Shown here one piece after another: positions 1 through 64,000 of a stretch of DNA of 64,000 nucleotides; positions within the stretch are counted from its first letter, which is position 1; every line of letters begins with the position of its first letter. The translations under genes and the position numbers were made by a program. Source of the stretch: a virus; the IMG/VR virus record IMGVR_UViG_3300037847_003419, positions 1 through 64,000 of that record, one strand, 5' to 3'. The notes beneath the pieces are model-generated. The model searched no databases and was not told where the DNA came from. It worked only from the letters and a program-made list of their open reading frames with translations.

Positions 1-2
1 AT

Positions 3-665
3 AATCAACTTTACGGTTGGAAAACTGCGTATGCTAGTCCAGAAAACCAACCAGTCTATTTACACGCGCACAAATTAATGCGTAAACACTGGCAAGATAT
101 GCCACGTGTAGATGATATAGACGGTAATAAATGGGAGCAAGTGACAAACCATGTTAATGATAATTATTTCTTTATTGATATGGACAAGTACAATCTTGAA
201 GCTGTGCTACGTAAAGGTGCTGAGCTTGTAAAACGTAAAGGTATTAAATGTTTAGTACTAGACCCGTTTAATAAGATTAGAGATACAAATGCACACTCAG
301 ATGATGTAAACCGTTATACTATGGATTACTTAGCTAAGATTGAAGCTTTTTGTAAAAAGTATGATGTATTAACTTTTATTGTAGCGCATCCAACTAAAAT
401 GTACAAAGGTTCTGATGGTAAAATGGAAGAACCAACAATGTATAATATTAAAGGTGGTGGTGAATGGTATGATGCTAGTTACCACGGTTTATTAGTACAC
501 AGAGATTATGACGCTAAAACAACTAAGGTTAAAGTACTTAAAGTTAAGTTTCAAAACCTCGGTGAAAATGGTGCTGAAGCTCATTTTACATGGGAGCCAC
601 GTTCAGGCAGTTTTGTACCACACGTTGATGCTGTAGCAGAGACAGAGCCAATGCCTTGGGAATAA
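3..665 (+). CDS. Replicative DNA helicase/primase-helicase, C-terminal part (5' end outside window)
   Basis: The reading frame is open from base 3, well before the first ATG at 78, so the gene starts upstream of the window and only its C-terminal ~220 residues are here. The visible part fits a DnaB/Twinkle-type hexameric helicase core. A hydrophobic strand ending in LVLDPFNKI looks like Walker B. A later strand, FIVAHPTKM, matches the H3 sensor. YNIKGGGEWYDAS followed by LLVHRD matches the H4/arginine-finger segment. Walker A and any primase domain would lie upstream and cannot be seen. The stop overlaps the ATG of the next gene. The family unwinds DNA at the phage replication fork. The helicase call is fairly secure; whether a primase domain is fused is unknown. 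Confidence 0.8.
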   Translation, partial: NQLYGWKTAYASPENQPVYLHAHKLMRKHWQDMPRVDDIDGNKWEQVTNHVNDNYFFIDMDKYNLEAVLRKGAELVKRKGIKCLVLDPFNKIRDTNAHSDDVNRYTMDYLAKIEAFCKKYDVLTFIVAHPTKMYKGSDGKMEEPTMYNIKGGGEWYDASYHGLLVHRDYDAKTTKVKVLKVKFQNLGENGAEAHFTWEPRSGSFVPHVDAVAETEPMPWE

Positions 666-955
666 TGGCTTGGAATAAATGGAACAAATCACCTACTAAA
701 AAACCCCCGCCATTTAGCTGGGATAGAGATTTGCTAGATATAGTAGGCGTTGTTATTAAAAATAAAATTAAAATAGCAATGACACCTGACTGGAGCCACA
801 GTTTACACTATTGGCAGATAGATATAAAAGTTGGTAATAGTAGGTGGCACACAGATCCTAATAGGTACGATGATACGGAAATATATAATAAGCTAATAGA
901 ATATTATAAATATTATTATAACAAATACAAACTAAATACGAATAAAGATGGATAA
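665..955 (+). CDS. Hypothetical protein, tryptophan-rich N-terminus
   Basis: A 96-residue protein I do not recognise. I chose the ATG at 665, which overlaps the helicase stop (TAATG), over an in-frame TTG at 656. The N-terminus is basic and rich in Trp and Pro (MAWNKWNKSPTKKPPP), and the C-terminus is a Tyr/Lys-rich helix. The last 30 bases of the gene are shared with a copy of the promoter-like repeat (926-956), which fixes part of the C-terminal sequence. It lies between the replication helicase and the nucleotide-metabolism genes. Confidence 0.6.
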   Translation: MAWNKWNKSPTKKPPPFSWDRDLLDIVGVVIKNKIKIAMTPDWSHSLHYWQIDIKVGNSRWHTDPNRYDDTEIYNKLIEYYKYYYNKYKLNTNKDG

Positions 956-956
956 T
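926..956 (+). promoter_or_regulatory. Promoter-like repeat, copy 1
   Basis: TACAAACTAAATACGA, an 8-base spacer, then GGATAAT. This matches six copies at 55-58 kb exactly in both boxes and in spacing. It is the only copy in the left + strand block and overlaps the end of the preceding gene. It would drive the thymidylate synthase-like and ribonucleotide reductase genes. The GGATAAT box resembles a sigma -10 element. Promoter function is inferred. Confidence 0.7.
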
Positions 957-1118
957 ACATTAAAACAAATAAATAATAATACAATACAATTAACATACTA
1001 CCCGGGGACAAACAAAGAGTTTAAAACCGTGTATTATAAAGTTATACCAGGTGTTGATGACTTTACAATAAAAGACTTAACTAGTTATATTAAATATAAA
1101 GGAGAATACTATGCATAA
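948..1118 (+). CDS. Small hypothetical protein (56 aa)
   Basis: An open frame from an ATG inside the promoter-like repeat to a stop that overlaps the start of the next gene by 8 bases. The product is small and Tyr/Lys/Thr-rich, with a predicted beta-strand character (VYYKVIPGVDDF). I do not recognise it. Because the start sits inside the GGATAAT element, a transcript begun at that element would be leaderless or lack this start. The frame could therefore be read only from transcripts begun upstream, or could be spurious. Confidence 0.45.
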   Translation: MDNTLKQINNNTIQLTYYPGTNKEFKTVYYKVIPGVDDFTIKDLTSYIKYKGEYYA

Positions 1119-1761
1119 ATTTAGAACAGCAAACGACGCGTATGAATACTTACATGATAGAATAATACAAGACGGTGTAGACTTTGCAGGTACTAAAGCT
1201 CTGTTTAATGTTGGCGTATATATTACAGACTCACAAGACAACAAGATAATAAACAGAGAACGTAATTGGAAAGAAGATTATGCTGAAGCCGAGTGGCAAT
1301 GGTATTTAACAGGTTTGCCTAATATAAAAATGTTAGGCGAAATATATGGTAAAATTCCAGCTATATGGAAACGCATGGCTAACAGTGAAGGTTATGTTAA
1401 TTCTAACTACGGCTATCAGTGGCAACGTGGCTATAACCACATATCACAACTAGATTATATTATTAATCTGTTAAAAGAAAACCCTGAGACTAGACAGGCT
1501 TGTATATCTATATACGATGGTAAAGAACATCCAGATTACAAAACAGACACGCCTTGTACTTACGCTATTCAGTTTACAATATTGCACGGTAGACTTGATA
1601 TGTGTGTAACAATGCGTAGCAACGATTTGTGGTATGGTTTTTGTAATGATCAATACTGTTTCTCTAAGCTGCAAAAGATGGTCTCTGATAAATTAAATAT
1701 TGAACCGGGTGTATATTATCATTTTGCACATAATATGCATCTATATAACGACAAAATATGA
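1111..1761 (+). CDS. Thymidylate synthase-family enzyme, probably dCMP/dUMP hydroxymethylase
   Basis: 216 residues. The family transfers a one-carbon unit from methylene-tetrahydrofolate to C5 of a pyrimidine nucleotide. Visible landmarks are VNSNYGYQW, the catalytic cysteine C149 in TPCTYAIQF, and MRSNDLWYGFCND (R169-D180). These match T4 gp42 dCMP hydroxymethylase (NSNYGW, MCTNTVQY, MRSNDVVFGFRND) better than classical ThyA, where the last segment reads like RS-D-LG-PFN. Asp180 lines up with the gp42 Asp that replaces the ThyA Asn, a cytosine-selecting feature. The protein ends just after the HxY-type motif, slightly shorter than gp42 (246 aa). A strong AAAGGAGAA ribosome-binding site precedes the ATG, unlike its neighbours. 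It overlaps the next gene by 4 bases. A plain thymidylate synthase role remains possible. Confidence 0.8.
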   Translation: MHKFRTANDAYEYLHDRIIQDGVDFAGTKALFNVGVYITDSQDNKIINRERNWKEDYAEAEWQWYLTGLPNIKMLGEIYGKIPAIWKRMANSEGYVNSNYGYQWQRGYNHISQLDYIINLLKENPETRQACISIYDGKEHPDYKTDTPCTYAIQFTILHGRLDMCVTMRSNDLWYGFCNDQYCFSKLQKMVSDKLNIEPGVYYHFAHNMHLYNDKI

Positions 1762-2624
1762 TGTATTACTTATACCATATACCGGGTGTAAAAATAGGTG
1801 TAACAACAAATATTGAAGACAGAGTTGAACGTCAACAAGGTTATTATCCTCACGAGTATAAAGTAATAATGTCTACTACAGATATAGATTTAGTATCTGA
1901 AAAAGAAAGACAATTACAAAAAGACCTTGGATATAGAGTTGACATGAAACCATATAATAAATTAAAATGTAATAAAATGAAAATAAATGTAACAGAAATG
2001 ACTACGACTTTCCCATGTCCAGTCAATAAACTTAAAGGCAGGCTTATAGATAATATAGGTATGCGATGGGATACAGGTTTTGGTAGTGTTGTATTAACAA
2101 AAAAATCTATAGACTGGATAATGGATAATGTTAAATCGTCTCAGTTTACCAACGAAAGATGTTATGTATACAATAGAGCATTTGCTAGATGGTTTGATAA
2201 TAACAATGCTTTTGATTTAGACAATGCTAAACAAATGAACGAAGTTGAACAAAGAAGAAACGGTACGTTAACTGGTGGCTTAGCGCCTACAGGTGTTAGA
2301 CAACAAAAGTATTGTGATGATAGTTGTTCAGAAGTTAGTATGTTTGAACTAATAAGAATGTGGGCTGATAAAAGAGGCCTGTATGACAAAGGTGATCCTA
2401 AAACACAAGCTTTAAAACTTGTCGAAGAAGTTGGTGAAACTTGTAGAGCTATATTAAAAGGTAACGATATGGAAGCGATCGACGGTATTGGTGATTGTGT
2501 TGTTGTTTTGACAAACTTAGCTGAGTTAATAGGTGAGCCAATTGAACAATGTATTGAACAAGCTTATTTTGAGATTAAAGATAGAAAAGGTAAAATGGAA
2601 AACGGAACATTTAAAAAAGATTAA
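1758..2624 (+). CDS. GIY-YIG-like domain fused to MazG-type nucleotide pyrophosphohydrolase
   Basis: 288 residues in two recognisable parts. Residues 1 to ~65 (YLYHIPGVKIGVTTNIEDRVERQ) look like the T5orf172 branch of the GIY-YIG nuclease fold, with strand-KIGxTxN-R spacing. Residues ~195-288 carry a MazG-like all-alpha core with the metal-binding EEVGE and DGIGD motifs and the end IKDRKGKM-NGTFKK. MazG domains hydrolyse (d)NTPs to monophosphates and so feed hydroxymethylase/thymidylate-type enzymes. That fits the gene directly upstream, whose stop it overlaps. The middle ~130 residues are unassigned. Which ATG of the tandem pair is used (1758 or 1761) cannot be told. The MazG call is strong; the nuclease-like call is moderate. 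Confidence 0.75.
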   Translation: MMYYLYHIPGVKIGVTTNIEDRVERQQGYYPHEYKVIMSTTDIDLVSEKERQLQKDLGYRVDMKPYNKLKCNKMKINVTEMTTTFPCPVNKLKGRLIDNIGMRWDTGFGSVVLTKKSIDWIMDNVKSSQFTNERCYVYNRAFARWFDNNNAFDLDNAKQMNEVEQRRNGTLTGGLAPTGVRQQKYCDDSCSEVSMFELIRMWADKRGLYDKGDPKTQALKLVEEVGETCRAILKGNDMEAIDGIGDCVVVLTNLAELIGEPIEQCIEQAYFEIKDRKGKMENGTFKKD

Positions 2625-2626
2625 TT

Positions 2627-2938
2627 ATGTCAAGTAGAGAAATATATGATGCTAAAAACGGTATATCATCAAGAAAAGAATATGGATTTAGAGACCCTGT
2701 AGTTAGAACTGTAGTTGATAAGTTTGTTAAACGTTCAGATGTTGGCTATGCTAAATACGGTACAACACTAGATGATGAGCGTAAATTTAAAATGAAAGGT
2801 CTTCAAAAATATTTAAATGATATACAAGAAGAGCTTATGGATGCAATATTATATATACAAGCAGCCAGAGATGAACTACAAGATTTATCTGAAGAAGCTT
2901 TAATTGATAAAATCAAATATGATGAAGAAGAAATTTAA
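2627..2938 (+). CDS. Conserved phage protein, MazG-like helical fold suspected
   Basis: 103 residues. The pattern VVDKFVKRSDVGYAKYGTTLDD followed by a helix with IQEELMDAILYI is shared by many phage proteins encoded near nucleotide-metabolism genes. The EE-x-MD motif in a helix recalls the metal-binding helix of the MazG/dUTPase-alpha superfamily, so a nucleotide hydrolase is possible but unproven. It starts 3 bases after the GIY-YIG/MazG gene and overlaps the following nuclease start. Confidence 0.65.
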   Translation: MSSREIYDAKNGISSRKEYGFRDPVVRTVVDKFVKRSDVGYAKYGTTLDDERKFKMKGLQKYLNDIQEELMDAILYIQAARDELQDLSEEALIDKIKYDEEEI

Positions 2939-3368
2939 ACGTAAGCGTGGTCCTGTCAGAAGTAAAAAAGTTACTTTTGACGGGATTACATTTGCAAGTG
3001 GTTTAGAACGTTATATGTATCAAGTTTTAAAGAAAAATAAAATACACGCAATGTATGAGGGAGCTACATTTGTTTTGCAAGAAGGTTTTATGTTTGATAA
3101 CGAAAGCTTTGAAAGACAAAGTAATGGTAAGGGTGATATGGTTAATAGAGGTAGTAAAAAAATACTAAATATAAAATATACACCTGACTTTGTATCTGAT
3201 ACATTTATAATTGAATGTAAAGGTAGAGCAAACGAAAGTTTTCCAATACGTTGGAAAATGTTTAAAAAGTATGTAAAAGAAAACTTGCCTCATGTAACTT
3301 TATATAAACCCCAGAATCAGAAAGAGTGTGATAAAGTAATAGAATTAATAAATGAAAGAAATAAATAA
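2919..3368 (+). CDS. DUF1064-type PD-(D/E)xK nuclease
   Basis: A 149-residue protein with a very basic start (MMKKKFKRKRGP). The central features follow the DUF1064/VRR-like endonuclease plan: FDGITFASGLERYMY (Glu in the first helix), YTPDFVSD (catalytic Asp) and FIIECKG (E-x-K). Such enzymes act as branched-DNA or Holliday-junction nucleases in phage recombination. I start it at the ATG at 2919 rather than an upstream TTG at 2904; it overlaps the previous gene by 20 bases. Nuclease fold likely, exact substrate unknown. Confidence 0.75.
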   Translation: MMKKKFKRKRGPVRSKKVTFDGITFASGLERYMYQVLKKNKIHAMYEGATFVLQEGFMFDNESFERQSNGKGDMVNRGSKKILNIKYTPDFVSDTFIIECKGRANESFPIRWKMFKKYVKENLPHVTLYKPQNQKECDKVIELINERNK

Positions 3369-5223
3369 CAAAATACTATCGGATATAACAGTGCATATGA
3401 AATATGCTAAGTTTATTCCTGAGCTACAACGTAGAGAAACTTGGGAAGAGTTAGTTGACAGAAATAAAGCTATGCACATACGTAAGTATCCGAGTTTAAA
3501 AAATGATATAGAAACTTATTATAAATATGTATATGAAAAGAAAGTCCTCCCGTCGATGCGATCGCTGCAATTCGGTGGCAAACCTATTGAAATTAGTCCT
3601 AATAGACTTTATAATTGTGCCTATTTGCCTGTTGACCATATTGATGCTTTTAGTGAAGTTATGTTTTTATTGTTATCAGGTTGTGGCGTAGGTTATTCGG
3701 TACAATTACATAATATTAAAAAATTACCAGAAATAATTAAGCCACATATAGTTAGAAAACGTAGGTTTGTTATTGGTGATAGTATTGAAGGTTGGTCTGA
3801 TGCTATTAAAGTACTAATTAAGTCTTATATGGGCGGTAAAAGATCATCTAAAATAAAGTTTGATTACTCAGATATAAGACCTAAAGGCGCTAGGTTAGTA
3901 ACATCAGGTGGTAAAGCACCAGGTCCTCAACCACTAAGAGAGTGTTTAGTAAAAATTAAAGGTATATTAGATGCAAAGCAAGACGGAGAAAAACTTAAAA
4001 GTATTGAAGTTCATGATATTGTTTGTCATATCGCTGATGCCGTACTCGCTGGCGGTATACGTAGAGCAGCTCTTATATCGTTATTTTCCGCGTATGACGA
4101 AGAAATGATTTCATGTAAATCAGGTCAATGGTGGGAGACAGACCCACAGAGAGGTAGAGCTAATAACTCAGCGGTGCTTATGAGACATAAAATAACTAAA
4201 GAGTTTTTTATGGACTTATGGAAACGTATAGAGCTATCTGGCTCTGGTGAACCTGGTATATATTTTAATAACGATAAAGACTGGGGTACTAATCCATGTT
4301 GTGAAATAGCATTAAGACCTTTTCAATTTTGTAACTTATGTGAAGTAAATGTATCTGACGTAGACACGCAAGAGGAATTAAACGATAGAGTTGCCGCTGC
4401 TTCTTTTATAGGTACGTTACAAGCTGGTTACACAGAGTTTCATTATCTTAGAGAAGTTTGGCAAGAAACAACAGAGCGCGATGCCTTGATTGGTGTGTCA
4501 ATGACTGGTATTGGTAGCGGTAAAGTTTTAGATTTAGATTTAAACCAAGCGGCTGATCAAGTAAAAATGATGAACAGAATAACAGCTAAGACTATTGGTA
4601 TTAATCCTGCGGCTCGTACAACATGTGTTAAGCCTGCAGGGACAACATCTCTGGTACTTGGGACGTCATCAGGTATTCACGCATGGCATAACAAATACTA
4701 CATACGTAGGATGCGTGTAGGTAAAAACGAAGCTATTTATAGTTATCTTGCTATACACCACCCAGAACTTGTGCAAGATGAATACTTCAGGCCTCATGAT
4801 ACTGCGGTTATAGAAATACCACAAGCAGCGCCTAAAGGCTCCATTGTAAGAACAGAGTCTGCTTTTGATTTATTAGAACGTGTTAAAAAAGTAGCTACAG
4901 AGTGGGTTGCAACAGGGCATAAGTCTGGTAGTAATACACATAATGTTTCAGCTACAATAAGTTTGAAAGATAAAGAGTGGGAAAAAGCTGGTGAGTGGAT
5001 GTGGGAAAACAGAAATAATTATAATGGTTTATCTGTTTTGCCTTACGATGGTGGTACATATACTCAAGCTCCATTTGAGGATATAACTAAAGCTAAGTAT
5101 GATGAAATGACAAAACTACTTCAAGATATAGACTTAACTAAAGTAGTAGAGTTAAATGATAATACAGATCTATCAGGCGAACTGGCTTGTGCCGGTGGAT
5201 CTTGTGAAGTAACAAGCCTATAA
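3352..5223 (+). CDS. nrdJ: Adenosylcobalamin-dependent (class II) ribonucleoside-triphosphate reductase
   Basis: 623 residues, slightly shorter than the Lactobacillus monomeric enzyme. It makes deoxyribonucleotides with B12 as the radical source. Seen: LPSMRSLQFGG, NRLYNCAYLP (first redox Cys), LLLSGCGVGYSVQ, the active-site NPCCE (N314-E318), the PAGTTSL loop, and a C-terminal redox pair C613/C618 (CAGGSC). No ATP-cone or NrdB partner is visible nearby, consistent with a single-chain class II enzyme that does not need oxygen. The start overlaps the nuclease gene by 17 bases. Together with the hydroxymethylase-like and MazG genes it forms a dNTP-supply operon. Confidence 0.93.
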   Translation: MKEINNKILSDITVHMKYAKFIPELQRRETWEELVDRNKAMHIRKYPSLKNDIETYYKYVYEKKVLPSMRSLQFGGKPIEISPNRLYNCAYLPVDHIDAFSEVMFLLLSGCGVGYSVQLHNIKKLPEIIKPHIVRKRRFVIGDSIEGWSDAIKVLIKSYMGGKRSSKIKFDYSDIRPKGARLVTSGGKAPGPQPLRECLVKIKGILDAKQDGEKLKSIEVHDIVCHIADAVLAGGIRRAALISLFSAYDEEMISCKSGQWWETDPQRGRANNSAVLMRHKITKEFFMDLWKRIELSGSGEPGIYFNNDKDWGTNPCCEIALRPFQFCNLCEVNVSDVDTQEELNDRVAAASFIGTLQAGYTEFHYLREVWQETTERDALIGVSMTGIGSGKVLDLDLNQAADQVKMMNRITAKTIGINPAARTTCVKPAGTTSLVLGTSSGIHAWHNKYYIRRMRVGKNEAIYSYLAIHHPELVQDEYFRPHDTAVIEIPQAAPKGSIVRTESAFDLLERVKKVATEWVATGHKSGSNTHNVSATISLKDKEWEKAGEWMWENRNNYNGLSVLPYDGGTYTQAPFEDITKAKYDEMTKLLQDIDLTKVVELNDNTDLSGELACAGGSCEVTSL

Positions 5224-5238
5224 CTTAAATTAAATTAA

Positions 5239-5439
5239 ATGTACGGAGAAAACGAAGTAATTAAACTATTACAAAAAATGGGTAATGAACTTAACAGCGT
5301 TGAAGTTGATGCTGAAAAGTTTGTAGAGGGTAATAACTCAGCTGGAACTAGACTTAGAAAGGCTATGCAAAACATTAAAAACATAGCTCAACAAGTCAGG
5401 GTTGAGGTTCAGAACCAGAAAAATTCGGTACTAAATTAA
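5239..5439 (+). CDS. Histone H1-like (Hc1-type) protein of Bacteroidota
   Basis: 66 residues. The core VDAEKFVEGNNSAGTRLRKA followed by QNIKNIAQQVR matches the small histone-H1-like protein that is near-universal in Bacteroidota chromosomes (DA-KF--GN-AAGTR-RKA-Q--K). It is expected to bind DNA and may compact phage or host DNA or mimic the host protein. It is the last gene before the hairpin terminator, 15 bases after the reductase stop. It is one of the best host-lineage markers in the window. Confidence 0.85.
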   Translation: MYGENEVIKLLQKMGNELNSVEVDAEKFVEGNNSAGTRLRKAMQNIKNIAQQVRVEVQNQKNSVLN

Positions 5440-5444
5440 ATAAA

Positions 5445-5469
5445 GGGAGCTTAATTGCTCCCTTTTTTT
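5445..5469 (+). terminator. Intrinsic terminator
   Basis: GGGAGC, a 6-base loop TTAATT, then GCTCCC followed by seven T. It lies just after the H1-like gene, where the + strand block meets the end of the - strand late block. The T-tract orientation fits termination of + strand transcripts. Bases 5470-5533, between it and the converging late genes, contain no gene that I can see. Confidence 0.9.
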
Positions 5470-5533
5470 ATTTTAATACCTACGTAAGTAAGCGCAGCTA
5501 TTATTATACATATTGGACACGGACACATATCTT

Positions 5534-5977
5534 TTATTCAAAGAATACCATGTACTCAATAACTGTCTCTGTTGCGTCATTCATCTTGATAGTAACGTCT
5601 TCATTGTTAGCGTGACCCGCTCCACCTGTTTCGTTAGCATCCCAAGGAAACAACATCCAATCACCACCATAAAGTCTTCCTATATATGTAGGTGATCCAG
5701 TAGCTTCGCCAATACCTATTAAAGCGTATTTGTCTGTAGCGGTGCTCGTGTTTTTAATATATACCTTAGCTGATTTAGCAGCTGTTACCTCTAAATTACT
5801 TACTGTTAATAAATCTACTTCAGTTGCACTAGCTATTTTCTTTCTAGCTAATCCAGTTGTTTCTGTAATACCAGTTTCAGTTCCTGCTGTAGTAAGCGTC
5901 ATCGTATTAGAAATAGATAATGCGTTGTCAGCTATATCTGTACTAGTTAATGTTATTTGTGCTGTTGTTGTCGCCAT
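5534..5977 (-). CDS. Paralogous small structural-type protein A
   Basis: 147 residues, Thr/Ala-rich. It shares an N-terminus (MATTTAQITLTSTD) and the motif IGRLYGGDWMLFPW with the neighbouring gene at 6003-6419, so the two are tandem duplicates. Low charge, beta-rich composition and a place at the very end of the late block suggest a virion surface or decoration protein. No family is recognised. Confidence 0.7.
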   Translation of the reverse strand: MATTTAQITLTSTDIADNALSISNTMTLTTAGTETGITETTGLARKKIASATEVDLLTVSNLEVTAAKSAKVYIKNTSTATDKYALIGIGEATGSPTYIGRLYGGDWMLFPWDANETGGAGHANNEDVTIKMNDATETVIEYMVFFE

Positions 5978-6002
5978 TTTTATTTATTTTTTTATATTAA
6001 TA

Positions 6003-6419
6003 CTATGATGCTACTAGTGTTTTACCTTCGTGAATTAAAGCAAATTCAACTACTTGAGCAGCTGATATAGCCTCTATACCTACGTCTTGAGTTGCTGCCG
6101 CTGCTTCTAATGGGAAAAATGCCCAGTCACCAGCATATAACCTACCAATGTTTACGGCAGCTATATAAATATCTACATATTTAGTAGCGTCAGTATGTTT
6201 GTTAGCTATATATATTTTGTTAGCTTTATTTGCTCCTGCAGAAGTAGCGTCTATCATATCATAAACATCACCAGTTGGAACTTCTAATCTTTCGTATTGG
6301 ATACTGTCCAATCCCGTTGTTGTACCTGCTTTAAATAAAGTAGCTGTAGCCGACAGCGATAATGAGTCTGTCAGCAAGTCAGTACTTGTTAGCGTTAAAG
6401 TCGCTGTCGTTGTTGCCAT
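6003..6419 (-). CDS. Paralogous small structural-type protein B
   Basis: 138 residues, paralogue of 5534-5977: MATTTATLTLTSTD at the start and IGRLYAGDWAFFPL near the centre-right. The middle is more diverged, which suggests an old duplication. The predicted fold is a beta sandwich without membrane segments. As the second-last late gene it is a candidate capsid-decoration or fibre-tip protein. The function is not established. Confidence 0.7.
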   Translation of the reverse strand: MATTTATLTLTSTDLLTDSLSLSATATLFKAGTTTGLDSIQYERLEVPTGDVYDMIDATSAGANKANKIYIANKHTDATKYVDIYIAAVNIGRLYAGDWAFFPLEAAAATQDVGIEAISAAQVVEFALIHEGKTLVAS

Positions 6420-6445
6420 AATTTGTTTTTTTAATTAATTAATTG

Positions 6446-6940
6446 TTATTTGTTTTTTAAATATTCTTCAATATCTTTTATATATTTAGTTCTGCCATTT
6501 TGTTTAATAGCAATAACTTCTTGTTTTCTATTTGGTCTATGTGATACCCAACTAATATGAACCCAGTTAGGATTACCGTCAGGATATTCACCTCCAAACT
6601 CCCAAACCATTTGATCAAAATCTAAATTATCTTTTATATAGTGATACATCTCTGCGTTTGTTTTATGTCCAAAAGTATCGTCAATATCTATAGCTTGACC
6701 TTTCATGTGTTGTGATCTAGTACTACCACCTATTGCTGTATTAACAGGCTCGCCTCTAAAAAAGCTATTTATTTTTATTGGTCCACCTACCCACTCACGT
6801 AACGGCTCAAACAAATTTTCTGCAACTTCTTTCATGCATTTAATTTGTTCTTCGTTAGGAGTATTGTCTAAACCTCTTCTTTCACCTGTTCTACTATACG
6901 TGCCTTCGTGCCAGCTCACGTGTTTACTTATTCTTTCCAT
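6446..6940 (-). CDS. M15-family peptidase, probable endolysin
   Basis: 164 residues. This is a zinc D-Ala-D-Ala carboxypeptidase/endopeptidase fold that cleaves peptidoglycan cross-bridges. Seen: INSFFRGEPVN (substrate-loop Arg), SQHMKGQAIDID (H-x-x-G-x-A-x-D, first His and Asp ligands) and PNWVHIS (last His ligand). I start it at the ATG at 6940, after an A-rich leader, rather than an in-frame ATG at 6970 inside the preceding gene. No signal peptide, so a holin or other route (candidate at 48199-48591) would release it. Confidence 0.88.
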   Translation of the reverse strand: MERISKHVSWHEGTYSRTGERRGLDNTPNEEQIKCMKEVAENLFEPLREWVGGPIKINSFFRGEPVNTAIGGSTRSQHMKGQAIDIDDTFGHKTNAEMYHYIKDNLDFDQMVWEFGGEYPDGNPNWVHISWVSHRPNRKQEVIAIKQNGRTKYIKDIEEYLKNK

Positions 6941-6941
6941 A

Positions 6942-7256
6942 TTATTTATTTTTCCAACTACCATCAGCAAAGTCTTTTGCCTCTTGTTCTGTGTTAAATT
7001 GATATATTTCTTTTCTTTTTATAGCTTCTCTAAAAGCATCATCTGGCTGTTGCCATGTACCGTCGTCATCTTGAAACAAAGTAGGATAAGCCACGTATTT
7101 ACCGTCAGACTCACCATAAGCCATTAAATGTGTAGACGGTTTTTGTCCTTCGTACATTGGTTTATCTGAAAACTTTTTATCACCAACATAAACCTCTCCA
7201 TCTCTATCTTTTGGTTTTTGAGTAAACGGACTCCACCCCTTCATTTTAAAAGCCAT
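6942..7256 (-). CDS. Small protein with MAFKMKG N-terminus
   Basis: 104 residues starting MAFKMKGWSPFTQK. I chose the ATG at 7256 because it overlaps the stop of the tiny upstream gene (TAATG). The body (STHLMAYGESDGKYVAYPTLFQ, then a helix KEAEDFADGSWK-like) resembles a small phage domain of unknown role. The N-terminal motif recurs in at least four other late proteins of this window. It sits directly upstream of the endolysin. Confidence 0.75.
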   Translation of the reverse strand: MAFKMKGWSPFTQKPKDRDGEVYVGDKKFSDKPMYEGQKPSTHLMAYGESDGKYVAYPTLFQDDDGTWQQPDDAFREAIKRKEIYQFNTEQEAKDFADGSWKNK

Positions 7257-7351
7257 TAGCATGTACAGTCTTTACAGCATTTTTCACACCATCCTAAACA
7301 TACTAATCCAAACGTTATGGCTTGAAGCCACTTACAAAATTTACTTTTCAT
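7256..7351 (-). CDS. Tiny cysteine-rich membrane peptide (31 aa)
   Basis: An open frame beginning MKSKFCKWLQAITFGLVC and ending EKCCKDCTC, with seven cysteines in 31 residues. A short hydrophobic stretch is followed by a Cys cluster that could bind metal or be acylated. The A-rich leader (AAATAAATATG) matches its neighbours, and its TAA overlaps the ATG of the next gene (TAATG), which supports translational coupling. No family is recognised. Confidence 0.55.
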   Translation of the reverse strand: MKSKFCKWLQAITFGLVCLGWCEKCCKDCTC

Positions 7352-7364
7352 ATTTATTTTTTTA

Positions 7365-7847
7365 TTAATTTTCTCCACATTTTTTACTAGGATCTCCAAC
7401 TTGTCTCCAGTCCTCTTTTTCAAACCAGTCTCTTAAAGTAGCTCCTTTTTTACGAGCGCCTTTTACATTTGTCCCTGAAGATCTTCTATAGTTACCAGCT
7501 TTACCAGCCTTGCTTTTGGCGCTAGCTAAAGACTTTCTTTCAGATTTACTCATGCTAGCTATTTTATTTTTTGGTAAGCAAACCTTTTTAGTTCCACCAC
7601 CTTTTTGTTGCTTGTTAGGTGAGTCTTTAGATTGTTTTAAATGAAAGTCCTCATGCTTTGCTGACATAGTGTCTGGGTTATGACCGTTTCTTCCATACTG
7701 AAAGTCTTCAAGCGAACCATGTTTATTAGGTGATGATTTACGGCAACTGCCTTTTGTGCCAGGAGCCTTACCAGGCACACGTTCATATCCTTTCCAACAA
7801 GGTAGCGGACTATTTTTTCTGAATTTAGCTTTTATATCGTACGCCAT
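7365..7847 (-). CDS. Basic Ser/Lys-rich protein with DUF5872-like C-terminus
   Basis: 160 residues, strongly basic. The C-terminal half has VCLPKNKIASMSKSERKSL, NYRRSSGTNVKGARKKG, LRDWFEKEDWRQV and a terminal CGEN, which resembles the DUF5872-type proteins of giant viruses and cyanophages. The N-terminal half holds NSPLPCWKGY, SSPNKHG and DSPNKQQK, copies of the short SPxK-type motif found in other late proteins here. Nucleic-acid binding or packing in the virion is plausible. It overlaps the upstream gene by one base. Confidence 0.7.
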   Translation of the reverse strand: MAYDIKAKFRKNSPLPCWKGYERVPGKAPGTKGSCRKSSPNKHGSLEDFQYGRNGHNPDTMSAKHEDFHLKQSKDSPNKQQKGGGTKKVCLPKNKIASMSKSERKSLASAKSKAGKAGNYRRSSGTNVKGARKKGATLRDWFEKEDWRQVGDPSKKCGEN

Positions 7848-8104
7848 TACTTTTTGCTTTTACTACCCCAGTTTGAAGCACCGGCTTTTCTACATTGAAC
7901 TAACTGTCCTGACGCATAAGCACTAGGCCAAACTTTAACTCTTGATTTTACTTTGTGATAACAAGCATCTTTTTTGCCCTTCATTGGTGAGTTATCAACC
8001 ATTTTGTTAGGATTACCCTTACCACCATCAGCCTTACTAGCGTGCACGGCTTTTCTTTGTGCGTCTGAAACATACGCTTTTAACGGAGTATTTCTTAGTC
8101 TCAT
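7847..8104 (-). CDS. Small basic conserved phage protein (CYHKVKSR family)
   Basis: 85 residues. The C-terminal ACYHKVKSRVKVWPSAYASG segment followed by LVQCRKAGASNWG is a pattern I know from many marine phages and some large DNA viruses, without assigned function. Cys and His spacing could make a small metal site. The N-terminal part carries NTPLKAY and NSPMKGKK, variants of the recurring SPxK motif. Part of a run of overlapping small basic genes at 6.9-9.0 kb. Confidence 0.72.
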   Translation of the reverse strand: MRLRNTPLKAYVSDAQRKAVHASKADGGKGNPNKMVDNSPMKGKKDACYHKVKSRVKVWPSAYASGQLVQCRKAGASNWGSKSKK

Positions 8105-8628
8105 ATCTTGTTTTTTATATAGTTATACATGTCCCTACCTATCTGTTCACCAAACGTTGAGTCTGATTTATAATGCGCTCTAGCAGATCTTCTGCTATAT
8201 GATATATCTCTACCCATTTTTTTTAACTTATCTTTTTTATTTGGATATTTATCAGCTAAAACATTAGCTATTAATATACCTTGAACTGAATGACCAGAAG
8301 GATATGAAGGTGTTTTCATAGAAGCCATCTCCATGTCCTTCATATTTGTTTTTATCTTTTTAGCAACAACCTTAGGTCTAGGTCTGTTGTGATGTTTTTT
8401 TATTTTCATAATAACAGGAGCTGACTCATTAATCAACTCTTGTATTAAAGGTTCTTTACCTACTATACCTTCAAAAGATTTTTTAATATCATCTTTTTCT
8501 TTAATAAACTTTTCTCTAATAGGTAGTTTAGTTAACTCTTTAACTTCGCCTTTAGTTGTGTTTGAATTATCACTAGGCGGTTTCTTGTCTAAATATTTTT
8601 GTATTGGAAAACCTTTTAACATCTCCAT
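8101..8628 (-). CDS. PAP2-superfamily phosphatase
   Basis: 175 residues (or 173 from a second ATG). All three signature motifs of the PAP2/class A acid phosphatase fold are present: K75-x6-R82-P83, P110-S-G-H113, and S145-R146-x5-H152-x3-D156, with H152 the expected nucleophile. Members hydrolyse lipid phosphates, phosphate monoesters or lipid pyrophosphates. There is no signal peptide and no clear transmembrane helix, so it is probably soluble. It is flanked by small basic virion-type genes and close to the endolysin, so a role in lysis, envelope change or phosphate release is possible. Confidence 0.85.
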   Translation of the reverse strand: MEMLKGFPIQKYLDKKPPSDNSNTTKGEVKELTKLPIREKFIKEKDDIKKSFEGIVGKEPLIQELINESAPVIMKIKKHHNRPRPKVVAKKIKTNMKDMEMASMKTPSYPSGHSVQGILIANVLADKYPNKKDKLKKMGRDISYSRRSARAHYKSDSTFGEQIGRDMYNYIKNKI

Positions 8629-9023
8629 CTTCTTCTCGCTGCTCTACCTCTTTCACCAGTCCAGCCTCTCGATCTAGCACAAAATCCTTTTCTTCTTTTT
8701 GCTCTTTCACCTTTTGGATTTTTTTCTGTAACAGCTGTTTGTAAGTTGCTACCAGGATTTTGTTTTTTATAAGAAGCAACACCTGCTTTTGTCATACCAG
8801 CACCTTCTTCTTTTGATCTGAAATGCCTACCTTTACCTTTAGTCCTTTTGTTTGTTTGTGTAAAAGGCGAGTCTATAGCATAAGCAGCGTAATTAAAAGG
8901 ACCTTGTTCATTACGATCTTTACCAGGATTATTTATATCTCCATTAGCATTGTCATTCATAAACTGTCTACGCCTGCCACAACTAGTTTTTGAAAAAGGA
9001 TTATTTTTTTGTACGTATGCCAT
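8616..9023 (-). CDS. DUF6321-like basic protein
   Basis: 135 residues. The C-terminal half has GAGMTKAGVASYKKQNPG, SNLQTAVTE and RKGFCARSRGW, ending in an Arg-rich ARRRWRC. This is the layout of the DUF6321 family seen in cyanophages (L-x-G, NLK-PV, FCAR-R, RRW-C). The N-terminus holds NNPFSKTSCGRR and DSPFTQTNKR, close to the SPFxQ form of the recurring short motif. Probably nucleic-acid associated. It overlaps both neighbours by a few bases. Confidence 0.72.
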   Translation of the reverse strand: MAYVQKNNPFSKTSCGRRRQFMNDNANGDINNPGKDRNEQGPFNYAAYAIDSPFTQTNKRTKGKGRHFRSKEEGAGMTKAGVASYKKQNPGSNLQTAVTEKNPKGERAKRRKGFCARSRGWTGERGRAARRRWRC

Positions 9024-10051
9024 TATCTTATTATGTAATTTATACCCATTTTAAAATCGTACCACTCTCTATTCCAGTACTTGTTATATTTACCCTCTGC
9101 AAATACACCTAATCTTTTATTTATCTTTTGTCCAAATATCAAACCGCCTGAGTAATCCAACCATTGACCATCAATATAGTTATGATAACTAAACTCATCT
9201 TTATCATTATAGTGGTACGGCATTAAGTTAGCCCACGTGTGTATCCAAATACTTTTATTGTAGTAATAGTAATCTAAACCTACAACTAGCGAGTGTTGTA
9301 ATTTGTTATCTAACTCATTACGTTTTCTTTCAACATAATTAGCCAACACCTCTGGTATTACAATTTGCTCCCACACGTCTGATGAAAAAGCCACTACGTC
9401 ACCATCTGGATTATAATACATATCATGATAAACATCTACATTGTAACCTTCTTGTAAGGCTAAATAAGTATAGTGTATATTACCATTGTCTAACCTCCAG
9501 CTAGCAAGCGGGTCGTAACCATAAGGTTCAGATAATCTTTGAACAGCACCAACATTAAAGCTTATCTTACCAACATCATATCTGTATCTTTGTGATGTTT
9601 CAAAGTATTCTATATCTGCAAAACCATCTACTAAATACTCTGCTTTAGCTATCCAGTCGTTAGCTACATATCTTATAAAGTGATGTTGATCTAAATACTC
9701 TACACCTTCTTGTCTTTTGTAATCTACTTGAAATAAAAACTCTGTACCGTTTCTTTTACCTATTGTAGCGGCGTCACTATAGTTAGATTCAGTGCCATCA
9801 TAAAATGTATTAGCTCTGTTTTCATAACCAAATCTAGCTATTTTACGTATACCTAATGTTAAGTTATAATCGTAAGGTGTTTGTATTGTTTCAATACCTA
9901 AACCATCTGTAACGCTATAAGTTTCTACATCTGATATAGAGGTACCACCATTTACAGCTGCATAAAATGTAGAGAACTTAAATGTTTTCTTTATATCTAT
10001 TTGTGAGTAACTAAATATAGGTAGTAATAATAATACTAATAGCTTTTTCAT
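9023..10051 (-). CDS. Exported outer-membrane beta-barrel-like protein
   Basis: 342 residues. A clear signal peptide (MKKLLVLLLLPIFSYSQ) ends at a typical Bacteroidota S-Q cleavage site. The mature part alternates hydrophobic and polar residues with many Tyr/Trp and ends in strand-like FKMGINYIIR, as expected for an outer-membrane barrel. It is not a recognised porin family. It overlaps the T9SS-type gene upstream by 4 bases (ATGA), so the two are coupled. The phage may change the host surface late in infection, for example to block superinfection. Carriage as a virion part is less likely because of the signal peptide. Confidence 0.72.
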   Translation of the reverse strand: MKKLLVLLLLPIFSYSQIDIKKTFKFSTFYAAVNGGTSISDVETYSVTDGLGIETIQTPYDYNLTLGIRKIARFGYENRANTFYDGTESNYSDAATIGKRNGTEFLFQVDYKRQEGVEYLDQHHFIRYVANDWIAKAEYLVDGFADIEYFETSQRYRYDVGKISFNVGAVQRLSEPYGYDPLASWRLDNGNIHYTYLALQEGYNVDVYHDMYYNPDGDVVAFSSDVWEQIVIPEVLANYVERKRNELDNKLQHSLVVGLDYYYYNKSIWIHTWANLMPYHYNDKDEFSYHNYIDGQWLDYSGGLIFGQKINKRLGVFAEGKYNKYWNREWYDFKMGINYIIR

Positions 10052-12258
10052 TTTATAAATTTCTTTTCAACTGTTCCGTCTCTATATATAAAGAACAATA
10101 TTTTATTTTTCTCTATTCTTGCAGGTCTACCTAATATATCTGTTATCATTATTAGCTGTGATATACGTTGAGGTATTGGTCCTACCCAAGTTCCTTCGCA
10201 ATAATCATAGGTTAATTGACATATACTGTCCCAGTCATTTGTACAACAATATTCATCAATATCTATTACCCAGGCGTAACAAGGATCGTTTAACCAATAA
10301 GGTTCACCTGGACCTGTTATACACTCAGCTGCAAATAAACAAGTATCAGGTACGTTTGCTAGCTCTTCGTAGTTCCAGGCATCTTGGTCCATGCAACCCA
10401 CAACAACTTCAATACAAGAACCGTTATCTGTGTTAGCGCTAGAATCATAATTAATAGCAAGACTATCGGTACAGCCATAAATGTAAGGTATGCAGCTAAA
10501 ATCTTCTGTATTGGCGTCAGCTTGGTAGTTGAACATACTTGGATCGGTACAACCATATATAAAAGGAATACAAGGAGTAATATTATTTTGAGCATTTGCA
10601 AGCGGATTAAAATTAAACATAGTTGAATCCATACAACCGTATACAAATGGCTCGCAACTTCCATCGTCTGTATTTGCTAAACTATCATAGTTAAACATAG
10701 TTGAGTCAGTGCATCCGTAAACGTATGCTATACACGTATCAGGTGTGTTAGCAAGTGGATTATAGTTTAAGGCTAGACTTTCCATACATCCAATAATAAC
10801 AGGTAAACAACCACCATTATCCACGTTTGCAGTAGAGTCATAATTAAACGAAGCTGTATCTGTACATCCAAACACTGCTAAATTTACACAACTGTCTTGT
10901 ATATTAATATCTGTATAAACTCCGTTAGATGTGTCGATATGATACTCTAGATACGCAGGAGACATACAACCTGGTACATAATAACAAGGTAGCGGTGTAT
11001 TTGCCGTACTATCATAGTTAAATGCCATGTTATCCATGCACCCTTCAACTATTTCAATACACTCGTTACCACAATAGGTTATACCACCATACACAAAAAA
11101 AGGTTGTATAAACGGTGGTCTAACACTTATAACAGTATCACCCATAGGATTTATTAAAGTAAATCCACATTCAAGAGCCGTACCAGAAGCTTGTTGACTA
11201 ATAAAAAACTTAGCTCTTACTAGTTTAGGCGCTTTCAATTGTAAAGTGTAGGTTTGATCAAAACCAGATGTCATTACAAACTGCGACGTGTCATCTTGAT
11301 AAATTTCTAATCTACTACCAACCCAACCGTTACCTGCAAGATCATGCAGCACAAGAGTGTAATCGCAACTGTCTATGTAATCCATAGTGTTTGCGGTTGA
11401 GTCATAGTTAAACATTGTACTATCAGTACAACCATATATTTTTAAAGTAGCACAGCTACTGTCACTTACTGTGGCTGCTGGATTAAATTCAATATAATTG
11501 TCGTCCATACAGCCCGGCACTGGTGGTGGTGGAGTACACGTGTCTGACACAAATACATGCGTGGAATCTGTCCCAAAATTAGGTGTGGTACCAAACACCA
11601 AGGTATCTCCACATTGCATCAAATAATATGATCCATCGTTTCCACCCCACTGGCTTCCAGCTAAACCATCTCCGTACGTATCAAATATCGTAAACCTTAA
11701 AACACCTGTAGGTAAGCAAACTGGAATATATTGTGGTTGGTAATCAGGAGCGTTTGGGTATGGGCCTCCTGCTGCTATCAAATTACCCATTGTATCTGTT
11801 ATTTCCCAACTAGTTTCACTAGTAAACTGATCTAAATTTATATTTACCATAGCTGGCACGCACTGACCAGGTGGCGGAGGTTGTGGTACACAAGTAGGTA
11901 TTAGTCTATTCCAATACATACCACTATTAAAATTAGGTGTTGGTACTGATATTATAGTGTCTTCGCACACTGAGACATAAAAACTACCTGGAGACATCAT
12001 ACCGTCTCCGTAAGTATCTCTTATTAAAAACGTTATATTAGTTAAAGTATCTGCTAAAAACACAGTGTCTGTAAATGTAGAGTTTGCTGAAGTATAATGA
12101 CCAGCATCTACACTAGCTATAGTATCTCCATACAAAGAGTCTTTAAATATAATCCAATATGTTTCGCTTGGATAAGCGTCTGTGTTTAAATGTACTACTA
12201 AATTTTTTTGACTAAGTAAAGCAAAAGGTAGCAGCGTAAGCAAAAGTATTTTTCTCAT
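10048..12258 (-). CDS. Secreted repeat protein with T9SS-like C-terminal domain
   Basis: 736 residues from the ATG at 12258, which opens a signal peptide (MRKILLLTLLPFALLSQ); an ATG 12 bases earlier spoils it. Residues ~20-240 hold two similar beta domains containing DTYGDGM and DTYGDGL, and a third related block (DLAGNGWVGS) follows at ~300. About eleven Cys-bounded repeats of the form GCTDS-x-FNYDS-x-AN-x-DDGSC fill ~255-640, a pattern frequent in secreted Flavobacteriia proteins. The last ~35 residues (TDILGRPARIEKNK, then FIYRDGTVEKKFIK) resemble a T9SS sorting domain. It would be exported through the inner membrane and then sent to the cell surface by the host T9SS. The exact role, adhesive or protective, is unknown. 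Confidence 0.75.
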   Translation of the reverse strand: MRKILLLTLLPFALLSQKNLVVHLNTDAYPSETYWIIFKDSLYGDTIASVDAGHYTSANSTFTDTVFLADTLTNITFLIRDTYGDGMMSPGSFYVSVCEDTIISVPTPNFNSGMYWNRLIPTCVPQPPPPGQCVPAMVNINLDQFTSETSWEITDTMGNLIAAGGPYPNAPDYQPQYIPVCLPTGVLRFTIFDTYGDGLAGSQWGGNDGSYYLMQCGDTLVFGTTPNFGTDSTHVFVSDTCTPPPPVPGCMDDNYIEFNPAATVSDSSCATLKIYGCTDSTMFNYDSTANTMDYIDSCDYTLVLHDLAGNGWVGSRLEIYQDDTSQFVMTSGFDQTYTLQLKAPKLVRAKFFISQQASGTALECGFTLINPMGDTVISVRPPFIQPFFVYGGITYCGNECIEIVEGCMDNMAFNYDSTANTPLPCYYVPGCMSPAYLEYHIDTSNGVYTDINIQDSCVNLAVFGCTDTASFNYDSTANVDNGGCLPVIIGCMESLALNYNPLANTPDTCIAYVYGCTDSTMFNYDSLANTDDGSCEPFVYGCMDSTMFNFNPLANAQNNITPCIPFIYGCTDPSMFNYQADANTEDFSCIPYIYGCTDSLAINYDSSANTDNGSCIEVVVGCMDQDAWNYEELANVPDTCLFAAECITGPGEPYWLNDPCYAWVIDIDEYCCTNDWDSICQLTYDYCEGTWVGPIPQRISQLIMITDILGRPARIEKNKILFFIYRDGTVEKKFIK

Positions 12259-12259
12259 T

Positions 12260-12631
12260 TTAAAAATCACTCATTATTAATTCATCAACTTCTTCTTGTA
12301 CCTCTTTTCTTGTTACGGCCATAGTAAAACTAAGATCTGCTTGGTAACGTTTTACTTCTTCACCGTTAAAAACTATAATTGTAGGCACTACAACTATATT
12401 GTATTTCTTTTGCCAGTCACCTTCATCTATATTTATTCTTTTTATACCACAGTCATTTAACTTTTCTAACCAGTCTACACTATTAGCCTTGTTCCATCCA
12501 GCATTAAACTCAACTACACATACGTCTGTTTTGCAAATATTTTGTGCGTTAACAGTGTTGGCAAGCATTATAAATAATATTATTAAAAAATAAACTACAT
12601 ATACGCTGTGAGGTGTTTTAGTTTCTTCCAT
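12260..12631 (-). CDS. Exported thioredoxin-fold protein lacking the CxxC site
   Basis: 123 residues. A hydrophobic N-terminal segment (~residues 11-29, ending NTVNAQ) is a signal peptide or anchor. The rest follows the thioredoxin fold: VCVVEFNAGWNKAN where WCxxC would be, a helix, INIDEGDW, then the cis-Pro strand VVVPTIIVFNGEE. The usual active-site pair is replaced by W-N-K-A-N, although three other cysteines lie near (ICKTDVC, NDC). It may be a chaperone-like or binding version. Its stop immediately precedes the T9SS-type gene, which suggests a link to folding of that Cys-rich product. Confidence 0.7.
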   Translation of the reverse strand: MEETKTPHSVYVVYFLIILFIMLANTVNAQNICKTDVCVVEFNAGWNKANSVDWLEKLNDCGIKRINIDEGDWQKKYNIVVVPTIIVFNGEEVKRYQADLSFTMAVTRKEVQEEVDELIMSDF

Positions 12632-12909
12632 TATTCGTAAAGTTTTTCTTCTATTTTTTCAATAGACTTTTTGATTTCTTTAACGTCTTCCTGTGTATTC
12701 ATTATAGTATTACGTATCATTTGATCTTTCATATCAAATTCCATACGCGTAACCTCAGGGTCTGGTGGCGCTGGCAGCTCTTTTGCCTCTGCAATATCAG
12801 CTTGTAACGTGAACCACATACCAGCTATAGTTGCTATTGCAAAACCTATTCCTATCAATGTTTTTATGCTTAATACAAAACCTGTATCTTCGTTTAATTC
12901 TTTTGCCAT
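12631..12909 (-). CDS. Small membrane protein with coiled-coil tail
   Basis: 92 residues: a single transmembrane helix (~residues 14-33, SIKTLIGIGFAIATIAGMWF), then a linker and a heptad-like helix (DVKEIKKSIEKIEEKLYE). This plan fits an inner-membrane spanin, a holin-type protein or a phage membrane anchor. It overlaps the thioredoxin-like gene by one base and opens the exported-protein cassette. The choice between lysis and surface roles is open. Confidence 0.65.
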   Translation of the reverse strand: MAKELNEDTGFVLSIKTLIGIGFAIATIAGMWFTLQADIAEAKELPAPPDPEVTRMEFDMKDQMIRNTIMNTQEDVKEIKKSIEKIEEKLYE

Positions 12910-12953
12910 TTTTTATAGTCTACTTTATATTATAGTATTACTTGTTTTTTAAA

Positions 12954-15900
12954 TTATTTAACCCTGTGACTAGGTATGTTACATCTACCATCTTGGTTTT
13001 TTACTGGATTACCACACGGTAAGCCTTTTGAATTTGTACCACCATTGTCACCACACGTTGGACCATCTTGGCCTCCATGTACGGAACATCTATCACCGTG
13101 GTTTTTAACGTTTCTAGCACATCTATCACCATCACTTGTTGCAGCAGAACATCTAACGTACTTAGCGTCAGGATTAGATCTTTTTTCTATCTCTACGTCT
13201 TTTGCTATTTCTTCTTCTTTAGTAAGTTTTTTCTCTTCTTTTTTATCTTCCTTTTTCTGTTCTTTAACTTCTTCTCTTACTTCTTTTACTTTTGTGTCTA
13301 AACCAACATCCCATGGATTCCAGCCAAGTATAATCATTAGCTCTTTCCAAAACATTTCTTCAAACTCTTCTTCTGTTTCAGCTTCATTGTGCACCACAGT
13401 TAAAAGATTTTGTACTCTTGAAATAACCTCGTTAGCAGGTATGTTTGTAAAAGCTTGTACTGTGTTAGCAATTACATTTAACTGAGGATTCATAGGATCG
13501 TTCCAGTCCATAGCTTCTATAACATCCTCGTTTATTTGCTTTGTTTTTATAGCAGAGTATATTTGTCTAAGTTTTATACCTACAACTGGAGATATATTAG
13601 CAAATTGTAATATAGTATAAGTGTGATCAGCGTTCCATCCTTTAGATTCTTGCTCTTTATATTCTATTACACCGTTTACAACAGTTACTAGTATAACACC
13701 TTCTAGACCCATACCTACTAATATGGATTCAATAGTACTTTTTATCCAACTATCAGATCTAGTCTCCCAATCTTCGTCTTCGTCCATTAAAGCAATAAAG
13801 ACAGCTTGTTGCAAGCCAGTAAACAAAAGGTTTTGTATAGCTCCGTAGTATAATATATCTTTAACATTTTGAGCAACTGTACCTCTTTTGTTTCTTATAT
13901 TGTCAATTGCATTAACTATTTTACGAGTATACTGTTGCGGTGTTACTTTGAAGTTTAATAAAAACTTACCAAGTATAGACGATTGTTCGTAAGATAATTT
14001 ATCAGGTCTGATAGACTGTTGTGTCGCTTGTGTGTTTTCCCATGTTTTATCCCAAGCCATTTGCTCTGCTTCTTGTTTAGAGTAACCTTGGCTAATAAAA
14101 TAATTTACATAATTTCTATAGTAAGCAGCACCACCTAAAGAAATAGCTAAACTATCCGCTATTTGTGTCATGAGAAATCCTTTACTTAGTAACCATCCAA
14201 CGGCTGCTCTAGACTGTGCTATAACACCACCTTCTATTGTTGACATATAATCAACGAGTTCACTTATATTAACATCTATTTTTCTACCACCTCTTCTAGC
14301 AACCATATCAGGATGCATTAATATAAAACCAACGTCAGCCCAATATTGTTTTACATTAGCAAAGGCACGAGCAGAGTTAAATAAACTGTTAGGACCTCTA
14401 AGTTCTATATAGTTTATACTAGAAAGCATCTGTAATATTGCTGAACGTGTATTAGCAAACATAACAACCGCTGTAGAACCACCTAAAAATTCCATCCAAG
14501 CTTTTTCTAAAGTACCCATTTCTGAAGACCTTTTAGGTTTACCGTTTTCCATTTTATAAAGCATCTCTTCTACATACTTTCTAAAAGAACTTCCGTACAG
14601 AGCTTCTATCTTATTTAGATTAGCTTCACTAAATACTTCGTTTTTAATTTCAATCCAGTCTTTTAATACTTCAGCTCTAACACCACTGTTCATGTGGAAG
14701 TATAAATCTCCACTTATAGTATTTACAACCCAATCTTTTCCTGGTGTTACATAACCGTCGGTTATATTGTCTAAGCCCTGTGCGTACAATAATAGGTCTG
14801 GATTATTTTCAACTGTTGAAATTAATTCTTTTAACTCTTTTTTACTTAATCCTAGTTTGTCTTTGTGTCCGTTTTTATTAAAAAGCCAAACTCTAACAGC
14901 GTCTCCATTAGTAAAACCTGTTTTACCAATCTCTTGTTTTAAAAGTTTTTTAAGTTTTTGCTTGCCAATTTTACTTCTTATTTTATCATGAAGCTCTCTT
15001 GTCTCAGCTTTTCTTCTATCAATTTCACTTAAAGCTCTAGCGTAAGGTGTTATTAAGTTTTCAATTAAATACTCTAACTCTTTTTCTCCTTTTGCGCCTT
15101 TACCAATAAATACTCTTAACATCTGCTCAAAATCCATAGCAGAAGGATTCATTATGAACTGGAATCTACCTTTGTTTTTACCATGCGCTTGTGCTTGCGC
15201 TCTTGAAAACTCTTGATTTTCAGGTATGTTGGCATTTTCTGATAATATAACATTAAAGTTTTCTCCTAAAGAATTTTTATTTTCAGGTCTTGTTACTATA
15301 GATTTACCACCGTCAACAAACATGCCCTCTGGATACATGTCAAACATTTTTTGAACAGCCTCTACGTTTGGTATATGATCGTCTATAAAAACAATATCGT
15401 TATAACCATTAAAAATTAAATTCTCTTCTATCCAATCTGCTTTAGCTTCACCGGTACTATTACCTAAACCTATTACATTTTCAGCTTTTAAATAAGGAAC
15501 GTTAGTTCCATTAGCTTTGTTATACACGTCTATTCTAAAGTTTATAAAAGCAAGTATATTTGGTTGAGAACCTGAGGCTCTTGCTGTAAGTATAAAAACG
15601 CCTTCTGGTCCAAATCTTATAAGTTGCTTTATTAAGTAAGGAAAAACAGGACCTTCCTTACCGTCTGTAACATTATCAAAGTCAGAGAAGTCCATTTCCC
15701 AACCTTCTTGTAGTAACCTGTCACCATCCTTAGCCCAATCAACGCCGTCTAAATCTCTAGTTTCACCAGTCTCTGGATTAGTTGCTATTACAACGTTACT
15801 ACTTTCGCCAACAGTTAAATCAAAGTCCAAAACAGTACCTCCTAGATAAGGTAAACCTATAGAGTGTTTATTTATAATTTGTTTTCTTTTTTCTCTTTTC

Positions 15901-18900
15901 TCTCTTGATACTTCTGATTCAATTAAAGCTAGTTTGTTTTTGGCTTGTTCTATAAGTTCATCAACTTTTAAATCAAATTCAACACCACTAATATGCATTA
16001 TAGTTTTTCTAATTTGCTCTGGTAATTGTTTTAATCTTTCAAAGCCAAGAGTACTGTTGGTACCTGTAAGTTTATCTATAAGATCCATCTGTACCTTTGG
16101 TCCTAACCATTGTCCGTGATCAGAGAATAGCTCTTTAACTCTTTCTTTTATATTTATACTAGGATCTTTAGTTGACTCTAACATAAGCTTCATAAGACTA
16201 AACATTTTATTACCGTTTGGATCTATATGCTCACCTTTTTGAAACCAAGTACTAACTTTGTTTTCTATAGTAATTAAATCTAAAGTTGTAAACGCTCTAA
16301 ATCCTTTACTGATATTTGTTTGTGCTTGTAATAAGTGTAACGCTGACACTATACTTATCTTACCATCTTTAACAAGGTTTACTAACTTTTCAGTCATGTA
16401 TTCTAATAATATTATATTAGCCTTATTAGCGTTTCTTATCTCATCACCAAACAATCTTTCTAACCTTTCTTCTTTTTGCTCTTTTATTGATGGCGCGTCT
16501 GGTCCAGTATCATAATCTGTAGCGGCTAAAACTTGGGTATATATCTTTTTCATTAAACCGCTACCACTATTCATCTCTCTAATATCCGCAACAACTAGAC
16601 TAGAAGGTAAGTCTGAGTCAATGTTTTTTAGTCTACTAATTAAGTTTTGATGCCTTTCGTAAAACTCACCTCTTACTAACTCAGCACCGTCACTAACAGG
16701 GTCTACTGATATAGTTCCTTTTGCAAACTTACCATCGTCGTTTACCTTTATAAAATCATTTGTCTCTGGTCTAAACCTCCAGCCTTTTACTAACTTACTA
16801 GTTTCGCCGTTACCAGATTGATTGTTTTTGTCAAATTTTCCTTCAGATCTCTTAGGCCCTTGTTTAGAAGCGCCTATATCCATAGCTGAATAATGGAAAC
16901 CAAATATATCTGGCCCTAATGCTAAATAAGCATCATAACCCAACTCTAATATTACAGCTTCCATAGCGTCAAACATTCTATCTAAAACGCCTTTACCATC
17001 TTTATCTACGTTACCGTTGTTCTTTATAGTACCATCGCTTTTAAATTGATTCGCTATATCTCCAAAACCGTTTTGCTCTAACCATTTAATTGTTTCTTTT
17101 TTAAAGAAAACTTCTTCGTTAGTTTCAAAAGCAACTTTATCATTAGCGTATATTACTGTCGCTATAGATTCTTTACTATACTTACCTTCTTCACCTATAA
17201 CCTCTAAGTTATCCTCATCAATAACATCTTCGTAAGAACTTTTTCTAATTAGCCTAGCTATAGCACTAACTTCTTTTAAGTATTTCTGATTTAAAAGTAT
17301 TTCAAAACCAAATATTTCAAACTGGTCTCCAAGAGAAAACTTCATCAAAGGATCTCTTTTTATAGTCTCTACTAGTTTACCAGTTATAGTTTCTAACTCA
17401 TTAGGTAAAGCATCAAAAACAGCGTCTAAACCTAACTCAGCAGCTAAAGAGTTTATTAAAGATTTGTATCTAGTTTCTCTTCCTTCTGTAAATAAAGCTA
17501 CAAAAACATCATTATCAATGTCATAGTTTTTAATCCATATATCATTACCAGCTGTACCACTTAATACAAAAGCACCTTTAATATCAGTCTGTTCTTTAAC
17601 AGATTTATCTACAGGCATTCTACCTCCATGCGTAGATAATTCAGGAAATCTATTTTTATATTTAACAGCTAGTAAATCTATTATTAATCTTTTGTTATCT
17701 AATAAAAACTTTTTAAGCGTAGCGTCAGTTCCTCTTCTATTTGTAGGATTTATTATACCTTTTATAACATCTTTAAATGCTTCTGTAAACTCTTTCTCTA
17801 GTTCTTGTCTAAACTTTTTCTTTTGTTTTGGGTTTTGTAAAGCATCTTCTAAGGTTAGAGCATCTACTTTGCTCATTAAAGACTCTTTAACTTTGTTAAA
17901 TATTAATTTATAAGTATCACTATCTTTTGTTATACCAAAAGCTTTTCTTAGTTTAGAGTTTATTAATTGATCAACAGTAGTTTCAATACCCTCAATTTCA
18001 TTACCAAAGTCGCCACCACCATCATCTTTAATATCATCTTGCACTTCTGTTTTAACTACGTTTAATTGAGCTTTTTCAAGTATGTTACCTACTTGTAACT
18101 TTACGTTTTGCATTAAATACTTACTAAGCTCTTGTCCAAAACTAGGGTCGTATCTATCAATATATTTAAGTATTTCTAACTCTATGTCTCTTCTAAAATC
18201 AACAAACTTATAAGCTTGCTCAGGATTACTTTTTTGAGCTTCAAAGTTCCATATCTTACTTACAGTAGTAACATAAGGCTGCATCAACTTAAGTATCTTA
18301 GTTTTCATTATTTGTTCACTAATATCACCATTAAGATACGAGTTATACACATTAGCAACAGCTAACGATCTTTCCTCTTGACTCATGCCTTTATTAGTTT
18401 CTTGATTTAACAGCTCGTCTCTTCTAGCTCTTTTTTCGTTTAGTGCGTCTTCGTTTTCTTTTTGTAACTCTTCTTTTCTATTATTGTATTCTGTAGTACC
18501 AGGAACTAAATTTTCTTCCTTAAGTGTATTTTGTATTTTAAGTGATATATCTCTTATATCATTTTTTATTTGAGTTAGTTCTATTTGTTCGTTGGTTGAA
18601 AGAGAATGTTTAGTAACGTCAGTTTCAGTATCGTCTGTTTCGTCTCCAAATATAATTTTGCTTCTTTTTGTTTGAGAGTGGTATTTACTAATATACCTAT
18701 AAACGTCCATTGGACTATTAAAGTTAATATAAGGCGCAAGGCTTGGTTTGAGTTTTTTAAGTAAACCATTTATAAACACTCTTAAATCAAACAGTTGATT
18801 AAAATCACTAGGTTTTAAACCTCCCCAAAACATTATGTCATGAACTATATTCATTAACTCTTCAGTTCTTACAGACTTATTTTTAACATTTTTTTCATAA

Positions 18901-21900
18901 AACTCTATACGTTTTTTGAAATGTGTTAAAGCCTCTGGAGTTAATTTCTTTTGTTTAGCAAGTTTATTCATAAGGCCCTTTAACTCTTCAACAGCTTTTT
19001 GATGTTGTTTCTTTAATTCGCCTTTTAATATAAGACCCTTAGTAATATGGTACTCATGAAATATTTCGTGTAGAGGAGTTGCGGCAGCGTCTGACGCTTC
19101 AAGTATGTCATCATGAAGAAGTATTTTTTGCAAAATAAAACCGTTAAGTATATACAAATTTCCAGTTCGATCTGATCTATAACCATTAGATTTTTTACCT
19201 TCAATAGCTGCTTCAAGTTCAGCTATTTCAGATTTAATTTGCTCTTCACTGAATCCTTGGCGTTTTAGTTGTTTTTTTATTTCTTTTATCTCTTTAGGAG
19301 TTGGCAAAACACCTTTTATAATAAATTTAGCTTTTTTAGTTTTAGTGCCTTTCATTATAAGTAAAGCTGATTGATAAGCTGATAGAAGTTGTTTTCTTCT
19401 AACTGGATTAATACCTTTTTCTATCATCTTTGCTTCGTACTCTTCCATCAACTCGTTTACTTCAGAGTTTGCTTCAAAAAAAGCATCTATTTGATCCTGT
19501 ATTTCTTTATATTCTTTTTCTAGTTGCTCTATTTCTTTTTTGTCAAAATCTAATTGCTCACCCATTTTTTGAGCTTCAAGAAGTTTAGCTTTTCTTTTAG
19601 CTGCCAGATCAAATATTTCTTTAATTTTTTGACCTTTACTTTTTATAATGTTACCATTTTCGTCAACATCATCTTTGATATTATCTAACTTACCAATTAT
19701 ATTGTTTTCAAGCTCATTTAACTGTTTTAGCAAGTCATCTTTTCTTTGTGTTAACTCAGATATATCTTGTTTGCTTAAATTTCCTTCCTTTTTATTTTCG
19801 TTTAAATCTTGTGTTATAGCCTCTAGTTCGTTCGCTAACTCTTCAACCAATGCCATTTCTTTGCTAGTCAAAACAGATTCTCTAATAACTAAAGCTATAG
19901 GTTTAAGAGAGGCGTTTGTTTGTAATATGGTACTAAAAGCAACAACATTAGCATAAAAATCAGCGTCCATTCCATCAAAAATACCTATTTGGCCACCTGT
20001 AGATGTAGTTTCTCCAGTTAGTATAGCTAAAGCATTTTTAGAAATTTGATCTAACATTTCTTCAAAAACTTCAATACTTATATTCAAGCCAACAAAACCT
20101 CCAACCTTAAATAGATTTTTAACCCTCATGCCTGGACCTAACTTTGGCTTAAATTTTTGCCATTTTTGAAGTACCTTTAACGTACCAAAACGCTCAGCAA
20201 CACCAGTTATAATACCGTGCGAAATAGAAACAAGTCTATCACCTGTTTCACTACGTTCTAATATACTTTTTTGCACTAGTATTTGTTGCTGTATAAATTC
20301 TTTTTCACCTTCACTTAAATTAGGATCTAATAGTTGTGATTCTAATTTTTGTATTATAGCGATAGCGTTTTTCCTAGATGTTTTAACATCAGTGTATTTA
20401 CCTCCAGCTGCCCAAGACGCAAATATAGCGGTAGTAATATAAGGCCCAACTCCTGGTATTAACATCGTTAAAAGAGCGGCGCCGTTAGCACTATTTGAAA
20501 CTAGCATATCAGCAAACCAAAGGCCAAGTCCTACGTCATCCTTCCATTTTGAAGCTTGAGGAAAATTTTCTGAGTAAACCTCCATGGTCTCTCTTGCTTT
20601 TTTTGTAAAGAACTCTCCCCATATCTCATCACCCCATAAAGCCTCTGATGCAGCAAGTATCTGTGTAAGCATTGTGCCTAAATTAACAAAAGTTTTGCTC
20701 CAGTAGTCATAATTTTTACTCAAAGCTGAATAATAAGGAGCGTTTTTGTCTAAGTTGTTTTTGTCTTCTAAAAGTAGTTTTTGATCAGTATCTAAATCGT
20801 TAGTAAAGTTAATTATTCTTTGTCGTTCTGATACAGCTTTTTGAAAGTCATCAGCTATTTCTGTCATTCTACTTATAATACCAGCTATGTAGCTTCTATC
20901 AACAGCAGAAGAATCCTTGTCTAACATAGATGCGGCTAGCTCTTTTTGAAGCCTTGTCATTTCGTCTATAATAGGCTGTTGGTTTTTTTCCCAGTCTTTA
21001 GTTCGTTTTTCAAGACTATATTCTGAATAATTATTTAAGTCTATACCATCTTTTAACAGTAGATCAAATTGTTCAGGGTATTTTCTTTTAAAATCTTTTA
21101 TACCCTCTTGCCTAAGCAAAATCTCTAACATTCTAAACGTTTGTTTTTTAAGAAGCGCCTCTTGTATAAGTTCACCAGACTTAGCGGGATCTTCAACAAA
21201 AGGTATGTCATCTAACATTTTTAAAATATCGTCAGATCCTCCTAGTTCGTTTAATCTAGCTCTAACGCCTTTAAATACAGTTGTACCTGCGTCATGCTTC
21301 TTGCCTTTACCTCCAATTCTTAAAAGACCGTCTTTACCGAAGTAAACATATTGTCTACCGTCTATACCACCTCTAGCTATATTGTAACCGTCTTTTATTT
21401 GTTGTAAAATATTATCAACTGTTAAAATACCTCTTGTTTTCTTTACATTTAAAAATACTAACTCTCCATTTTTATTTTTAAAATAAACAAAAGCAACTTC
21501 TTCTCCATTTATTTGTTTGTATATAACAGGTTCTTCAAAGTTCTTTATACCAGTACCATTGTTAGTTAAAAAATTATTAGTTATTCTATGAGCCTTTTCT
21601 ATTTCACTTTCAGTAATTCCAAAATTAACCATCATAGCTTCTTCGCTAAAAACATTAACGCCTCTTTTCTTTTTTTGGTTGTCGTTAAGATTTATAATTT
21701 TGTTAAATAAATTTACAGCTCTATTGTAATAATTTTTTAATATAGCATATTCATCCTCTCTACCTTCTAACTGTATCTCATTAATTATTTCTGCAATAGC
21801 GCTTTTTCCTTTAAGACCTGCTTTACGCGCGTCGTAAATAGATTTTATTATAGCAAGATCTTGTTTAGTAACATCTTCTAAATCCGAAGTTTGTAATTTT

Positions 21901-22988
21901 TTAAAGTTATTACTAATAATTCTTTCTTTTTCTAAAAACAAATAATTGTCTAAAAACTCTTTAGTAAAAAGATCTTCAAGATTAAAAAGGTTTAAATCAC
22001 CTGTTTGCATCCATTTTAAATAACTCTCTTTTTTCTTGTCACTCCAAGAGTTCCAAACTTTCATTTTGTTATTTGCTTCGGCCTGTTTTGACAATTGCTG
22101 TTGTTGTTCAAGGTCTGTTGCGTAAGGATTAATGTTTGCTTCTGCAATACCTTTTTCAAAATTTTCAATTTCTTTTTGACTAAAATTGTAACCTTGAAAG
22201 TAATCATCTTTAATAATATTACCTTTAACACTCTCAAGAGTTATGTTTTCAACTTGTCTGCTTATATTATCTAAATAATCTAAAACTCCTTTGGATTGTA
22301 TACCAAGTTCATCTGCTATTGCTTTTACTTGATCCTTAGGGTCAGTTATTATGTCTCCTTCAACAGGTACTTCTGGAAGCATTGTAGGATCGTAGTCTTC
22401 AAAAACACCCTTAGATTCGTTATAAACAATATTCATATCAGCTAACTTGTTTATAAATATCTCTCTTTCTTGTGGATTTTTTATTGAAGATAATATTTCT
22501 TGTGATTTTTGTCTAGCAATATAAGTTTCATCGGTAGGAGTAGTTATTTCACCCTCGGGAAACAAATCTTTATAGTCTAAAACAAACTGACTAGCTTGGT
22601 TTATAGCATCTTGAAAAATTGGGTCGTTGTCTAAATAACTATAATCTTTTGGTGGTAGCTTTTGCTCAGTTTCGCCTTCAAATAAATCTACAGGTTGACA
22701 AACACCTCTCTCGTCTTTTTTGTAACCTTCTGGACATTTGTCTTCAGCTGGACTTGTTGTGCTAGTTGTAGAAGGTTGTGACACTGTTGTAGGTTGTGTT
22801 GTAGATGGGTCAACTGGCTGCAAAGTAATATCATCAGTTGCGCTTGGTGTTACAGTTGTCGTGGTTCCAACGTCTTGTTTTAGTGGTGAATTTTTAGAAT
22901 TTACCTCCTTTATAACAGACGCTATATCTTTTTCAGACACACCGTCAGCAACCATTTTTTCTACTAAATTTTGTAAATAATTACTCAT
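12954..22988 (-). CDS. Giant multidomain virion/ejection-type polyprotein (3344 aa)
   Basis: The largest gene in the window. The N-terminus has NSPLKQD, a copy of the recurring short motif, then a Thr/Pro/Ser linker. A hydrophobic segment (~840-860, MLIPGVGPYITTAIFASW) could insert in membranes. At ~1305 there is LHEIFHEYH, a zincin HExxH motif inside long Lys/Glu helices. At ~2390-2540 a HAD-type phosphatase is visible: LDFDLTVG (motif I), ILTAR (motif II), FIDDHIPN (motif IV). The last ~70 residues have two Cys/His clusters (RCSAATSDGDRC, RCSVHGG and a second set) like small zinc knuckles. Giant proteins of this design in podoviruses are usually ejected with the DNA. No RNA polymerase DxDGD signature was found. 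The roles of the embedded enzymes are inferred. Confidence 0.75.
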   Translation of the reverse strand: MSNYLQNLVEKMVADGVSEKDIASVIKEVNSKNSPLKQDVGTTTTVTPSATDDITLQPVDPSTTQPTTVSQPSTTSTTSPAEDKCPEGYKKDERGVCQPVDLFEGETEQKLPPKDYSYLDNDPIFQDAINQASQFVLDYKDLFPEGEITTPTDETYIARQKSQEILSSIKNPQEREIFINKLADMNIVYNESKGVFEDYDPTMLPEVPVEGDIITDPKDQVKAIADELGIQSKGVLDYLDNISRQVENITLESVKGNIIKDDYFQGYNFSQKEIENFEKGIAEANINPYATDLEQQQQLSKQAEANNKMKVWNSWSDKKKESYLKWMQTGDLNLFNLEDLFTKEFLDNYLFLEKERIISNNFKKLQTSDLEDVTKQDLAIIKSIYDARKAGLKGKSAIAEIINEIQLEGREDEYAILKNYYNRAVNLFNKIINLNDNQKKKRGVNVFSEEAMMVNFGITESEIEKAHRITNNFLTNNGTGIKNFEEPVIYKQINGEEVAFVYFKNKNGELVFLNVKKTRGILTVDNILQQIKDGYNIARGGIDGRQYVYFGKDGLLRIGGKGKKHDAGTTVFKGVRARLNELGGSDDILKMLDDIPFVEDPAKSGELIQEALLKKQTFRMLEILLRQEGIKDFKRKYPEQFDLLLKDGIDLNNYSEYSLEKRTKDWEKNQQPIIDEMTRLQKELAASMLDKDSSAVDRSYIAGIISRMTEIADDFQKAVSERQRIINFTNDLDTDQKLLLEDKNNLDKNAPYYSALSKNYDYWSKTFVNLGTMLTQILAASEALWGDEIWGEFFTKKARETMEVYSENFPQASKWKDDVGLGLWFADMLVSNSANGAALLTMLIPGVGPYITTAIFASWAAGGKYTDVKTSRKNAIAIIQKLESQLLDPNLSEGEKEFIQQQILVQKSILERSETGDRLVSISHGIITGVAERFGTLKVLQKWQKFKPKLGPGMRVKNLFKVGGFVGLNISIEVFEEMLDQISKNALAILTGETTSTGGQIGIFDGMDADFYANVVAFSTILQTNASLKPIALVIRESVLTSKEMALVEELANELEAITQDLNENKKEGNLSKQDISELTQRKDDLLKQLNELENNIIGKLDNIKDDVDENGNIIKSKGQKIKEIFDLAAKRKAKLLEAQKMGEQLDFDKKEIEQLEKEYKEIQDQIDAFFEANSEVNELMEEYEAKMIEKGINPVRRKQLLSAYQSALLIMKGTKTKKAKFIIKGVLPTPKEIKEIKKQLKRQGFSEEQIKSEIAELEAAIEGKKSNGYRSDRTGNLYILNGFILQKILLHDDILEASDAAATPLHEIFHEYHITKGLILKGELKKQHQKAVEELKGLMNKLAKQKKLTPEALTHFKKRIEFYEKNVKNKSVRTEELMNIVHDIMFWGGLKPSDFNQLFDLRVFINGLLKKLKPSLAPYINFNSPMDVYRYISKYHSQTKRSKIIFGDETDDTETDVTKHSLSTNEQIELTQIKNDIRDISLKIQNTLKEENLVPGTTEYNNRKEELQKENEDALNEKRARRDELLNQETNKGMSQEERSLAVANVYNSYLNGDISEQIMKTKILKLMQPYVTTVSKIWNFEAQKSNPEQAYKFVDFRRDIELEILKYIDRYDPSFGQELSKYLMQNVKLQVGNILEKAQLNVVKTEVQDDIKDDGGGDFGNEIEGIETTVDQLINSKLRKAFGITKDSDTYKLIFNKVKESLMSKVDALTLEDALQNPKQKKKFRQELEKEFTEAFKDVIKGIINPTNRRGTDATLKKFLLDNKRLIIDLLAVKYKNRFPELSTHGGRMPVDKSVKEQTDIKGAFVLSGTAGNDIWIKNYDIDNDVFVALFTEGRETRYKSLINSLAAELGLDAVFDALPNELETITGKLVETIKRDPLMKFSLGDQFEIFGFEILLNQKYLKEVSAIARLIRKSSYEDVIDEDNLEVIGEEGKYSKESIATVIYANDKVAFETNEEVFFKKETIKWLEQNGFGDIANQFKSDGTIKNNGNVDKDGKGVLDRMFDAMEAVILELGYDAYLALGPDIFGFHYSAMDIGASKQGPKRSEGKFDKNNQSGNGETSKLVKGWRFRPETNDFIKVNDDGKFAKGTISVDPVSDGAELVRGEFYERHQNLISRLKNIDSDLPSSLVVADIREMNSGSGLMKKIYTQVLAATDYDTGPDAPSIKEQKEERLERLFGDEIRNANKANIILLEYMTEKLVNLVKDGKISIVSALHLLQAQTNISKGFRAFTTLDLITIENKVSTWFQKGEHIDPNGNKMFSLMKLMLESTKDPSINIKERVKELFSDHGQWLGPKVQMDLIDKLTGTNSTLGFERLKQLPEQIRKTIMHISGVEFDLKVDELIEQAKNKLALIESEVSREKREKRKQIINKHSIGLPYLGGTVLDFDLTVGESSNVVIATNPETGETRDLDGVDWAKDGDRLLQEGWEMDFSDFDNVTDGKEGPVFPYLIKQLIRFGPEGVFILTARASGSQPNILAFINFRIDVYNKANGTNVPYLKAENVIGLGNSTGEAKADWIEENLIFNGYNDIVFIDDHIPNVEAVQKMFDMYPEGMFVDGGKSIVTRPENKNSLGENFNVILSENANIPENQEFSRAQAQAHGKNKGRFQFIMNPSAMDFEQMLRVFIGKGAKGEKELEYLIENLITPYARALSEIDRRKAETRELHDKIRSKIGKQKLKKLLKQEIGKTGFTNGDAVRVWLFNKNGHKDKLGLSKKELKELISTVENNPDLLLYAQGLDNITDGYVTPGKDWVVNTISGDLYFHMNSGVRAEVLKDWIEIKNEVFSEANLNKIEALYGSSFRKYVEEMLYKMENGKPKRSSEMGTLEKAWMEFLGGSTAVVMFANTRSAILQMLSSINYIELRGPNSLFNSARAFANVKQYWADVGFILMHPDMVARRGGRKIDVNISELVDYMSTIEGGVIAQSRAAVGWLLSKGFLMTQIADSLAISLGGAAYYRNYVNYFISQGYSKQEAEQMAWDKTWENTQATQQSIRPDKLSYEQSSILGKFLLNFKVTPQQYTRKIVNAIDNIRNKRGTVAQNVKDILYYGAIQNLLFTGLQQAVFIALMDEDEDWETRSDSWIKSTIESILVGMGLEGVILVTVVNGVIEYKEQESKGWNADHTYTILQFANISPVVGIKLRQIYSAIKTKQINEDVIEAMDWNDPMNPQLNVIANTVQAFTNIPANEVISRVQNLLTVVHNEAETEEEFEEMFWKELMIILGWNPWDVGLDTKVKEVREEVKEQKKEDKKEEKKLTKEEEIAKDVEIEKRSNPDAKYVRCSAATSDGDRCARNVKNHGDRCSVHGGQDGPTCGDNGGTNSKGLPCGNPVKNQDGRCNIPSHRVK

Positions 22989-22996
22989 ATTATATT

Positions 22997-25873
<2,877 letters not shown>

Positions 25874-25875
25874 AG

Positions 25876-26523
25876 TTAATTATTTCCTAAAATTTCATCT
25901 TTAATTTCGTCACCAAAAGCTCCAACTCCACCAGCTATACCTAAACCACCGCCAACTACGTCACCTATACCAGAAACCATTTGATCAGTTGCTCTTTGTC
26001 TAGCGGCATCAGCAGATATTTTTCTTTGTTGAGCCATACCAAATAAAGTTTCAATTTTATCTTTTTCTAGGTTTTGTGTTTCTCTTTCTCCTCTAGCTTC
26101 CATTTGTTGTAATTGAGCTTGTTGTCCAAGTGCTAATTGTTGGTTTTTAGCTTCTTGCTGACCTATACTAGCTGAAGCAGCTTGTGCTTGTTGTTGTCCA
26201 CTCATTGCCAGTTGCTGCGCTAAACCTGCTACACCTGATCCACCAGCTGCACCTTGTAAACCTTGCAATAAATTAGCTTGTTGTTGTTGAGATTGCTGCG
26301 CCATCATCTCCGCTTGCTGTGTATTTACAGTTAAGTCCTCATAAACGTTTTCTAAGTTTGCATAAGGATTAGACGTGTCCATATCTTCGTACGCAGCTTT
26401 TCTTTCCGCTAATTCTTGATTAGCAGCTCTTTGTTCGGCTATTCTAGCTTTTTTACCTTGTTGGGCCGAATATATCTTTGCGGCACCACCTACAACAGCA
26501 ATACCTAACGCTACAAAACTCAT
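25876..26523 (-). CDS. Gln/Ala-rich internal virion (ejection-type) protein
   Basis: 215 residues. A hydrophobic N-terminal helix (FVALGIAVVGGAAKIY), a long Gln/Ala-rich coiled-coil body, and a glycine-rich hydrophobic tail (SGIGDVVGGGLGIAGGVG). This is the usual composition of podovirus ejection proteins (T7 gp14-like in plan, not in sequence). They leave the capsid with the DNA and help form a channel. It is adjacent to the other large late proteins. The role is inferred from composition and position. Confidence 0.65.
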   Translation of the reverse strand: MSFVALGIAVVGGAAKIYSAQQGKKARIAEQRAANQELAERKAAYEDMDTSNPYANLENVYEDLTVNTQQAEMMAQQSQQQQANLLQGLQGAAGGSGVAGLAQQLAMSGQQQAQAASASIGQQEAKNQQLALGQQAQLQQMEARGERETQNLEKDKIETLFGMAQQRKISADAARQRATDQMVSGIGDVVGGGLGIAGGVGAFGDEIKDEILGNN

Positions 26524-26529
26524 AATATA

Positions 26530-26979
26530 TTATTTTTTATTATTAAACTCTTCATAATCTTTTGCTATAATTAAATCTTCTAGTTCTTGTAAATCCTGTG
26601 TGTTAGTAGGATTAGCATGTATATTAACCCATATAGAATCTTCATTTGCATATATAACTCTTTTAGAACCTGCCGGTGCCTCTACATAACAAGGTGCAAC
26701 ATGTTCAACAGAACTATTTTCATCTACAACTACTATATGCCCAGTTAACAAAAACCAGACGTGATTGTGTTTGTGTATTTTACCTATTACAAACGAGTCT
26801 TTTTTCATAGACATTTGTCTAATGTATATACCATCTGTAAAGGTGTGTTTTAAAGGAAAAACTTCAGAATCTCCTTTTACTACATTTTCACCATCAACAA
26901 ACTCCATTAGATGTTCTTGTAGTTCTATTATTGTATCTCTTTTTTGTAATCTTAATTCTTTCTTCGTTAACTCTTTCAT
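26530..26979 (-). CDS. Cupin-fold phage protein
   Basis: 149 residues. The order IYIRQMSMKKDSFVIGKIHKHNHVWFLLTGHIVVVDE, then PCYVEAPAGSKRVIYANEDSIWVNIHANP, matches a cupin-like family common in marine phages, described in cyanophages with GKIHKxxHxN and PGTKRVGYAxEDxxW. HKHNH supplies likely metal ligands. The function in phages is not known to me; a structural or sugar-modifying role is possible. It is surrounded by tail and ejection genes. Confidence 0.8.
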   Translation of the reverse strand: MKELTKKELRLQKRDTIIELQEHLMEFVDGENVVKGDSEVFPLKHTFTDGIYIRQMSMKKDSFVIGKIHKHNHVWFLLTGHIVVVDENSSVEHVAPCYVEAPAGSKRVIYANEDSIWVNIHANPTNTQDLQELEDLIIAKDYEEFNNKK

Positions 26980-27019
26980 TTAATTAAATTTATAACGATA
27001 TAGTCACAGTTTTTGATAG

Positions 27020-27382
27020 TTATTTACTACTTTCAAAATAATCAGCACCAACAGTGTATAGTTCAGATTCTGTGTTAGAGTCATTTTCAAATCTAAACTT
27101 AGCAAAATAACCAAGCAAACTACTCATGTTAGCTATATTATCTTTAGCAAACATAATAAAAACACCTTGCGTTAGAACCCCAGAGTCCCACAAAGCTTGT
27201 GACACGTCCACAGTTATAAAATTACTACCAACAATTGTTATGCTACCCATAGGATTAGGTATACCTGAAGCTGTACTAGATGGTAATGTAGAAGGATCTA
27301 TTTGTGTAACGTAGTAAGCTACGTCACCAACTTGAACTGAAACATTTATTGTGTTTGGAAAATTTATTGTTACTGAAGGCAT
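27020..27382 (-). CDS. Hypothetical late protein (120 aa)
   Basis: A mostly beta protein starting MPSVTINFPNTINVSVQVGD, with no cysteines, no signal peptide and no membrane helix. It ends near VGADYFESSK. It lies between the cupin and the Ig-like protein, 4 bases from the latter, and is most simply a small virion surface protein. No family recognised. Confidence 0.6.
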   Translation of the reverse strand: MPSVTINFPNTINVSVQVGDVAYYVTQIDPSTLPSSTASGIPNPMGSITIVGSNFITVDVSQALWDSGVLTQGVFIMFAKDNIANMSSLLGYFAKFRFENDSNTESELYTVGADYFESSK

Positions 27383-27386
27383 GTTG

Positions 27387-28595
27387 TTATGTTAATGTTA
27401 TTGTTACTGTTTTTGTCGCGCTGTCTGTCGTACCGTCGTTACATTTAAAAGTAAAGCTATCTGTCTCAACAACACCAGTGTTTTTATACGTTATAGTACT
27501 ACCTGAAAAAGTATTGTTGTTAAACGAAGTAGAGAACGTGCCTGTGTCGTTGCTACCAATTGCACCATCTGAAGGCTCAGTTACTCTACTATACGTTTTA
27601 GTATTCGCGTTAGCATCTGTATCTCCAGCGCCACAGTCTATTAATACTGATTCTCCAGTTACACACGTAGCTGTTATGTCAGACGCGTTTGGAGTTGTTG
27701 ATACAAAATTATTAAGAGCCCACTGAACTGTCATATCAGCATATCCAAATCTTTCTATCTCAGCAGTTACCGATGCTGTTAACGAAGTTGTTCCAGATCC
27801 AGTTACAGTGGCATCGTTAATAGAAATTACATATCCGCTTTTAGAAAAAAATAATGTTTCGTCAATTTCTAACTGAGGAAAATCTGGCCCTGAGTTAATA
27901 GTAATAATATTACTACCACTTTTAGTTATTGTCATTTCTTCATTTATATTTTCACCAGAAATAGCGTCTCCATTGTTTATATTTGTATCATCATCTACAG
28001 CTATTATTCTTCTGTTTGGGTCAAATTTTAAAACTTTAGCAGAGCTATAATAAGTGTTTGAAAAGTCTCCTCCTGTGCTAACGTTCCAAGTAGGTTGCCT
28101 GCTAGTATACAACAGAGCAGAAGATTTAGTAATAGTACCAGACAAAGTAAAATCAAAAAGAATATCAGACTCAACATCTTCATAACCAATTGATCCTGGA
28201 GAGCCTGTAAAAGTAGCGTCTAAAGTTGAAGCTATAGTATGGCCTACCGTGGTGTGATTAGTATCAAAAGTTAAAGTTTTATTAAGATAGTCTTTAAATT
28301 GTAAAAAATTCACACCTGGAGTAATTTTTTTATATTTATCATTTTCATCACCAACTTGTACACCAGCGACTGTTTTCAACTGATAGTCATAAGTTTCATC
28401 TACTGAAGGCTCTGGTAAAAGTATTTGAACATTGCTAAAACCACTAGCATCTACAACTCTATCAACAGTTGTTGGAGCAGATGTAAATGTTTGTGTAGTT
28501 TCATCATAAGTATTACCAGCGGCATTAGTAATAGATACTTTTGCTAAAGCTCCTGGTGTTCCAGTTATTATTATATTTTTGTATAAATCTGACAT
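27387..28595 (-). CDS. Beta-rich tail/adhesin protein with Ig/cadherin-like end
   Basis: 402 residues, Thr/Ser/Asn-rich with few charged helices. The C-terminal ~90 residues (TYSRVTEPSDGAIGS ... DSFTFKCNDGTTDS, then ATKTVTITL) follow the VxxPSxGxLG ... DxFTFxxNDG pattern of bacterial cadherin-like/Ig repeats that bind cell surfaces. It directly follows the 2259-residue tail gene with a one-base overlap. It is a candidate host-binding appendage. Domain call moderate, role inferred. Confidence 0.65.
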   Translation of the reverse strand: MSDLYKNIIITGTPGALAKVSITNAAGNTYDETTQTFTSAPTTVDRVVDASGFSNVQILLPEPSVDETYDYQLKTVAGVQVGDENDKYKKITPGVNFLQFKDYLNKTLTFDTNHTTVGHTIASTLDATFTGSPGSIGYEDVESDILFDFTLSGTITKSSALLYTSRQPTWNVSTGGDFSNTYYSSAKVLKFDPNRRIIAVDDDTNINNGDAISGENINEEMTITKSGSNIITINSGPDFPQLEIDETLFFSKSGYVISINDATVTGSGTTSLTASVTAEIERFGYADMTVQWALNNFVSTTPNASDITATCVTGESVLIDCGAGDTDANANTKTYSRVTEPSDGAIGSNDTGTFSTSFNNNTFSGSTITYKNTGVVETDSFTFKCNDGTTDSATKTVTITLT

Positions 28596-31500
28596 TATAT
28601 TACAGTTACAGTGTTAATAATAGGTTGTAGTGATTGTGTGAATCCATCTATATCAATTTCTATAGCAAGATCATTGTTAGGCATAGCTATAGGATTTAGC
28701 TCTACAATAACAGCTATTTCGTTAGTAGGTGTTGCGCTATAATTAGCGTCATAATTAGGATTAGGCATTGAACCGCCAGAAACGTTGTAGTTTAAGTAAA
28801 CAGGGTTTTCAGTATCTTGAAAATTAACAGATACTACTTCTGGAGGTAATGTGCCACCTACAAAAGTTGTTCCTGAAGCAGGCGTAGCACCACTTATAGA
28901 GAAATCTGAAGCTTGAATAGCTCTACCAGCATCTGGCTGTATAAGTAAAAACGCAGCGACAGAATTTAACGCACTGTGAATAAGCGTGCCAGGCGTGATA
29001 TTAGGCATTGTAAAAGTAGTAACCGTGTATAAGTTATCACCAAAATTACCATCAGTATCTCCAACGCCAGCAAAAGTATTACTAACTCTTAATTCATAAT
29101 CATCACAATTACAGCTGTAGCTTGCTATTATACCACCTGAAAAACCTGTAGGAGCATTAATAAATTGATTACTTAAAAACAATTTACTTTTAACAGAGCT
29201 AACAACTTGTATATTTGTTATTGTTGTTCCAGCAGGTAAGTACTGAGATATAACTTCACAACCTACCACAATGTTATTGCTTGCTATATCAGAGTTTAGC
29301 GCTGTGGCTACATTTGTGTTAGAAACGTTAATATTTGTTCCTGCTACAACTATATTAGGAAAAGTACCCGTGCCTGTTTCTGGAGTCATATCTATAGAAC
29401 CTTGCGAGCAGTATATACAACTACCATCATCCGGATAAGCCGCAGAGTCATAGTTTAACGCAGTTGGATCGGTACATCCTGGATAAATACATGAACCATC
29501 ATCAAAATTTGCACCAGCCCAATAATTTGAAGCATTTGGATCTGTGCAGCCGTAATAAAACGGTGGAAAATTACAACAATTACCCATATTAAATCCATTT
29601 GGATCGTCTGGTGAACAACAATCAAACTTAGGATTATAGTTGTCAGCAGCAAAACCTATTGGATTATTATTAGCGTCTACACATGGAAAAGTACAAGGAG
29701 CCCCAAATCTATCTAATCCGTTTGTAGCGGGAAACATTCCAACTTGAGAATCTGTACATCCATAATCAAAACAACAGCTACCATCATCAACAGTAGCAGT
29801 TGGATCATAATTTACTGCATCTGGATCGGTGCAACCAATTTCTGAGTTTAATACAAAAGTATCGGCCATATCAATACCTTGAAAAGAAAACTCTTTTAAA
29901 TCTATATTTGAAGCGTTTGTAGATCTTCCTTTGACTCTTGAAAACCATTTACCTTCTTTGTCTTTAAACTCTAAAACAGAAGTAGATTGCAAGTTTGTTT
30001 CTCCTTCTTTAACAAACCAACCCTTTAAACCAGTATTGTTAAAATACTCGTTGTCACCTAAATCTTCAGTCACTCTAGCTTGGCTACCCTCGTAATTTAG
30101 AGAACCAAAACTTTTAACAACATTAGGTAGTTTGTTAAAAACAACGTCAATATAAGGATTTTGTTTTAACCCGTAAAACGTACCTGTGTTACCATTATGA
30201 TGTTGATACAACTCGCCTAATTTAAACGTGTAGTAATTGTTATTTAAACTTACACCTGTTTCTGGAATAAAAGATTTAAAACTTTCCCAACCGTTATTTC
30301 TAACACCATAGCTAACTGTTTCTAACTTGTTAACAAGAGATATGTTGTAATTATCTTTCTTATCATCATAACTACCAATTAATAAGTTTTGACCTGGCAA
30401 ATTATCAGCAAAATAATCTTTTAAACCATGATCAGATATAGGTATTAAACCGTTACCATCTAATTGTAAAACTTTACCTCTAGATTTATCTGTAAAATAA
30501 GCTTTGTAAGCTTGAGATGCAAAAGATTCTGGGTTTTTTGATATACCGTATTCTCCACCCATTGGTGTCGCTTGACCTAAAACATTACTAGTTGCTATTA
30601 ATTGAGGCTTACCGTCAGCGTTAAATAAAGCGTCTTTATTAGATAATATTCTTAATACTTTATCTTCACACAAAGCTATCAAATCACCTTCTCTAGCATG
30701 TAGTTTTTGTATGCTACCGTGTCTAGGGTTTAGATTTTTAGTTATCTTTTCAGCCATTATAAACTGATTAGTGTCGTTAACTCCACTTATATTGTTGTAT
30801 ATACCAGAATATATTAAACTACTAGACTTTCTTTCTCTTTTGTATGTTTTTGCTAGCACTGTAGAAGCCCTAGGACCCTTGTCTATTGTGACAGCATTAA
30901 AATCATCTCTAATTCTATTAGACTCAACACCATTACCAAAAGAATAACAATTATGCCATTTTAAATCAATCTTAGAGTTAAATACTTCTTTAACAAGACT
31001 TAATTCTAAAAATCCACTCGCGTTCACTTTAGCAGCAATAATATTTCCATCGCCAAATATACTACCAGTTATAGTACCACCATCAATCTTTTTAAATATT
31101 AAATTATTTTTATTGTTAGTGCCAGACATAGCAAGTGGTAAAACAACGTTATCAGATATGAAAGCAGTACTTTGATTTACTACAAAAGTTTGAGGATTGT
31201 AAACAAAAGTGTCTAATGTTATTTTATTTTCGTTCCAATTTTTTATTTTAGGAAGTGAGATTTTAGTAAACGTTATAGGCGCGTTATTAATACTTGATGT
31301 AGCGTTTTCGCTAAAAAACACCGTGTTGCCACTTACGTTTGTTACCAATGTTCCAGAAGGAAATACAGAAGGAATTAAGTTACTGGAGTTTTGTATTGTA
31401 AATCCTTCCTTAACCCAATTACTTATATTAGTGTTAGTCGTACCAAAGTTGTTACCAGACGTTACAGTAATTGTCCATGGATTACCACCAGGCGTTAAGT

Positions 31501-34500
31501 CTTTCCAAGTTTGTAATTTTGCACCTGGATAATCTACTTGTACTTCACTACCTATCTTTGCAAAAAGCTCATTTGTTTCACCAGATAATAAAACTGGAAA
31601 CGCTTGGTCCATTTCGTAATAAATATCTAATCCTATATCTTCTTTTGGTTCTGTTTCAAATATAGCAGGATTATCACTCATTTCTTTGTCAACCTCAGGA
31701 TTGTATTTTTCTACTATTTGTATGTTGTTGTAAAAATTTTCAGTGTCTTGAACAACAGTAGTTGTAAGCCCTGTGTTACCAGGTGTTGTTATAATACTAC
31801 CTGGACTATTAGGATTATTAAAACCTGGATTATTACCAGATGTTGTAGGTTGTTGTATAGATGTTTGTGTACCTGTTTGTATAGAACCAGCACCTGCTTT
31901 ATGGTTAGTAGTTGGTTTCCAACCTATAGTAGGCGTACATTGAACAAAGCCAGAAGTGTTAGAAGAACTATAAACGCCTTGTGTTTGATTTGCATATATA
32001 AAGTCAGAGACCCAAGTAGGATCCGCTCCTTTTATAGCCGCATCAAAAACATAGTTACCAGTAGAACCTGGATCCATATACCCAGTAGCTCTTAACTTTA
32101 AATATAATCTTCTTGTTTTGTTTGCTCTCCAAGTTCTAGGTTTATTTTTACCTCCATCATAATTATATATACCAGGTGAGTTCTTTTTGCTTTGGTTGTG
32201 ATAATCATCGTAATCAGAGTCTCCTTGTCCTTGTGCAAAATATATTTCGTAAACAATTTTGTTGGGATCTTCTGCCCATCTAATCCAAGTGTTAGGAGAT
32301 TTAAGCGCGTTATAAAAATCTCTATCTGACTTTTCATGATTTGCTATGCTAAAACCTTCTTGCGTTTGATCATTAATTCTAGACAAACTAAGTTCTATGT
32401 GATTCGCTAGCTTACCTGTTCTGGAGTATGTTATACCTTTTCCAGAGTCTTTTGCCCAAGGACCAGGTCCTCCTGGTATTGTACCCCAGTTTCTATCTAT
32501 TTCATCAATATAAAAACCTTCTTTTATAACTTTATCCCAAGAACCTGCTTTTTCTGTCCACTGTTGTTTTTGATTCCAGTTGTTATCTAAACCGCTAGAC
32601 TTAATATAATATTGCTTTTTTTGTTGTTTAATAGTAAAGGTTGTTGTTGTTATATCGTGGTTAACAGTGTCTATACCATTTATTAAAGCCGTATCTTGTT
32701 TTACTTTTACAAAAAATCTTCCTTGAAACTCTGGTTTATTATAAGTTCTTTTTTGAGCAACCTCTACTTTCACAGAAGAATTATTACCGCCTAATATATC
32801 CGCTGTAATATCTATACCAAAACTATTTTTTATAGTTATTGTTGAGTTTGTAAAATCAAATCTTTTTATAGGATACCAATCTGAACTTTGGTCCGCGTCA
32901 AACAATCTTAAAACTAAACCTTCTTTACCTCTAGCGTACTCTTCAAAACCAGGATTACCAGTATATACAACTTGCGCGTCCGCTGAAGTAAAAGTTTGAT
33001 TAAATGTACTTGTAGCTGCAGTTCCAACTCCTATATTAGAATATTCTGTTTTTATCCAATCAGGCGCTTCATTTTTAATAGATATAACCTTGTATCTAGC
33101 TGGCTCTTCTACAAAATCATCTGTATCGTGTTGTTTTTTAAGTACTAAATATGTGTTTTCGTCAACCTTGTTTCTTTCTGCCGAAGGAAAGCTTAACCAT
33201 ATACCACCGTCTGTAGCGTCATACCATCTATCTAAAGCTAAATTATAGTATTCATTAGATGTTTCTTTTACAAAATACTTGTAACTATGCACCCATTTAG
33301 GAACAGATGTATTTGATTGAACAGATAAAGATGTTGATTTATCAGCTAATTGTTTAGCTGTATTAAAAGTTGCGTTTTCATTTGTAAATACAGGTGTTTC
33401 TCTACCAAATTTATCTCTGTACACAATACCAATTTGATAGGTTCTTAGTGATTTTATAGAAGGGTAGCCTTTTCCAACAATAAAATCTTCTGATGTCTCT
33501 GGCGATATATCTAAGCTCTTCAAGTAAGTGTTTATGTTTACATTGTTATTTATATCGTATCCTTCAGTGTAATTACCAAATATTAATCTATTTGCGCTAA
33601 TTTCTTGAGATCTTGCCTTGATAGGCACATTGTCCCATGGTCTTAGTATTTGATTAGAAGGTACTGCTGCATATATAAGCTCAGACTCTAGTTGCACAGC
33701 TCCTTTTGTTTGACCTGTCCAAGGTGATTGAGGGGTTACATGTCCATACTCTAACCATTGAGGATCACCGTGTTCTATTGTTTTAACAGTATATACATTT
33801 GGAGAGTTTGATTCTTTGTATAGTATATCTACACAAACAACACCTTCTGGTATTCCATCTGGAACAAAATCTAATATTTTTAAAAACCTAAGTTGATTTA
33901 CCATACCTAAATTATGCGCTTCTTTAGCATCGTATTTAAACCTCCCAGGTATAAAAGCAACATCAGAAAACGGAGAAAAAGAAGAATACTCACCATCTTG
34001 ATACTTATATCTATAAGCAAATCTAGGAAATTTAAACTCAAATAAAGCTTTAGACTGTTCTAAGCAAACAGCCCATTCTTCACCACCCGCTACAAAAGGA
34101 AAAAATCCTTTTTTAAACGAAAGTATTTTAACTGTAATTTTATCTGGAGAGACAGATGTGTCTATATCTGTAACCACAGCTCTTACTTGCGCGTCAGTAA
34201 ATATACGTATGTCAGACAATATGTCTTGATCGTTGCTAAATATTAATATGTCTCCAATTTCAAAATCAGGAGTTACAGAAGAAAATTCTATATCAACAGA
34301 AGTTCCTTCTACAAACGGTTCATTATTATATATAAAGTTACCGGCACCAGCGCCTGGATTTGTTAAAACTTGATTAGAAAAATTTACAGGATCTGTTTTA
34401 CCAAATATTAAGCCTCTACCACCAATATCGTTGTACATTTCTAAAGAAGGCGGCGTTAAAGGAGATTTTTTTACAACCGTGGTGTTATAAAGCTTAGCAA

Positions 34501-35374
34501 ACTTGTTTGTAACAACAACGTTAGTATTTGGTTTAAATATAGGAAATTTAGAGTGTGTATTAAAATTAGGCGTTCCTATTTTTGAAGTTTTTATATTTAT
34601 TTTTTTAGGCTCATTAATATTGTCGGTAAAAAACAAAAGATCATCAACTATATTTATGCCTGTTACATGCTTTCCGTTTTGAAAGTTAAGTATTCTTTCA
34701 CTAACAAAAGTTAAAGTTGTACTTGAACTACCACCAAAAATCAAATTAAATGAATCGCTAGATTTTTCAAAAACTAAATTTGCTTGATTACCAGTTGGAA
34801 AATTTTGTACATTAGAAACTATTACACTAGTGTCGTTAGTAACAGATATACCAGTACTAGGATTTGTTACTGTAATTGAGTCCTGTGCAAATTGAACCGT
34901 AGTACCAAACAAACTATCTTCTATGGTACCAGTTAGTATCATGCCTTCTCTTATACTTGAGTGAGATGGTATGTTAGAATCTAATATTAAGTAAGATTGA
35001 GGTGTAGATATAGCAGCAGTAAAGTTGTATTCAACTTTATAAATATCAACAAAAACAGGCGCCACAGTATTCGTATTAGGATTGTATTCTACAATCATAT
35101 CTTTTGCGACACCACCAAAAGCGTTACATTGTACTAAATAATATATTTTATTTGTTTTTTCATTCGCGTAAGAACCAACAACATATCCACCGCCAGGAAC
35201 TAAACTTGTTAACTTATTGTTACCTCTAACACCTTGAACGGTACCAACTTCAGAGCCTTCCGAAGTTTGTACTTCGATATTCATTGCCTCTCTATATTCC
35301 CCATCATTGATTAGTCTTTCATCAAGGTCTAAATTCATTATACCCTTGATAAAGTTTTGTTTTAACTCTGGCAT
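28595..35374 (-). CDS. Very large tail/stabilisation protein with GCTD repeats (2259 aa)
   Basis: The N-terminus (MPELKQNFIKGIMNLDLDERL, NDGEYREAMNIEV) is the opening seen in large tail proteins of crAss-like and other Bacteroidota podoviruses, at the place of a P22 gp10-like tail hub. Long beta-rich regions follow. Around residues 1850-1990 there are four Cys-bounded repeats such as GCTDPDAVNYDPTATVDDGSC, the same family as in the T9SS-type protein at 10-12 kb. The last ~250 residues are another beta domain. It follows the two ring-type genes with a 3-base gap. It probably forms the tail and binds the host. Structural call good, exact slot inferred. Confidence 0.75.
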   Translation of the reverse strand: MPELKQNFIKGIMNLDLDERLINDGEYREAMNIEVQTSEGSEVGTVQGVRGNNKLTSLVPGGGYVVGSYANEKTNKIYYLVQCNAFGGVAKDMIVEYNPNTNTVAPVFVDIYKVEYNFTAAISTPQSYLILDSNIPSHSSIREGMILTGTIEDSLFGTTVQFAQDSITVTNPSTGISVTNDTSVIVSNVQNFPTGNQANLVFEKSSDSFNLIFGGSSSTTLTFVSERILNFQNGKHVTGINIVDDLLFFTDNINEPKKINIKTSKIGTPNFNTHSKFPIFKPNTNVVVTNKFAKLYNTTVVKKSPLTPPSLEMYNDIGGRGLIFGKTDPVNFSNQVLTNPGAGAGNFIYNNEPFVEGTSVDIEFSSVTPDFEIGDILIFSNDQDILSDIRIFTDAQVRAVVTDIDTSVSPDKITVKILSFKKGFFPFVAGGEEWAVCLEQSKALFEFKFPRFAYRYKYQDGEYSSFSPFSDVAFIPGRFKYDAKEAHNLGMVNQLRFLKILDFVPDGIPEGVVCVDILYKESNSPNVYTVKTIEHGDPQWLEYGHVTPQSPWTGQTKGAVQLESELIYAAVPSNQILRPWDNVPIKARSQEISANRLIFGNYTEGYDINNNVNINTYLKSLDISPETSEDFIVGKGYPSIKSLRTYQIGIVYRDKFGRETPVFTNENATFNTAKQLADKSTSLSVQSNTSVPKWVHSYKYFVKETSNEYYNLALDRWYDATDGGIWLSFPSAERNKVDENTYLVLKKQHDTDDFVEEPARYKVISIKNEAPDWIKTEYSNIGVGTAATSTFNQTFTSADAQVVYTGNPGFEEYARGKEGLVLRLFDADQSSDWYPIKRFDFTNSTITIKNSFGIDITADILGGNNSSVKVEVAQKRTYNKPEFQGRFFVKVKQDTALINGIDTVNHDITTTTFTIKQQKKQYYIKSSGLDNNWNQKQQWTEKAGSWDKVIKEGFYIDEIDRNWGTIPGGPGPWAKDSGKGITYSRTGKLANHIELSLSRINDQTQEGFSIANHEKSDRDFYNALKSPNTWIRWAEDPNKIVYEIYFAQGQGDSDYDDYHNQSKKNSPGIYNYDGGKNKPRTWRANKTRRLYLKLRATGYMDPGSTGNYVFDAAIKGADPTWVSDFIYANQTQGVYSSSNTSGFVQCTPTIGWKPTTNHKAGAGSIQTGTQTSIQQPTTSGNNPGFNNPNSPGSIITTPGNTGLTTTVVQDTENFYNNIQIVEKYNPEVDKEMSDNPAIFETEPKEDIGLDIYYEMDQAFPVLLSGETNELFAKIGSEVQVDYPGAKLQTWKDLTPGGNPWTITVTSGNNFGTTNTNISNWVKEGFTIQNSSNLIPSVFPSGTLVTNVSGNTVFFSENATSSINNAPITFTKISLPKIKNWNENKITLDTFVYNPQTFVVNQSTAFISDNVVLPLAMSGTNNKNNLIFKKIDGGTITGSIFGDGNIIAAKVNASGFLELSLVKEVFNSKIDLKWHNCYSFGNGVESNRIRDDFNAVTIDKGPRASTVLAKTYKRERKSSSLIYSGIYNNISGVNDTNQFIMAEKITKNLNPRHGSIQKLHAREGDLIALCEDKVLRILSNKDALFNADGKPQLIATSNVLGQATPMGGEYGISKNPESFASQAYKAYFTDKSRGKVLQLDGNGLIPISDHGLKDYFADNLPGQNLLIGSYDDKKDNYNISLVNKLETVSYGVRNNGWESFKSFIPETGVSLNNNYYTFKLGELYQHHNGNTGTFYGLKQNPYIDVVFNKLPNVVKSFGSLNYEGSQARVTEDLGDNEYFNNTGLKGWFVKEGETNLQSTSVLEFKDKEGKWFSRVKGRSTNASNIDLKEFSFQGIDMADTFVLNSEIGCTDPDAVNYDPTATVDDGSCCFDYGCTDSQVGMFPATNGLDRFGAPCTFPCVDANNNPIGFAADNYNPKFDCCSPDDPNGFNMGNCCNFPPFYYGCTDPNASNYWAGANFDDGSCIYPGCTDPTALNYDSAAYPDDGSCIYCSQGSIDMTPETGTGTFPNIVVAGTNINVSNTNVATALNSDIASNNIVVGCEVISQYLPAGTTITNIQVVSSVKSKLFLSNQFINAPTGFSGGIIASYSCNCDDYELRVSNTFAGVGDTDGNFGDNLYTVTTFTMPNITPGTLIHSALNSVAAFLLIQPDAGRAIQASDFSISGATPASGTTFVGGTLPPEVVSVNFQDTENPVYLNYNVSGGSMPNPNYDANYSATPTNEIAVIVELNPIAMPNNDLAIEIDIDGFTQSLQPIINTVTVI

Positions 35375-35377
35375 ATT

Positions 35378-36550
35378 TTAGTGTTTTATATGTTTAGACT
35401 TACCTCTTAATATTTGAGTTAGTTCTTCTAATTTAATATTTGATAATCTTAATTTTGCTTTTCTTGTTTCAGCGAATCTGTCTTTTTTTAATCTAGCTAC
35501 TAAACTTTCTGGAGCGTTAAATGTAGTGGAAACTATAGCGTAAGCAATGTGTTTGTATATGGCTTCTTCTGCAAACTTGTGTACTATCATTTCTTCTTCA
35601 GTTCCTAAACCATCGCTAACATATTTTAATATAACTCTTTTACCGTTGATATTAGAACTAAAATTAATAGTTCCATTAGCATTGTCAATATAAAAACTAC
35701 CGTTTACATTTGCGTGTTGTGGATCTAAACCGTATCTTTGTCCTATTACATCTACGTAGTACTCATCATCATAATTCTCTTGTTGTTCAGTAGGTTGTAT
35801 GTTTTTAAACCTATCCCAAGTAACACTGTCTGCTTTTATAGTAATAGAAACGTTTGTTAGTGTTGATATTGTAGAAAGTGAAGGATTAGATGTGTCAAAA
35901 GCAAAATCTTGACCAGACGTTTGGTTGTACACTTTACTTATAGTCGTTCCAGCTGGAAAATAAGGACTTATTATTTCCATACCAACTTCAAGTGGATTAG
36001 TGTCGACATTGTTAGGAAAACCAAGAGAATCAGTATCTGCAAATCCTAAACTATGTGGATATATATCAAAATTACTTTGTGATGGCCCTAAACTATCTAA
36101 AGTTAATTTTAAAGGAAACTCATATATTCCCTCTGGATCAACGCCACCATTGTTTTTAGTTGGAAATATATAGTTGCCATTAGAGTCTTGAGCTAGCTTT
36201 GTTGGATTAGAAGTTTTAGAAGTAGGATGTATTACGTGCTCTATACCTGAGTCATCAACCCAAGTAAGTTTTACATAATTTACATAATCTTGAGGCATTT
36301 TCATGCTACAAGAAGGGTTTATTAATATCTCTTGACTTTTTACAGATCTAAGAGTATCATAACTAAGTTCTTGTAAAGCTCTTTGTGCGTAAAAAGAAAC
36401 ATCAACTCTTTTTGCTTTGCTTATAATTTTATTTTCACCAACGTAACCAATCATAAAATTATTAACAACGTGGTCTAAAGATATAAATTGATAACTACCT
36501 AAATTATCGCCGCTATAGTAACTGTGTGCTGATTCTTTTATTAATGCCAT
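35378..36550 (-). CDS. Ring/tail-connector protein
   Basis: 390 residues. The opening HSYYSGDNLGSYQFISLDHVVNNF, followed by VDVSFYAQRALQELSYDTL, is typical of the neck or ring proteins that follow the capsid gene in crAss-like phages. A central insertion is beta-rich (SFDIYPHS..., KVYNQTSG). The C-terminal helix carries basic residues (KLRLSNIKLEEL). It starts 1 base from the preceding ring-type gene. No enzyme motifs. The role as connector between portal and tail is inferred from order. Confidence 0.72.
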   Translation of the reverse strand: MALIKESAHSYYSGDNLGSYQFISLDHVVNNFMIGYVGENKIISKAKRVDVSFYAQRALQELSYDTLRSVKSQEILINPSCSMKMPQDYVNYVKLTWVDDSGIEHVIHPTSKTSNPTKLAQDSNGNYIFPTKNNGGVDPEGIYEFPLKLTLDSLGPSQSNFDIYPHSLGFADTDSLGFPNNVDTNPLEVGMEIISPYFPAGTTISKVYNQTSGQDFAFDTSNPSLSTISTLTNVSITIKADSVTWDRFKNIQPTEQQENYDDEYYVDVIGQRYGLDPQHANVNGSFYIDNANGTINFSSNINGKRVILKYVSDGLGTEEEMIVHKFAEEAIYKHIAYAIVSTTFNAPESLVARLKKDRFAETRKAKLRLSNIKLEELTQILRGKSKHIKH

Positions 36551-36551
36551 A

Positions 36552-37265
36552 TTATTGTTTTATTTTTTGTTGAGCTATCATATCATTTTCTTCTTGAGCC
36601 GCTAGTTGTGATAATCCTGGTTTGTTCAGTGTTATTCCAGCCATTTCTAATATTTTTATAACCAACAAAGTTTCTTCAGAAGGATGTAGTTCAAAATCTA
36701 CAGCCGCACTAGCATTGTACATAGGCTCACCTAATGTTATTACATATCCCCAATTAACTTTATCTGGTTTTCTAACATAAGTTGCTAAAACACCACTATT
36801 TATTGCTGAAGCAGATATTATTCTAATACCTTCTTCTCTACGAATATAAAGAGGTCGTGATTTATTTGGCTTAGTTAAGGGTGAGTTATAGTAATCTAAT
36901 AATTGATCGTAGTATATTTCTTCAATTTCTACACCGTCTTCTAGCAAAGAGGTAGGCGCATAATATAAAGTTCCTAGTTTATACATATCAACAGGATATT
37001 CAAAAAAACTTCCATTTTTAACAAGCGCTGTATCGAACTTTTTAAATATACTTAATTTTTCGTTAAGTGTTTTTACCATATCAGAATATTCTGTTTCATT
37101 GCCATAGTCATTGTCAAACTTTTCTAGATCATAAAAATATTGATCAAATATAACCATTTGCGCTTGATTAGCTAGTAGATTAAACTCTTGAGGTGTTATA
37201 TACCCTCTCTGTTCTTTATTAGCTAAAGCTAAAACTCTTTGATATACTGTATCTACACTTACCAT
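36552..37265 (-). CDS. Ring/tail-connector protein
   Basis: 237 residues. The start MVSVDTVYQRVLALANKEQRG, with YITPQEFNLLANQAQ and FDQYFYDLEKF, is a pattern I associate with phage neck or ring proteins in Bacteroidota phages of the crAss-like type. Mixed alpha/beta, no signal peptide. It precedes the second ring protein with a 1-base gap, and the two probably form stacked rings under the portal. Confidence 0.75.
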   Translation of the reverse strand: MVSVDTVYQRVLALANKEQRGYITPQEFNLLANQAQMVIFDQYFYDLEKFDNDYGNETEYSDMVKTLNEKLSIFKKFDTALVKNGSFFEYPVDMYKLGTLYYAPTSLLEDGVEIEEIYYDQLLDYYNSPLTKPNKSRPLYIRREEGIRIISASAINSGVLATYVRKPDKVNWGYVITLGEPMYNASAAVDFELHPSEETLLVIKILEMAGITLNKPGLSQLAAQEENDMIAQQKIKQ

Positions 37266-37271
37266 ATTTTT

Positions 37272-37445
37272 TTATTTTTTATAAGGAAAAGCTTTGTTTA
37301 AAGCTTCTTGTCTTTTTTTACAACCACAGTCTTTACCAGTTGCTTTTGAAACTGTTTCTACAACTTTTTTTATTCCGGTTGCTTTTGTTATTTTTTCTAT
37401 TGTATCGCCTAAACCTCTAGACTTTCTAAATTGTGATAAATTCAT
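37272..37445 (-). CDS. Small conserved Bacteroidota-phage protein (57 aa)
   Basis: I start it at the ATG at 37445; an in-frame GTG at 37475 lies inside a hairpin and is unlikely. The ending DCGCKKRQEALNKAFPYKK is a pattern common in flavobacterial phages at this place near the ring genes. The middle (GLGDTIEKITKATGIKKVV) is a basic amphipathic helix. Function unknown; probably a minor virion protein. Confidence 0.72.
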   Translation of the reverse strand: MNLSQFRKSRGLGDTIEKITKATGIKKVVETVSKATGKDCGCKKRQEALNKAFPYKK

Positions 37446-37467
37446 TTTATTTAATTTTTTTAGTATT

Positions 37468-37494
37468 GCAACCACCCTTTTATTGAGTGGTTGC
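37468..37494 (-). terminator. Intergenic hairpin, possible attenuator
   Basis: Inverted repeat GCAACCAC/GTGGTTGC (8 bp, 11-base loop) directly after the stop of the 37503-38333 gene and before the next ATG. On the - strand there is no clean U-tract after it (AATACTAAAAAAATT), so it may stabilise or process the mRNA rather than end it. Confidence 0.55.
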
Positions 37495-37502
37495 TTTACT
37501 AG

Positions 37503-38333
37503 TTAGTTTAATCTTTTTTCTATATTTGAATATATCTCCATACCTTCATCAGTTTTAAACCAATGCGCTAAAGCGGTATAAGGATGCTCATCAAATGGTA
37601 TTGTCATTACTTTTCTACCATTACTTCCCCATAAGAAGTTTCTTTGGTCAGATGATAATCTTAATATACCATTTTCAACAGCTCTAATACCAAAGTTTCT
37701 TAGCATTACGTTTTCGTCATCCGCTAATTCTAAGAACAACTTAGGATTGTTTCTAGCAAACACTAATAAATCACGTCTAAGTTCTTTAGAACTCATGTTA
37801 GATACCTTAGAACCAATCTCTACACGCATAATAGCTTCAGCCATATCAATATCTACATTTCTAGCAGCTACTAAAGCTTCTACTTGTTGTTCTAGCACAT
37901 CTATTTCTTCAGCGGCTATAGCTTGAGGTTTATACTCTTCGTATAATTTATCTCTGTGTGGGTGATATAAACTTAAAAGCTTTTGTAACGTTGTTTGTTC
38001 TTTTGGAACAAATAAACTTCCAGATCGAAATATAATATGTTCTAATCTTCTATCACCTTTCATTTCGTCTACAAAAGGAGTTTTTTGATTTTGACAATAC
38101 ATCAACTCTCTTTCATATCCTTTTTCTTCGTCAAACCAATAAATGTTTGCAGACTTAATAGATCTTGATAAAGGTGTTTTACCATTTTTCAAAAGATACA
38201 TTCTGTCTTTTATTTCCCATTCGTTTTTAGGTTTAACTCTTTCTCTTACTTTTGGTTCTTCAACCATTACAGTCTCTACAACTGTTTCTTCTATTTGAGG
38301 TTCTTCAACCTCTACTTTTTTCTTTTTTGCCAT
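37503..38333 (-). CDS. Head-associated late protein (276 aa)
   Basis: The N-terminus is Lys then Glu/Val-rich (MAKKKKVEVEEPQIEETVV), followed by a globular part with IYWFDEEKGYERELMYC, SLFVPKEQTTLQKLL, RRDLLVFARNNPKLFLELA and FLWGSNGRKVM. This matches a conserved protein found right after the capsid gene in marine phages; no function is known to me. It is separated from the capsid gene by a terminator, so its level may be lower than that of the capsid. A head-completion or cargo role is inferred. Confidence 0.65.
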   Translation of the reverse strand: MAKKKKVEVEEPQIEETVVETVMVEEPKVRERVKPKNEWEIKDRMYLLKNGKTPLSRSIKSANIYWFDEEKGYERELMYCQNQKTPFVDEMKGDRRLEHIIFRSGSLFVPKEQTTLQKLLSLYHPHRDKLYEEYKPQAIAAEEIDVLEQQVEALVAARNVDIDMAEAIMRVEIGSKVSNMSSKELRRDLLVFARNNPKLFLELADDENVMLRNFGIRAVENGILRLSSDQRNFLWGSNGRKVMTIPFDEHPYTALAHWFKTDEGMEIYSNIEKRLN

Positions 38334-38363
38334 AATATAATATATAATAAAATTAATAAAATA

Positions 38364-38391
38364 AAAGGCCGAGGCCGAAGCCCCGGTCTTT
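38364..38391 (-). terminator. UUCG-loop terminator after the capsid gene
   Basis: A GC-rich hairpin in an AT-rich genome, 10 bases past the capsid stop. On the - strand RNA it reads GACCGGGGC-UUCG-GCCUCGGCC followed by UUUUAUUUU: a stable cUUCGg tetraloop and a U-rich tail. The tetraloop appears only in the - strand sense, so it serves the late transcript. It would lower expression of genes downstream of the capsid gene. Confidence 0.85.
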
Positions 38392-38400
38392 TAAAAATTG

Positions 38401-39906
38401 TTACTGCATTAACATAAAGTTGTTAGCACCTTGAGTAACTAAACATCTTTCAGTTAACATGTGAATTTGCATTGCATCTAAAGCAGATGTAGCAGCTCCA
38501 ACAGAACCAGTTGTCCAAGTTTTCATCTTTCTATTGTCAGTTTGTGAAGCTCTATATCTAACATGTAAGAAAGGTCTCTTAAGATTTTTACCTAGCATTT
38601 GGTCGTAAACAGTTGATGTACCAGCTGGTATGATGACACCTCTAATTGCATTAGCAGAATTAGCAGCGTTTATACCACCTCTAGTAGCTAAGTCATTTAA
38701 GTATCTAAAGTCAGACTTATAGAAGTCATAAGAACCTCTTCTGAAACCAGAGAAACCTAAGTTTAAAGCCATATCTTCTTCATTGTCGAATACTCCGTAA
38801 GAAGTACCTCCAGATCCGTAAGAATTCATAGAAGCTAACATATCATCGATCGCAAGAGAAGTAGATCTGTTAACAAATAACATGTTTTCTTCAATAGCTC
38901 CTTGCTTGTCAAACTCAGCAAGTATTGCATCGAACTCAGCTAAATCAACAGAAGCCGAAACACCAGTAACACCAGTAGTGATATTACCTCTTGATTCGAT
39001 AGCAGCAAATAAACCTTCTGTACCTACGTTTCCAGCACCAGCTGTAGAACCAGGTAAGATAGTCGCACCATCAGCAACCGAACCAGCAACGTTTAACTCA
39101 CCTTCTAACATTGCCATTTCAATGTAGTCAGTAAATCTAGCTCTAGTATCAGCCTCAGCTTTTAAGTACCATAAGTAACCAGATTGTCCTTCTTCAGAAG
39201 CAACTTCTACCCAACCGATTCTAGCAGTATCTGATCCAGACACTTCGTAGTAATCTTTCATTATAATTGGTTTGTTGCTAAAAGTAGTAAACGTTGGCTC
39301 GTTAGCACCTCTTGAGTCAGTTGTGTTTGTAGTACCAGTTGCAGCTCTATAAGAATCACCTTTACCAAATTCAGAACCATAAACTAATATAGTAGTTCCG
39401 TTTGAAGTAGTGTTAGCAGCTAAAGTTGTAGCACCATAAGGAGCAACATCTATATTAGCTCCATTAACTACAGTTACTAAACATTTAAAAATACCATCAG
39501 AGTTAGATACAATAATAGTATCATTTACACGAATACCGTGATTAGCAGCCGTAAAACCAGCAGTTTCATCAATATCGCTTTCGATAGTTATTCTTGGAGT
39601 TGTACCTCCAGCACCTGTGTCAGCACCAGCATTTGTGGAAGCGACGTTACCTTTGTAAGAAAGGTGTAATCTACCTTGTTCAGACCAAATAACTTGATCA
39701 GCAGTCATAGATTCTTCAGCCCCAACTTGTGATAAGAAACCTGAAATAGTTCTTGGTCCGAAAACCTCAGCTTCTTTCTCCATTAGGTCTGGTAAATATT
39801 GTTGAGCCCAACCCATGTCTTGGTTGAAGTCAATGTAGTTTGTAGATAGCGTTTGCTGCATAGAAGCAGGTACACTATTTAACAAAGCACCATTAGTAAT
39901 TGCCAT
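38401..39906 (-). CDS. Major capsid protein (HK97-fold expected)
   Basis: 501 residues between the scaffold-type gene and the neck genes, the expected place for the capsid. The opening (SMQQTLSTNYIDFNQDMGWAQQYLPDL, then EAEVFGPRTISGFLSQ) and the long beta/alpha body with ENMLFVNRSTSLAIDDML are typical of large phage capsid proteins of the crAss/T4-like size class. The end (FLHVRYRASQTDNRKM, TERCLVTQGANNF) is well folded. Codon choice is less AT-skewed than its neighbours, as expected for the most abundant protein, and its own terminator follows. The fold is inferred from family, not seen. Confidence 0.85.
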   Translation of the reverse strand: MAITNGALLNSVPASMQQTLSTNYIDFNQDMGWAQQYLPDLMEKEAEVFGPRTISGFLSQVGAEESMTADQVIWSEQGRLHLSYKGNVASTNAGADTGAGGTTPRITIESDIDETAGFTAANHGIRVNDTIIVSNSDGIFKCLVTVVNGANIDVAPYGATTLAANTTSNGTTILVYGSEFGKGDSYRAATGTTNTTDSRGANEPTFTTFSNKPIIMKDYYEVSGSDTARIGWVEVASEEGQSGYLWYLKAEADTRARFTDYIEMAMLEGELNVAGSVADGATILPGSTAGAGNVGTEGLFAAIESRGNITTGVTGVSASVDLAEFDAILAEFDKQGAIEENMLFVNRSTSLAIDDMLASMNSYGSGGTSYGVFDNEEDMALNLGFSGFRRGSYDFYKSDFRYLNDLATRGGINAANSANAIRGVIIPAGTSTVYDQMLGKNLKRPFLHVRYRASQTDNRKMKTWTTGSVGAATSALDAMQIHMLTERCLVTQGANNFMLMQ

Positions 39907-39931
39907 AATTTTTAGTTTTTAAATTTTGTTA

Positions 39932-41041
39932 TTATTTTCTTTTTTTAAATTTAAACACAGGAGAATCGTCAGTATTTAACACTCTTGCAGTCATACCAGA
40001 GCTTTTAGGGGCAGCGTGAGTTTGCCTAGGGTCCATATTTATATTTTTGGACTTAGCAATACTGTTTTGTAAAGCGTCAGCCCTACCTTGCTCGTAAAAA
40101 TGATTTGCAATTGCATCAGCGTTCATAGCTGTAAACAAGCCTTTGTGATAACCGGCAGCGTTTTCCATTTCGTTATTTTCATTCAAGAACTTCTTGACAA
40201 AATTATTAATGTCACTCTGCGTGTTTTTTATAGAATCAACATCTCCAACATTATACCTAAATCTTCTATCTCCGACTTTATATTCAAAACCTTTGAACTC
40301 ATCGTTAAATACTTGACTTGTTTTTTGTAAAAATGTTTTTGTTGCTTTTTCTCTAGCTTGGTTAAGAGCAATAGACTCTTCTTTGTATTTATTATAAGAC
40401 TTAATAGCTTCACTTTGCTCTTCAGTCAGTTTTGACCCCATTTTAAGGTCTTCGTAATATTTGGATTTTACACTTTCCAAGTGTTGCTTTGCTTCGGCAA
40501 CTTGCTCCTTCAAAGCTAATTTTTTTCTTTTAACGTCTTTTTCATTGTCGTAAGATTCGTCCCAATTAAAATTATCTTGAACTAAAAAACTAATTTCTTC
40601 TTGGTTTAGATGAGGTTTTGTATTTTTATAATACTCATTTAATAACTCTGATTCATCTAATTTATCGTAATCTTGATTTAATAACATGTAATCGTTTAAA
40701 TCACCTCCTGTCTCTTCCATAAAGTTTACAACTTTTTGTAATGCTTCTGGATATTTTGGAGTTACAACTTCTTCTTGAACCACAGGCTCTATGTCTGTAA
40801 CTTCTTCAACAATAGGAGTTTGTTCTTCTACTATTTCTTGTGGTTCTTCTTTTATTTCTTTTTTTACCTCAACCTTTGTTAATTCTTGTTCAGGTTTAGA
40901 TAAATTTACTTTTGTAACAACCTCTTCGTTAGATTTTTTCTTTTTAGGTTTTTTTACTTTAATCTTACCAACCTCTTCGTCTACTTTAGGCTGTTCTTGA
41001 GGTGTAGTTTCTTCAACTACGTTTTCTTTGTTTTCTTCCAT
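39932..41041 (-). CDS. Scaffolding-type protein
   Basis: 369 residues. The first ~125 are highly acidic and Pro/Val/Glu-rich with one basic patch (KVKKPKKKKSNEE). The centre is long charged helices (EQVAEAKQHLESVKSKYYED). The last residues FKFKKRK are basic, as in scaffolds that bind the capsid inner face. It lies between portal and capsid genes, the standard place for a scaffold. No protease is visible nearby; removal might depend on another protein. Inferred from position and composition. Confidence 0.7.
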   Translation of the reverse strand: MEENKENVVEETTPQEQPKVDEEVGKIKVKKPKKKKSNEEVVTKVNLSKPEQELTKVEVKKEIKEEPQEIVEEQTPIVEEVTDIEPVVQEEVVTPKYPEALQKVVNFMEETGGDLNDYMLLNQDYDKLDESELLNEYYKNTKPHLNQEEISFLVQDNFNWDESYDNEKDVKRKKLALKEQVAEAKQHLESVKSKYYEDLKMGSKLTEEQSEAIKSYNKYKEESIALNQAREKATKTFLQKTSQVFNDEFKGFEYKVGDRRFRYNVGDVDSIKNTQSDINNFVKKFLNENNEMENAAGYHKGLFTAMNADAIANHFYEQGRADALQNSIAKSKNINMDPRQTHAAPKSSGMTARVLNTDDSPVFKFKKRK

Positions 41042-41070
41042 GATAAAATATTATATAATTAATAAAATTG

Positions 41071-43482
41071 TTAAGCGAACAATATAGAGCCCATATCTGT
41101 ACCCTCTTCTTCTTCTTCTTCAAAGTTTTTAGGTCCTGTTTTATTTTCTCTTTGATCTATCATTTCGCTTTGTTGTGTTGCTTCTGTTTTAGATCTACTA
41201 TCTTTACGATCTTCTTTTAACTTTTCTTTTTCTTTTAAAGCGTCTGCTTTCATTTTTTCTAATCTCAAGTTTATTTCAAACTCATGATTCATTAAATCTT
41301 TTTTAAGTTGAGCTTCCATCATCATTCTATCTGATTGTAGTCTAGATTTCGTCTGTTCTAAAGTTAATTCTCTATCAGTGTCTGCTTGTTTCTTTTGCAT
41401 TTCAAGTTGTGCTGCAGCTTGCTGTTGTTGTATATTGGCTTGAGCTTGTGCTTGCATGTTTTCTTGTTGCATTCTTTGATCTCTTTCTAACTTTTTCTTT
41501 CTACGTACTTTTAATAGTTGGTTTGCTAACTTTACGTTTTTAATTTCTCTAAGATCAATAGCGTCTTCTAAATCTATAGTTTGTTGTGCTAAAGCTTGTT
41601 GTATATTGTTTTCTAAAACAGCTTGTTGTTCTTCGTCGGGCATTAAATCTAAAAATATACCAAAGTCGTATAAGTGTAAATCAGACATTTCTTCTAAAAC
41701 AGCAACATTATGAGCTCCTACAGCTTGTACAAAAGCATTTTTAGTTGGAGAGTATTCTATAATATCAGATATTCTAAGTGATAAATGCTCGCAAACGTCT
41801 TTAGTCAAATGCAGACCTGCTTTTAATATATGTCTAGTAGCCGTGTTACTATTTGCTGCAGCTAATTTTTGTACTCCAACTAAAGAATATTTTTCAGGTT
41901 TAGACCCGTCTGCAGCCTCATTTAATCCTGTCACGTCTCTTATCATTTGTAAATAATAGTTGTACGTGTTTATAAGTTGTGGTATTTTATTTCCACCTGT
42001 TCCAGAACTTATTTCTTGTATAGGTATTTTTCCAGGATTTTGATCGCCATCAGCGGTAAAACTTCTACCGATAACACTACCAGTTTGAAAAAACATATTT
42101 AAAGCTTCTTGTGGATTATAATTAGTACCATTACCCAAATCTATTTCAGCAAGTCCGTCTGCGTCTAAATAAACACCATCTGGTACCATACGTGACATTA
42201 TTTGTTGAAGTTTTAAATGAGTCAACTGTATCATGTCAGCAAAACCAGTAATTCTACCTACCAAACTCTCTATTTTACCGTCGTATATTCTAGGCGCAAC
42301 AATACTATAATTCATTTTAACTTTTGTAAAGTCACTCTTAGGTCTAATCATGTTTTCTGCTATTTGCCATTTAAGCAATTTGTTAGCACCAAGTATCATA
42401 GCTCCTTCAAAAAGTACCTCTACAGCTCTTTCCATTTTAGCATATCCTCCTTCTTTGTTTTCTGGTGGATTAAATGAATCATCTTTTTCTATAGCCTTAC
42501 TACCTCCAGATCTAGTTTCTTTTACTTTATAAACTTCGTTAGTATAAGTTTTATAGTTAAAGTACAACACGGTAACTTTGTTTTTGTCATTTTCATCATA
42601 GTTATAATCTACTCCGTAAAAATCATATCTATTACCTTTGTTTTGTGTTACTATTTCTTCTAAGTTTTCATGAGTTAAATCAGGAAACTCTTTTACAAGT
42701 TCATTTATAGGTATTTGTTTTATTTCGCCCACATAGTAAAGATCTTCAAAATAAGGTGATTTAGTATAAGAATAAACTAAATTAGCTGGATCAACGTAAT
42801 CTATAACTACTCCTTCAGATGGGTTAAAAGTAGTTTTTACAGCGCCTATACCTAAAACAGCTAGATCGTAATAAAATCTCTTTTTTATTAAGTCATAATC
42901 GTTTCCTTCTAATAAAACGTTAAGAGCTTGTTCTTCTGCTATTTCTACAGCTTGTTTGTAAGTTAGCTGCATGTGTAATTCTAACTCTTCTTTAGAACCA
43001 GGTATATCTTCTTTTTCATTTTCATTTATAGTTATACCTAAAGTTTGTTCTGTTAAATCGTTTAAATTTTGTGTAGCCAAATCACCAAGCATAGACTCCA
43101 TATATTCTGTACGTTTTGATATACCAAATGGATCTTGTGAATAAGCTCTAATATCGTAAAGTCTCTCAGATATACCATTGACTATTATATCAACAAATTT
43201 AGGTATAATAGGTACTGGTTTCCAGTCTAAATTTAAGTAACTTAAGTCACCGTTAATAGATAACTCGTCTTTGTATTTTTGTATTGACTGTTCTCCTCTA
43301 GCATACAATCTTAGATTGTGATAATTTCTATTGCTATTATTAAATCTATTACCACTTCTAGTCTCATGCAGCCATTCTCCAGCAATAGCTTGACCAACTT
43401 TCAAGCCATACTCTCCGCTCATTTTCTCAAGATCGCTAACGACTTGACTAGGAAACGCGTTAATTCTAGATGATTTATACAT
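41071..43482 (-). CDS. Portal protein
   Basis: 803 residues, similar in size to crAss-like portals. It directly follows the large terminase with one base between them. The body has portal-like features: an early NYHNLRLYARG, WKPVPIIPKFVDIIVNGI, a central QMIRDVTGLNEAADG with the loop-helix of a channel wall. The last ~150 residues form a Gln/Met/Lys-rich coiled coil (QQQAAAQLEMQKKQADTDRE). It forms the dodecameric DNA gate at one capsid vertex and joins terminase and rings. Confidence 0.85.
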   Translation of the reverse strand: MYKSSRINAFPSQVVSDLEKMSGEYGLKVGQAIAGEWLHETRSGNRFNNSNRNYHNLRLYARGEQSIQKYKDELSINGDLSYLNLDWKPVPIIPKFVDIIVNGISERLYDIRAYSQDPFGISKRTEYMESMLGDLATQNLNDLTEQTLGITINENEKEDIPGSKEELELHMQLTYKQAVEIAEEQALNVLLEGNDYDLIKKRFYYDLAVLGIGAVKTTFNPSEGVVIDYVDPANLVYSYTKSPYFEDLYYVGEIKQIPINELVKEFPDLTHENLEEIVTQNKGNRYDFYGVDYNYDENDKNKVTVLYFNYKTYTNEVYKVKETRSGGSKAIEKDDSFNPPENKEGGYAKMERAVEVLFEGAMILGANKLLKWQIAENMIRPKSDFTKVKMNYSIVAPRIYDGKIESLVGRITGFADMIQLTHLKLQQIMSRMVPDGVYLDADGLAEIDLGNGTNYNPQEALNMFFQTGSVIGRSFTADGDQNPGKIPIQEISSGTGGNKIPQLINTYNYYLQMIRDVTGLNEAADGSKPEKYSLVGVQKLAAANSNTATRHILKAGLHLTKDVCEHLSLRISDIIEYSPTKNAFVQAVGAHNVAVLEEMSDLHLYDFGIFLDLMPDEEQQAVLENNIQQALAQQTIDLEDAIDLREIKNVKLANQLLKVRRKKKLERDQRMQQENMQAQAQANIQQQQAAAQLEMQKKQADTDRELTLEQTKSRLQSDRMMMEAQLKKDLMNHEFEINLRLEKMKADALKEKEKLKEDRKDSRSKTEATQQSEMIDQRENKTGPKNFEEEEEEGTDMGSILFA

Positions 43483-43483
43483 A

Positions 43484-45700
43484 TTAATTTTTAATTATTT
43501 GAGAAACATTACCTTTGTTTGAATACTTAGCAATGTTTATATTTAATTTTTGTTTTTCTCTTTCTGGGTTTGGTCTATACAAATGTCTATTACAAGCCAT
43601 GATAGCTAACCCACTACTTATAGTAGCATCAAACTTTGTTCTTTTGGTTATATCAAACCTGCTCCAATCGTTTAAAGTTCTATTAAAAACAATACTACCG
43701 TAAACTCCATCTCCTTTGTGCCCAACATGTTCTTGTATGTACATTTCTACAGCGGCAGCATGAGCTTGTTTTATATCTTCACTTGAGTTTGGTATACCAC
43801 CTACTTCTTTTTCAGCAACAGATAATTTATTCCAAACTTTATCAGGTCTATTCATACTAAATCCTCTATAACCTCTACGTCTTAAATAATACAAAAGTCT
43901 AGGTTTGTTGTTCTCTGCTAGTATTGGCATGCCATAAAACACGCAAGCCATTAGTACGTCTTCAAAAAATATCTCTGCTGTTGGTGGTCTAGATATATAT
44001 TCTAAAAAAAAGTGATTTGGTGGAGCGTCTTCCATGCTAAACTTAGTTAAACCGTGTAAAGCTCCGTTTGAACCTCTTCTATCTACCGTACCTGATATAT
44101 CGTAACTATCACAACCAAAGGCGCCTATATGCTCATTACCAGGATATTTTATACCATTTTTAATTATAACTTTATTTTGCAAGTGACTCGGTGGTAGCCA
44201 GCTAACTTTAAATCTACCTTTTGGATCTGGGTAAAATATAACTTTTGTATCTTTAATTCCGTTAACCCATTGAAAACTACCAGTGTTCACATTTAGTAAG
44301 TTTCCAGTTCCTTCGTTGTAATCTATTTGCTCGTATATTTTCACTAAGTTAAATATACTATTTTTTGTCTCGTCTCTAAACGCATGTTCTTCAGTCCTTG
44401 GAAATTGTCTGTAAAACTCGTTCAAAGCATCGTGATCTGATTTTAATCCTTCCGCCTCGTTTTCCCAGTGCTCAATTATGCCATAATCTATTAATTCACC
44501 GTCGGGTCCGAGTACGTCATTATCTGGGCTATTAAATACAGGTTGTCCGTATTCATCAATAAATCCTTCGTAGTTCCATTCCATTGGGATAAAAAGAGAA
44601 TATAAACCAGACTTTGTTTGTCCATTACGATTTCTTTTTGTAACGTCTGAATCATAGTATAATTTTTTAAAGTTATCACCACCTTTTTCAAGAGCGTTAC
44701 TAGTACTACCCATCATACATTTACCAACAACTTTAGCACCTAATCTTAAACAAGTTTTTGTAACTCTCCAATTGTTTAATATGTTATCAGGTCTTTCCCA
44801 TTTACCACTTTCATCGTGTACTAATAAATTAAGTTTTTCTCCATCATAACTATTATCACCTGTGTTTTTCCAATCAATAGTAGTATCAAGTCCAACCAAG
44901 TCTTCCTGCTGTTCGTTTGCAGTAATCTTTTTACGCGTGAACTTACTAGCAGGTACACGATAAGCAAGTTCAGACTTAGGTCTATCCATACCGTCTTGTA
45001 TCGGCTTAAAAAAGAAAGGATAGTTAATCGATATAGGAACAACCTTATCTGTAAACATTTTTTTAGCATCAGAACCTGTTTTAGAGAGTATACCATATCT
45101 ACTATCACTTGCTAGCGTGGCTAAATTAACTGTTTCAGCTGAAGACATAAAACTAAAACCAGATCTTCTGTTTTTAAGATAACACATACCGTAACATCTT
45201 TTGTCAGCCTTACAAGCCTCCCAAAATATATAAAACAACCTATTAGCCTCTCTAAAATCAGGTGCACCTACGTCTATTTTACTCCATTGTAGATACATAT
45301 AGTGACTACCTGTTATATAAGTTGGTTTTCCTTTGTTTGTAAACCAAAAACCTTCTTCTCTACGTTTAAACTCCTCATCTATAAAGTCAAACCATTTTTC
45401 TTTTTGTTCTTCTGGATACGCTCTCCAGTCAAATATATTTTTAAGTTTACTTAATTCTTTTGAGTATTCTATTTTTTTCCACTTGTTTTCTTGCAGTTTA
45501 TGTACTTGCAAGGGCACAGGTGGTAAAGCAATTCTAAGGTTTTGTATTTCAAGTATTTCGCCAATTTTACCATTTTTTGATATAACGATAATATCATGTT
45601 CTTTATTGTATCCATATTTCCATTTTTTACCACGGTTTAAACGTGTTATTGTTGTTCTTTTTACAGGTTCTATAACCTTAACTAAACTTTGCTTGTACAT
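43484..45700 (-). CDS. Terminase large subunit
   Basis: 738 residues, within the size range of crAss-like terminases. The ATPase part shows a basic Walker A-like segment (LKNRRSGFSFMSS, ~residue 180) and Walker B with catalytic Glu (LNLLVHDESGKW, ~290). The nuclease part begins near HIGAFGCDSYDISG (~520; first Asp), with later acidic residues including FDITKRTKFDATISSG near the end. It drives DNA into the capsid and cuts concatemers. It lies between the presumed small subunit and portal genes. Confidence 0.9.
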   Translation of the reverse strand: MYKQSLVKVIEPVKRTTITRLNRGKKWKYGYNKEHDIIVISKNGKIGEILEIQNLRIALPPVPLQVHKLQENKWKKIEYSKELSKLKNIFDWRAYPEEQKEKWFDFIDEEFKRREEGFWFTNKGKPTYITGSHYMYLQWSKIDVGAPDFREANRLFYIFWEACKADKRCYGMCYLKNRRSGFSFMSSAETVNLATLASDSRYGILSKTGSDAKKMFTDKVVPISINYPFFFKPIQDGMDRPKSELAYRVPASKFTRKKITANEQQEDLVGLDTTIDWKNTGDNSYDGEKLNLLVHDESGKWERPDNILNNWRVTKTCLRLGAKVVGKCMMGSTSNALEKGGDNFKKLYYDSDVTKRNRNGQTKSGLYSLFIPMEWNYEGFIDEYGQPVFNSPDNDVLGPDGELIDYGIIEHWENEAEGLKSDHDALNEFYRQFPRTEEHAFRDETKNSIFNLVKIYEQIDYNEGTGNLLNVNTGSFQWVNGIKDTKVIFYPDPKGRFKVSWLPPSHLQNKVIIKNGIKYPGNEHIGAFGCDSYDISGTVDRRGSNGALHGLTKFSMEDAPPNHFFLEYISRPPTAEIFFEDVLMACVFYGMPILAENNKPRLLYYLRRRGYRGFSMNRPDKVWNKLSVAEKEVGGIPNSSEDIKQAHAAAVEMYIQEHVGHKGDGVYGSIVFNRTLNDWSRFDITKRTKFDATISSGLAIMACNRHLYRPNPEREKQKLNINIAKYSNKGNVSQIIKN

Positions 45701-45978
45701 TACTTAGATCTACCTTCTGCGAATCCTTTAAAGACTTTTTTCTCTGCCTCTTTAGGTGTTTTGCCCTCAAGCAGGTTTTCTTCTTCTTGGATTCTGTTAA
45801 GTATTTCAAATGCGTCAAATATTGCTAGTTTTTTAGTAGCCGCGGCATTTTTTAATCTATCAGCACTAACGTCATCTTCTGTATTAGTAATAATTTTTTC
45901 TTTAGCTACATTAATAAGTTCTTCAACTGCTCTATGCCCAGCTTGGATTATAAGCTTCTTCGTTTCCTTGATATTCAT
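45700..45978 (-). CDS. Probable terminase small subunit
   Basis: 92 residues, all helical and basic (ETKKLIIQAGHRAVEELINVA, then ATKKLAIFDAFEILNRIQEEE), overlapping the large subunit start by one base. Size, charge and position suit a small terminase that recognises phage DNA, although there is no clear HTH motif. It also overlaps the upstream gene by 47 bases in another frame. Confidence 0.65.
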   Translation of the reverse strand: MNIKETKKLIIQAGHRAVEELINVAKEKIITNTEDDVSADRLKNAAATKKLAIFDAFEILNRIQEEENLLEGKTPKEAEKKVFKGFAEGRSK

Positions 45979-46513
45979 ATTTAATTGTAATAAATTTATT
46001 CATAACTCTATATAATCTTTTGTTATCGATTATAAACTCATACGTTGATGAAGGTGTAAAACCTACAAGATCGTCAATATCATTGACGCCGTCAGTATAT
46101 TTAACTATACCTATGCACTCTTCTTCTTCTCCTGATTTTAGCTTGTTTCTTTGCTTGATTGGTTGAACAAAACAATAACCATCCATAGCTTTCCATTTGT
46201 TATTTCTTTTGTACAAAAATATTTGATCTTGTCTTACAAGATATGTGTTTTCGTTAAAATAACTTCTACTGTTTTTTTCCTTACCTTTAATATCTAGCCA
46301 TCTTCTAAAAACATTATGATGTACTATAACAGTATCTCCAGGTTTTATTTTGGTTTTATAAGCTGTAGGTATAGATTTAACAATAGCTTCTCTATTTACA
46401 AACTGATGATTAAAGATCTCAGTGTTAACAATAAGATCTTTATCACCAATTTTTTTAATGTTGTTATATCTATCTCCTTTTGGCTCTATTACAAAATCAA
46501 AAGGTGCTTTCAT
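45932..46513 (-). CDS. Protein with GroES-like (Cpn10) folds, possibly two in tandem
   Basis: 193 residues. The stretch KTKIKPGDTVIVHHN, WLDIKGKEK and NTYLVRQDQIFLYKRNN reads like the second half of a Cpn10 ring subunit (KVGDRVLF, then Y-ILREDDILA). After GYCFVQPI the pattern repeats more weakly (EECIGIVKYT ... TYEFIIDNKRLYRVMNKFI). A T4 gp31-like role with GroEL in folding the capsid protein is possible. This gene is separate from the clear GroES at 50968-51225. The start overlaps the preceding stop. Fold call is inferred. Confidence 0.55.
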   Translation of the reverse strand: MKAPFDFVIEPKGDRYNNIKKIGDKDLIVNTEIFNHQFVNREAIVKSIPTAYKTKIKPGDTVIVHHNVFRRWLDIKGKEKNSRSYFNENTYLVRQDQIFLYKRNNKWKAMDGYCFVQPIKQRNKLKSGEEEECIGIVKYTDGVNDIDDLVGFTPSSTYEFIIDNKRLYRVMNKFITIKYEYQGNEEAYNPSWA

Positions 46514-46734
46514 TAGTACTCTAAGTTATATTCTATAGATACCGCCATGTTTTTGTTAAAGTCTTTCCAAGGTAGAACATTTTTATTTTTTTTAATATAA
46601 ATAGAATATTTATCTTTTTCTTCTATTATATCACATATAGTATGTCCGCCATAAACGTCTTGACCAACAGAATAGTGCATAGCGTTATCTTTATAGTCTT
46701 TACCTACAGTAATTTTTCTAATTAGTTTGCTCAT
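46513..46734 (-). CDS. Hypothetical late protein (73 aa)
   Basis: Starts MSKLIRKITVGKDYKDNAMHY, has GQDVYGGHTICDI, and ends in a beta strand (MAVSIEYNLEY). A small, mixed-charge protein of a type I recall near terminase genes in marine phages. It overlaps both neighbours slightly, so it is part of the same transcript. No function recognised. Confidence 0.65.
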   Translation of the reverse strand: MSKLIRKITVGKDYKDNAMHYSVGQDVYGGHTICDIIEEKDKYSIYIKKNKNVLPWKDFNKNMAVSIEYNLEY

Positions 46735-46981
46735 AATTTATAGTTCCGTCTGAGATGTTAATATCGTAAGTTCCGTATTCTTTTTCAAACTCAGACTGCA
46801 TTAAAGTTAATTTATCATTCATTGTTGAAACGTGATGTGAAAGTTGGTGTATATTTGTAGTAAAAACACCTATTTGCATTTGAGCTTTGTTTATTGTACT
46901 TATCACGTTTTGCAAGTTGTTTAATTGCTCGTTACTAATTTTTGAAGGCTTAGCCACCTTTTTTGTTTTTCTTTTTGCCAT
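46718..46981 (-). CDS. Coiled-coil late protein (87 aa)
   Basis: A basic N-terminus (MAKRKTKKVAKPSK) followed by a long helix with heptad-like spacing (QLNNLQNVISTINKAQMQIG) and a short beta tail YGTYDINISDG. This is a plan shared by phage proteins upstream of the terminase genes. A minor scaffold or chaperone role is possible. It overlaps the next gene by 17 bases. Confidence 0.62.
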   Translation of the reverse strand: MAKRKTKKVAKPSKISNEQLNNLQNVISTINKAQMQIGVFTTNIHQLSHHVSTMNDKLTLMQSEFEKEYGTYDINISDGTINYEQTN

Positions 46982-47012
46982 TTTATTTAATTTAAGTTAA
47001 TTATTTATTTTG

Positions 47013-47783
47013 TTACCCAGCGTTTGTAGTATTAAACGCAGGTGCGTTACCTCCTGATCCAAATGTACCTACGTAGCTATTTATTCTGTCTGTAACGGTG
47101 GTACCTGTTCCTTCGTTAAATGTCCAGTGTGCTATAATAGTACCAACTGTATCTACGTTTGTTTGATCTGATTTTCCACTATTATAAAGTGTCGTGACGT
47201 TACTAGCTGATAAAACATCGCTATAAACAGCAAAGTCGTCTAAATATCCATTGAAGTCAGCATTACCGTTAAACGAAGTACCTTGTATAACTTCTACACC
47301 TGTAGCCCCAGCCGCGTCGTCAAAATCTCCGTCTAATGCAACCCCTTCTATGTCAACAGTATCTCTTAACGATCCGTCAACATATAGTTTTGCAGAACTA
47401 GCGTCCCAAGTACATACTACATGATGAAACTTTCCATCGTTCTCTAATCCAGAAGAAGGATCGTAATTAGTCAGTTTTGAAACACTAGCACCTTTAAAAG
47501 TGAATGTAAGTTTATCATCAGAGTGTTTATATTGTAATTGTATACGGTTATTTGTATCTATACAAAAATCCCACAACTGACCATTAGAACTTGTGCTTTC
47601 AAATCTAGCCCATATTGATACAGATCCAGAAGCCTTGAAGCTATTATCAGCTAAAGCAGATTGAAATCCTGATGTAGTAAAATTTATCTCATCGTTACTA
47701 CCATCAAATAATATAGAGTGATTTGTACCAAAATCTTCACCTAACGAAGATCCAGAAGTTAAGCTAATACCTAGTCCTAACAT
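47013..47783 (-). CDS. LamG/concanavalin-like domain protein
   Basis: 256 residues. A single LamG-type jelly-roll: NHSILFDGSNDEINF, SVSIWARF, FHHVVCTWDASSAKLYVDG, FNGYLDDFAVYSDVLS and IAHWTFNEGTG are successive signature strands. Such domains bind sugars or glycans. There is no signal peptide, so it is more likely a virion decoration or receptor-binding part than a secreted enzyme. It overlaps the next gene by one base. Confidence 0.82.
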   Translation of the reverse strand: MLGLGISLTSGSSLGEDFGTNHSILFDGSNDEINFTTSGFQSALADNSFKASGSVSIWARFESTSSNGQLWDFCIDTNNRIQLQYKHSDDKLTFTFKGASVSKLTNYDPSSGLENDGKFHHVVCTWDASSAKLYVDGSLRDTVDIEGVALDGDFDDAAGATGVEVIQGTSFNGNADFNGYLDDFAVYSDVLSASNVTTLYNSGKSDQTNVDTVGTIIAHWTFNEGTGTTVTDRINSYVGTFGSGGNAPAFNTTNAG

Positions 47784-48199
47784 TATGCTCTATTGTGATA
47801 ATCTGGTCTTGGAGCAACGTAAACTATTGCAGAACCACCATTTAACTCTACATTATCCCACATACCGTATATAGTAACGCCTTTTGGAAATGTGTCTGAA
47901 GTTGTTATTGGATCAGAGTCCTCGTTAGTTTCGTTTGTAGTATCTGCAGCAGCAGCGTTCCACATAGTATCTATAGCTAATGTTTCTGTTCCTACAAAAG
48001 CAGTGTCACCCATACCCATATTAACACCACCATCAAGTGATTCTAATGCTTGAAAAGTAACATCTGTTATCATTGTAATAGCGCAAACATAATATTTGGC
48101 TGTAGAAGCTGTTAAAAGTAACTTAGCACCGTCACCTTTTAAAAACGTTGATCCAAATTGACCAAAGCCATAAGTTACTTCTGTTGAATTTTGTCCCAT
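47783..48199 (-). CDS. Small structural-type protein (138 aa)
   Basis: Gly/Thr/Asp-rich beta protein without cysteine clusters. The end FPKGVTIYGMWDNVELNGG, then IVYVAPR, is a pattern I have seen in small virion proteins of marine phages. It lies between the LamG protein and the holin. Probably a decoration or head protein. The product is well conserved in feel but has no assigned role. Confidence 0.65.
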   Translation of the reverse strand: MGQNSTEVTYGFGQFGSTFLKGDGAKLLLTASTAKYYVCAITMITDVTFQALESLDGGVNMGMGDTAFVGTETLAIDTMWNAAAADTTNETNEDSDPITTSDTFPKGVTIYGMWDNVELNGGSAIVYVAPRPDYHNRA

Positions 48200-48591
48200 T
48201 ATTTTTTTACTTTTTCTAGTGATCTACCACCGAAGTAAGCACCGATCACAGTTATTAATACTAATTGTAATAAATCTACCCAAGTATCTTTTACTTCAAA
48301 AGCAATAACACCAGCATCGATAAATATCATCAATACTGTTGATACAACTAAGAATATAAGAACTAAAGGTCTTATGTTTTTTGATAACCAAGAATCAGAT
48401 TGCATATCAACCTTCCATCTTTCGGTTACTTGCTTTTGCATTTCAGCTTCGTAACCCATTATCATATCTTTTATTTTTCTTTCAGCCTCAAGCTTTTCTT
48501 CTTTAGAAGTGTGTAGTTCGTCTATTACACCACCTACGCCTTTTACTAATTCAGTAGCTCCTCCTGAAAATATTTTTCCTAATATACTCAT
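48199..48591 (-). CDS. Holin of the 3TM (GTA-holin) type
   Basis: 130 residues. An amphipathic N-terminal helix (FSGGATELVKGVGGVIDELH), a charged coiled coil, the conserved RWKVDMQSDSWLSKNIRPL, then two strong transmembrane helices (VLIFLVVSTVLMIFIDAGVIAF and LLQLVLITVIGAYFGG) and a basic tail. This fits the PF11351-type holin that lets the endolysin reach the wall. It is far from the M15 endolysin gene (6.4 kb) but in the same late transcription unit. Confidence 0.85.
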   Translation of the reverse strand: MSILGKIFSGGATELVKGVGGVIDELHTSKEEKLEAERKIKDMIMGYEAEMQKQVTERWKVDMQSDSWLSKNIRPLVLIFLVVSTVLMIFIDAGVIAFEVKDTWVDLLQLVLITVIGAYFGGRSLEKVKK

Positions 48592-48860
48592 TATTCTGGT
48601 CTTCCTTGTTCGTCTTCAAATATTTCTTTTTTTCTTTTTGCAAGAGCTCTTTCGTACTCTCTTTTTTCTTTTTTACCGCAAGGGTCTGGATGATTAGTTT
48701 GTAAGTTAAAAGAAGGTGGTACATCTGGGCCTATAGAAGCTTGAAGTCTACAGTACTCTTGGTTAGTTATTTTTTTACCATCTTTTTTAAAGTAAAACTC
48801 TTTATCGTAAACTTTTTGTTTAAAAGGTGAAACTCCACCTATGAAATCTGTATATGCCAT
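48591..48860 (-). CDS. Small basic protein with SPFKQK motif
   Basis: 89 residues. MAYTDFIGGVSPFKQKVYDKE opens the protein, with one copy of the recurring SPxKQ motif near residue 11. The middle has ITNQEYCRLQASIGPDVP, and the tail is a Lys/Arg/Glu-rich helix. Not a recognised family. It overlaps the holin by one base. Confidence 0.62.
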   Translation of the reverse strand: MAYTDFIGGVSPFKQKVYDKEFYFKKDGKKITNQEYCRLQASIGPDVPPSFNLQTNHPDPCGKKEKREYERALAKRKKEIFEDEQGRPE

Positions 48861-48874
48861 TTTATTTTTTTATA

Positions 48875-49312
48875 TTATTTCATTGGAGCTCTATCTGCCT
48901 TAACGTTTCTTCTAAGTATAGCTAGCTCGTCTCTAAGTCTTTTAACAGTATTTTGTAATTTTTCTACCTTTTTATTATCTCCAGCAGCCTCAGCATCTGG
49001 TATATCGTTGTTTACTAAAAATCCTATTCTATCTTCCAAATCGTTAATTCTTTCTCTACCTTGAAATCCTTTCGTACCTTTACCTTCGTATACATACGTA
49101 CCTTCGTATTCACCCTCCATAACACCAGGATTCTTTTCAGGTACAGGTCCTTCTTGTTTAAGAGCTGAGTTATAAAACAAGCCAGAGTCATCATTAAGTT
49201 CTCTACCTATTTTGTTTTCACCTCCTCTATTTTTTAATCTACCAATGTTTATTTTTGACCTTCTTTTTACAGGACTATTCATACCTGCCGGTCTTTTCAT
49301 TTTAAATGCCAT
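48875..49312 (-). CDS. MAFKMK-type basic protein (145 aa)
   Basis: Starts MAFKMKRPAGMNSPVKRRSK, sharing the MAFKMK opening and NSPVK motif with other late genes. A Gly-rich linker is followed by a helical C-terminal half (EKLQNTVKRLRDELAILRRN-like) that should form a coiled coil, and it ends DRAPMK. No enzyme motif. It overlaps the next-upstream gene by one base. Confidence 0.62.
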   Translation of the reverse strand: MAFKMKRPAGMNSPVKRRSKINIGRLKNRGGENKIGRELNDDSGLFYNSALKQEGPVPEKNPGVMEGEYEGTYVYEGKGTKGFQGRERINDLEDRIGFLVNNDIPDAEAAGDNKKVEKLQNTVKRLRDELAILRRNVKADRAPMK

Positions 49313-49719
49313 TATTTTGAGTTTTTTATTTTGTTACTAATTTTAAATGCTCTTGATTCATGAGGTAAGTTAGGATCACCTTCAGAATAAGCTATACCGC
49401 TGTCTTGATCTATAAGCTTGCCGTCTTTTCTAGCGTACTTTTTACCAGCTATTTTATCTGTTACACTTTTGTCATCGTAAGCTAATTTACCAGACTTCAT
49501 TTCGTCTTGGTGATGAGCTTCATGAGCTATAACTTCTTTTTCTTTTTTACTACCAGGCTTTATGCTAGTATCTAGTTTTATAGTATTACCATTTTCAGCC
49601 TCACCTAGTATACCTTCGTCTAAATCTTCTCTAACTACCTTGTAACCTTTGTACGTAAAACCATCAGGTTCTCCTTTAAAAGGAAAGCTAGATTTGTTAT
49701 ATTTTAATTTAAAAGGCAT
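49312..49719 (-). CDS. Small zincin-like protein (HEAHH motif)
   Basis: 135 residues. The start MPFKLKYNKSSFPFKG is a variant of the MAFKMKG opening. The centre has EVIAHEAHHQDEMKSGKL: HExxH with a third likely ligand nearby, in a helix, as in small metallopeptidases. A beta part precedes it (FTYKGYKVVRED, NTIKLDTSI). It might process virion proteins or act on the wall. Protease activity is inferred from the motif only. Confidence 0.65.
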   Translation of the reverse strand: MPFKLKYNKSSFPFKGEPDGFTYKGYKVVREDLDEGILGEAENGNTIKLDTSIKPGSKKEKEVIAHEAHHQDEMKSGKLAYDDKSVTDKIAGKKYARKDGKLIDQDSGIAYSEGDPNLPHESRAFKISNKIKNSK

Positions 49720-49720
49720 A

Positions 49721-50026
49721 TTATTTCTTTTTCTTTTTTATAAGATCACGCATAGATCCTTTTCTTCTAGGCACTGGCTTTCCTTGTTTCCTCCAAATAG
49801 CCTTACCTTTTTCATCTAAGTCTTCGTATCTAACAACATCTTCATTTTGTTCTTCTAAAAACTTTATATCTTCCTCGGTATAATCTTTTGGATATTCTTT
49901 CTTTTGCTTGTTAGGAGAACTCATAATCTTTTCTAGTCTATCAGCTTGACCAGCGTGAGTTTTACTAGCTTTTCTAAGCTCACCTATTATTTTTTTAACA
50001 CTTTCGTTTTTTAATTTAAAAGCCAT
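49721..50026 (-). CDS. MAFKLK-type basic protein (101 aa)
   Basis: Begins MAFKLKNESVKKIIGELRKA and carries SSPNKQKKEYP in its first half, again the recurring short motif. An acidic helix (DYTEEDIKFLEEQNEDVV) is followed by a very basic end (RRKGSMRDLIKKKKK). One base separates it from the zincin-like gene. No family recognised. Confidence 0.6.
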   Translation of the reverse strand: MAFKLKNESVKKIIGELRKASKTHAGQADRLEKIMSSPNKQKKEYPKDYTEEDIKFLEEQNEDVVRYEDLDEKGKAIWRKQGKPVPRRKGSMRDLIKKKKK

Positions 50027-50027
50027 A

Positions 50028-50468
50028 TTATCTTTCTTTGTCTTTAATCATATCGTCTATAGCCTTGTTGTAAACTTTATCTGTATACGATTTATTATTA
50101 AAAAATACACTTCGTTCTGAAACAGGTAAATCTTCTTCACCAAGTAGTATTCTGTATATTCTACTTATTAGTTGACTGCATTTAAACGAAGTTTTAAAAA
50201 CAGAGTATTTTATTGTTGTTCTATTTCTTTGTCTCCAAACTTCAATCCAGCCTTCTCTTCTTAGTTTTTCCCAACGGTTCTTATCCCAACTCATGGTATA
50301 AGTACCATCTATAAACTCTTGTCGTGTAAATCTTCCTTTACAATCTAAATAAATTAATAATTCTAAATCTGCATCTGTTAATCCGTAAGTCTTACAAGCC
50401 CACTTTCTAGTGAGCCTGTAATACTTAAGGATATTCATTTCACGCAGGTCTTGCGCTGTTAATCTCAT
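50028..50468 (-). CDS. Winged-helix DNA-binding protein
   Basis: 146 residues. The pattern RKWACKTYGLTDADLELLIYLDCKGRFTR, QEFIDGTYTMSWDKNRWEKLRREGWI, then VWRQRNRTTIKYSVF fits a MarR-like winged helix: a helix-turn-helix followed by a two-strand wing. It lies inside the late block, so it may control late genes or be packaged with DNA. A family of this type is common in marine phages. Target unknown. Confidence 0.72.
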   Translation of the reverse strand: MRLTAQDLREMNILKYYRLTRKWACKTYGLTDADLELLIYLDCKGRFTRQEFIDGTYTMSWDKNRWEKLRREGWIEVWRQRNRTTIKYSVFKTSFKCSQLISRIYRILLGEEDLPVSERSVFFNNKSYTDKVYNKAIDDMIKDKER

Positions 50469-50474
50469 TTAAGA

Positions 50475-50894
50475 CTAGTCAGCAGCAGCTTGCGCAGCTA
50501 CAACTGTAATTCCAGTAGCTCCAATGTCGCTAGTAGGATCAGCAGCTGGCTTATCAGCGTAACCGTCATAAAGCGTTATAAAACCGTCATCGTGTGGTCC
50601 ACCGTTAACTTTGTTTAATAAAGCTTTAATAAGTGCTTTTTGTCCGTACTGAGCACAAGCAAGCACAATTACATCTGGATCAGCATCACCAGCAGCAGCT
50701 TCAGAAGTCTGTGTTTTTCTGATAGGCTTCAAGAAAACACTGACAGCATCGTCATCGTCTGTAATTGCACCGTTAGCATCTGAAGTACCAGAACAAGCGC
50801 CCATAAAGTTTTCAACTGGATAAACGTTTGACCCCGTAGCCTCATCGTCTTCTGAAGCAGTAGCAGTTCCTACTCTAAAATACAATAATTTCAT
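50475..50894 (-). CDS. Ala/Asp-rich late protein (139 aa)
   Basis: Starts MKLLYFRVGTATASEDDEATG and continues with VYPVENFMGACSGTSD, VSVFLKPIRKT and DVIVLACAQYGQKALIKALL; acidic, Ala-rich and soluble. The beta strands at the start and the even composition suggest a virion coat or decoration protein. It stands between the winged-helix gene and GroES. No family recognised. Confidence 0.6.
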   Translation of the reverse strand: MKLLYFRVGTATASEDDEATGSNVYPVENFMGACSGTSDANGAITDDDDAVSVFLKPIRKTQTSEAAAGDADPDVIVLACAQYGQKALIKALLNKVNGGPHDDGFITLYDGYADKPAADPTSDIGATGITVVAAQAAAD

Positions 50895-50967
50895 CGTTTT
50901 TTAGTTTTTGATTAATAATTAGGTTAATTGTGTTTTGGTTCGTGGGTTTTGGGTTTTGGTATATGGC

Positions 50968-51225
50968 TTAATCTATAAGTACGACGTCTTGTTGTTTTAT
51001 AACGCCGTAAAATTTATCTTTATGTTGTATACCGTGGCCTGCGTGTTTATCGTAGTATATAACGTCGTCATTATTTATACCTTCTACTAAATTACCAACA
51101 GATACAACTTTTGCCTTTAAATATCTATTATCTTCGTTAATTTCATCTGTTAAAATTAATCCACCAACTTTTTTAGGCTCGTTCTTTATAGGGTCGATAA
51201 TTATATAATGATTAACTGCCTTCAT
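50968..51225 (-). CDS. groES: Co-chaperonin GroES (Cpn10)
   Basis: 85 residues, about 12 shorter than the bacterial protein. VNHYIIIDPIKNEPKKVGGLILTDE covers the first strand and the mobile loop with the hydrophobic GGLILT that docks onto GroEL. KAKVVSVGNLV, DDVIYYDKHAGHGI and YGVIKQQDVVLID give the remaining strands. It follows groEL with a 14-base overlap, so the order is groEL-groES, opposite to the usual bacterial operon. Together they probably fold the capsid protein. Confidence 0.9.
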   Translation of the reverse strand: MKAVNHYIIIDPIKNEPKKVGGLILTDEINEDNRYLKAKVVSVGNLVEGINNDDVIYYDKHAGHGIQHKDKFYGVIKQQDVVLID

Positions 51226-52777
51226 CTACTCTGATATTTGAAATTACACAATCAGCGGATATAATAGTAGTCACAACAGAAATAGAATTTTTAAGTGCTG
51301 TTTTAGTTACGAGCACAGGATCTATAATACCCGCCTTTACCATTTCGACTTCTTCACCTGTTATAACGTTTATACCGTTACCACCAGCAAGCTCTTCAGT
51401 TTGATCTATACCAGCATTAGACAATATAGTTTTATAAGGAGCTTTTATAGCGTTTAATAGTATTGCTTCACCTACGTTTTCACTAGCTATTCTTTCCGAT
51501 GCGTTTAATAAGGCAATACCACCTCCTGGAACTATACCTTCTTTCAAAGCAGCTTTAGTAGCATATATCGCATCTTCTACTCTATCACGTTTTTCTTTTA
51601 GTTCAACCTTCGAGTTAGCGCCAACGCGCACGATTCCAACACTACCTGACAGCATTGCTATTCTTTGCTGTATTTTTTTCTTTAAAAAGCCGTTTTTCTC
51701 TGCTTTGTGTAGCTTTTTAACTTCTTTTATACGATCTTTTACACTTTCGTCAATATTTTCAAGCGTAATTACTGTATTTTTATCGTCTGTAACAGCTTTT
51801 TCAGCTTCACCGAGTATATCTAGTGATATTCCGTCTAAATCATCACCTAATTCTTCGTTAATTACAGTAGCATTTGTTAAAATAGCTAAATCTTTTATAG
51901 TATCTTGCTTTGTAGGACCAAAACCAGGTGGGTCTATGATATTAACTTTAATATTACCTTTAACTTTATTCATTAAAAGCGCAGATTTAACCTGTTGTGA
52001 CACTGGAGCTACTATTAAAAGTGATCTATTGTTTTTAATAACGTACTCTAGTATGTTTTGTATCTTTCTAACATTAGGTATCTCTGAAGCTACGACTAAA
52101 ACTAGTGGATTTTCAAGTACAGCTCGCTGTTTTTCTGTGTCTGTAATAAAGTGTGGTGATGTAATACCGCATTCAAGTTGTACACCATCAACTAATTCTA
52201 CATAAGTTTCGTCAGTTTCAGAACTTTCCATTAAAACAACGCCATCGTTACCAACTTTTTTGTAAGCTTCTGCAATAATAGCACCTAGTTCTTTATCATT
52301 ATTACAACTAATAGCTGCAACATTGTCTAACATGTCGTCTTTTACCTCAATTTTAATACTATCAAGGTATTCGTTTACTTTTTTAAGCCCAGAAGCAATA
52401 CCTTCTTTTATATCTCTTGTAGTAAATTCTTTGTAAGATCTGTTGCTAATTTCTTTTATAAGTGATTCAGCAAGGACGGTAGCTGTAGTAGTACCGTCAC
52501 CCGCTTCTTTCACTGTATTTCTTGCGGCTTCTTTAATAAGTGTAGCGCCCATGTTTTCAACCGGATCAAATAAGACAACTGATTCAGCTACAGTTACTCC
52601 GTCTTTTGTGATAACCGGTTTACCGCGTCCATCTTCGTATATTACGCACTTACCAGAAGCGCCTAGTGTGGATTTTACGGCTTGAGCTAGCTTACTTACG
52701 CCAGCTATAATTCTAGATTTAGCAGAATCGCCAAAATTCAAGTCTTTGACAATCTCGCTAGGTAGATTGTATTCCAT
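51212..52777 (-). CDS. groEL: Chaperonin GroEL (Cpn60)
   Basis: 521 residues, close to full length (bacterial ~545). The ATP-site GDGTTTAT (D94) is intact, as are the Asp in RVEDAIYATKAALKEG, the VPGGG nucleotide loop, and IDPVLVTKTAL. The substrate-binding apical domain is diverged but present. It ends in NIRVDEGS without the Gly-Gly-Met tail that lines the cavity floor in many bacterial GroELs. An active double-ring folding machine with the phage GroES is likely. Phage-encoded GroEL is known but uncommon. Confidence 0.95.
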   Translation of the reverse strand: MEYNLPSEIVKDLNFGDSAKSRIIAGVSKLAQAVKSTLGASGKCVIYEDGRGKPVITKDGVTVAESVVLFDPVENMGATLIKEAARNTVKEAGDGTTTATVLAESLIKEISNRSYKEFTTRDIKEGIASGLKKVNEYLDSIKIEVKDDMLDNVAAISCNNDKELGAIIAEAYKKVGNDGVVLMESSETDETYVELVDGVQLECGITSPHFITDTEKQRAVLENPLVLVVASEIPNVRKIQNILEYVIKNNRSLLIVAPVSQQVKSALLMNKVKGNIKVNIIDPPGFGPTKQDTIKDLAILTNATVINEELGDDLDGISLDILGEAEKAVTDDKNTVITLENIDESVKDRIKEVKKLHKAEKNGFLKKKIQQRIAMLSGSVGIVRVGANSKVELKEKRDRVEDAIYATKAALKEGIVPGGGIALLNASERIASENVGEAILLNAIKAPYKTILSNAGIDQTEELAGGNGINVITGEEVEMVKAGIIDPVLVTKTALKNSISVVTTIISADCVISNIRVDEGS

Positions 52778-52808
52778 ATTAAATTAAATTTTATTAAATT
52801 GTGTTGTT

Positions 52809-53636
52809 TTATTTTTTTAAAACTTTACCTGCTACTCTAGCAGCTAATTTACCAGTCGCCTTAGTAATACCAGCTACTTTACCAGCTGTTTTACCAACTG
52901 CCTTACCAGCTTTATCAACTGCCTTACCAGCTTTTTTAGCTATTTCTTTAACCAATTTAGGTGGTAAATTTTTCTTTTGTTTTTCTGTTTGTTTCATAGC
53001 AGTTGACTTTTTCATAGTCATAGGCCCCTTGTAAGTTTCTTTTTTACCACTTGCTTTGCGATTTTTAACTGTTTTCATCGCTTTCTTAACTTTATCCGTC
53101 ATCTTTTTGAAGTCGGTTGTAGTCATTTTATTAAGTTCGTTTTCTGCGTAATTTTTTGGACCCATAAATTCCATTTTCTCTTTTTCCAGTTTTCTAACCT
53201 TTGCTTTTTTACGCAGTTTTGCAGGAGATGGATCTTTAGGATCCGGTGGAGTCGGTTCACCCCCTTGTTTCATTGCCGACTTTTTCATAGTCATAGCACC
53301 TTTATAATTTTCTCTCTTACCACTTGATTTTTTAGGACCAACAGGACCATCCGCTGGATCAACTTTTATATTTTTGCTTTTAGGACGTTTAACATCACCA
53401 ATTCTTTCTCTAAGTCTATCTTTTTCATCAACTTTGTTTTTAGGATTAGGACGTTCAACTTGTTTCATTGCTGAAGATTCTTTCTTCATCATCATAGGAT
53501 CTTTTTTAAGATCCATAGGTGTATCTACGTCACCTTTAGGTTTCATTTTCATAGCAGCTTTTTTAGCCATTTTCATGGTTGATTTAGTTGCCATTTTACC
53601 CAATTTATATGGGTTTCCTTTCATTTTGAATGCCAT
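52809..53636 (-). CDS. Lys/Met-rich histone-like protein with internal repeats
   Basis: 275 residues, extremely basic. It begins MAFKMKGNPYKLGKMATKST. The short motif occurs three times (SSAMKQ at ~54, SAMKQ at ~120, STAMKQ at ~211), and the last two sit in duplicated blocks of about 20 residues (SGKRENYKG-AMTMKK and SGKKETYKG-PMTMKK). The C-terminal 45 residues are KAGKAV/GKTAGK-type repeats like a histone H1 tail. Such a protein could pack or neutralise DNA in the head. Ejection or cargo roles are also possible. It is upstream of groEL on the - strand. Confidence 0.65.
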   Translation of the reverse strand: MAFKMKGNPYKLGKMATKSTMKMAKKAAMKMKPKGDVDTPMDLKKDPMMMKKESSAMKQVERPNPKNKVDEKDRLRERIGDVKRPKSKNIKVDPADGPVGPKKSSGKRENYKGAMTMKKSAMKQGGEPTPPDPKDPSPAKLRKKAKVRKLEKEKMEFMGPKNYAENELNKMTTTDFKKMTDKVKKAMKTVKNRKASGKKETYKGPMTMKKSTAMKQTEKQKKNLPPKLVKEIAKKAGKAVDKAGKAVGKTAGKVAGITKATGKLAARVAGKVLKK

Positions 53637-53652
53637 TGTTTTGTTTTTATAA

Positions 53653-53943
53653 TTATTTAAACGTTTTTATAATTTTTGGACCTTTTACAGAATCCAACTT
53701 TTTAGAAAAATGGTCGATGCTTCCATTAATTGCAGCTTCGGCACCTTCTACTGTTTCTCTACGCGTAACATCGTGCCATCTATCTTGTTGATCTGGATAA
53801 GAACACTCAGTTTGGTAAAATCCATTTGGTAACTGTGTTATTCTCCAGTTTGCTTTTTTAGCTAAATGTTTCCACTGGTTAATAGTTTCTTCGCTCGGTT
53901 TTGTGTTCGTGGTATACGAACTTTTGTAATACAAATAAGTCAT
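53653..53943 (-). CDS. Conserved phage protein (96 aa)
   Basis: Pattern NQWKHLAKKANWRITQLPNGFYQTE, then CSYPDQQDRWHDVTRRETVEGAEAAING, ending in a helix. I recognise WHDVTRRET-EGAEAAI from several marine phages as a conserved protein of unknown function. A mixed alpha/beta fold is likely. Gaps to its neighbours are short (16 and 34 bases). Confidence 0.68.
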   Translation of the reverse strand: MTYLYYKSSYTTNTKPSEETINQWKHLAKKANWRITQLPNGFYQTECSYPDQQDRWHDVTRRETVEGAEAAINGSIDHFSKKLDSVKGPKIIKTFK

Positions 53944-53977
53944 AGTTTTTGGTTTTATGTATTGGTTAATAATTAGT

Positions 53978-54463
53978 TTATTTTTTCTTTTTCATTTTTA
54001 CAGGTCCTTGTTCACCTGGTTTTAATTTATATCCTTTTTCAATAAGATCTTTTTCTATATTTTTAGCGGCGTCTTCTCCAAACTTTTTTACAAGTTGAGT
54101 TTTACTCATTTTTTGTAAGTCTTTAAAGCTATAGTCACCACCTTCGTATGCTGGTTCAAAATCTCCTTGTTCTGCTTGTTTCATTGGTGCTTTTGGCTCA
54201 GCTGGCACATCTCCTTTTGATGCATACCACTTTTTAAAATTCTTATTATTTAGATCGTAAGCGCCATCTCTAATCATTTGATCCGCTTCTGTTTGACTAA
54301 ATCCTTTTTCGTCTAGTAACCACTCTTTTAAATCTACTTTAGTTTGCTTAAAAGGATTCATAGTTTTTTTACCCATTTGAAAGGCAGAAGATTTAGCTCT
54401 ACCGTCTTTCATATTTTCGTTTCCTTTTCTATATAGGGAAGGTCCCTTCATTTTAAATGCCAT
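53978..54463 (-). CDS. MAFKMKG-type protein (161 aa)
   Basis: Starts MAFKMKGPSLYRKG, nearly the same as the next gene upstream. It carries NPFKQTK (~40) and APMKQAEQGDFEPAYEGGDY (~95), two copies of the recurring short motif. A helical C-terminal half (KDLQKMSKTQLVKKFGEDAAK) follows, ending in KMKKKK. One base separates it from the upstream gene. No enzyme motif; a virion or DNA-associated role is inferred. Confidence 0.65.
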   Translation of the reverse strand: MAFKMKGPSLYRKGNENMKDGRAKSSAFQMGKKTMNPFKQTKVDLKEWLLDEKGFSQTEADQMIRDGAYDLNNKNFKKWYASKGDVPAEPKAPMKQAEQGDFEPAYEGGDYSFKDLQKMSKTQLVKKFGEDAAKNIEKDLIEKGYKLKPGEQGPVKMKKKK

Positions 54464-54464
54464 A

Positions 54465-54818
54465 TTATATCTTGTTTTTTTCTTTCATATCTAAAGCTAT
54501 CGCAACAGCCTGTTTCTGAGGATAACCTTCTTTTTTTAATATTCTTATTTTACTACCGACAGACTTTAAAGGAGGTTTAGTCTCTATTACTTCATTATCA
54601 CCTGCAAACTCATAGTTTTTACCTGGTTTCATTAAAATAGTTTTTCCTGTCGATGTACCTGTTCCGTATAAAGGCCCGGCTTCAAGAGGTGAACCGTCTC
54701 TTTCAGTCATCGTTATTTTACCGCTAGGTATCTTAACTCTTTTCTTATTTTGGTTATGCCCTTTTCTAAATCCATTAGGATCAGTATAAAAGCTCGGTCC
54801 TTTCATTTTGAACGCCAT
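54465..54818 (-). CDS. MAFKMKG-type protein with QKQAVAIAL end (117 aa)
   Basis: First gene of the - strand late block. MAFKMKGPSFYTDPNGFRKG opens it, and a beta section follows. The C-terminal RILKKEGYPQKQAVAIALDM is a short motif (DUF6496-like) found on small proteins in many phages and some plasmids. PPLKSVG is a weak variant of the SPxK motif. Its leader lies in the divergent control region. Confidence 0.7.
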   Translation of the reverse strand: MAFKMKGPSFYTDPNGFRKGHNQNKKRVKIPSGKITMTERDGSPLEAGPLYGTGTSTGKTILMKPGKNYEFAGDNEVIETKPPLKSVGSKIRILKKEGYPQKQAVAIALDMKEKNKI

Positions 54819-54875
54819 ATTGTGTTTTATTAGTTACACTAATAATTACATGGAAAAACTATTATTTACAAAAAG

Positions 54876-54922
54876 TGTGACACTTGCCTGTTACTAGGTA
54901 TTATTAATAGGCTTATGTCACA
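54876..54922 (+). promoter_or_regulatory. Start-codon hairpin, copy 1
   Basis: TGTGACA pairs with TGTCACA 33 bases later. An inner pair GCCT/AGGC lies 3 bases inside each arm, and the right arm overlaps an ATG (ATGTCACA). The motif TAATAGGCTTATGTCACA reappears with one change at 62413-62430, with the same pairs and spacing. A translational operator or protein-binding site is plausible. Confidence 0.6.
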
Positions 54923-54958
54923 AAAAAAATATATCGTAAATATTGGAGCAAAGTGTAG

Positions 54959-54983
54959 CCCCCTACCCCCTAGCCGGGCCCCC
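54959..54983 (-). promoter_or_regulatory. G-quadruplex-capable tract
   Basis: On the - strand: GGGGG-CCC-GG-CTA-GGGGG-TA-GGGGG. Four G-runs in 25 bases could form at least a two-layer quadruplex; the + strand could form an i-motif. It is the most GC-rich spot in the divergent region. Folding is inferred. Confidence 0.5.
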
Positions 54984-55073
54984 AAAATATAAAACTGAAA
55001 CCAAAATACGGCCTCCGTGACACATTTTCATGACAAAATGACAAAAAAACTTGCGCGCAACATCACAAACACT

Positions 55074-55104
55074 TACAAACTAAATACGATACCGTTTGGA
55101 TAAT
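55074..55104 (+). promoter_or_regulatory. Promoter-like repeat, copy 2
   Basis: Exact TACAAACTAAATACGA-N8-GGATAAT. It is the first such element of the early block, 21 bases before the ATG of the small peptide at 55126. Confidence 0.75.
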
Positions 55105-55125
55105 ATATATGTAAAACGAATAACA

Positions 55126-55215
55126 ATGTATAACACTAAACTAACAAATATAATACAACTAACAATACTAACAATACAAGTTACAATATTAATACTACTT
55201 GAATTATACAGTTAG
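55126..55215 (+). CDS. Tiny hydrophobic peptide (29 aa)
   Basis: An open frame starting MYNTKLTNIIQLTIL and ending VTILILLELYS. Almost the whole chain would span a membrane once. It lies just after a promoter-like repeat at the usual distance (21 bases). Function unknown; one of several tiny membrane peptides in this block. Existence moderate. Confidence 0.5.
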   Translation: MYNTKLTNIIQLTILTIQVTILILLELYS

Positions 55216-55270
55216 AAGTGTCGGACAGTACTAGTAATGTAAAATTATACAATAAACAAAGTATATACTT

Positions 55271-55301
55271 TACAAACTAAATACGAAACAAATTGGATAA
55301 T
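55271..55301 (+). promoter_or_regulatory. Promoter-like repeat, copy 3
   Basis: Exact boxes and spacing; 66 bases before the ATG at 55368, the longest leader among the early copies. The bases 55216-55270 before it hold no gene that I can see. Confidence 0.75.
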
Positions 55302-55367
55302 AATAATGTAAATAAACTAAATAAAAATAAATAAACAGAATATTAACTTAAATAAAAAATTAAAATT

Positions 55368-55598
55368 ATGGAAAATGTATTAAAAATGAAAAGATTTGTA
55401 GTAAGAAAGTCACTAATCGGTAAAAATCAAATTATAACTTTCACTACTAAAAAAGGTAAAGAAGTTACTTACAATCACGACAAAGTATACAATATTATGA
55501 AAGATACTTTAAACACTCTACCATGTTGGGAAAAATATAAGTCGTATACTTGTACAAATAACATACCAGTAGTATGTAGAGATAAAGAAATTATCTAG
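55368..55598 (+). CDS. Hypothetical early protein (76 aa)
   Basis: Basic (MENVLKMKRFVVRKSLIGKN), with QIITFTTKKGKEVTYN suggesting beta strands and two late cysteines. An A-rich leader (AAAATTAAAATTATG) supports the start. It precedes a structured non-coding stretch. Function unknown; a host-takeover protein would fit its position. Confidence 0.65.
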   Translation: MENVLKMKRFVVRKSLIGKNQIITFTTKKGKEVTYNHDKVYNIMKDTLNTLPCWEKYKSYTCTNNIPVVCRDKEII

Positions 55599-55628
55599 TA
55601 ATTTCAACAAAAAACTCAGTCGATAAAT

Positions 55629-55759
55629 ACTCTGTATGAAGTACAGATTAGTACAGAGTGACTGGACACATAGTTCCACTTGTTTAGTGTGTTATAAAAA
55701 ATGTGAATGAGTATCAGTGTGAAAGGTTAATAGTAGTTCGATTCTACTCCACACTACTA
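55629..55759 (+). ncRNA. Structured RNA with tRNA-like T-arm/acceptor element A
   Basis: Two parts in the largest gene-free gap of the early block. At 55629-55659, ACTCTGTA pairs with TACAGAGT, and an inner TCTGTA/TACAGA hairpin competes for the same bases. At 55716-55759: AGTGTG, a 10-base single strand AAAGGTTAAT, then AGTAG-TTCGATT-CTACT (a canonical tRNA T-arm, G53-TTCGATT-C61), one C, CACACT closing the 6-bp acceptor-like stem, and ACTA. D and anticodon arms are absent. Element B at 56793 has the same plan with different stem sequences. Function unknown; RNase P or tRNA-enzyme recognition is possible. Confidence 0.7.
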
Positions 55760-55790
55760 ATAGAATGTTTAACTATAAAAATATATAATT

Positions 55791-56033
55791 ATGAATAGAA
55801 ATGAATTAAAAACGTTATTCTTCCAAATGGATTTGTCTAACGTTCCAGTAAAAAAACAAATAATAGTAGATGTAAACAAAGGACCTCACTGGAAAGGTTA
55901 TGGTACAATAGAAATATTAAGTGATGGACCAAATGGTCTTAGTTCATTCAAGACTTTCCAACAGTTTCCGTTCGAGTACATTGAAACTCGTGAAGAATAC
56001 AAATCAGGTGAGTATGAATTAATAGTAAAATAA
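55791..56033 (+). CDS. Hypothetical early protein (80 aa)
   Basis: Mixed alpha/beta protein: MNRNELKTLFFQMDLSNVPVKK, QIIVDVNKGPHWKGYGTIEI, and an acidic end. It opens after a typical A-rich leader and ends 2 bases before promoter-like copy 4. No family recognised. Confidence 0.65.
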   Translation: MNRNELKTLFFQMDLSNVPVKKQIIVDVNKGPHWKGYGTIEILSDGPNGLSSFKTFQQFPFEYIETREEYKSGEYELIVK

Positions 56034-56035
56034 AA

Positions 56036-56066
56036 TACAAACTAAATACGAACTTAGTTGGATAAT
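56036..56066 (+). promoter_or_regulatory. Promoter-like repeat, copy 4
   Basis: Exact boxes and 8-base spacer, starting 3 bases after a stop codon and ending 33 bases before the ATG at 56100. Confidence 0.75.
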
Positions 56067-56099
56067 ATATATGAATTTAAACTTAAAAAAATAAATACT

Positions 56100-56339
56100 A
56101 TGAAATTAAAAACCAATCAACTCCAAATTATTAAATTAAAAAACCAAACTTATTTACCTTTTCAATTACACCAATTACCAAAATGGTTTAATAAGTATTA
56201 TACAAATTACTTCAACTTAAAAGGTTATTGTTATATTAACATCAACGATATAAAAGAAAATAATAAATACTTTGACCTTCAAAATTATAAGGATAGAATG
56301 GTTTTCCATAAAAGTTTCGACCATAAAGGTCACAAATAA
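56100..56339 (+). CDS. Hypothetical early protein (79 aa)
   Basis: A Lys/Asn/Tyr-rich basic protein (MKLKTNQLQIIKLKNQTYLP; KWFNKYYTNYFNLKGYCYIN). I start it at the ATG at 56100 because an in-frame TTG at 56058 lies within the promoter-like repeat. It ends 2 bases before copy 5. Not recognised. Aromatic and basic content would suit nucleic-acid or membrane contact. Confidence 0.6.
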   Translation: MKLKTNQLQIIKLKNQTYLPFQLHQLPKWFNKYYTNYFNLKGYCYININDIKENNKYFDLQNYKDRMVFHKSFDHKGHK

Positions 56340-56341
56340 AA

Positions 56342-56372
56342 TACAAACTAAATACGATTACTAACGGATAAT
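56342..56372 (+). promoter_or_regulatory. Promoter-like repeat, copy 5
   Basis: Exact boxes and spacer; begins 3 bases after a stop and ends 16 bases before the ATG at 56389, the shortest leader of the set. Confidence 0.75.
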
Positions 56373-56388
56373 ATAATAAAATAAAATT

Positions 56389-56523
56389 ATGAACGAAAGA
56401 TTATTAAGAAAATATTTATTAATGTACTTACCCTATTTTAATAAAGAGAAGGATTGTTACGAGAAATGGATGGAAACAGTACAAGATGAAATTAGAAACA
56501 TATTAAATAAAGATGAATTATGA
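56389..56523 (+). CDS. Small early protein (44 aa)
   Basis: An open frame MNERLLRKYLLMYLPYFNKE...; helical with alternating basic and hydrophobic residues, ending in an acidic helix (QDEIRNILNKDEL). Its stop overlaps the ATG of the next gene (ATGA), and it has the usual A-rich leader. Unknown function. Confidence 0.6.
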   Translation: MNERLLRKYLLMYLPYFNKEKDCYEKWMETVQDEIRNILNKDEL

Positions 56524-56765
56524 GTAGAGAAATTAAAGTAAGTAAGTATGAAGGTAACACACATTACACTGTTGTAGTGATAGATAGTTACGGACAAGAA
56601 CATCACGTTGGTATTTATAAACATATCTATACAAATAAACTAGAGGAGAAGGCCCTCGAGATATGGTCAAACGAAGTGAAACGTGAGATAACTCCAATGG
56701 AGAGAGCGATTTCGTGGTGTGTAAATAATGATATAAGTAAAGGTAGAGAACCTAGTTTGGATTAA
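56520..56765 (+). CDS. Hypothetical early protein (81 aa)
   Basis: A beta-rich first half (YEGNTHYTVVVIDSYGQEHHVG) and a helical second half (EKALEIWSNEVKR, then MERAISWCVNND). Coupled to the preceding small gene by a 4-base overlap. Followed by the tRNA-like element B. No family recognised. Confidence 0.65.
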   Translation: MSREIKVSKYEGNTHYTVVVIDSYGQEHHVGIYKHIYTNKLEEKALEIWSNEVKREITPMERAISWCVNNDISKGREPSLD

Positions 56766-56770
56766 AATTC

Positions 56771-56835
56771 CACTCAATAGAGTGTCTCAATAGGTAGAAT
56801 GGTTAATGTGAGGTTCGATTCCTCACCTACCACTA
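56771..56835 (+). ncRNA. Structured RNA with tRNA-like T-arm/acceptor element B
   Basis: CACTC-AATA-GAGTG forms a hairpin at 56771-56784. From 56793: GGTAG, a 10-base strand AATGGTTAAT, then GTGAGG-TTCGATT-CCTCAC (T-arm), CTACC closing a 5-bp acceptor-like stem, and ACTA. Loop, single strand and 3' ACTA match element A while both stems differ in sequence but still pair, which argues for a selected RNA structure. It lies in the 82-base gap between two small genes. Confidence 0.7.
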
Positions 56836-56847
56836 AAATATAATAAA

Positions 56848-56958
56848 ATGGAAATAATAAAAATAATAATCAGTACAGTGGTAATAGTATCAGTTATGGT
56901 ATTTTTACTAAAACTAGTACACAAAATTTGTGATGAAATATGGAAAAAATTAAATTAA
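56848..56958 (+). CDS. Tiny membrane protein (36 aa)
   Basis: MEIIKIIISTVVIVSVMVFLL, then a short basic tail ending EIWKKLN: one transmembrane helix with a cytosolic-type basic end. The A-rich leader supports the start. It overlaps the next gene by 19 bases. Unknown function. Confidence 0.6.
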   Translation: MEIIKIIISTVVIVSVMVFLLKLVHKICDEIWKKLN

Positions 56959-57290
56959 GTATAGTAGGACTACTACTAAGTGGGTTGAGTTATGGACAGA
57001 CAATGAAACAATGTTGTGTGAAAACTGTAAAAGAAGTATATGAGTACGAGGGTATGGTTATGTCAGAATTCAGTAAAGACTCTGTTAAAATTAGTTATCA
57101 AGAACTAAGTAATATATGGGTAGAATTAGACGACATTATATCTATGATGGAAGAAGACGAAAATAACGGTGATTACTCTCATGGTTCTATCGAAGAACAG
57201 TGGGGACAAATATACTGGATGTCTTTAATCGTAGACAGATTAGAAGAAATATTATCAGAACACGGTCATAAAAGACACTTAAACAAGTAA
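56940..57290 (+). CDS. Exported early protein (116 aa)
   Basis: The N-terminus MEKIKLSIVGLLLSGLSYGQ is a signal peptide with a likely G-Q cleavage site. The mature part is acidic and helical (VYEYEGMVMSEFSKDSV, then LDDIISMMEEDENNGDY) with a CC pair near its start. It would act in the periplasm or on the outer surface early in infection, for example to block superinfection. No family recognised. Confidence 0.7.
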   Translation: MEKIKLSIVGLLLSGLSYGQTMKQCCVKTVKEVYEYEGMVMSEFSKDSVKISYQELSNIWVELDDIISMMEEDENNGDYSHGSIEEQWGQIYWMSLIVDRLEEILSEHGHKRHLNK

Positions 57291-57293
57291 AAT

Positions 57294-57377
57294 ATGAGTG
57301 AAAAAAAACAACAAAGTATATTTTTTATAATATACTTTATTATAGTATTGTCAATGTTATTTATTAATTATCAGTAG
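57294..57377 (+). CDS. Tiny membrane protein (27 aa)
   Basis: MSEKKQQSIFFIIYFIIVLSM, then LFINYQ. A short charged start and one transmembrane helix. It sits 3 bases after the exported protein gene and ends 1 base before promoter-like copy 6. Function unknown. Confidence 0.55.
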   Translation: MSEKKQQSIFFIIYFIIVLSMLFINYQ

Positions 57378-57378
57378 A

Positions 57379-57409
57379 TACAAACTAAATACGAACTAAA
57401 TCGGATAAT
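57379..57409 (+). promoter_or_regulatory. Promoter-like repeat, copy 6
   Basis: Exact boxes and spacer; starts 2 bases after a stop and ends 24 bases before the ATG at 57434. Confidence 0.75.
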
Positions 57410-57433
57410 AATATAAAATAAAATAAAATATAT

Positions 57434-57682
57434 ATGTACAGAAACGAAGAAGAATATGAGTTTTACACCAAACAAGTGTGTAAGTGTGGTGAAGTAATAC
57501 CACAAGGTAGATTAGATTTAGGTTACAAAGTGTGTGTAAACTGTAGTAGTGTAGAACAATATGGTTGTGCACCACTAATTAACCACAAAACAGGTAATAG
57601 TATACAAATAATGTCTATGAGTGACTCAAGAAAAATAGGTAAGTTAACTCAACGTAGAGGTTATGGTACAATGTTGTGTTAA
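57434..57682 (+). CDS. Zinc-ribbon protein (82 aa)
   Basis: A four-cysteine set CKCGEVIPQGRLDLGYKVCVNCSS (the first two one residue apart, the last two with CxxC spacing) recalls DksA/TraR-type or RNA-polymerase-associated zinc ribbons, with a basic tail (KLTQRRGYGT). It could act on host transcription early. It is bracketed by two promoter-like repeats, so it may be transcribed on its own. Metal binding likely, target unknown. Confidence 0.68.
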   Translation: MYRNEEEYEFYTKQVCKCGEVIPQGRLDLGYKVCVNCSSVEQYGCAPLINHKTGNSIQIMSMSDSRKIGKLTQRRGYGTMLC

Positions 57683-57713
57683 TACAAACTAAATACGACA
57701 ATAGAAGGATAAT
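57683..57713 (+). promoter_or_regulatory. Promoter-like repeat, copy 7
   Basis: Exact boxes and spacer; starts the base after a stop codon and ends 23 bases before the ATG at 57737. It is the last copy. The gene run from here to the window end has none on either strand that I noticed. Confidence 0.75.
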
Positions 57714-57736
57714 ATAAATAAATAAAATATAATAAT

Positions 57737-58150
57737 ATGAAACAAAAAAGATTTAAACTAGAGTACAAAGACTCTATAGACATGAGGTGTATACAAGTAA
57801 TATACGGTAAAAGTGAGAAAAAAGCAATACAAAATTTTCAAGTTGAATTACTTACACAAGATGACTACATGACACAACTAATTGACATTGAAGAGGTTCC
57901 TGAAGACACAGTATTTGTAGACAATAAGTCTCCTAACTGGAAACTTGAAGACGGTACAGAGTTAGATAAAGATAGTCAAGACATACTAAATGAAGCTATG
58001 AGTACTTACACTAATAGTGAAGGTTTAACACTAGAACAAGCGATGGAAAGAGTGTCACGAAATAAATTAGAAGCAGAGAAAGATATACTATGGGAGTATA
58101 TTAGTGATAAAGATGTAGATGAAATATCTAAAAAATTAGAAGAATTATGA
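57737..58150 (+). CDS. Hypothetical early protein (137 aa)
   Basis: Begins MKQKRFKLEYKDSIDMRCIQ, a basic beta start, then a long acidic helical part (TLEQAMERVSRNKLEAEKDI) with no cysteine cluster. It overlaps the next gene by 4 bases. No family recognised. Confidence 0.65.
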   Translation: MKQKRFKLEYKDSIDMRCIQVIYGKSEKKAIQNFQVELLTQDDYMTQLIDIEEVPEDTVFVDNKSPNWKLEDGTELDKDSQDILNEAMSTYTNSEGLTLEQAMERVSRNKLEAEKDILWEYISDKDVDEISKKLEEL

Positions 58151-58368
58151 AAAAGTTTAATATACAAGACAGAGTTATACTAGATGAAATGGTAGATAAC
58201 TTTACAATGGAAATGCACAAGAGTCAGGACGAGTCAGAGTTAATGGGTAAAAGACCTATTATAACTAGACAATACTGGTTAGAAATGATAAAACAAGTAC
58301 AAAATAAAATAGATGAACTAACGACTAAGAAAGCACTAAGTCACAGTAATCAATATAGAAATAAATAA
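58147..58368 (+). CDS. Hypothetical early protein (73 aa)
   Basis: Helical throughout (RVILDEMVDNFTMEMHKSQDE, then QYWLEMIKQVQNKIDELT) with a basic end. Coupled to both neighbours by very short spacing. No recognised motif. Confidence 0.6.
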   Translation: MKKFNIQDRVILDEMVDNFTMEMHKSQDESELMGKRPIITRQYWLEMIKQVQNKIDELTTKKALSHSNQYRNK

Positions 58369-58369
58369 T

Positions 58370-58882
58370 ATGAGTATAGAAAAAACATTACAACTACTTA
58401 ATATACAAGAAGTTACGACAAATAAACAAAAGAAAAATGGTACAAGAATATTTAGATTACCAATAAAAATGTATAAAGAATATATAGAAGTCGGTAGTTT
58501 CAAGTCGGGTTATGTAAGACGTATGAATGGTGGGTATACACCTTATCAACTAAATAAAAGAAATTACTATGATCATTACTATAAATCTTATGACGGTAAA
58601 TGGGTTGATGGTGAGTACGTACAGAAGTGGAATGGTAAATACAACAAGATGACTTGTAGAGGTTGTATATTAATACCAAACGAAGAAGATAGAATACAGT
58701 ACTTAATAGACTATTGTCTCAAAAATTATTATATAAAACAAGCTAATATGATAGAAGATGGTAAGTTTGTACCTAAATGGTATCACGAAGAAAAACTAAA
58801 ACATTTTCAACATGTTCAAGAACCAGAAGTAAAAGTAGTAGTAAATGGACATAGATATAACGTAAGTGAATGGTTTAAATAA
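58370..58882 (+). CDS. Hypothetical early protein (170 aa)
   Basis: Tyr/Lys-rich and basic. A repeated-looking section NRKNYYDHYYKSYDGKW-like is followed by VQKWNGKYNKMTCRGC and a later helix. The C-terminal EVKVVVNGHRYNVSEWFK is beta-like. One Cys pair (TCRGC) could be a redox or metal pair. No family recognised; a DNA- or RNA-binding role is possible from charge. Confidence 0.6.
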   Translation: MSIEKTLQLLNIQEVTTNKQKKNGTRIFRLPIKMYKEYIEVGSFKSGYVRRMNGGYTPYQLNKRNYYDHYYKSYDGKWVDGEYVQKWNGKYNKMTCRGCILIPNEEDRIQYLIDYCLKNYYIKQANMIEDGKFVPKWYHEEKLKHFQHVQEPEVKVVVNGHRYNVSEWFK

Positions 58883-58888
58883 ATTAAT

Positions 58889-59059
58889 ATGAATATAGAT
58901 AAATATACAATAATACAATGTGAAGACTTAGAGCTAGTGAAAGAAGCATTTGAAATATTAATAGAAGATATTGAAAACGATTTAGTAGACAATAGTAAAA
59001 CTAGTCAGTATAGACAGAAGTTATTAACAAAGTTAAACAAATTATACAAAAGATTATGA
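58889..59059 (+). CDS. Small early protein (56 aa)
   Basis: An open frame MNIDKYTIIQCEDLELVKEAF..., a helical acidic protein ending in a basic amphipathic helix (QKLLTKLNKLYKRL). Its stop overlaps the next ATG (ATGA), and the leader is typical. Unknown function. Confidence 0.6.
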   Translation: MNIDKYTIIQCEDLELVKEAFEILIEDIENDLVDNSKTSQYRQKLLTKLNKLYKRL

Positions 59060-59193
59060 TAGAATTAATAATAATACTAGGTGTAGGTATAGTGCTAGGT
59101 ATGTATATAACCTCACAAATAAAATGTAATATAAGAAGAAATATATTTAATAAAAACGTAGAAGAATATGAAAAAAAGAAAACTAAACAGTAA
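59056..59193 (+). CDS. Small membrane protein (45 aa)
   Basis: MIELIIILGVGIVLGMYITS is one transmembrane helix, followed by a strongly basic cytosolic tail. Coupled to both neighbours by overlaps. Unknown function; one of four tiny membrane genes of the block. Confidence 0.6.
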   Translation: MIELIIILGVGIVLGMYITSQIKCNIRRNIFNKNVEEYEKKKTKQ

Positions 59194-59326
59194 AAACCCT
59201 AAATACCATGACAAAAGCCAGGTAAGTGAAAAACCTACTATGATTAAAGAAGGCAGTGCCAAAGTGAGAAATAGTAGTGGTAAATTAACTGGTGATAAAG
59301 TTAAGGTAAAAGGAGTGTGGTATTAA
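59168..59326 (+). CDS. Small basic protein (52 aa)
   Basis: MKKRKLNSKNPKYHDKSQVS, then a Lys/Gly-rich beta-like section and the end KVKGVWY. It overlaps the membrane-protein gene by 26 bases. It could bind nucleic acid. Existence supported by a clean start and compact packing. No family. Confidence 0.55.
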   Translation: MKKRKLNSKNPKYHDKSQVSEKPTMIKEGSAKVRNSSGKLTGDKVKVKGVWY

Positions 59327-59343
59327 TAATTAAATAAAAAGAT

Positions 59344-59718
59344 ATGAATGAATCAAAAGAACTGTTAGAAGCTACAGTAAAAGGCTTACAAGAGAAAATA
59401 CAGTCATTACAAACTGACTTAAACGAAAAACAAAAAGAGTTAAATGATATAAACAAACCAGTAATGGAAGCTTGGATGTATGACGAAATACATGGTTTAG
59501 TCGAAGACGGAGTTGGTGATTACGATTTTAGTGATGCAGATAATTATGAGTTTGACCCTGAGTTTGATTATGATAATAGAATTGTCATTGGAAGTATAGA
59601 AATGAACGACACTAGTTATATAGTGGAATCTATAATGAATAAAATAGATAGATATTTTAAAGTATTACCAACAAATACAGAGGAAAATACAATAACTGAA
59701 GTAAAAAAAGTAATATAA
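59344..59718 (+). CDS. Hypothetical protein with N-terminal coiled coil (124 aa)
   Basis: Residues ~3-40 form a coiled coil (ELLEATVKGLQEKIQSLQTD). The rest is acidic and rich in Tyr/Asp (VEDGVGDYDFSDADNYEFD), with a C-terminal helix. It ends 1 base before the next gene. A dimeric regulatory or anti-host protein is possible. Not recognised. Confidence 0.62.
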   Translation: MNESKELLEATVKGLQEKIQSLQTDLNEKQKELNDINKPVMEAWMYDEIHGLVEDGVGDYDFSDADNYEFDPEFDYDNRIVIGSIEMNDTSYIVESIMNKIDRYFKVLPTNTEENTITEVKKVI

Positions 59719-59719
59719 T

Positions 59720-60007
59720 ATGAAGATAACAAGTAAACAAGTAAGAGATTATTTTGCCTGGAGATCGGACGAAAAACTAAGACATTGTCCTGACTGTATA
59801 TCTATGGCATGTAATGATGTAGCAGAAGATTTTAAAACAAGTAAATTTGATGATAGAGTAGTGACAGCTAAAGATCTAATGAAATTACTATTTTTCAACG
59901 ATCCAATACCTCAACTACATACACATAGTTATGGGTTTCATACAGGGTCAGGCAGAGCTATTATTGAGAAATTACAAATGAAATATTATGAATACAATGA
60001 AAACTAA
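59720..60007 (+). CDS. Hypothetical early protein (95 aa)
   Basis: MKITSKQVRDYFAWRSDEKL has an HTH-like helix pair. HCPDCISMAC supplies three cysteines and a histidine, a possible metal site. It ends LQMKYYEYNEN and overlaps the next gene by 20 bases. No family recognised. Confidence 0.6.
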   Translation: MKITSKQVRDYFAWRSDEKLRHCPDCISMACNDVAEDFKTSKFDDRVVTAKDLMKLLFFNDPIPQLHTHSYGFHTGSGRAIIEKLQMKYYEYNEN

Positions 60008-60251
60008 ACAAGAACTACCTAAATGGTTTGAAGGAGACGTTTATGAAGAAGGTGGAACTGTGTCAAACAGATTTACAGGAGAAGAGATTGAGTTAAATAA
60101 CATAGAATTATCTATGTATGACCTTGTGATGGGTGCCACCATGGTAATTGAAATGGGTAGATATAACGATAAGTTATTGAGTATGCATAGAAAAGGATTA
60201 CAATGGTTTAGAGTACACAATCCAACGGCTTACATGGTATTATTAGATTAA
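59988..60251 (+). CDS. Hypothetical early protein (87 aa)
   Basis: MNTMKTKQELPKWFEGDVYEEGG, then ELNNIELSMYDLVMGATMVI and LSMHRKGLQWFRVHNPTAYM. Mixed alpha/beta with no cysteines. WFRVHNPTAYMVLLD is similar in style to small proteins beside phage replication genes. The internal ATGs at 59991 or 59997 could be used instead. Unknown function. Confidence 0.6.
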   Translation: MNTMKTKQELPKWFEGDVYEEGGTVSNRFTGEEIELNNIELSMYDLVMGATMVIEMGRYNDKLLSMHRKGLQWFRVHNPTAYMVLLD

Positions 60252-60261
60252 AAAAAAGAAT

Positions 60262-60690
60262 ATGGCGACAAGAGCATTAATAAATTTCGTTGAAAGAGAA
60301 GATGGAGTAACTTTCAGCGCACATCCAGGTGTGGATAAAATACACGTACAAATATATAATCACTACAATGGTCATCCAGAAGGTTTGGGTGTGACATTAG
60401 CTGAATATCTACAAGATTTTAAAATAGTTAATGGATTACCTATGAGAACTGATAAATTAGCTAATGGACTAGGTTGTTTATCGGCTCAAGTAGTTAGCTA
60501 TTTAAAAGACGAGCCAGGTAATGTATACTTATATAAACCAGGCGAAAGAGGATGGGAAGACTATGAATACTTTATATGGTGTAAAGAGGGTCATGGTGTA
60601 TGGATAAGTATATTCGATTATGAAGGTAATTGTATATTTGTAGGCGAACCAGATAAATTAATAGAAAAATACGAGTATAATGACAGATAA
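60262..60690 (+). CDS. Conserved phage protein (142 aa)
   Basis: The order MATRALINFVEREDGVTFS, VQIYNHYNGHPEGLGVTLAEYL and EYFIWCKEGHGVWISIFD matches a conserved phage protein of unknown function that I recall from many marine and enteric phages (IYxHxDGYPxGLG pattern). A small enzyme or inhibitor is possible. It overlaps the next gene by 11 bases. Confidence 0.7.
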   Translation: MATRALINFVEREDGVTFSAHPGVDKIHVQIYNHYNGHPEGLGVTLAEYLQDFKIVNGLPMRTDKLANGLGCLSAQVVSYLKDEPGNVYLYKPGERGWEDYEYFIWCKEGHGVWISIFDYEGNCIFVGEPDKLIEKYEYNDR

Positions 60691-60958
60691 AGAAATGAAC
60701 AAACTAGCAGATATAATTGTTGATAAATTGTTAACAACTTATATTAGAGAACAAGCACAGTGGTATTCAACTAACACGTTTGATGATTTTATGAGTTTTA
60801 GTAAAAAGCCAAAAACAAATACTGAAGAAGAGTTGTTAGGTGAGTTAGCTAGCCTAATGACACAGTTAAATCTTCATCAAGAAAAAGAAGAATATGAGAA
60901 ATGTGCTGATATAAAGAAAAAAATTGATGAACTAAAGAAAAAAATAAAGAATTTATGA
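60680..60958 (+). CDS. Small protein with UVR-like helical motif (92 aa)
   Basis: The second half (LASLMTQLNLHQEKEEYEKCADIKKKIDELKK, in two parts around residue 68) resembles the UVR helix pair of UvrB/UvrC and ClpC-type proteins (A---E-YE-AA-IRD-I--L). Such motifs bind UvrC/UvrB or clamp partners. The first half is helical. It might recruit host repair to phage DNA or block it. Inferred from motif only. Confidence 0.6.
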   Translation: MTDKEMNKLADIIVDKLLTTYIREQAQWYSTNTFDDFMSFSKKPKTNTEEELLGELASLMTQLNLHQEKEEYEKCADIKKKIDELKKKIKNL

Positions 60959-61827
60959 TGAGAAAAAAACCAATGTTAGCATATCCCGTTAACAACAAAC
61001 CAATAGATTACAGTAAACCAGTATTTATGCAACCAAAGTTAGATGGTGTTAGGTGTTTGATACAAGCTGAAAAAAGAGGTGACAAAAGCCAGTTAGGTCA
61101 TCTAAAAGTTACAGCGTATTCACGTACCGGTAAAGAGTGGAAAAATATTAACCATATACTAGTAAGTCTAGCGCCTTTCTTTGACAAATATCCTAATGTT
61201 ATACTTGATGGTGAGTTATATAATCATGATTTTAGAGACGATTTTGAGTCTATCATATCTATGGTCAGAAAAACAAAACCAACCAACGAGGATATAATTA
61301 AATCAGCCGAAAACGTACAGTTTTATTGTTATGATATTGTTGATGAAGATACTTTGTTTGAAGCGCGTAACAGTTTTATTACAACACAAGTTGAATCTGG
61401 TAGATGTATCAAGCACGTTCCAACTATATCAGTATCTACAGAAGTACAAGCTAAAGATTACCATCAAGCTAATTTAAACGCAGGTTTTGAAGGCTCTATA
61501 TTACGTACTAATGATGTATATCAGTGTAAAAGATCTCATAGTTTAAGAAAGTTCAAAGACTTTCATGATGACGAAGCTTTAATTGTAGGTTATGTTGACG
61601 GTAAAGGTAAACGTGAAGGTACGCTCGGTAAGTTTATTATGCAAGATGATAACGGTGTAGAGTTTGGTTGTCCACCTGGTAAAGGTTATACGTATGCTCA
61701 ACTAAAAGACATACTTGATAACATACACGATTACATCGGTGAAAGAGCTACGTTTACATACTTTGAAAAAACTAAAGCGGGTAGTTACAGACACCCATTG
61801 TTTAAATGTATTAGAAATTACGAATAA
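60955..61827 (+). CDS. ATP-dependent DNA ligase
   Basis: 290 residues, a compact phage-type enzyme with the nucleotidyltransferase core: KLDGVR (motif I, Lys nucleophile), a LDGELY motif III, VQFYCYDIV (IIIa), GFEGSILRT (IV), and LRKFKDFHDDEALIVGY (V, then the start of the OB fold). It seals nicks during phage DNA replication. It overlaps both neighbours by 1-4 bases. Confidence 0.92.
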   Translation: MMRKKPMLAYPVNNKPIDYSKPVFMQPKLDGVRCLIQAEKRGDKSQLGHLKVTAYSRTGKEWKNINHILVSLAPFFDKYPNVILDGELYNHDFRDDFESIISMVRKTKPTNEDIIKSAENVQFYCYDIVDEDTLFEARNSFITTQVESGRCIKHVPTISVSTEVQAKDYHQANLNAGFEGSILRTNDVYQCKRSHSLRKFKDFHDDEALIVGYVDGKGKREGTLGKFIMQDDNGVEFGCPPGKGYTYAQLKDILDNIHDYIGERATFTYFEKTKAGSYRHPLFKCIRNYE

Positions 61828-62300
61828 TGAATATATTTTACTTAGATAAATGCCCTGACAAAGCGGCTAGATTACAATATAATAAACATGTAGTTAAAAT
61901 GATACTTGAGTCAGCTCAAATGTTATGTACTGCTCATCATGTAGATATACATGGAAAGGATGTACCTTATAAAATAGCTCACAAAAACCATCCATCAACT
62001 ATATGGTGTAGGCAGTCTAAACCTCATTATGAGTGGTTGTATAATCACATGATGGCCTTAGGTGATGAATATACAAAACGTTATGGTAAAGTACATTTAT
62101 CAATAACTAAATGTGCTGACGTATTAAAATATGTACCAGGTGGTATATACGATAATGGTTTCACACAACCACCACAAGCTATGCCTGATGAGTACAAAGA
62201 CCCGTGTAGTATACAAGCTTATTGGAATTATTACATAGGTGAAAAACACACAATTGCAAATCCTAAAAAAGAAAAGATATATGAACAAAGACCTTATTGA
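61827..62300 (+). CDS. Conserved phage protein, MNIFYLD family (157 aa)
   Basis: The start MNIFYLDKCPDKAARLQYN, with HVVKMILESAQMLCTAHH, HPSTIWCRQSKPHYEWLYNH and QPPQAMPDEYK, is a very widely conserved phage protein next to DNA ligase or replication genes. No activity is known to me. Its His/Cys/Asp pattern would suit a metal-dependent enzyme. It ends inside the next small gene. Confidence 0.72.
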   Translation: MNIFYLDKCPDKAARLQYNKHVVKMILESAQMLCTAHHVDIHGKDVPYKIAHKNHPSTIWCRQSKPHYEWLYNHMMALGDEYTKRYGKVHLSITKCADVLKYVPGGIYDNGFTQPPQAMPDEYKDPCSIQAYWNYYIGEKHTIANPKKEKIYEQRPY

Positions 62301-62406
62301 AAGAATAAAACAATTTAATGAAATTAAATTTGGTAATGATAATGAAACAAGAATTATTATTGCAAAATTAAAACCACAGGGGACTGTGACAACAGCCCCT
62401 AAATAA
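62281..62406 (+). CDS. Small hypothetical protein (41 aa)
   Basis: An open frame MNKDLIERIKQFNEIKFGND... ending VTTAPK. Helical first half, no cysteine. It overlaps the preceding gene by 20 bases; its last codons lie in the left arm of the start-codon hairpin copy 2. Existence moderate. Confidence 0.5.
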   Translation: MNKDLIERIKQFNEIKFGNDNETRIIIAKLKPQGTVTTAPK

Positions 62407-62430
62407 ATAGAGTAATAGGCTAATGTCACA
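62385..62430 (+). promoter_or_regulatory. Start-codon hairpin, copy 2
   Basis: TGTGACA, 32 bases, then TGTCACA, with inner GCC/GGC pairs. TAATAGGCTAATGTCACA contains the ATG at 62423 of the HTH protein. This matches the element at 54876-54922 in arms, inner pair, spacing and right-side sequence. It is a possible autoregulation site for the HTH protein. Confidence 0.65.
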
Positions 62431-63043
62431 CGATAGAAATTTAAAATACTTAAATAATAACCGCATCGTATACCGTAGACACCCAATAACTGATAAACCA
62501 GATATTGACAATGAAGTGTATATGTTTTACTTAAACGGTACGTACGAGTGTTATGAGTTGTTTAGATCTTCTGCTAAGATAACGACATACAAATCTTTGA
62601 AATGGCATCTATTAGTACTATGGTATTTAAACCCACAACTAGATCAAGATAAGTTTATGTCATTGGCAGAAGTTATAACTCACAAACCTAACGGTTTCGT
62701 TTCGTTTGCTATACACGCCGAGTTACTCCGTAAGATAGTATATGAAGTATCGATGCTAGATTTAGATAAACCACCTAATAATAAGTTACGTAAAGTTATA
62801 TTCAAACCTAACACACGTATTAGTAAAGAAGAAAAACTACGTATTGTAGGTGAGTTAATAGGCAGAACAAAACGTATAACACAAGACGATATTTATAACT
62901 GTATGTTAGAAATAAACGACAACAATAAGAAGATTACAATAGCTAAACTAGCTAAATTACTTTCATGTTCTAGTAGAACAATACATAGAAACATGGGTGA
63001 AGAACTAAAAAGAGAAAAAGAATTATTAAATAAACAACTATGA
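62423..63043 (+). CDS. HTH-containing regulatory/replication protein (206 aa)
   Basis: The C-terminal ~60 residues carry a clear helix-turn-helix (ITIAKLAKLLSCSSRTIHRN) followed by a basic helix. The N-terminal ~130 residues are mixed (NGTYECYELFRSSAKITTYK) and recall phage replication or transcription-control proteins without a firm match. Its start codon is inside the repeated hairpin, so it may regulate itself and the divergent control region. It overlaps the sigma gene by 4 bases, so the two are coupled. Confidence 0.7.
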   Translation: MSHDRNLKYLNNNRIVYRRHPITDKPDIDNEVYMFYLNGTYECYELFRSSAKITTYKSLKWHLLVLWYLNPQLDQDKFMSLAEVITHKPNGFVSFAIHAELLRKIVYEVSMLDLDKPPNNKLRKVIFKPNTRISKEEKLRIVGELIGRTKRITQDDIYNCMLEINDNNKKITIAKLAKLLSCSSRTIHRNMGEELKREKELLNKQL

Positions 63044-63795
63044 AAAAGTATAGTATACAAAATTATATAAGATACAAAAACGATATAAAGCAAGCTGTAA
63101 ACAGACTAGAAGGTAAAATGTGGGACGAATATACTAGAGAAGAACTTATAATAAAATTCTTACCACTTGTAGAAAACATAGCTAGAAAGTTTAGTACGTC
63201 ACAACAAGCAAGTGGCGTTATGACAATTATGGATATGATACAATCAGGTTCTGTAGGTTTAGTACAAGCAGCTCAAAAACTAGATTATGACAAGTGGTCA
63301 GAGTCTGATGATATGGAAAAAACAATTAAATCTTTCTTTTCAAAAAGAATTAAAGGTTCAATACGTAGACAAATTGATTCTAACAGAGGTAATATACGTA
63401 TACCAGAGCATAAAATGAATGAAATACGAAAAAACTTTGGCAAAGATAAAAAGATGGTAGAAATGTTTTTTAACTCTATATTTTTAAGTATTGATGCCTC
63501 ACCTAACGACGAGGATATGGTATATCAAATACCTGATAACTCAGAACCTTATAATATAGACTTGTTAAATCTTTATTTAAAAAGCTTGTGTAAGTCTCAC
63601 TTAAACGAAAAAGAATATCAAGTGCTAAGACTAAGTTACGGTCTTGATTGTGATAAACATAACGCTACACAAATAGCTGAATATCTAGGTATTGAAGGTA
63701 GTAGTTCTTATGTACGTGTATCACAGTTAAAAAAGCAAGCTGTAAATAAACTTATTGAAAACGTAGATCACTCGCAAGTGATTGATTTTCTGTAA
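63040..63795 (+). CDS. Phage RNA polymerase sigma factor (sigma-70 family)
   Basis: 251 residues. Region 2: FLPLVENIARKFSTSQQ, MDMIQSGSVGLVQAAQKLDY, then FSKRIKGSIRRQIDSNRG, the core-binding and -10-reading helices. Region 4: NEKEYQVLRLSYGLDCDKHN, ATQIAEYLGIEGSSS, VSQLKKQAVNKL, an HTH for the -35 box. No region 1.1 and a short spacer, as in alternative sigmas. It would redirect host RNA polymerase to phage promoters. It is a candidate reader of the seven-copy TACAAACTAAATACGA/GGATAAT element or of unseen late promoters. Confidence 0.92.
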   Translation: MKKYSIQNYIRYKNDIKQAVNRLEGKMWDEYTREELIIKFLPLVENIARKFSTSQQASGVMTIMDMIQSGSVGLVQAAQKLDYDKWSESDDMEKTIKSFFSKRIKGSIRRQIDSNRGNIRIPEHKMNEIRKNFGKDKKMVEMFFNSIFLSIDASPNDEDMVYQIPDNSEPYNIDLLNLYLKSLCKSHLNEKEYQVLRLSYGLDCDKHNATQIAEYLGIEGSSSYVRVSQLKKQAVNKLIENVDHSQVIDFL

Positions 63796-63856
63796 GTTAG
63801 TGAGTTAAAAGTAAATAATAATGTGTAATAATATATATACACCAAATACCAATAAT

Positions 63857-64000
63857 ATGAAAGAATTAAACCAAAAACTAGCTCAAATACAAACTGAGCT
63901 AAAAGCAAAAAAATCGAGTTACAACTCGTTCGGTAAGTACTATTTTAGAAAAGCCGAAGACATTTTAGAGGCTACAAAGCCTTTTCTTTTGAAACACGGC
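63857..64000 (+). CDS. ERF-type single-strand annealing protein, N-terminal part
   Basis: A 48-codon open frame running off the window. KELNQKLAQIQTELKAKKSSYN, then SFGKYYFRKAEDILEATKPFLL, follows the ERF pattern (AIQ-ELK-PK--YN-FGKY-YRS-EDILEA-KP). Such proteins anneal single strands in phage recombination, in keeping with the DUF1064 nuclease and ligase. An imperfect TACACCAAATACC-like sequence lies just before it (63837-63849). The 3' end is outside the window. Confidence 0.82.
   Translation, partial: MKELNQKLAQIQTELKAKKSSYNSFGKYYFRKAEDILEATKPFLLKHG

What the first reader, a model, noticed from the sequence alone, without database searches (positions are those of the whole stretch)
9023..12909. 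Late cassette for remodelling the host surface, including a T9SS-type exported protein
Four overlapping or abutting genes encode a membrane coiled coil, an exported thioredoxin-like protein, a signal-peptide protein with ~11 GCTD...DGSC repeats and a T9SS-like end (TDILGR ... DGTVEKKFIK), and an outer-membrane barrel with signal peptide. A phage product that uses the host type IX secretion system is unusual. The thioredoxin-like protein could assist disulfides in the Cys-rich repeats. Possible uses are superinfection exclusion or aggregation of infected cells.
Basis: partly seen in the sequence, partly recalled or inferred. Interest (0 to 1): 0.75.

Follow-up and report, generated by a model that had tools for sequence, protein, structure and literature searches.

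The report
Phage cassette hijacking host secretion system
Marine phages of Flavobacteriia-type bacteria share a four-gene cassette whose main product appears to leave the cell by the host's own type IX secretion system and coat the infected cell, and its short sorting tail is a widespread bacterial signal that the protein-family libraries tested do not list.

Summary
The four genes at 9023-12909 are real, abutting and under purifying selection. All four occur together in 101 of 139 non-redundant viral contigs; the barrel was found in no bacterial genome apart from phage contigs. The 740-aa protein does not match the catalogued T9SS sorting domains, but half of its close homologues do (25 of 50, E to 3e-14). 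The canonical domain and the window's 43-aa tail replace each other cleanly on otherwise 77%-identical proteins, with at least 9 switches on a tree of the barrel. The short tail also ends many exported proteins in 94 of 296 Flavobacteriales-order genomes. In 33 of 33 sampled cases it is C-terminal, and 20 of 20 tested genomes carry the T9SS sortase PorU. No Pfam or NCBIfam model covers it. The barrel reading is supported (Z 11). The disulfide idea is not: the thioredoxin-like protein has Asn-x-x-Asn where CxxC should be, in 107 of 108 homologues. Phage T9SS cargo has one precedent (Cryophage, PMC7468147). The cassette lies by the lysis genes and puts one protein in each envelope layer. Surface remodelling, probably receptor masking, is most likely; its purpose is untested.

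The parts
12631..12909 (-). P0004, 92 aa: one transmembrane helix followed by a coiled coil; inner-membrane component (inferred N-in, coiled coil in the periplasm)
   Evidence: directly upstream of P0003 in 117/117 contigs
12260..12631 (-). P0003, 123 aa: signal peptide plus thioredoxin fold with Asn-x-x-Asn at the CxxC position; periplasmic, redox-dead
10048..12270 (-). P0001, 740 aa (736 from ATG 12258): exported Cys-rich T9SS cargo
12211..12258 (-). P0001 signal peptide (MRKILLLTLLPFALLS/Q)
   Evidence: sequence; hydrophobic helix in model
11542..12210 (-). P0001 two beta-sandwich domains (residues 21-243)
   Evidence: AlphaFold model m6da3ef2c7d70, pLDDT mostly 77-93
10321..11514 (-). P0001 repeat region, 11 GC[TM]x...C units, with a third beta domain (residues 301-400) after unit 2
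10180..10320 (-). P0001 small Cys-rich helical domain (PYWLNDPCYAWVIDIDEYCC...YC)
10051..10179 (-). P0001 short sorting tail, 43 aa (..ITDILGRPAR..ILFFIYRDGTVEKKFIK)
9023..10051 (-). P0002, 342 aa: phage-specific outer-membrane beta-barrel with signal peptide
8101..8628 (-). neighbour: PAP2-superfamily phosphatase (context)
6446..6970 (-). neighbour: M15 peptidase, probable endolysin (context)
12954..22988 (-). upstream neighbour: 3344-aa giant protein, probably virion-internal, ending 44 bp before P0004 (context)

Best explanation
A conserved late cassette of marine phages, probably of Flavobacteriia-type hosts, that builds one component in each envelope layer: P0004 in the inner membrane, P0003 (a redox-dead thioredoxin fold) in the periplasm, P0002 (a beta-barrel) in the outer membrane, and P0001 outside. 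P0001 is made with a Sec signal peptide. In the periplasm its C-terminal tail is read by the host T9SS, which carries it to the cell surface, where its beta-sandwich and disulfide-type repeat domains coat the infected cell. The phage borrows whichever T9SS sorting tail its host uses: a canonical type A domain in about half the phages, the 43-aa short tail here. Shown: the genes, their conservation, the folds, the canonical CTDs on homologues, the tail swaps, and the tail on exported proteins of T9SS-bearing bacteria. Inferred: actual secretion, surface location, tail-host matching, and contact between the four proteins. Purpose (inferred, about 0.4): masking or competing out receptors, which in flavobacteria include T9SS-exported gliding adhesins, so that infected cells and debris do not take up further phage. 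The confidence below is for T9SS-routed surface display, not for purpose.
For: TIGR04183 and PF18962 each match 25 of 50 P0001 homologues. L113 and L105 are 77% identical up to '..NYC.GTWSGPL..R' and then carry a canonical CTD and the short tail respectively. At least 9 tail switches lie on the P0002 tree, 6 forced by starred branches. The short-tail profile matches 94 of 296 genomes of the order, in up to 24 counted copies each; 33/33 sampled are at the extreme C-terminus and 22/24 complete ORFs have a signal peptide, on unrelated bodies (LRR, esterase, redoxin, PKD). 20/20 such genomes have a PorU match, 19 above cut-off, plus 25-64 TIGR04183 matches each. Host proteins with the same repeats plus the same tail exist (G167:C7, matching P0001 464-739). 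P0002 is an OM barrel (Z 11.0, rmsd 5.2 over 204 residues), absent from 295/296 genomes of the order. Of 87 phage records matching the terminase, 86 are Flavobacterium, Cellulophaga, Tenacibaculum or Maribacter phages. No other ORF in the fetched phage loci carries the short tail. The last 22 residues of one type A CTD suffice to secrete GFP (review PMC10202324). T9SS-exported adhesins are candidate phage receptors in Cellulophaga (PMC13288928).
Against: P0001 itself matches no T9SS model even at E <= 1 or 10, and profile-profile similarity of the short tail to type A CTDs is weak (probability 3.7%, P 0.011). Motif A (PNP) and most of the seven-strand fold are missing. No host is known for this phage and there are no expression data. 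A late-operon position fits superinfection exclusion less well than an early one would.
Confidence: 0.78

Rival explanations
1. Lysis accessory: IM coiled coil (P0004), periplasmic Trx fold (P0003) and OM barrel (P0002) form a trans-envelope complex that breaches the outer membrane, spanin-like, with P0001 loosening the surface layer.
For: The cassette neighbourhood is rich in lysis genes: M15 endolysin in 31 contigs, holin-like proteins in 35 and 25, an amidase directly after P0003 in L160; M15 endolysin at 6446-6970 in the window. One protein per envelope layer.
Against: P0002 is a 340-aa barrel with a lipobox in only 33 of 116, unlike an o-spanin. A T9SS-exported adhesin-like protein is not needed for lysis, and T9SS stops once the proton gradient collapses. 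In the window the 3-TM holin-like gene is about 36 kb away.
Confidence: 0.25
2. Adhesin for aggregation or particle attachment: P0001 makes infected cells stick to each other, to particles or to new hosts, aiding spread.
For: Beta-sandwich domains, MAM domain on 3 homologues, variable repeat number and host proteins built of the same repeats.
Against: No ligand or sugar-binding family matches P0001 itself; the structural matches are non-specific.
Confidence: 0.2
3. P0002 is a PorP/SprF-like cognate barrel that anchors P0001 at the surface, as sprF does for sprB (a sub-mechanism that could hold within the best explanation).
For: P0002 follows P0001 with a 4-bp overlap here and in 31 of 55 contigs with that order; type B cargo and PorP/SprF genes cluster (PMC10202324).
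Against: No TIGR03519 or other NCBIfam match, no type B CTD on P0001, and in 57 of 101 four-gene contigs P0002 is first and P0001 last. PorV/SprF structures are not among the listed matches, which is inconclusive.
Confidence: 0.25
4. The short tail is a C-terminal signal for something other than the T9SS (a different surface anchor).
For: No recognised T9SS model hits it; weak profile similarity to type A CTDs.
Against: It swaps with canonical T9SS CTDs on the same protein, keeps B-, D- and E-like motifs (DxLGR, LFFIY, KKxIK), and was found with PorU in 20 of 20 genomes tested.
Confidence: 0.12
5. Virion components with incidental signal-like N-termini.
For: The 2259-aa protein next to the virion genes carries related GC repeats and a cyanophage virion protein has them too; the cassette sits downstream of structural genes.
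Against: Three of four proteins have Bacteroidota-type signal peptides, P0001 ends in a sorting tail or true CTD, P0002 is an OM barrel; none matches a structural PHROG.
Confidence: 0.05

Closest known systems
Cryophage T9SS type A cargo genes (Bellas et al. 2020, PMC7468147)
   Same: Phage-borne proteins with T9SS type A sorting domains, proposed to hijack the host T9SS.
   Different: There: three variable genes (endoglucanase, GH39, PA14) of a freshwater-ice phage. Here: one Cys-rich repeat protein in a fixed four-gene cassette with a dedicated OM barrel, across many marine phages, about half with a short tail the models miss.
T9SS type A C-terminal domain (TIGR04183 / PF18962)
   Same: Same C-terminal position on Sec-exported proteins, similar end motifs (DxxG[RK], hydrophobic strand, KK.[IV]K); homologues of P0001 carry it.
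   Different: The window tail is 43 aa, lacks the PNP motif and most of the fold, and scores below detection.
sprB-sprF / PorP-anchored type B cargo
   Same: T9SS cargo gene followed by an OM barrel gene.
   Different: No sequence match to PorP/SprF or to the type B CTD.
Thioredoxin family
   Same: Fold and cis-Pro segment (VVPTIII), profile E 5.6e-8 to 2vim.
   Different: No CxxC: [WF]NxxN in 107/108.
Phage T5 Llp-type receptor-masking lipoproteins (own knowledge)
   Same: Functional analogy: a phage product at the host surface that would block receptors.
   Different: No homology; export is by T9SS rather than Lol; function untested here.

Membership tests
T9SS type A cargo (TIGR04183/PF18962) | N-terminal Sec signal peptide | tested here: met
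   MRKILLLTLLPFALLSQ; signal helix in the model
T9SS type A cargo (TIGR04183/PF18962) | Profile match above cut-off at the C-terminus | tested here: not met
   P0001: none at E <= 1 or 10. 25 of 50 homologues do match, at E <= 0.1
T9SS type A cargo (TIGR04183/PF18962) | Seven-strand Ig-like CTD with motifs A-E | tested here: not met
   43-aa tail without PNP; three strands 706-710, 723-729, 734-739 in the model
T9SS-routed cargo in general | C-terminal module shared by many unrelated exported proteins in T9SS-bearing genomes | tested here: met
   94/296 genomes; 33/33 C-terminal; 22/24 with signal peptide; PorU in 20/20
T9SS-routed cargo in general | T9SS-dependent secretion by experiment | not testable with these tools
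   needs a host and T9SS mutant
T9SS type B or type C cargo | TIGR04131 or NF033708 match | tested here: not met
   P0001 has 0 NCBIfam matches; NF033708 hits 1 of 50 homologues weakly
Thioredoxin / disulfide oxidoreductase | Thioredoxin fold | tested here: met
   profile vs PDB thioredoxin E 5.6e-8; sequence-level evidence
Thioredoxin / disulfide oxidoreductase | CxxC active site | tested here: not met
   [WF]NxxN in 107 of 108 distinct homologues
Outer-membrane beta-barrel | Closed beta-barrel fold with export signal | tested here: met
   model pLDDT 73.7; listed PDB matches are OM barrels, CymA Z 11.0
PorP/SprF | TIGR03519 match | tested here: not met
   no NCBIfam match for P0002
PorP/SprF | PorV-like 14-strand fold | tested here: inconclusive
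   about 14 strands in the model; PorV/SprF not among the rows listed
Two-component spanin | i-spanin: TM plus periplasmic coiled coil | tested here: inconclusive
   P0004 fits by sequence; topology is inferred only
Two-component spanin | o-spanin: small OM lipoprotein | tested here: not met
   P0002 is 342 aa and a barrel; lipobox in 33/116 homologues, not in the window's

The most novel reading that the evidence does not exclude
The 43-aa tail is a previously unclassified, minimal T9SS sorting signal, a fourth kind beside types A, B and C, used on tens of exported proteins per genome by a lineage of mostly small-genome Flavobacteriales, and copied by their phages to send a dedicated surface-remodelling protein through the host T9SS as part of a four-layer trans-envelope cassette.
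Probability: 0.5. Interest if true: 0.8.

Novelty: new variant of a known kind. Interest (0 to 1): 0.66.

Why it matters
It shows a widespread group of marine phages making routine use of a bacterial secretion system to act on the outside of the infected cell. It supplies a clean natural experiment, two sorting tails exchanged on one cargo, for asking what the T9SS actually reads, which the 2023 review lists as open. It also points to an uncatalogued sorting tail that would add many surface proteins to the secretomes of marine Bacteroidota, and tail type may serve as a host marker for uncultivated phages.

Tried and rejected
Direct T9SS profiles on the window (TIGR04183, PF18962) found nothing. 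Profile-profile comparison of the short tail with type A CTDs was weak, so the case rests on tail swaps and host distribution. P0002, P0003 and P0004 have no relative among cultured phages, so no known host could be read off. The first C-terminal scan of host loci ignored strand and was redone. Foldseek on P0001 gave only non-specific multi-beta-domain matches. PorV/SprF structures are not among the VIA-align rows; that absence decides nothing. Redox chaperoning of the Cys-rich repeats by P0003 was rejected for lack of CxxC. A flavobacterial promoter pattern scan gave no site directly upstream of P0004, in keeping with read-through from the structural operon but not proof. Full-text search for the motif DGTVEKK found no paper. 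Searches failed on arguments and were repeated correctly.

Full report
What is there. The window is 64 kb of a 65,872-bp viral record. It encodes a P22-like portal and large terminase, GroEL and ribonucleotide reductase. Of 87 phage records matching its terminase, 86 are phages of Flavobacterium, Cellulophaga, Tenacibaculum or Maribacter. Four minus-strand genes fill 9023-12909 exactly as described, beginning 44 bp after a 3344-aa ORF.

Conservation. Two scans of viral contigs gave 156 loci. After removing duplicates, 139 contigs remain. 101 carry all four genes, many others being cut by contig ends. P0004 precedes P0003 in 117 of 117, within 30 bp in 104. The rest of the order varies: P2-P4-P3-P1 57, P4-P3-P1-P2 31, P1-P2-P4-P3 13. 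dN/dS against four close relatives is 0.16-0.20 for P0001, 0.04-0.12 for P0002, 0.10-0.21 for P0003 and 0.06-0.20 for P0004. The barrel is absent from 295 of 296 genomes of the order searched, the one match being on a phage contig binned into that MAG, and from cultured phages. The cassette spans more than one phage type: L160 shows it beside a RecA/UvsX-like recombinase, ribonucleotide reductase genes and an amidase endolysin.

The T9SS question. P0001 itself matches no T9SS sorting model. But of 50 homologues, 25 match TIGR04183 (best 4.7e-13) and 25 match PF18962 (best 3e-14). The C-termini fall into two kinds, canonical YPNPT...KKIIKQ and the short TDILGRP...IYDDGTVEKKFIK. L113 and L105 are 77% identical up to the same residue and then differ in kind of tail. 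On a tree of the linked barrel protein the kind of tail changes at least 9 times, 6 forced by well-supported branches. So two tails appear to do the same job on one cargo.

The short tail outside phages. A profile of the phage tails matched 94 of 296 genomes of the order of a MAG titled Flavobacteriales, down to E 8.6e-20 and up to 24 counted copies per genome. In a phylum-wide sample only 2 of 395 matched, one of them that MAG, so the tail is confined to part of the order. In 33 sampled loci it is at the extreme C-terminus in all, and 22 of 24 complete ORFs start with a signal peptide. The bodies are unrelated: leucine-rich repeats, PHB-depolymerase-like esterase, redoxin, PKD; no Pfam or NCBIfam model covers the tail. 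All 20 genomes tested have a match to the PorU sortase (19 above cut-off) and 25-64 TIGR04183 matches. This is what a T9SS sorting signal looks like. Some host proteins match P0001 from the repeats through the tail (G167:C7, G281:C162), so P0001 probably descends from host surface proteins. By itself the tail is only weakly similar to type A CTDs, but it keeps B-, D- and E-like motifs, and the last 22 residues of one type A CTD are known to suffice for secretion (PMC10202324).

The partners. P0003 is thioredoxin-like by profile (2vim, E 5.6e-8), but the CxxC site reads [WF]NxxN in 107 of 108 distinct homologues, so the disulfide proposal falls. P0002 models as a beta-barrel (pLDDT 73.7) whose structural matches are OM barrels (Foldseek E 1.2e-6 to NanC; CymA Z 11.0, rmsd 5.2, 204 residues). 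P0004 is a one-TM coiled-coil protein. The four thus occupy one envelope layer each (inference). P0001 models as three beta-sandwich domains, a chain of 11 Cys repeats, a small helical Cys domain and a three-stranded tail. The neighbourhood is rich in lysis genes.

Reading. Late in infection the phage sends a Cys-rich coat or adhesin-like protein through the host T9SS. Receptor masking is the purpose I consider most likely (about 0.4), because T9SS-exported gliding adhesins are candidate phage receptors in Cellulophaga (PMC13288928) and because surface coating is what T9SS cargo does. Lysis assistance (0.25) and adhesion (0.2) remain open. Nothing here tests function.

Known versus new. Phage-borne T9SS cargo was described for Cryophage (PMC7468147). 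New here are the fixed four-gene cassette with its phage-specific barrel, its spread in marine phages, the redox-dead thioredoxin partner, and the short tail. Whether the tail is a separate CTD class needs the reporter experiment.

Noticed in passing
94 of 296 genomes of the order of G002; sample loci L162-L194: A 43-aa C-terminal tail (..[IV][TV]D[IL]LGR....N.LLFYIYDDGTVEKKIIIE) on many exported proteins of unrelated function, not covered by Pfam or NCBIfam: candidate unclassified T9SS sorting signal of mostly 1-2 Mb Flavobacteriales.
   Followed up: partly
window 29387-29905, within ORF 28595-35374 (-): A 2259-aa phage protein without a signal peptide carries the same GCTD..DGSC repeats near its C-terminus; cyanophage S-CAM3 has them on a protein annotated as virion structural.
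   Followed up: partly
window 51212-52777 (-): Phage-encoded GroEL (Cpn60, E 4.9e-55).
   Followed up: no
window 8101-8628 (-): PAP2-superfamily phosphatase without obvious membrane helices, next to the cassette; relatives in 14 contigs.
   Followed up: no
window 12954-22988 (-): 3344-aa protein with an HExxH motif (LHEIFHEYH) and a Cys-rich C-terminus (RCSAATSDGDRCARNV..), possibly several enzymes in one chain.
   Followed up: no
36 contigs, e.g. L020:4019-4387: A staphylococcal-nuclease-like gene often lies close downstream of the P0004 gene.
   Followed up: no
L161: A Nitrosopelagicus (archaeal) MAG contains a contig with this cassette's barrel gene: probably binning contamination.
   Followed up: no
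L123:3790-3963: The P0001 homologue is split just before its short tail, which continues in another frame: frameshift or assembly error.
   Followed up: no
L043:1580-1894 (-): A second, weakly similar P0003-like thioredoxin-fold ORF on the opposite strand.
   Followed up: no

What the first reader, a model, noticed from the sequence alone, without database searches (positions are those of the whole stretch)
55716..56835. Two minimal tRNA-like RNAs: acceptor stem plus T-arm, no D or anticodon arm
Elements at 55716-55759 and 56793-56835 share the order stem - AANGGTTAAT - T-arm (loop TTCGATT closed by G-C) - stem - ACTA. The stems have different sequences in the two copies but pair fully (6+5 bp and 5+6 bp), which is the covariation expected of a selected RNA structure. 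The loop is the exact canonical tRNA T-loop. Without D and anticodon arms they cannot decode. The coaxial acceptor/T-arm helix is, from established knowledge, the minimal substrate of RNase P and the part read by several tRNA enzymes. Each is preceded by another hairpin. I infer a phage RNA that is processed by, or decoys, tRNA machinery; I do not know of a described example.
Basis: partly seen in the sequence, partly recalled or inferred. Interest (0 to 1): 0.85.

Follow-up and report, generated by a model that had tools for sequence, protein, structure and literature searches.

The report
Tiny tRNA-like cut marks in phage mRNA
A marine phage carries 44-base RNAs that copy only the top half of a transfer RNA; relatives keep the same shape with different letters behind the same early gene, so they are probably cutting marks that host tRNA enzymes use to trim phage messages, a use not described in phages as far as I could find.

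Summary
In detail: 55716-55759 and 56793-56835 fold as acceptor stem + D-loop-like linker + T-arm + acceptor, ending ACTA. A sequence-only pattern finds 63 more IMG/VR loci; all but one pair perfectly. In 39 aligned copies 99.1% of pair cells are standard and 10 of 11 pairs change on both sides. Full-length tRNAs of related phages carry the same NCTA tail. Host-group tRNA genes encode N73-C74 (33/33) but rarely CCA, so the elements follow tRNA 3'-end rules.

They belong to a wider family: longer relatives are tmRNA tRNA-like domains without the messenger part, with the alanine identity pair G3.U70; a 29-nt arm is cleanly gained or lost between D-loop and T-stem. The minimal element lies 3' of a conserved 76-aa early gene (34/48 contexts) whose downstream neighbours vary. 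Found through that gene, 41/77 homologues carry it (0/77 in each control); others carry a terminator-like hairpin or a hammerhead-like ribozyme there. A pseudoknot often sits directly upstream.

Best reading (0.55): the host's RNase P cuts there, giving the upstream early mRNA a structured 3' end, as with MALAT1/mascRNA. Main rival: titration of SmpB/trans-translation, as for phage DS6A's TLD-only tmRNA. No cleavage was shown. New variant of a known kind.

The parts
55269..55305 (+). promoter-like repeat (TACAAACTAAATACGA-N-GGATAATA) ahead of the 76-aa gene; further copies at 55072, 56034, 56340, 57377, 57681
   Evidence: direct repeat family D1; motif only, promoter function inferred
55368..55598 (+). 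conserved 76-aa early gene (RFV-RKSLIGKN family), the gene whose 3' end carries TLS1
   Evidence: same family upstream of the element in 34 of 48 contexts; alignment A2; no known fold or function
55629..55659 (+). hairpin ACTCTGTA..TACAGAGT behind the gene; in element-less relatives the hairpin at this place often has a T-run
   Evidence: sequence and scan of relatives
55665..55712 (+). H-type pseudoknot: S1 GACACAT/GTGTGTT, S2 ACTTGTT/AATGAGT, A-rich loop ATAAAAAATGTG
   Evidence: pseudoknot 0-5 nt upstream in 18 of 56 non-redundant copies vs 1.85 expected
55716..55759 (+). TLS1: acceptor AGTGTG/CACACT, D-loop-like AAAGGTTAAT, T-arm AGTAG-TTCGATT-CTACT, tail ACTA
   Evidence: covariation; model R1 61.7 bits
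55791..56033 (+). 80-aa gene behind TLS1, no promoter-like repeat between; downstream genes differ between relatives
56520..56765 (+). 81-aa gene in front of TLS2
56770..56784 (+). hairpin CCACTC-AATA-GAGTG in front of TLS2 (no pseudoknot seen)
56793..56835 (+). TLS2: acceptor GGTAG/CTACC, D-loop-like AATGGTTAAT, T-arm GTGAGG-TTCGATT-CCTCAC, tail ACTA
   Evidence: model R1 48.7 bits

Best explanation
The elements are minimal tRNA mimics (acceptor/T-arm stack plus D-loop/T-loop elbow, tail N73-C74) embedded in an early phage transcript. Host RNase P recognises the elbow and acceptor end and cuts 5' of the acceptor stem; a tRNA 3' nuclease may cut after A73. The upstream early mRNA (that of the 76-aa gene for TLS1) thereby gets a defined 3' end capped by the pseudoknot and hairpin, and is separated from the gene behind: tRNA punctuation, or a phage counterpart of MALAT1/mascRNA 3'-end formation. 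Shown: conserved structure, tRNA-type tail, place 3' of a conserved early gene, alternation at that place with terminator-like hairpins and hammerhead-like ribozymes. Inferred: cleavage by RNase P, 3' processing, protection by the pseudoknot, benefit to the phage.
For: Covariation 1.05 vs 0.24 shuffled, 99.1% of cells paired; 62 of 63 pattern hits pair perfectly without having been chosen for it. Tail NCTA/ACAA in nearly all non-seed elements and in true phage tRNAs; host-group tRNA genes encode N73-C74 in 33/33. Conserved upstream gene, variable downstream genes. Gene-ascertained: 41/77 vs 0/77 and 0/77; TerL-ascertained: 2 of 2 records with the gene. T-run hairpin in 8/37 without vs 0/40 with the element, p=0.002; hammerhead-like ribozyme at the same place in two relatives. 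Promoter motif follows in 11/40 with vs 16/25 without, p=0.005. Pseudoknot 18/56 vs 1.85 expected. Third arm dispensable. Elbow is what RNase P and RNase Z read in mascRNA (PMC11693755).
Against: No cleavage, RNA end or expression data. Only about a third of copies have the pseudoknot, and TLS2 lacks it. TLS2 follows a different gene. Counts are not corrected for kinship. C75 of the canonical RCCA contact is U or A here; the alternative contact with the host RNase P RNA was parsed in only 11 of 25 RNAs. Many relatives of the gene lack the element.
Confidence: 0.55

Rival explanations
1. Trans-acting mimic: the excised RNA titrates SmpB (or AlaRS/EF-Tu) and damps the host's tmRNA ribosome rescue; the minimal element is a further-reduced tmRNA tRNA-like domain (TLD).
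For: Longer relatives in the same early regions are TLD-only tmRNAs (RF00023 65.7 bits) with G3.U70 and A73 in 82 of about 95; same D-loop and T-arm. A molecule like DS6A's TLD-only RNA, chargeable or not, strongly inhibits tmRNA, perhaps by titrating SmpB (PMC4131195; PMC11915505).
Against: The window elements lack G3.U70 and the P2 helix and do not match RF00023; a trans-acting RNA does not explain the fixed place behind one gene or the alternation with terminators and hammerheads.
Confidence: 0.22
2. Decoy or anti-defence RNA for an enzyme that attacks or modifies tRNA acceptor/T-arms (toxin, nuclease, modification enzyme).
For: Keeps exactly the parts such enzymes read; phage early region; structure conserved while stems vary.
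Against: No defence partner seen; one or two copies per genome; fixed cis context.
Confidence: 0.08
3. 5' leader element that helps translation of the gene behind it.
For: Start codons often lie close behind the element (median 29.5 nt), in some relatives overlapping ACTATG.
Against: Downstream genes are not conserved while the upstream gene is; the conserved pseudoknot lies on the upstream side.
Confidence: 0.06
4. Decayed tRNA genes or chance hairpins.
For: T-loop and tail are those of tRNA; full tRNAs lie nearby in relatives.
Against: Compensatory change across 39 sequences; 179 elements vs 3 in the reversed control; no anticodon remnant; third arm gained or lost cleanly.
Confidence: 0.02

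Closest known systems
mascRNA / menRNA (3' ends of human MALAT1 and MENbeta)
   Same: tRNA mimic at the 3' side of a transcript; elbow with two guanosines of the D-loop and a T-loop; RNase P cut forms the 3' end of the upstream RNA (PMC11693755); a structure upstream could protect that end (in MALAT1 a triple helix, own knowledge).
   Different: Phage mRNA, 44 nt, no third arm and no D-stem; protein-coding upstream RNA; a pseudoknot instead; cleavage not shown.
tmRNA tRNA-like-domain-only RNA of mycobacteriophage DS6A
   Same: Phage RNA made of acceptor, D-loop and T-arm without tag reading frame; long relatives of the window elements match RF00023 and keep G3.U70.
   Different: Window elements lack the P2 helix and G3.U70, do not match RF00023, and lie in fixed places behind early genes.
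tRNA punctuation of mitochondrial transcripts
   Same: tRNA shapes between genes of one transcript as cutting signals (own knowledge).
   Different: There the marks are working tRNAs; here they cannot decode.
tRNA-like structures of plant RNA viruses
   Same: Viral tRNA mimic, in some viruses with pseudoknots directly upstream (own knowledge).
   Different: DNA phage; element internal in the transcript; acceptor not pseudoknotted; no CCA.

Membership tests
tRNA | acceptor stem stacked on T-arm with TTCRANN loop | tested here: met
tRNA | anticodon arm and D-stem | tested here: not met
   absent in both elements; ARAGORN finds none
tmRNA (RF00023), including TLD-only forms | match to the tmRNA covariance model | tested here: not met
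   window record 0 matches; only a sub-threshold 17-nt T-arm match. Long elements of relatives do match
tmRNA (RF00023), including TLD-only forms | G3.U70 alanine identity pair | tested here: not met
   TLS1 and TLS2 have U-A at 3-70 by sequence; met in 82 of about 95 long relatives
tmRNA (RF00023), including TLD-only forms | tag reading frame and pseudoknot ring | tested here: not met
   no insert between D-loop and T-arm in the window elements
mascRNA-like RNase P-processed 3'-end element | elbow: D-loop GG plus T-loop | tested here: met
   GG invariant in A1; in 3D inferred
mascRNA-like RNase P-processed 3'-end element | place at the 3' side of a conserved transcript | tested here: met
mascRNA-like RNase P-processed 3'-end element | protective structure directly upstream | tested here: inconclusive
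   pseudoknot in 18/56, TLS1 yes, TLS2 no; protection not tested
mascRNA-like RNase P-processed 3'-end element | cleavage by RNase P and RNase Z | not testable with these tools
   needs experiment
intrinsic terminator | stem followed directly by a U-tract | tested here: not met
   ACTAATAG / ACTAAAAT follow the elements; 0/40 element-bearing relatives have a T-run hairpin there

The most novel reading that the evidence does not exclude
A lineage of marine Bacteroidota phages forms the 3' ends of early mRNAs by host RNase P at stripped-down tRNA mimics capped by a pseudoknot: a phage equivalent of MALAT1/mascRNA processing, evolutionarily exchangeable at one locus with intrinsic terminators and self-cleaving ribozymes, and accompanied by many messenger-less tmRNAs.
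Probability: 0.4. Interest if true: 0.9.

Novelty: new variant of a known kind. Interest (0 to 1): 0.78.

Why it matters
It would be the smallest natural tRNA mimic known to me, free of any third arm, and a clean natural test of which tRNA parts RNase P and other enzymes need. It suggests that some phages of Bacteroidota use tRNA processing as a transcript-cutting code. It also indicates that messenger-less tmRNAs, cited as a phage form only for DS6A in the sources I read, are common in environmental phages.

Tried and rejected
Decayed tRNA: rejected by covariation and clean arm gain/loss. Rfam and ARAGORN on the window: nothing. Host-encoded element: only 4 hits among 84,980 bacterial/archaeal species, all on small MAG contigs. 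Cultured phages: nearest TerL relatives (Manatee Spring podovirus, Flavobacterium elemo, Cellulophaga phi46:3) have none in the stretches scanned; DNA and gene searches of 50,697 phage records found nothing credible. Function from the 76-aa neighbour: AlphaFold model (pLDDT 87.6) without PDB or BFVD match; Pfam Tad2-like at E 0.17 not accepted. Host RNase P L15 pairing: the motif U-R-A-G was parsed in only 11 of 25 RNAs and host tRNAs show no U75 preference, so it stays suggestive. Hammerhead-like ribozymes: below Rfam's gathering score (24.3 vs 34) and not found in the 20-locus scan; identified by the complete core and a full-length match when the stretch is searched alone.

Full report
CHECK. 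TLS1 (55716-55759) is AGTGTG-AAAGGTTAAT-AGTAG-TTCGATT-CTACT-C-CACACT-ACTA. TLS2 (56793-56835) is GGTAG-AATGGTTAAT-GTGAGG-TTCGATT-CCTCAC-CTACC-ACTA. The pattern GGTTAAT-N3..9-TTCGATT occurs only twice in the window, with none expected. A looser descriptor finds only these two loci. Rfam (gathering) and ARAGORN find nothing. Folding energy alone is weak evidence (z -0.8 and -2.1), so the case rests on comparison.

RELATIVES. A sequence pattern that does not demand pairing found 63 IMG/VR loci. All but one (L044) pair perfectly, and L044 still scores 57 bits with the covariance model. In a 39-sequence alignment 99.1% of pair cells are standard, 10 of 11 pairs have changes on both sides, and the covariation score is 1.05 against 0.24 shuffled and at most 0.20 when partners are slid; the alignment was drawn from copies that passed a pairing scan, which the 62-of-63 figure shows to be a mild filter. 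A structural scan gave 179 distinct elements against 3 in reversed sequence. Only 4 places exist in 84,980 bacterial/archaeal species, all on small MAG contigs, so the element belongs to phages. By TerL the phage is nearest to Flavobacteriia phages. An apparently unrelated phage contig (L102, TerL phrog_38) has two copies.

A FAMILY. In the same early regions lie longer elements with the same D-loop, T-arm and tail. Several match the tmRNA model over its ends while lacking about 300 internal positions: 65.7 and 65.0 bits, above the gathering score of 47, and 37.8 bits. Of 47 records, 27 have a hit at E<=0.1, though the weakest cover only the T-arm. G3.U70 with A73, the alanine identity of tmRNA, is kept in 82 of about 95 distinct long elements. 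Pair 4-69 changes among C-G, A-U, G-C and U-A between classes while 3-70 stays G.U. These are messenger-less tmRNAs. True tRNAs, often initiator-like tRNA-Met, also occur nearby. In syntenic relatives L186 and L071, 80% identical through gene, leader and element, the only large gap is a 29-nt arm between D-loop and T-stem, so the third arm is dispensable.

TAIL. The first pattern demanded ACTA, so tails were tallied on non-seed elements: nearly all are NCTA or ACAA. Full phage tRNAs end the same way. In two host-group MAGs 33 of 33 tRNA genes encode N73-C74 and only a few encode CCA. Flavobacteriaceae RNase P RNAs that could be parsed (11 of 25) have U-R-A-G at L15 where E. coli has GGU (own knowledge for E. 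coli); this could pair with C74-U75. I treat this as suggestive only.

PLACE. The upstream neighbour is the same 76-aa gene family in 34 of 48 contexts, while downstream neighbours differ. Overlap with ORFs of 80 aa or more is rare (3 of 90 on each strand). Ascertained through the gene, 41 of 77 homologues carry an element within 420 nt (reversed 0, antisense 0). Ascertained through TerL, the 2 of 21 records that hold the gene also hold the element behind it. Gene homologues without the element often have a hairpin with a T-run at that place: 8 of 37 against 0 of 40 with the element (p=0.002). Two have a hammerhead-like ribozyme there: L332 matches RF00163 over its full length with a complete core at 24.3 bits, below gathering, and L336 carries the same core by motif. 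A promoter motif follows in 11 of 40 with the element against 16 of 25 without (p=0.005), so the element tends to lie inside a read-through transcript. These counts are not corrected for kinship.

PSEUDOKNOT. Directly upstream (0-5 nt) 18 of 56 non-redundant copies have an H-type pseudoknot with an A-rich third loop, against 1.85 expected. TLS1 has it (55665-55712); TLS2 does not.

MECHANISM. Taken together: a tRNA-shaped cut mark in a polycistronic early mRNA. RNase P would cut before the acceptor stem and leave the upstream message with a pseudoknot/hairpin 3' end; a 3' tRNA nuclease may free the 44-mer. mascRNA and menRNA are the precedent for elbow-based recognition (PMC11693755). Cleavage is inferred, not shown. 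The main rival is titration of SmpB, since a TLD-only RNA like that of phage DS6A inhibits tmRNA (PMC4131195 and PMC11915505). The two are compatible: excision could supply both.

NOVELTY. Literature searches found no description of a tRNA mimic without a third arm in phage mRNA. The library lacks most subscription papers. I file it as a new variant of a known kind (tRNA-like processing or TLD-type RNAs), not as a member of tRNA or tmRNA, whose defining features were tested and not met.

Noticed in passing
window 55072, 55269, 56034, 56340, 57377, 57681 (+): Promoter-like repeat TACAAACTAAATACGA-N8..9-GGATAATA ahead of early genes; probably the phage's early promoter.
   Followed up: partly
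L084:12497-12577, L101:4740-4819, L071:4348-4427 and more than 70 further loci: Messenger-less tmRNAs (tRNA-like domain only) with G3.U70 and hypervariable inserts are common in related marine phages.
   Followed up: partly
L332:1726-1777, L336 near 1743, L362 near 20: Hammerhead-like self-cleaving ribozymes; in L332 and L336 directly behind the 76-aa gene where relatives have the tRNA-like element.
   Followed up: partly
L011, L015, L018, L027, L038, L061 (ARAGORN tRNA-Met): Phage-encoded initiator-type tRNA-Met genes (mostly with GGG/CCC anticodon stem) ending in NCTA rather than CCA.
   Followed up: no
window 54875-54925: Hairpin GTGTGACA..TGTCACA like the terminator-like hairpins behind the 76-aa gene in element-less relatives.
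   Followed up: no
L102:6647-6690 and 7274-7316: Two tRNA-like elements in a contig with a different terminase family, 52% GC and a queuine tRNA-ribosyltransferase-like gene.
   Followed up: partly
window 51212-52777 (-) and 50968-51225 (-): The phage encodes its own GroEL and an adjacent GroES-like protein, as Flavobacterium elemo phages do.
   Followed up: no
L186, L114, L166 directly upstream of the GGGCGTG elements: Long TLD elements are preceded by a conserved leader (actagttaactaccagtccg.aactgctgcctt) that looks structured.
   Followed up: no
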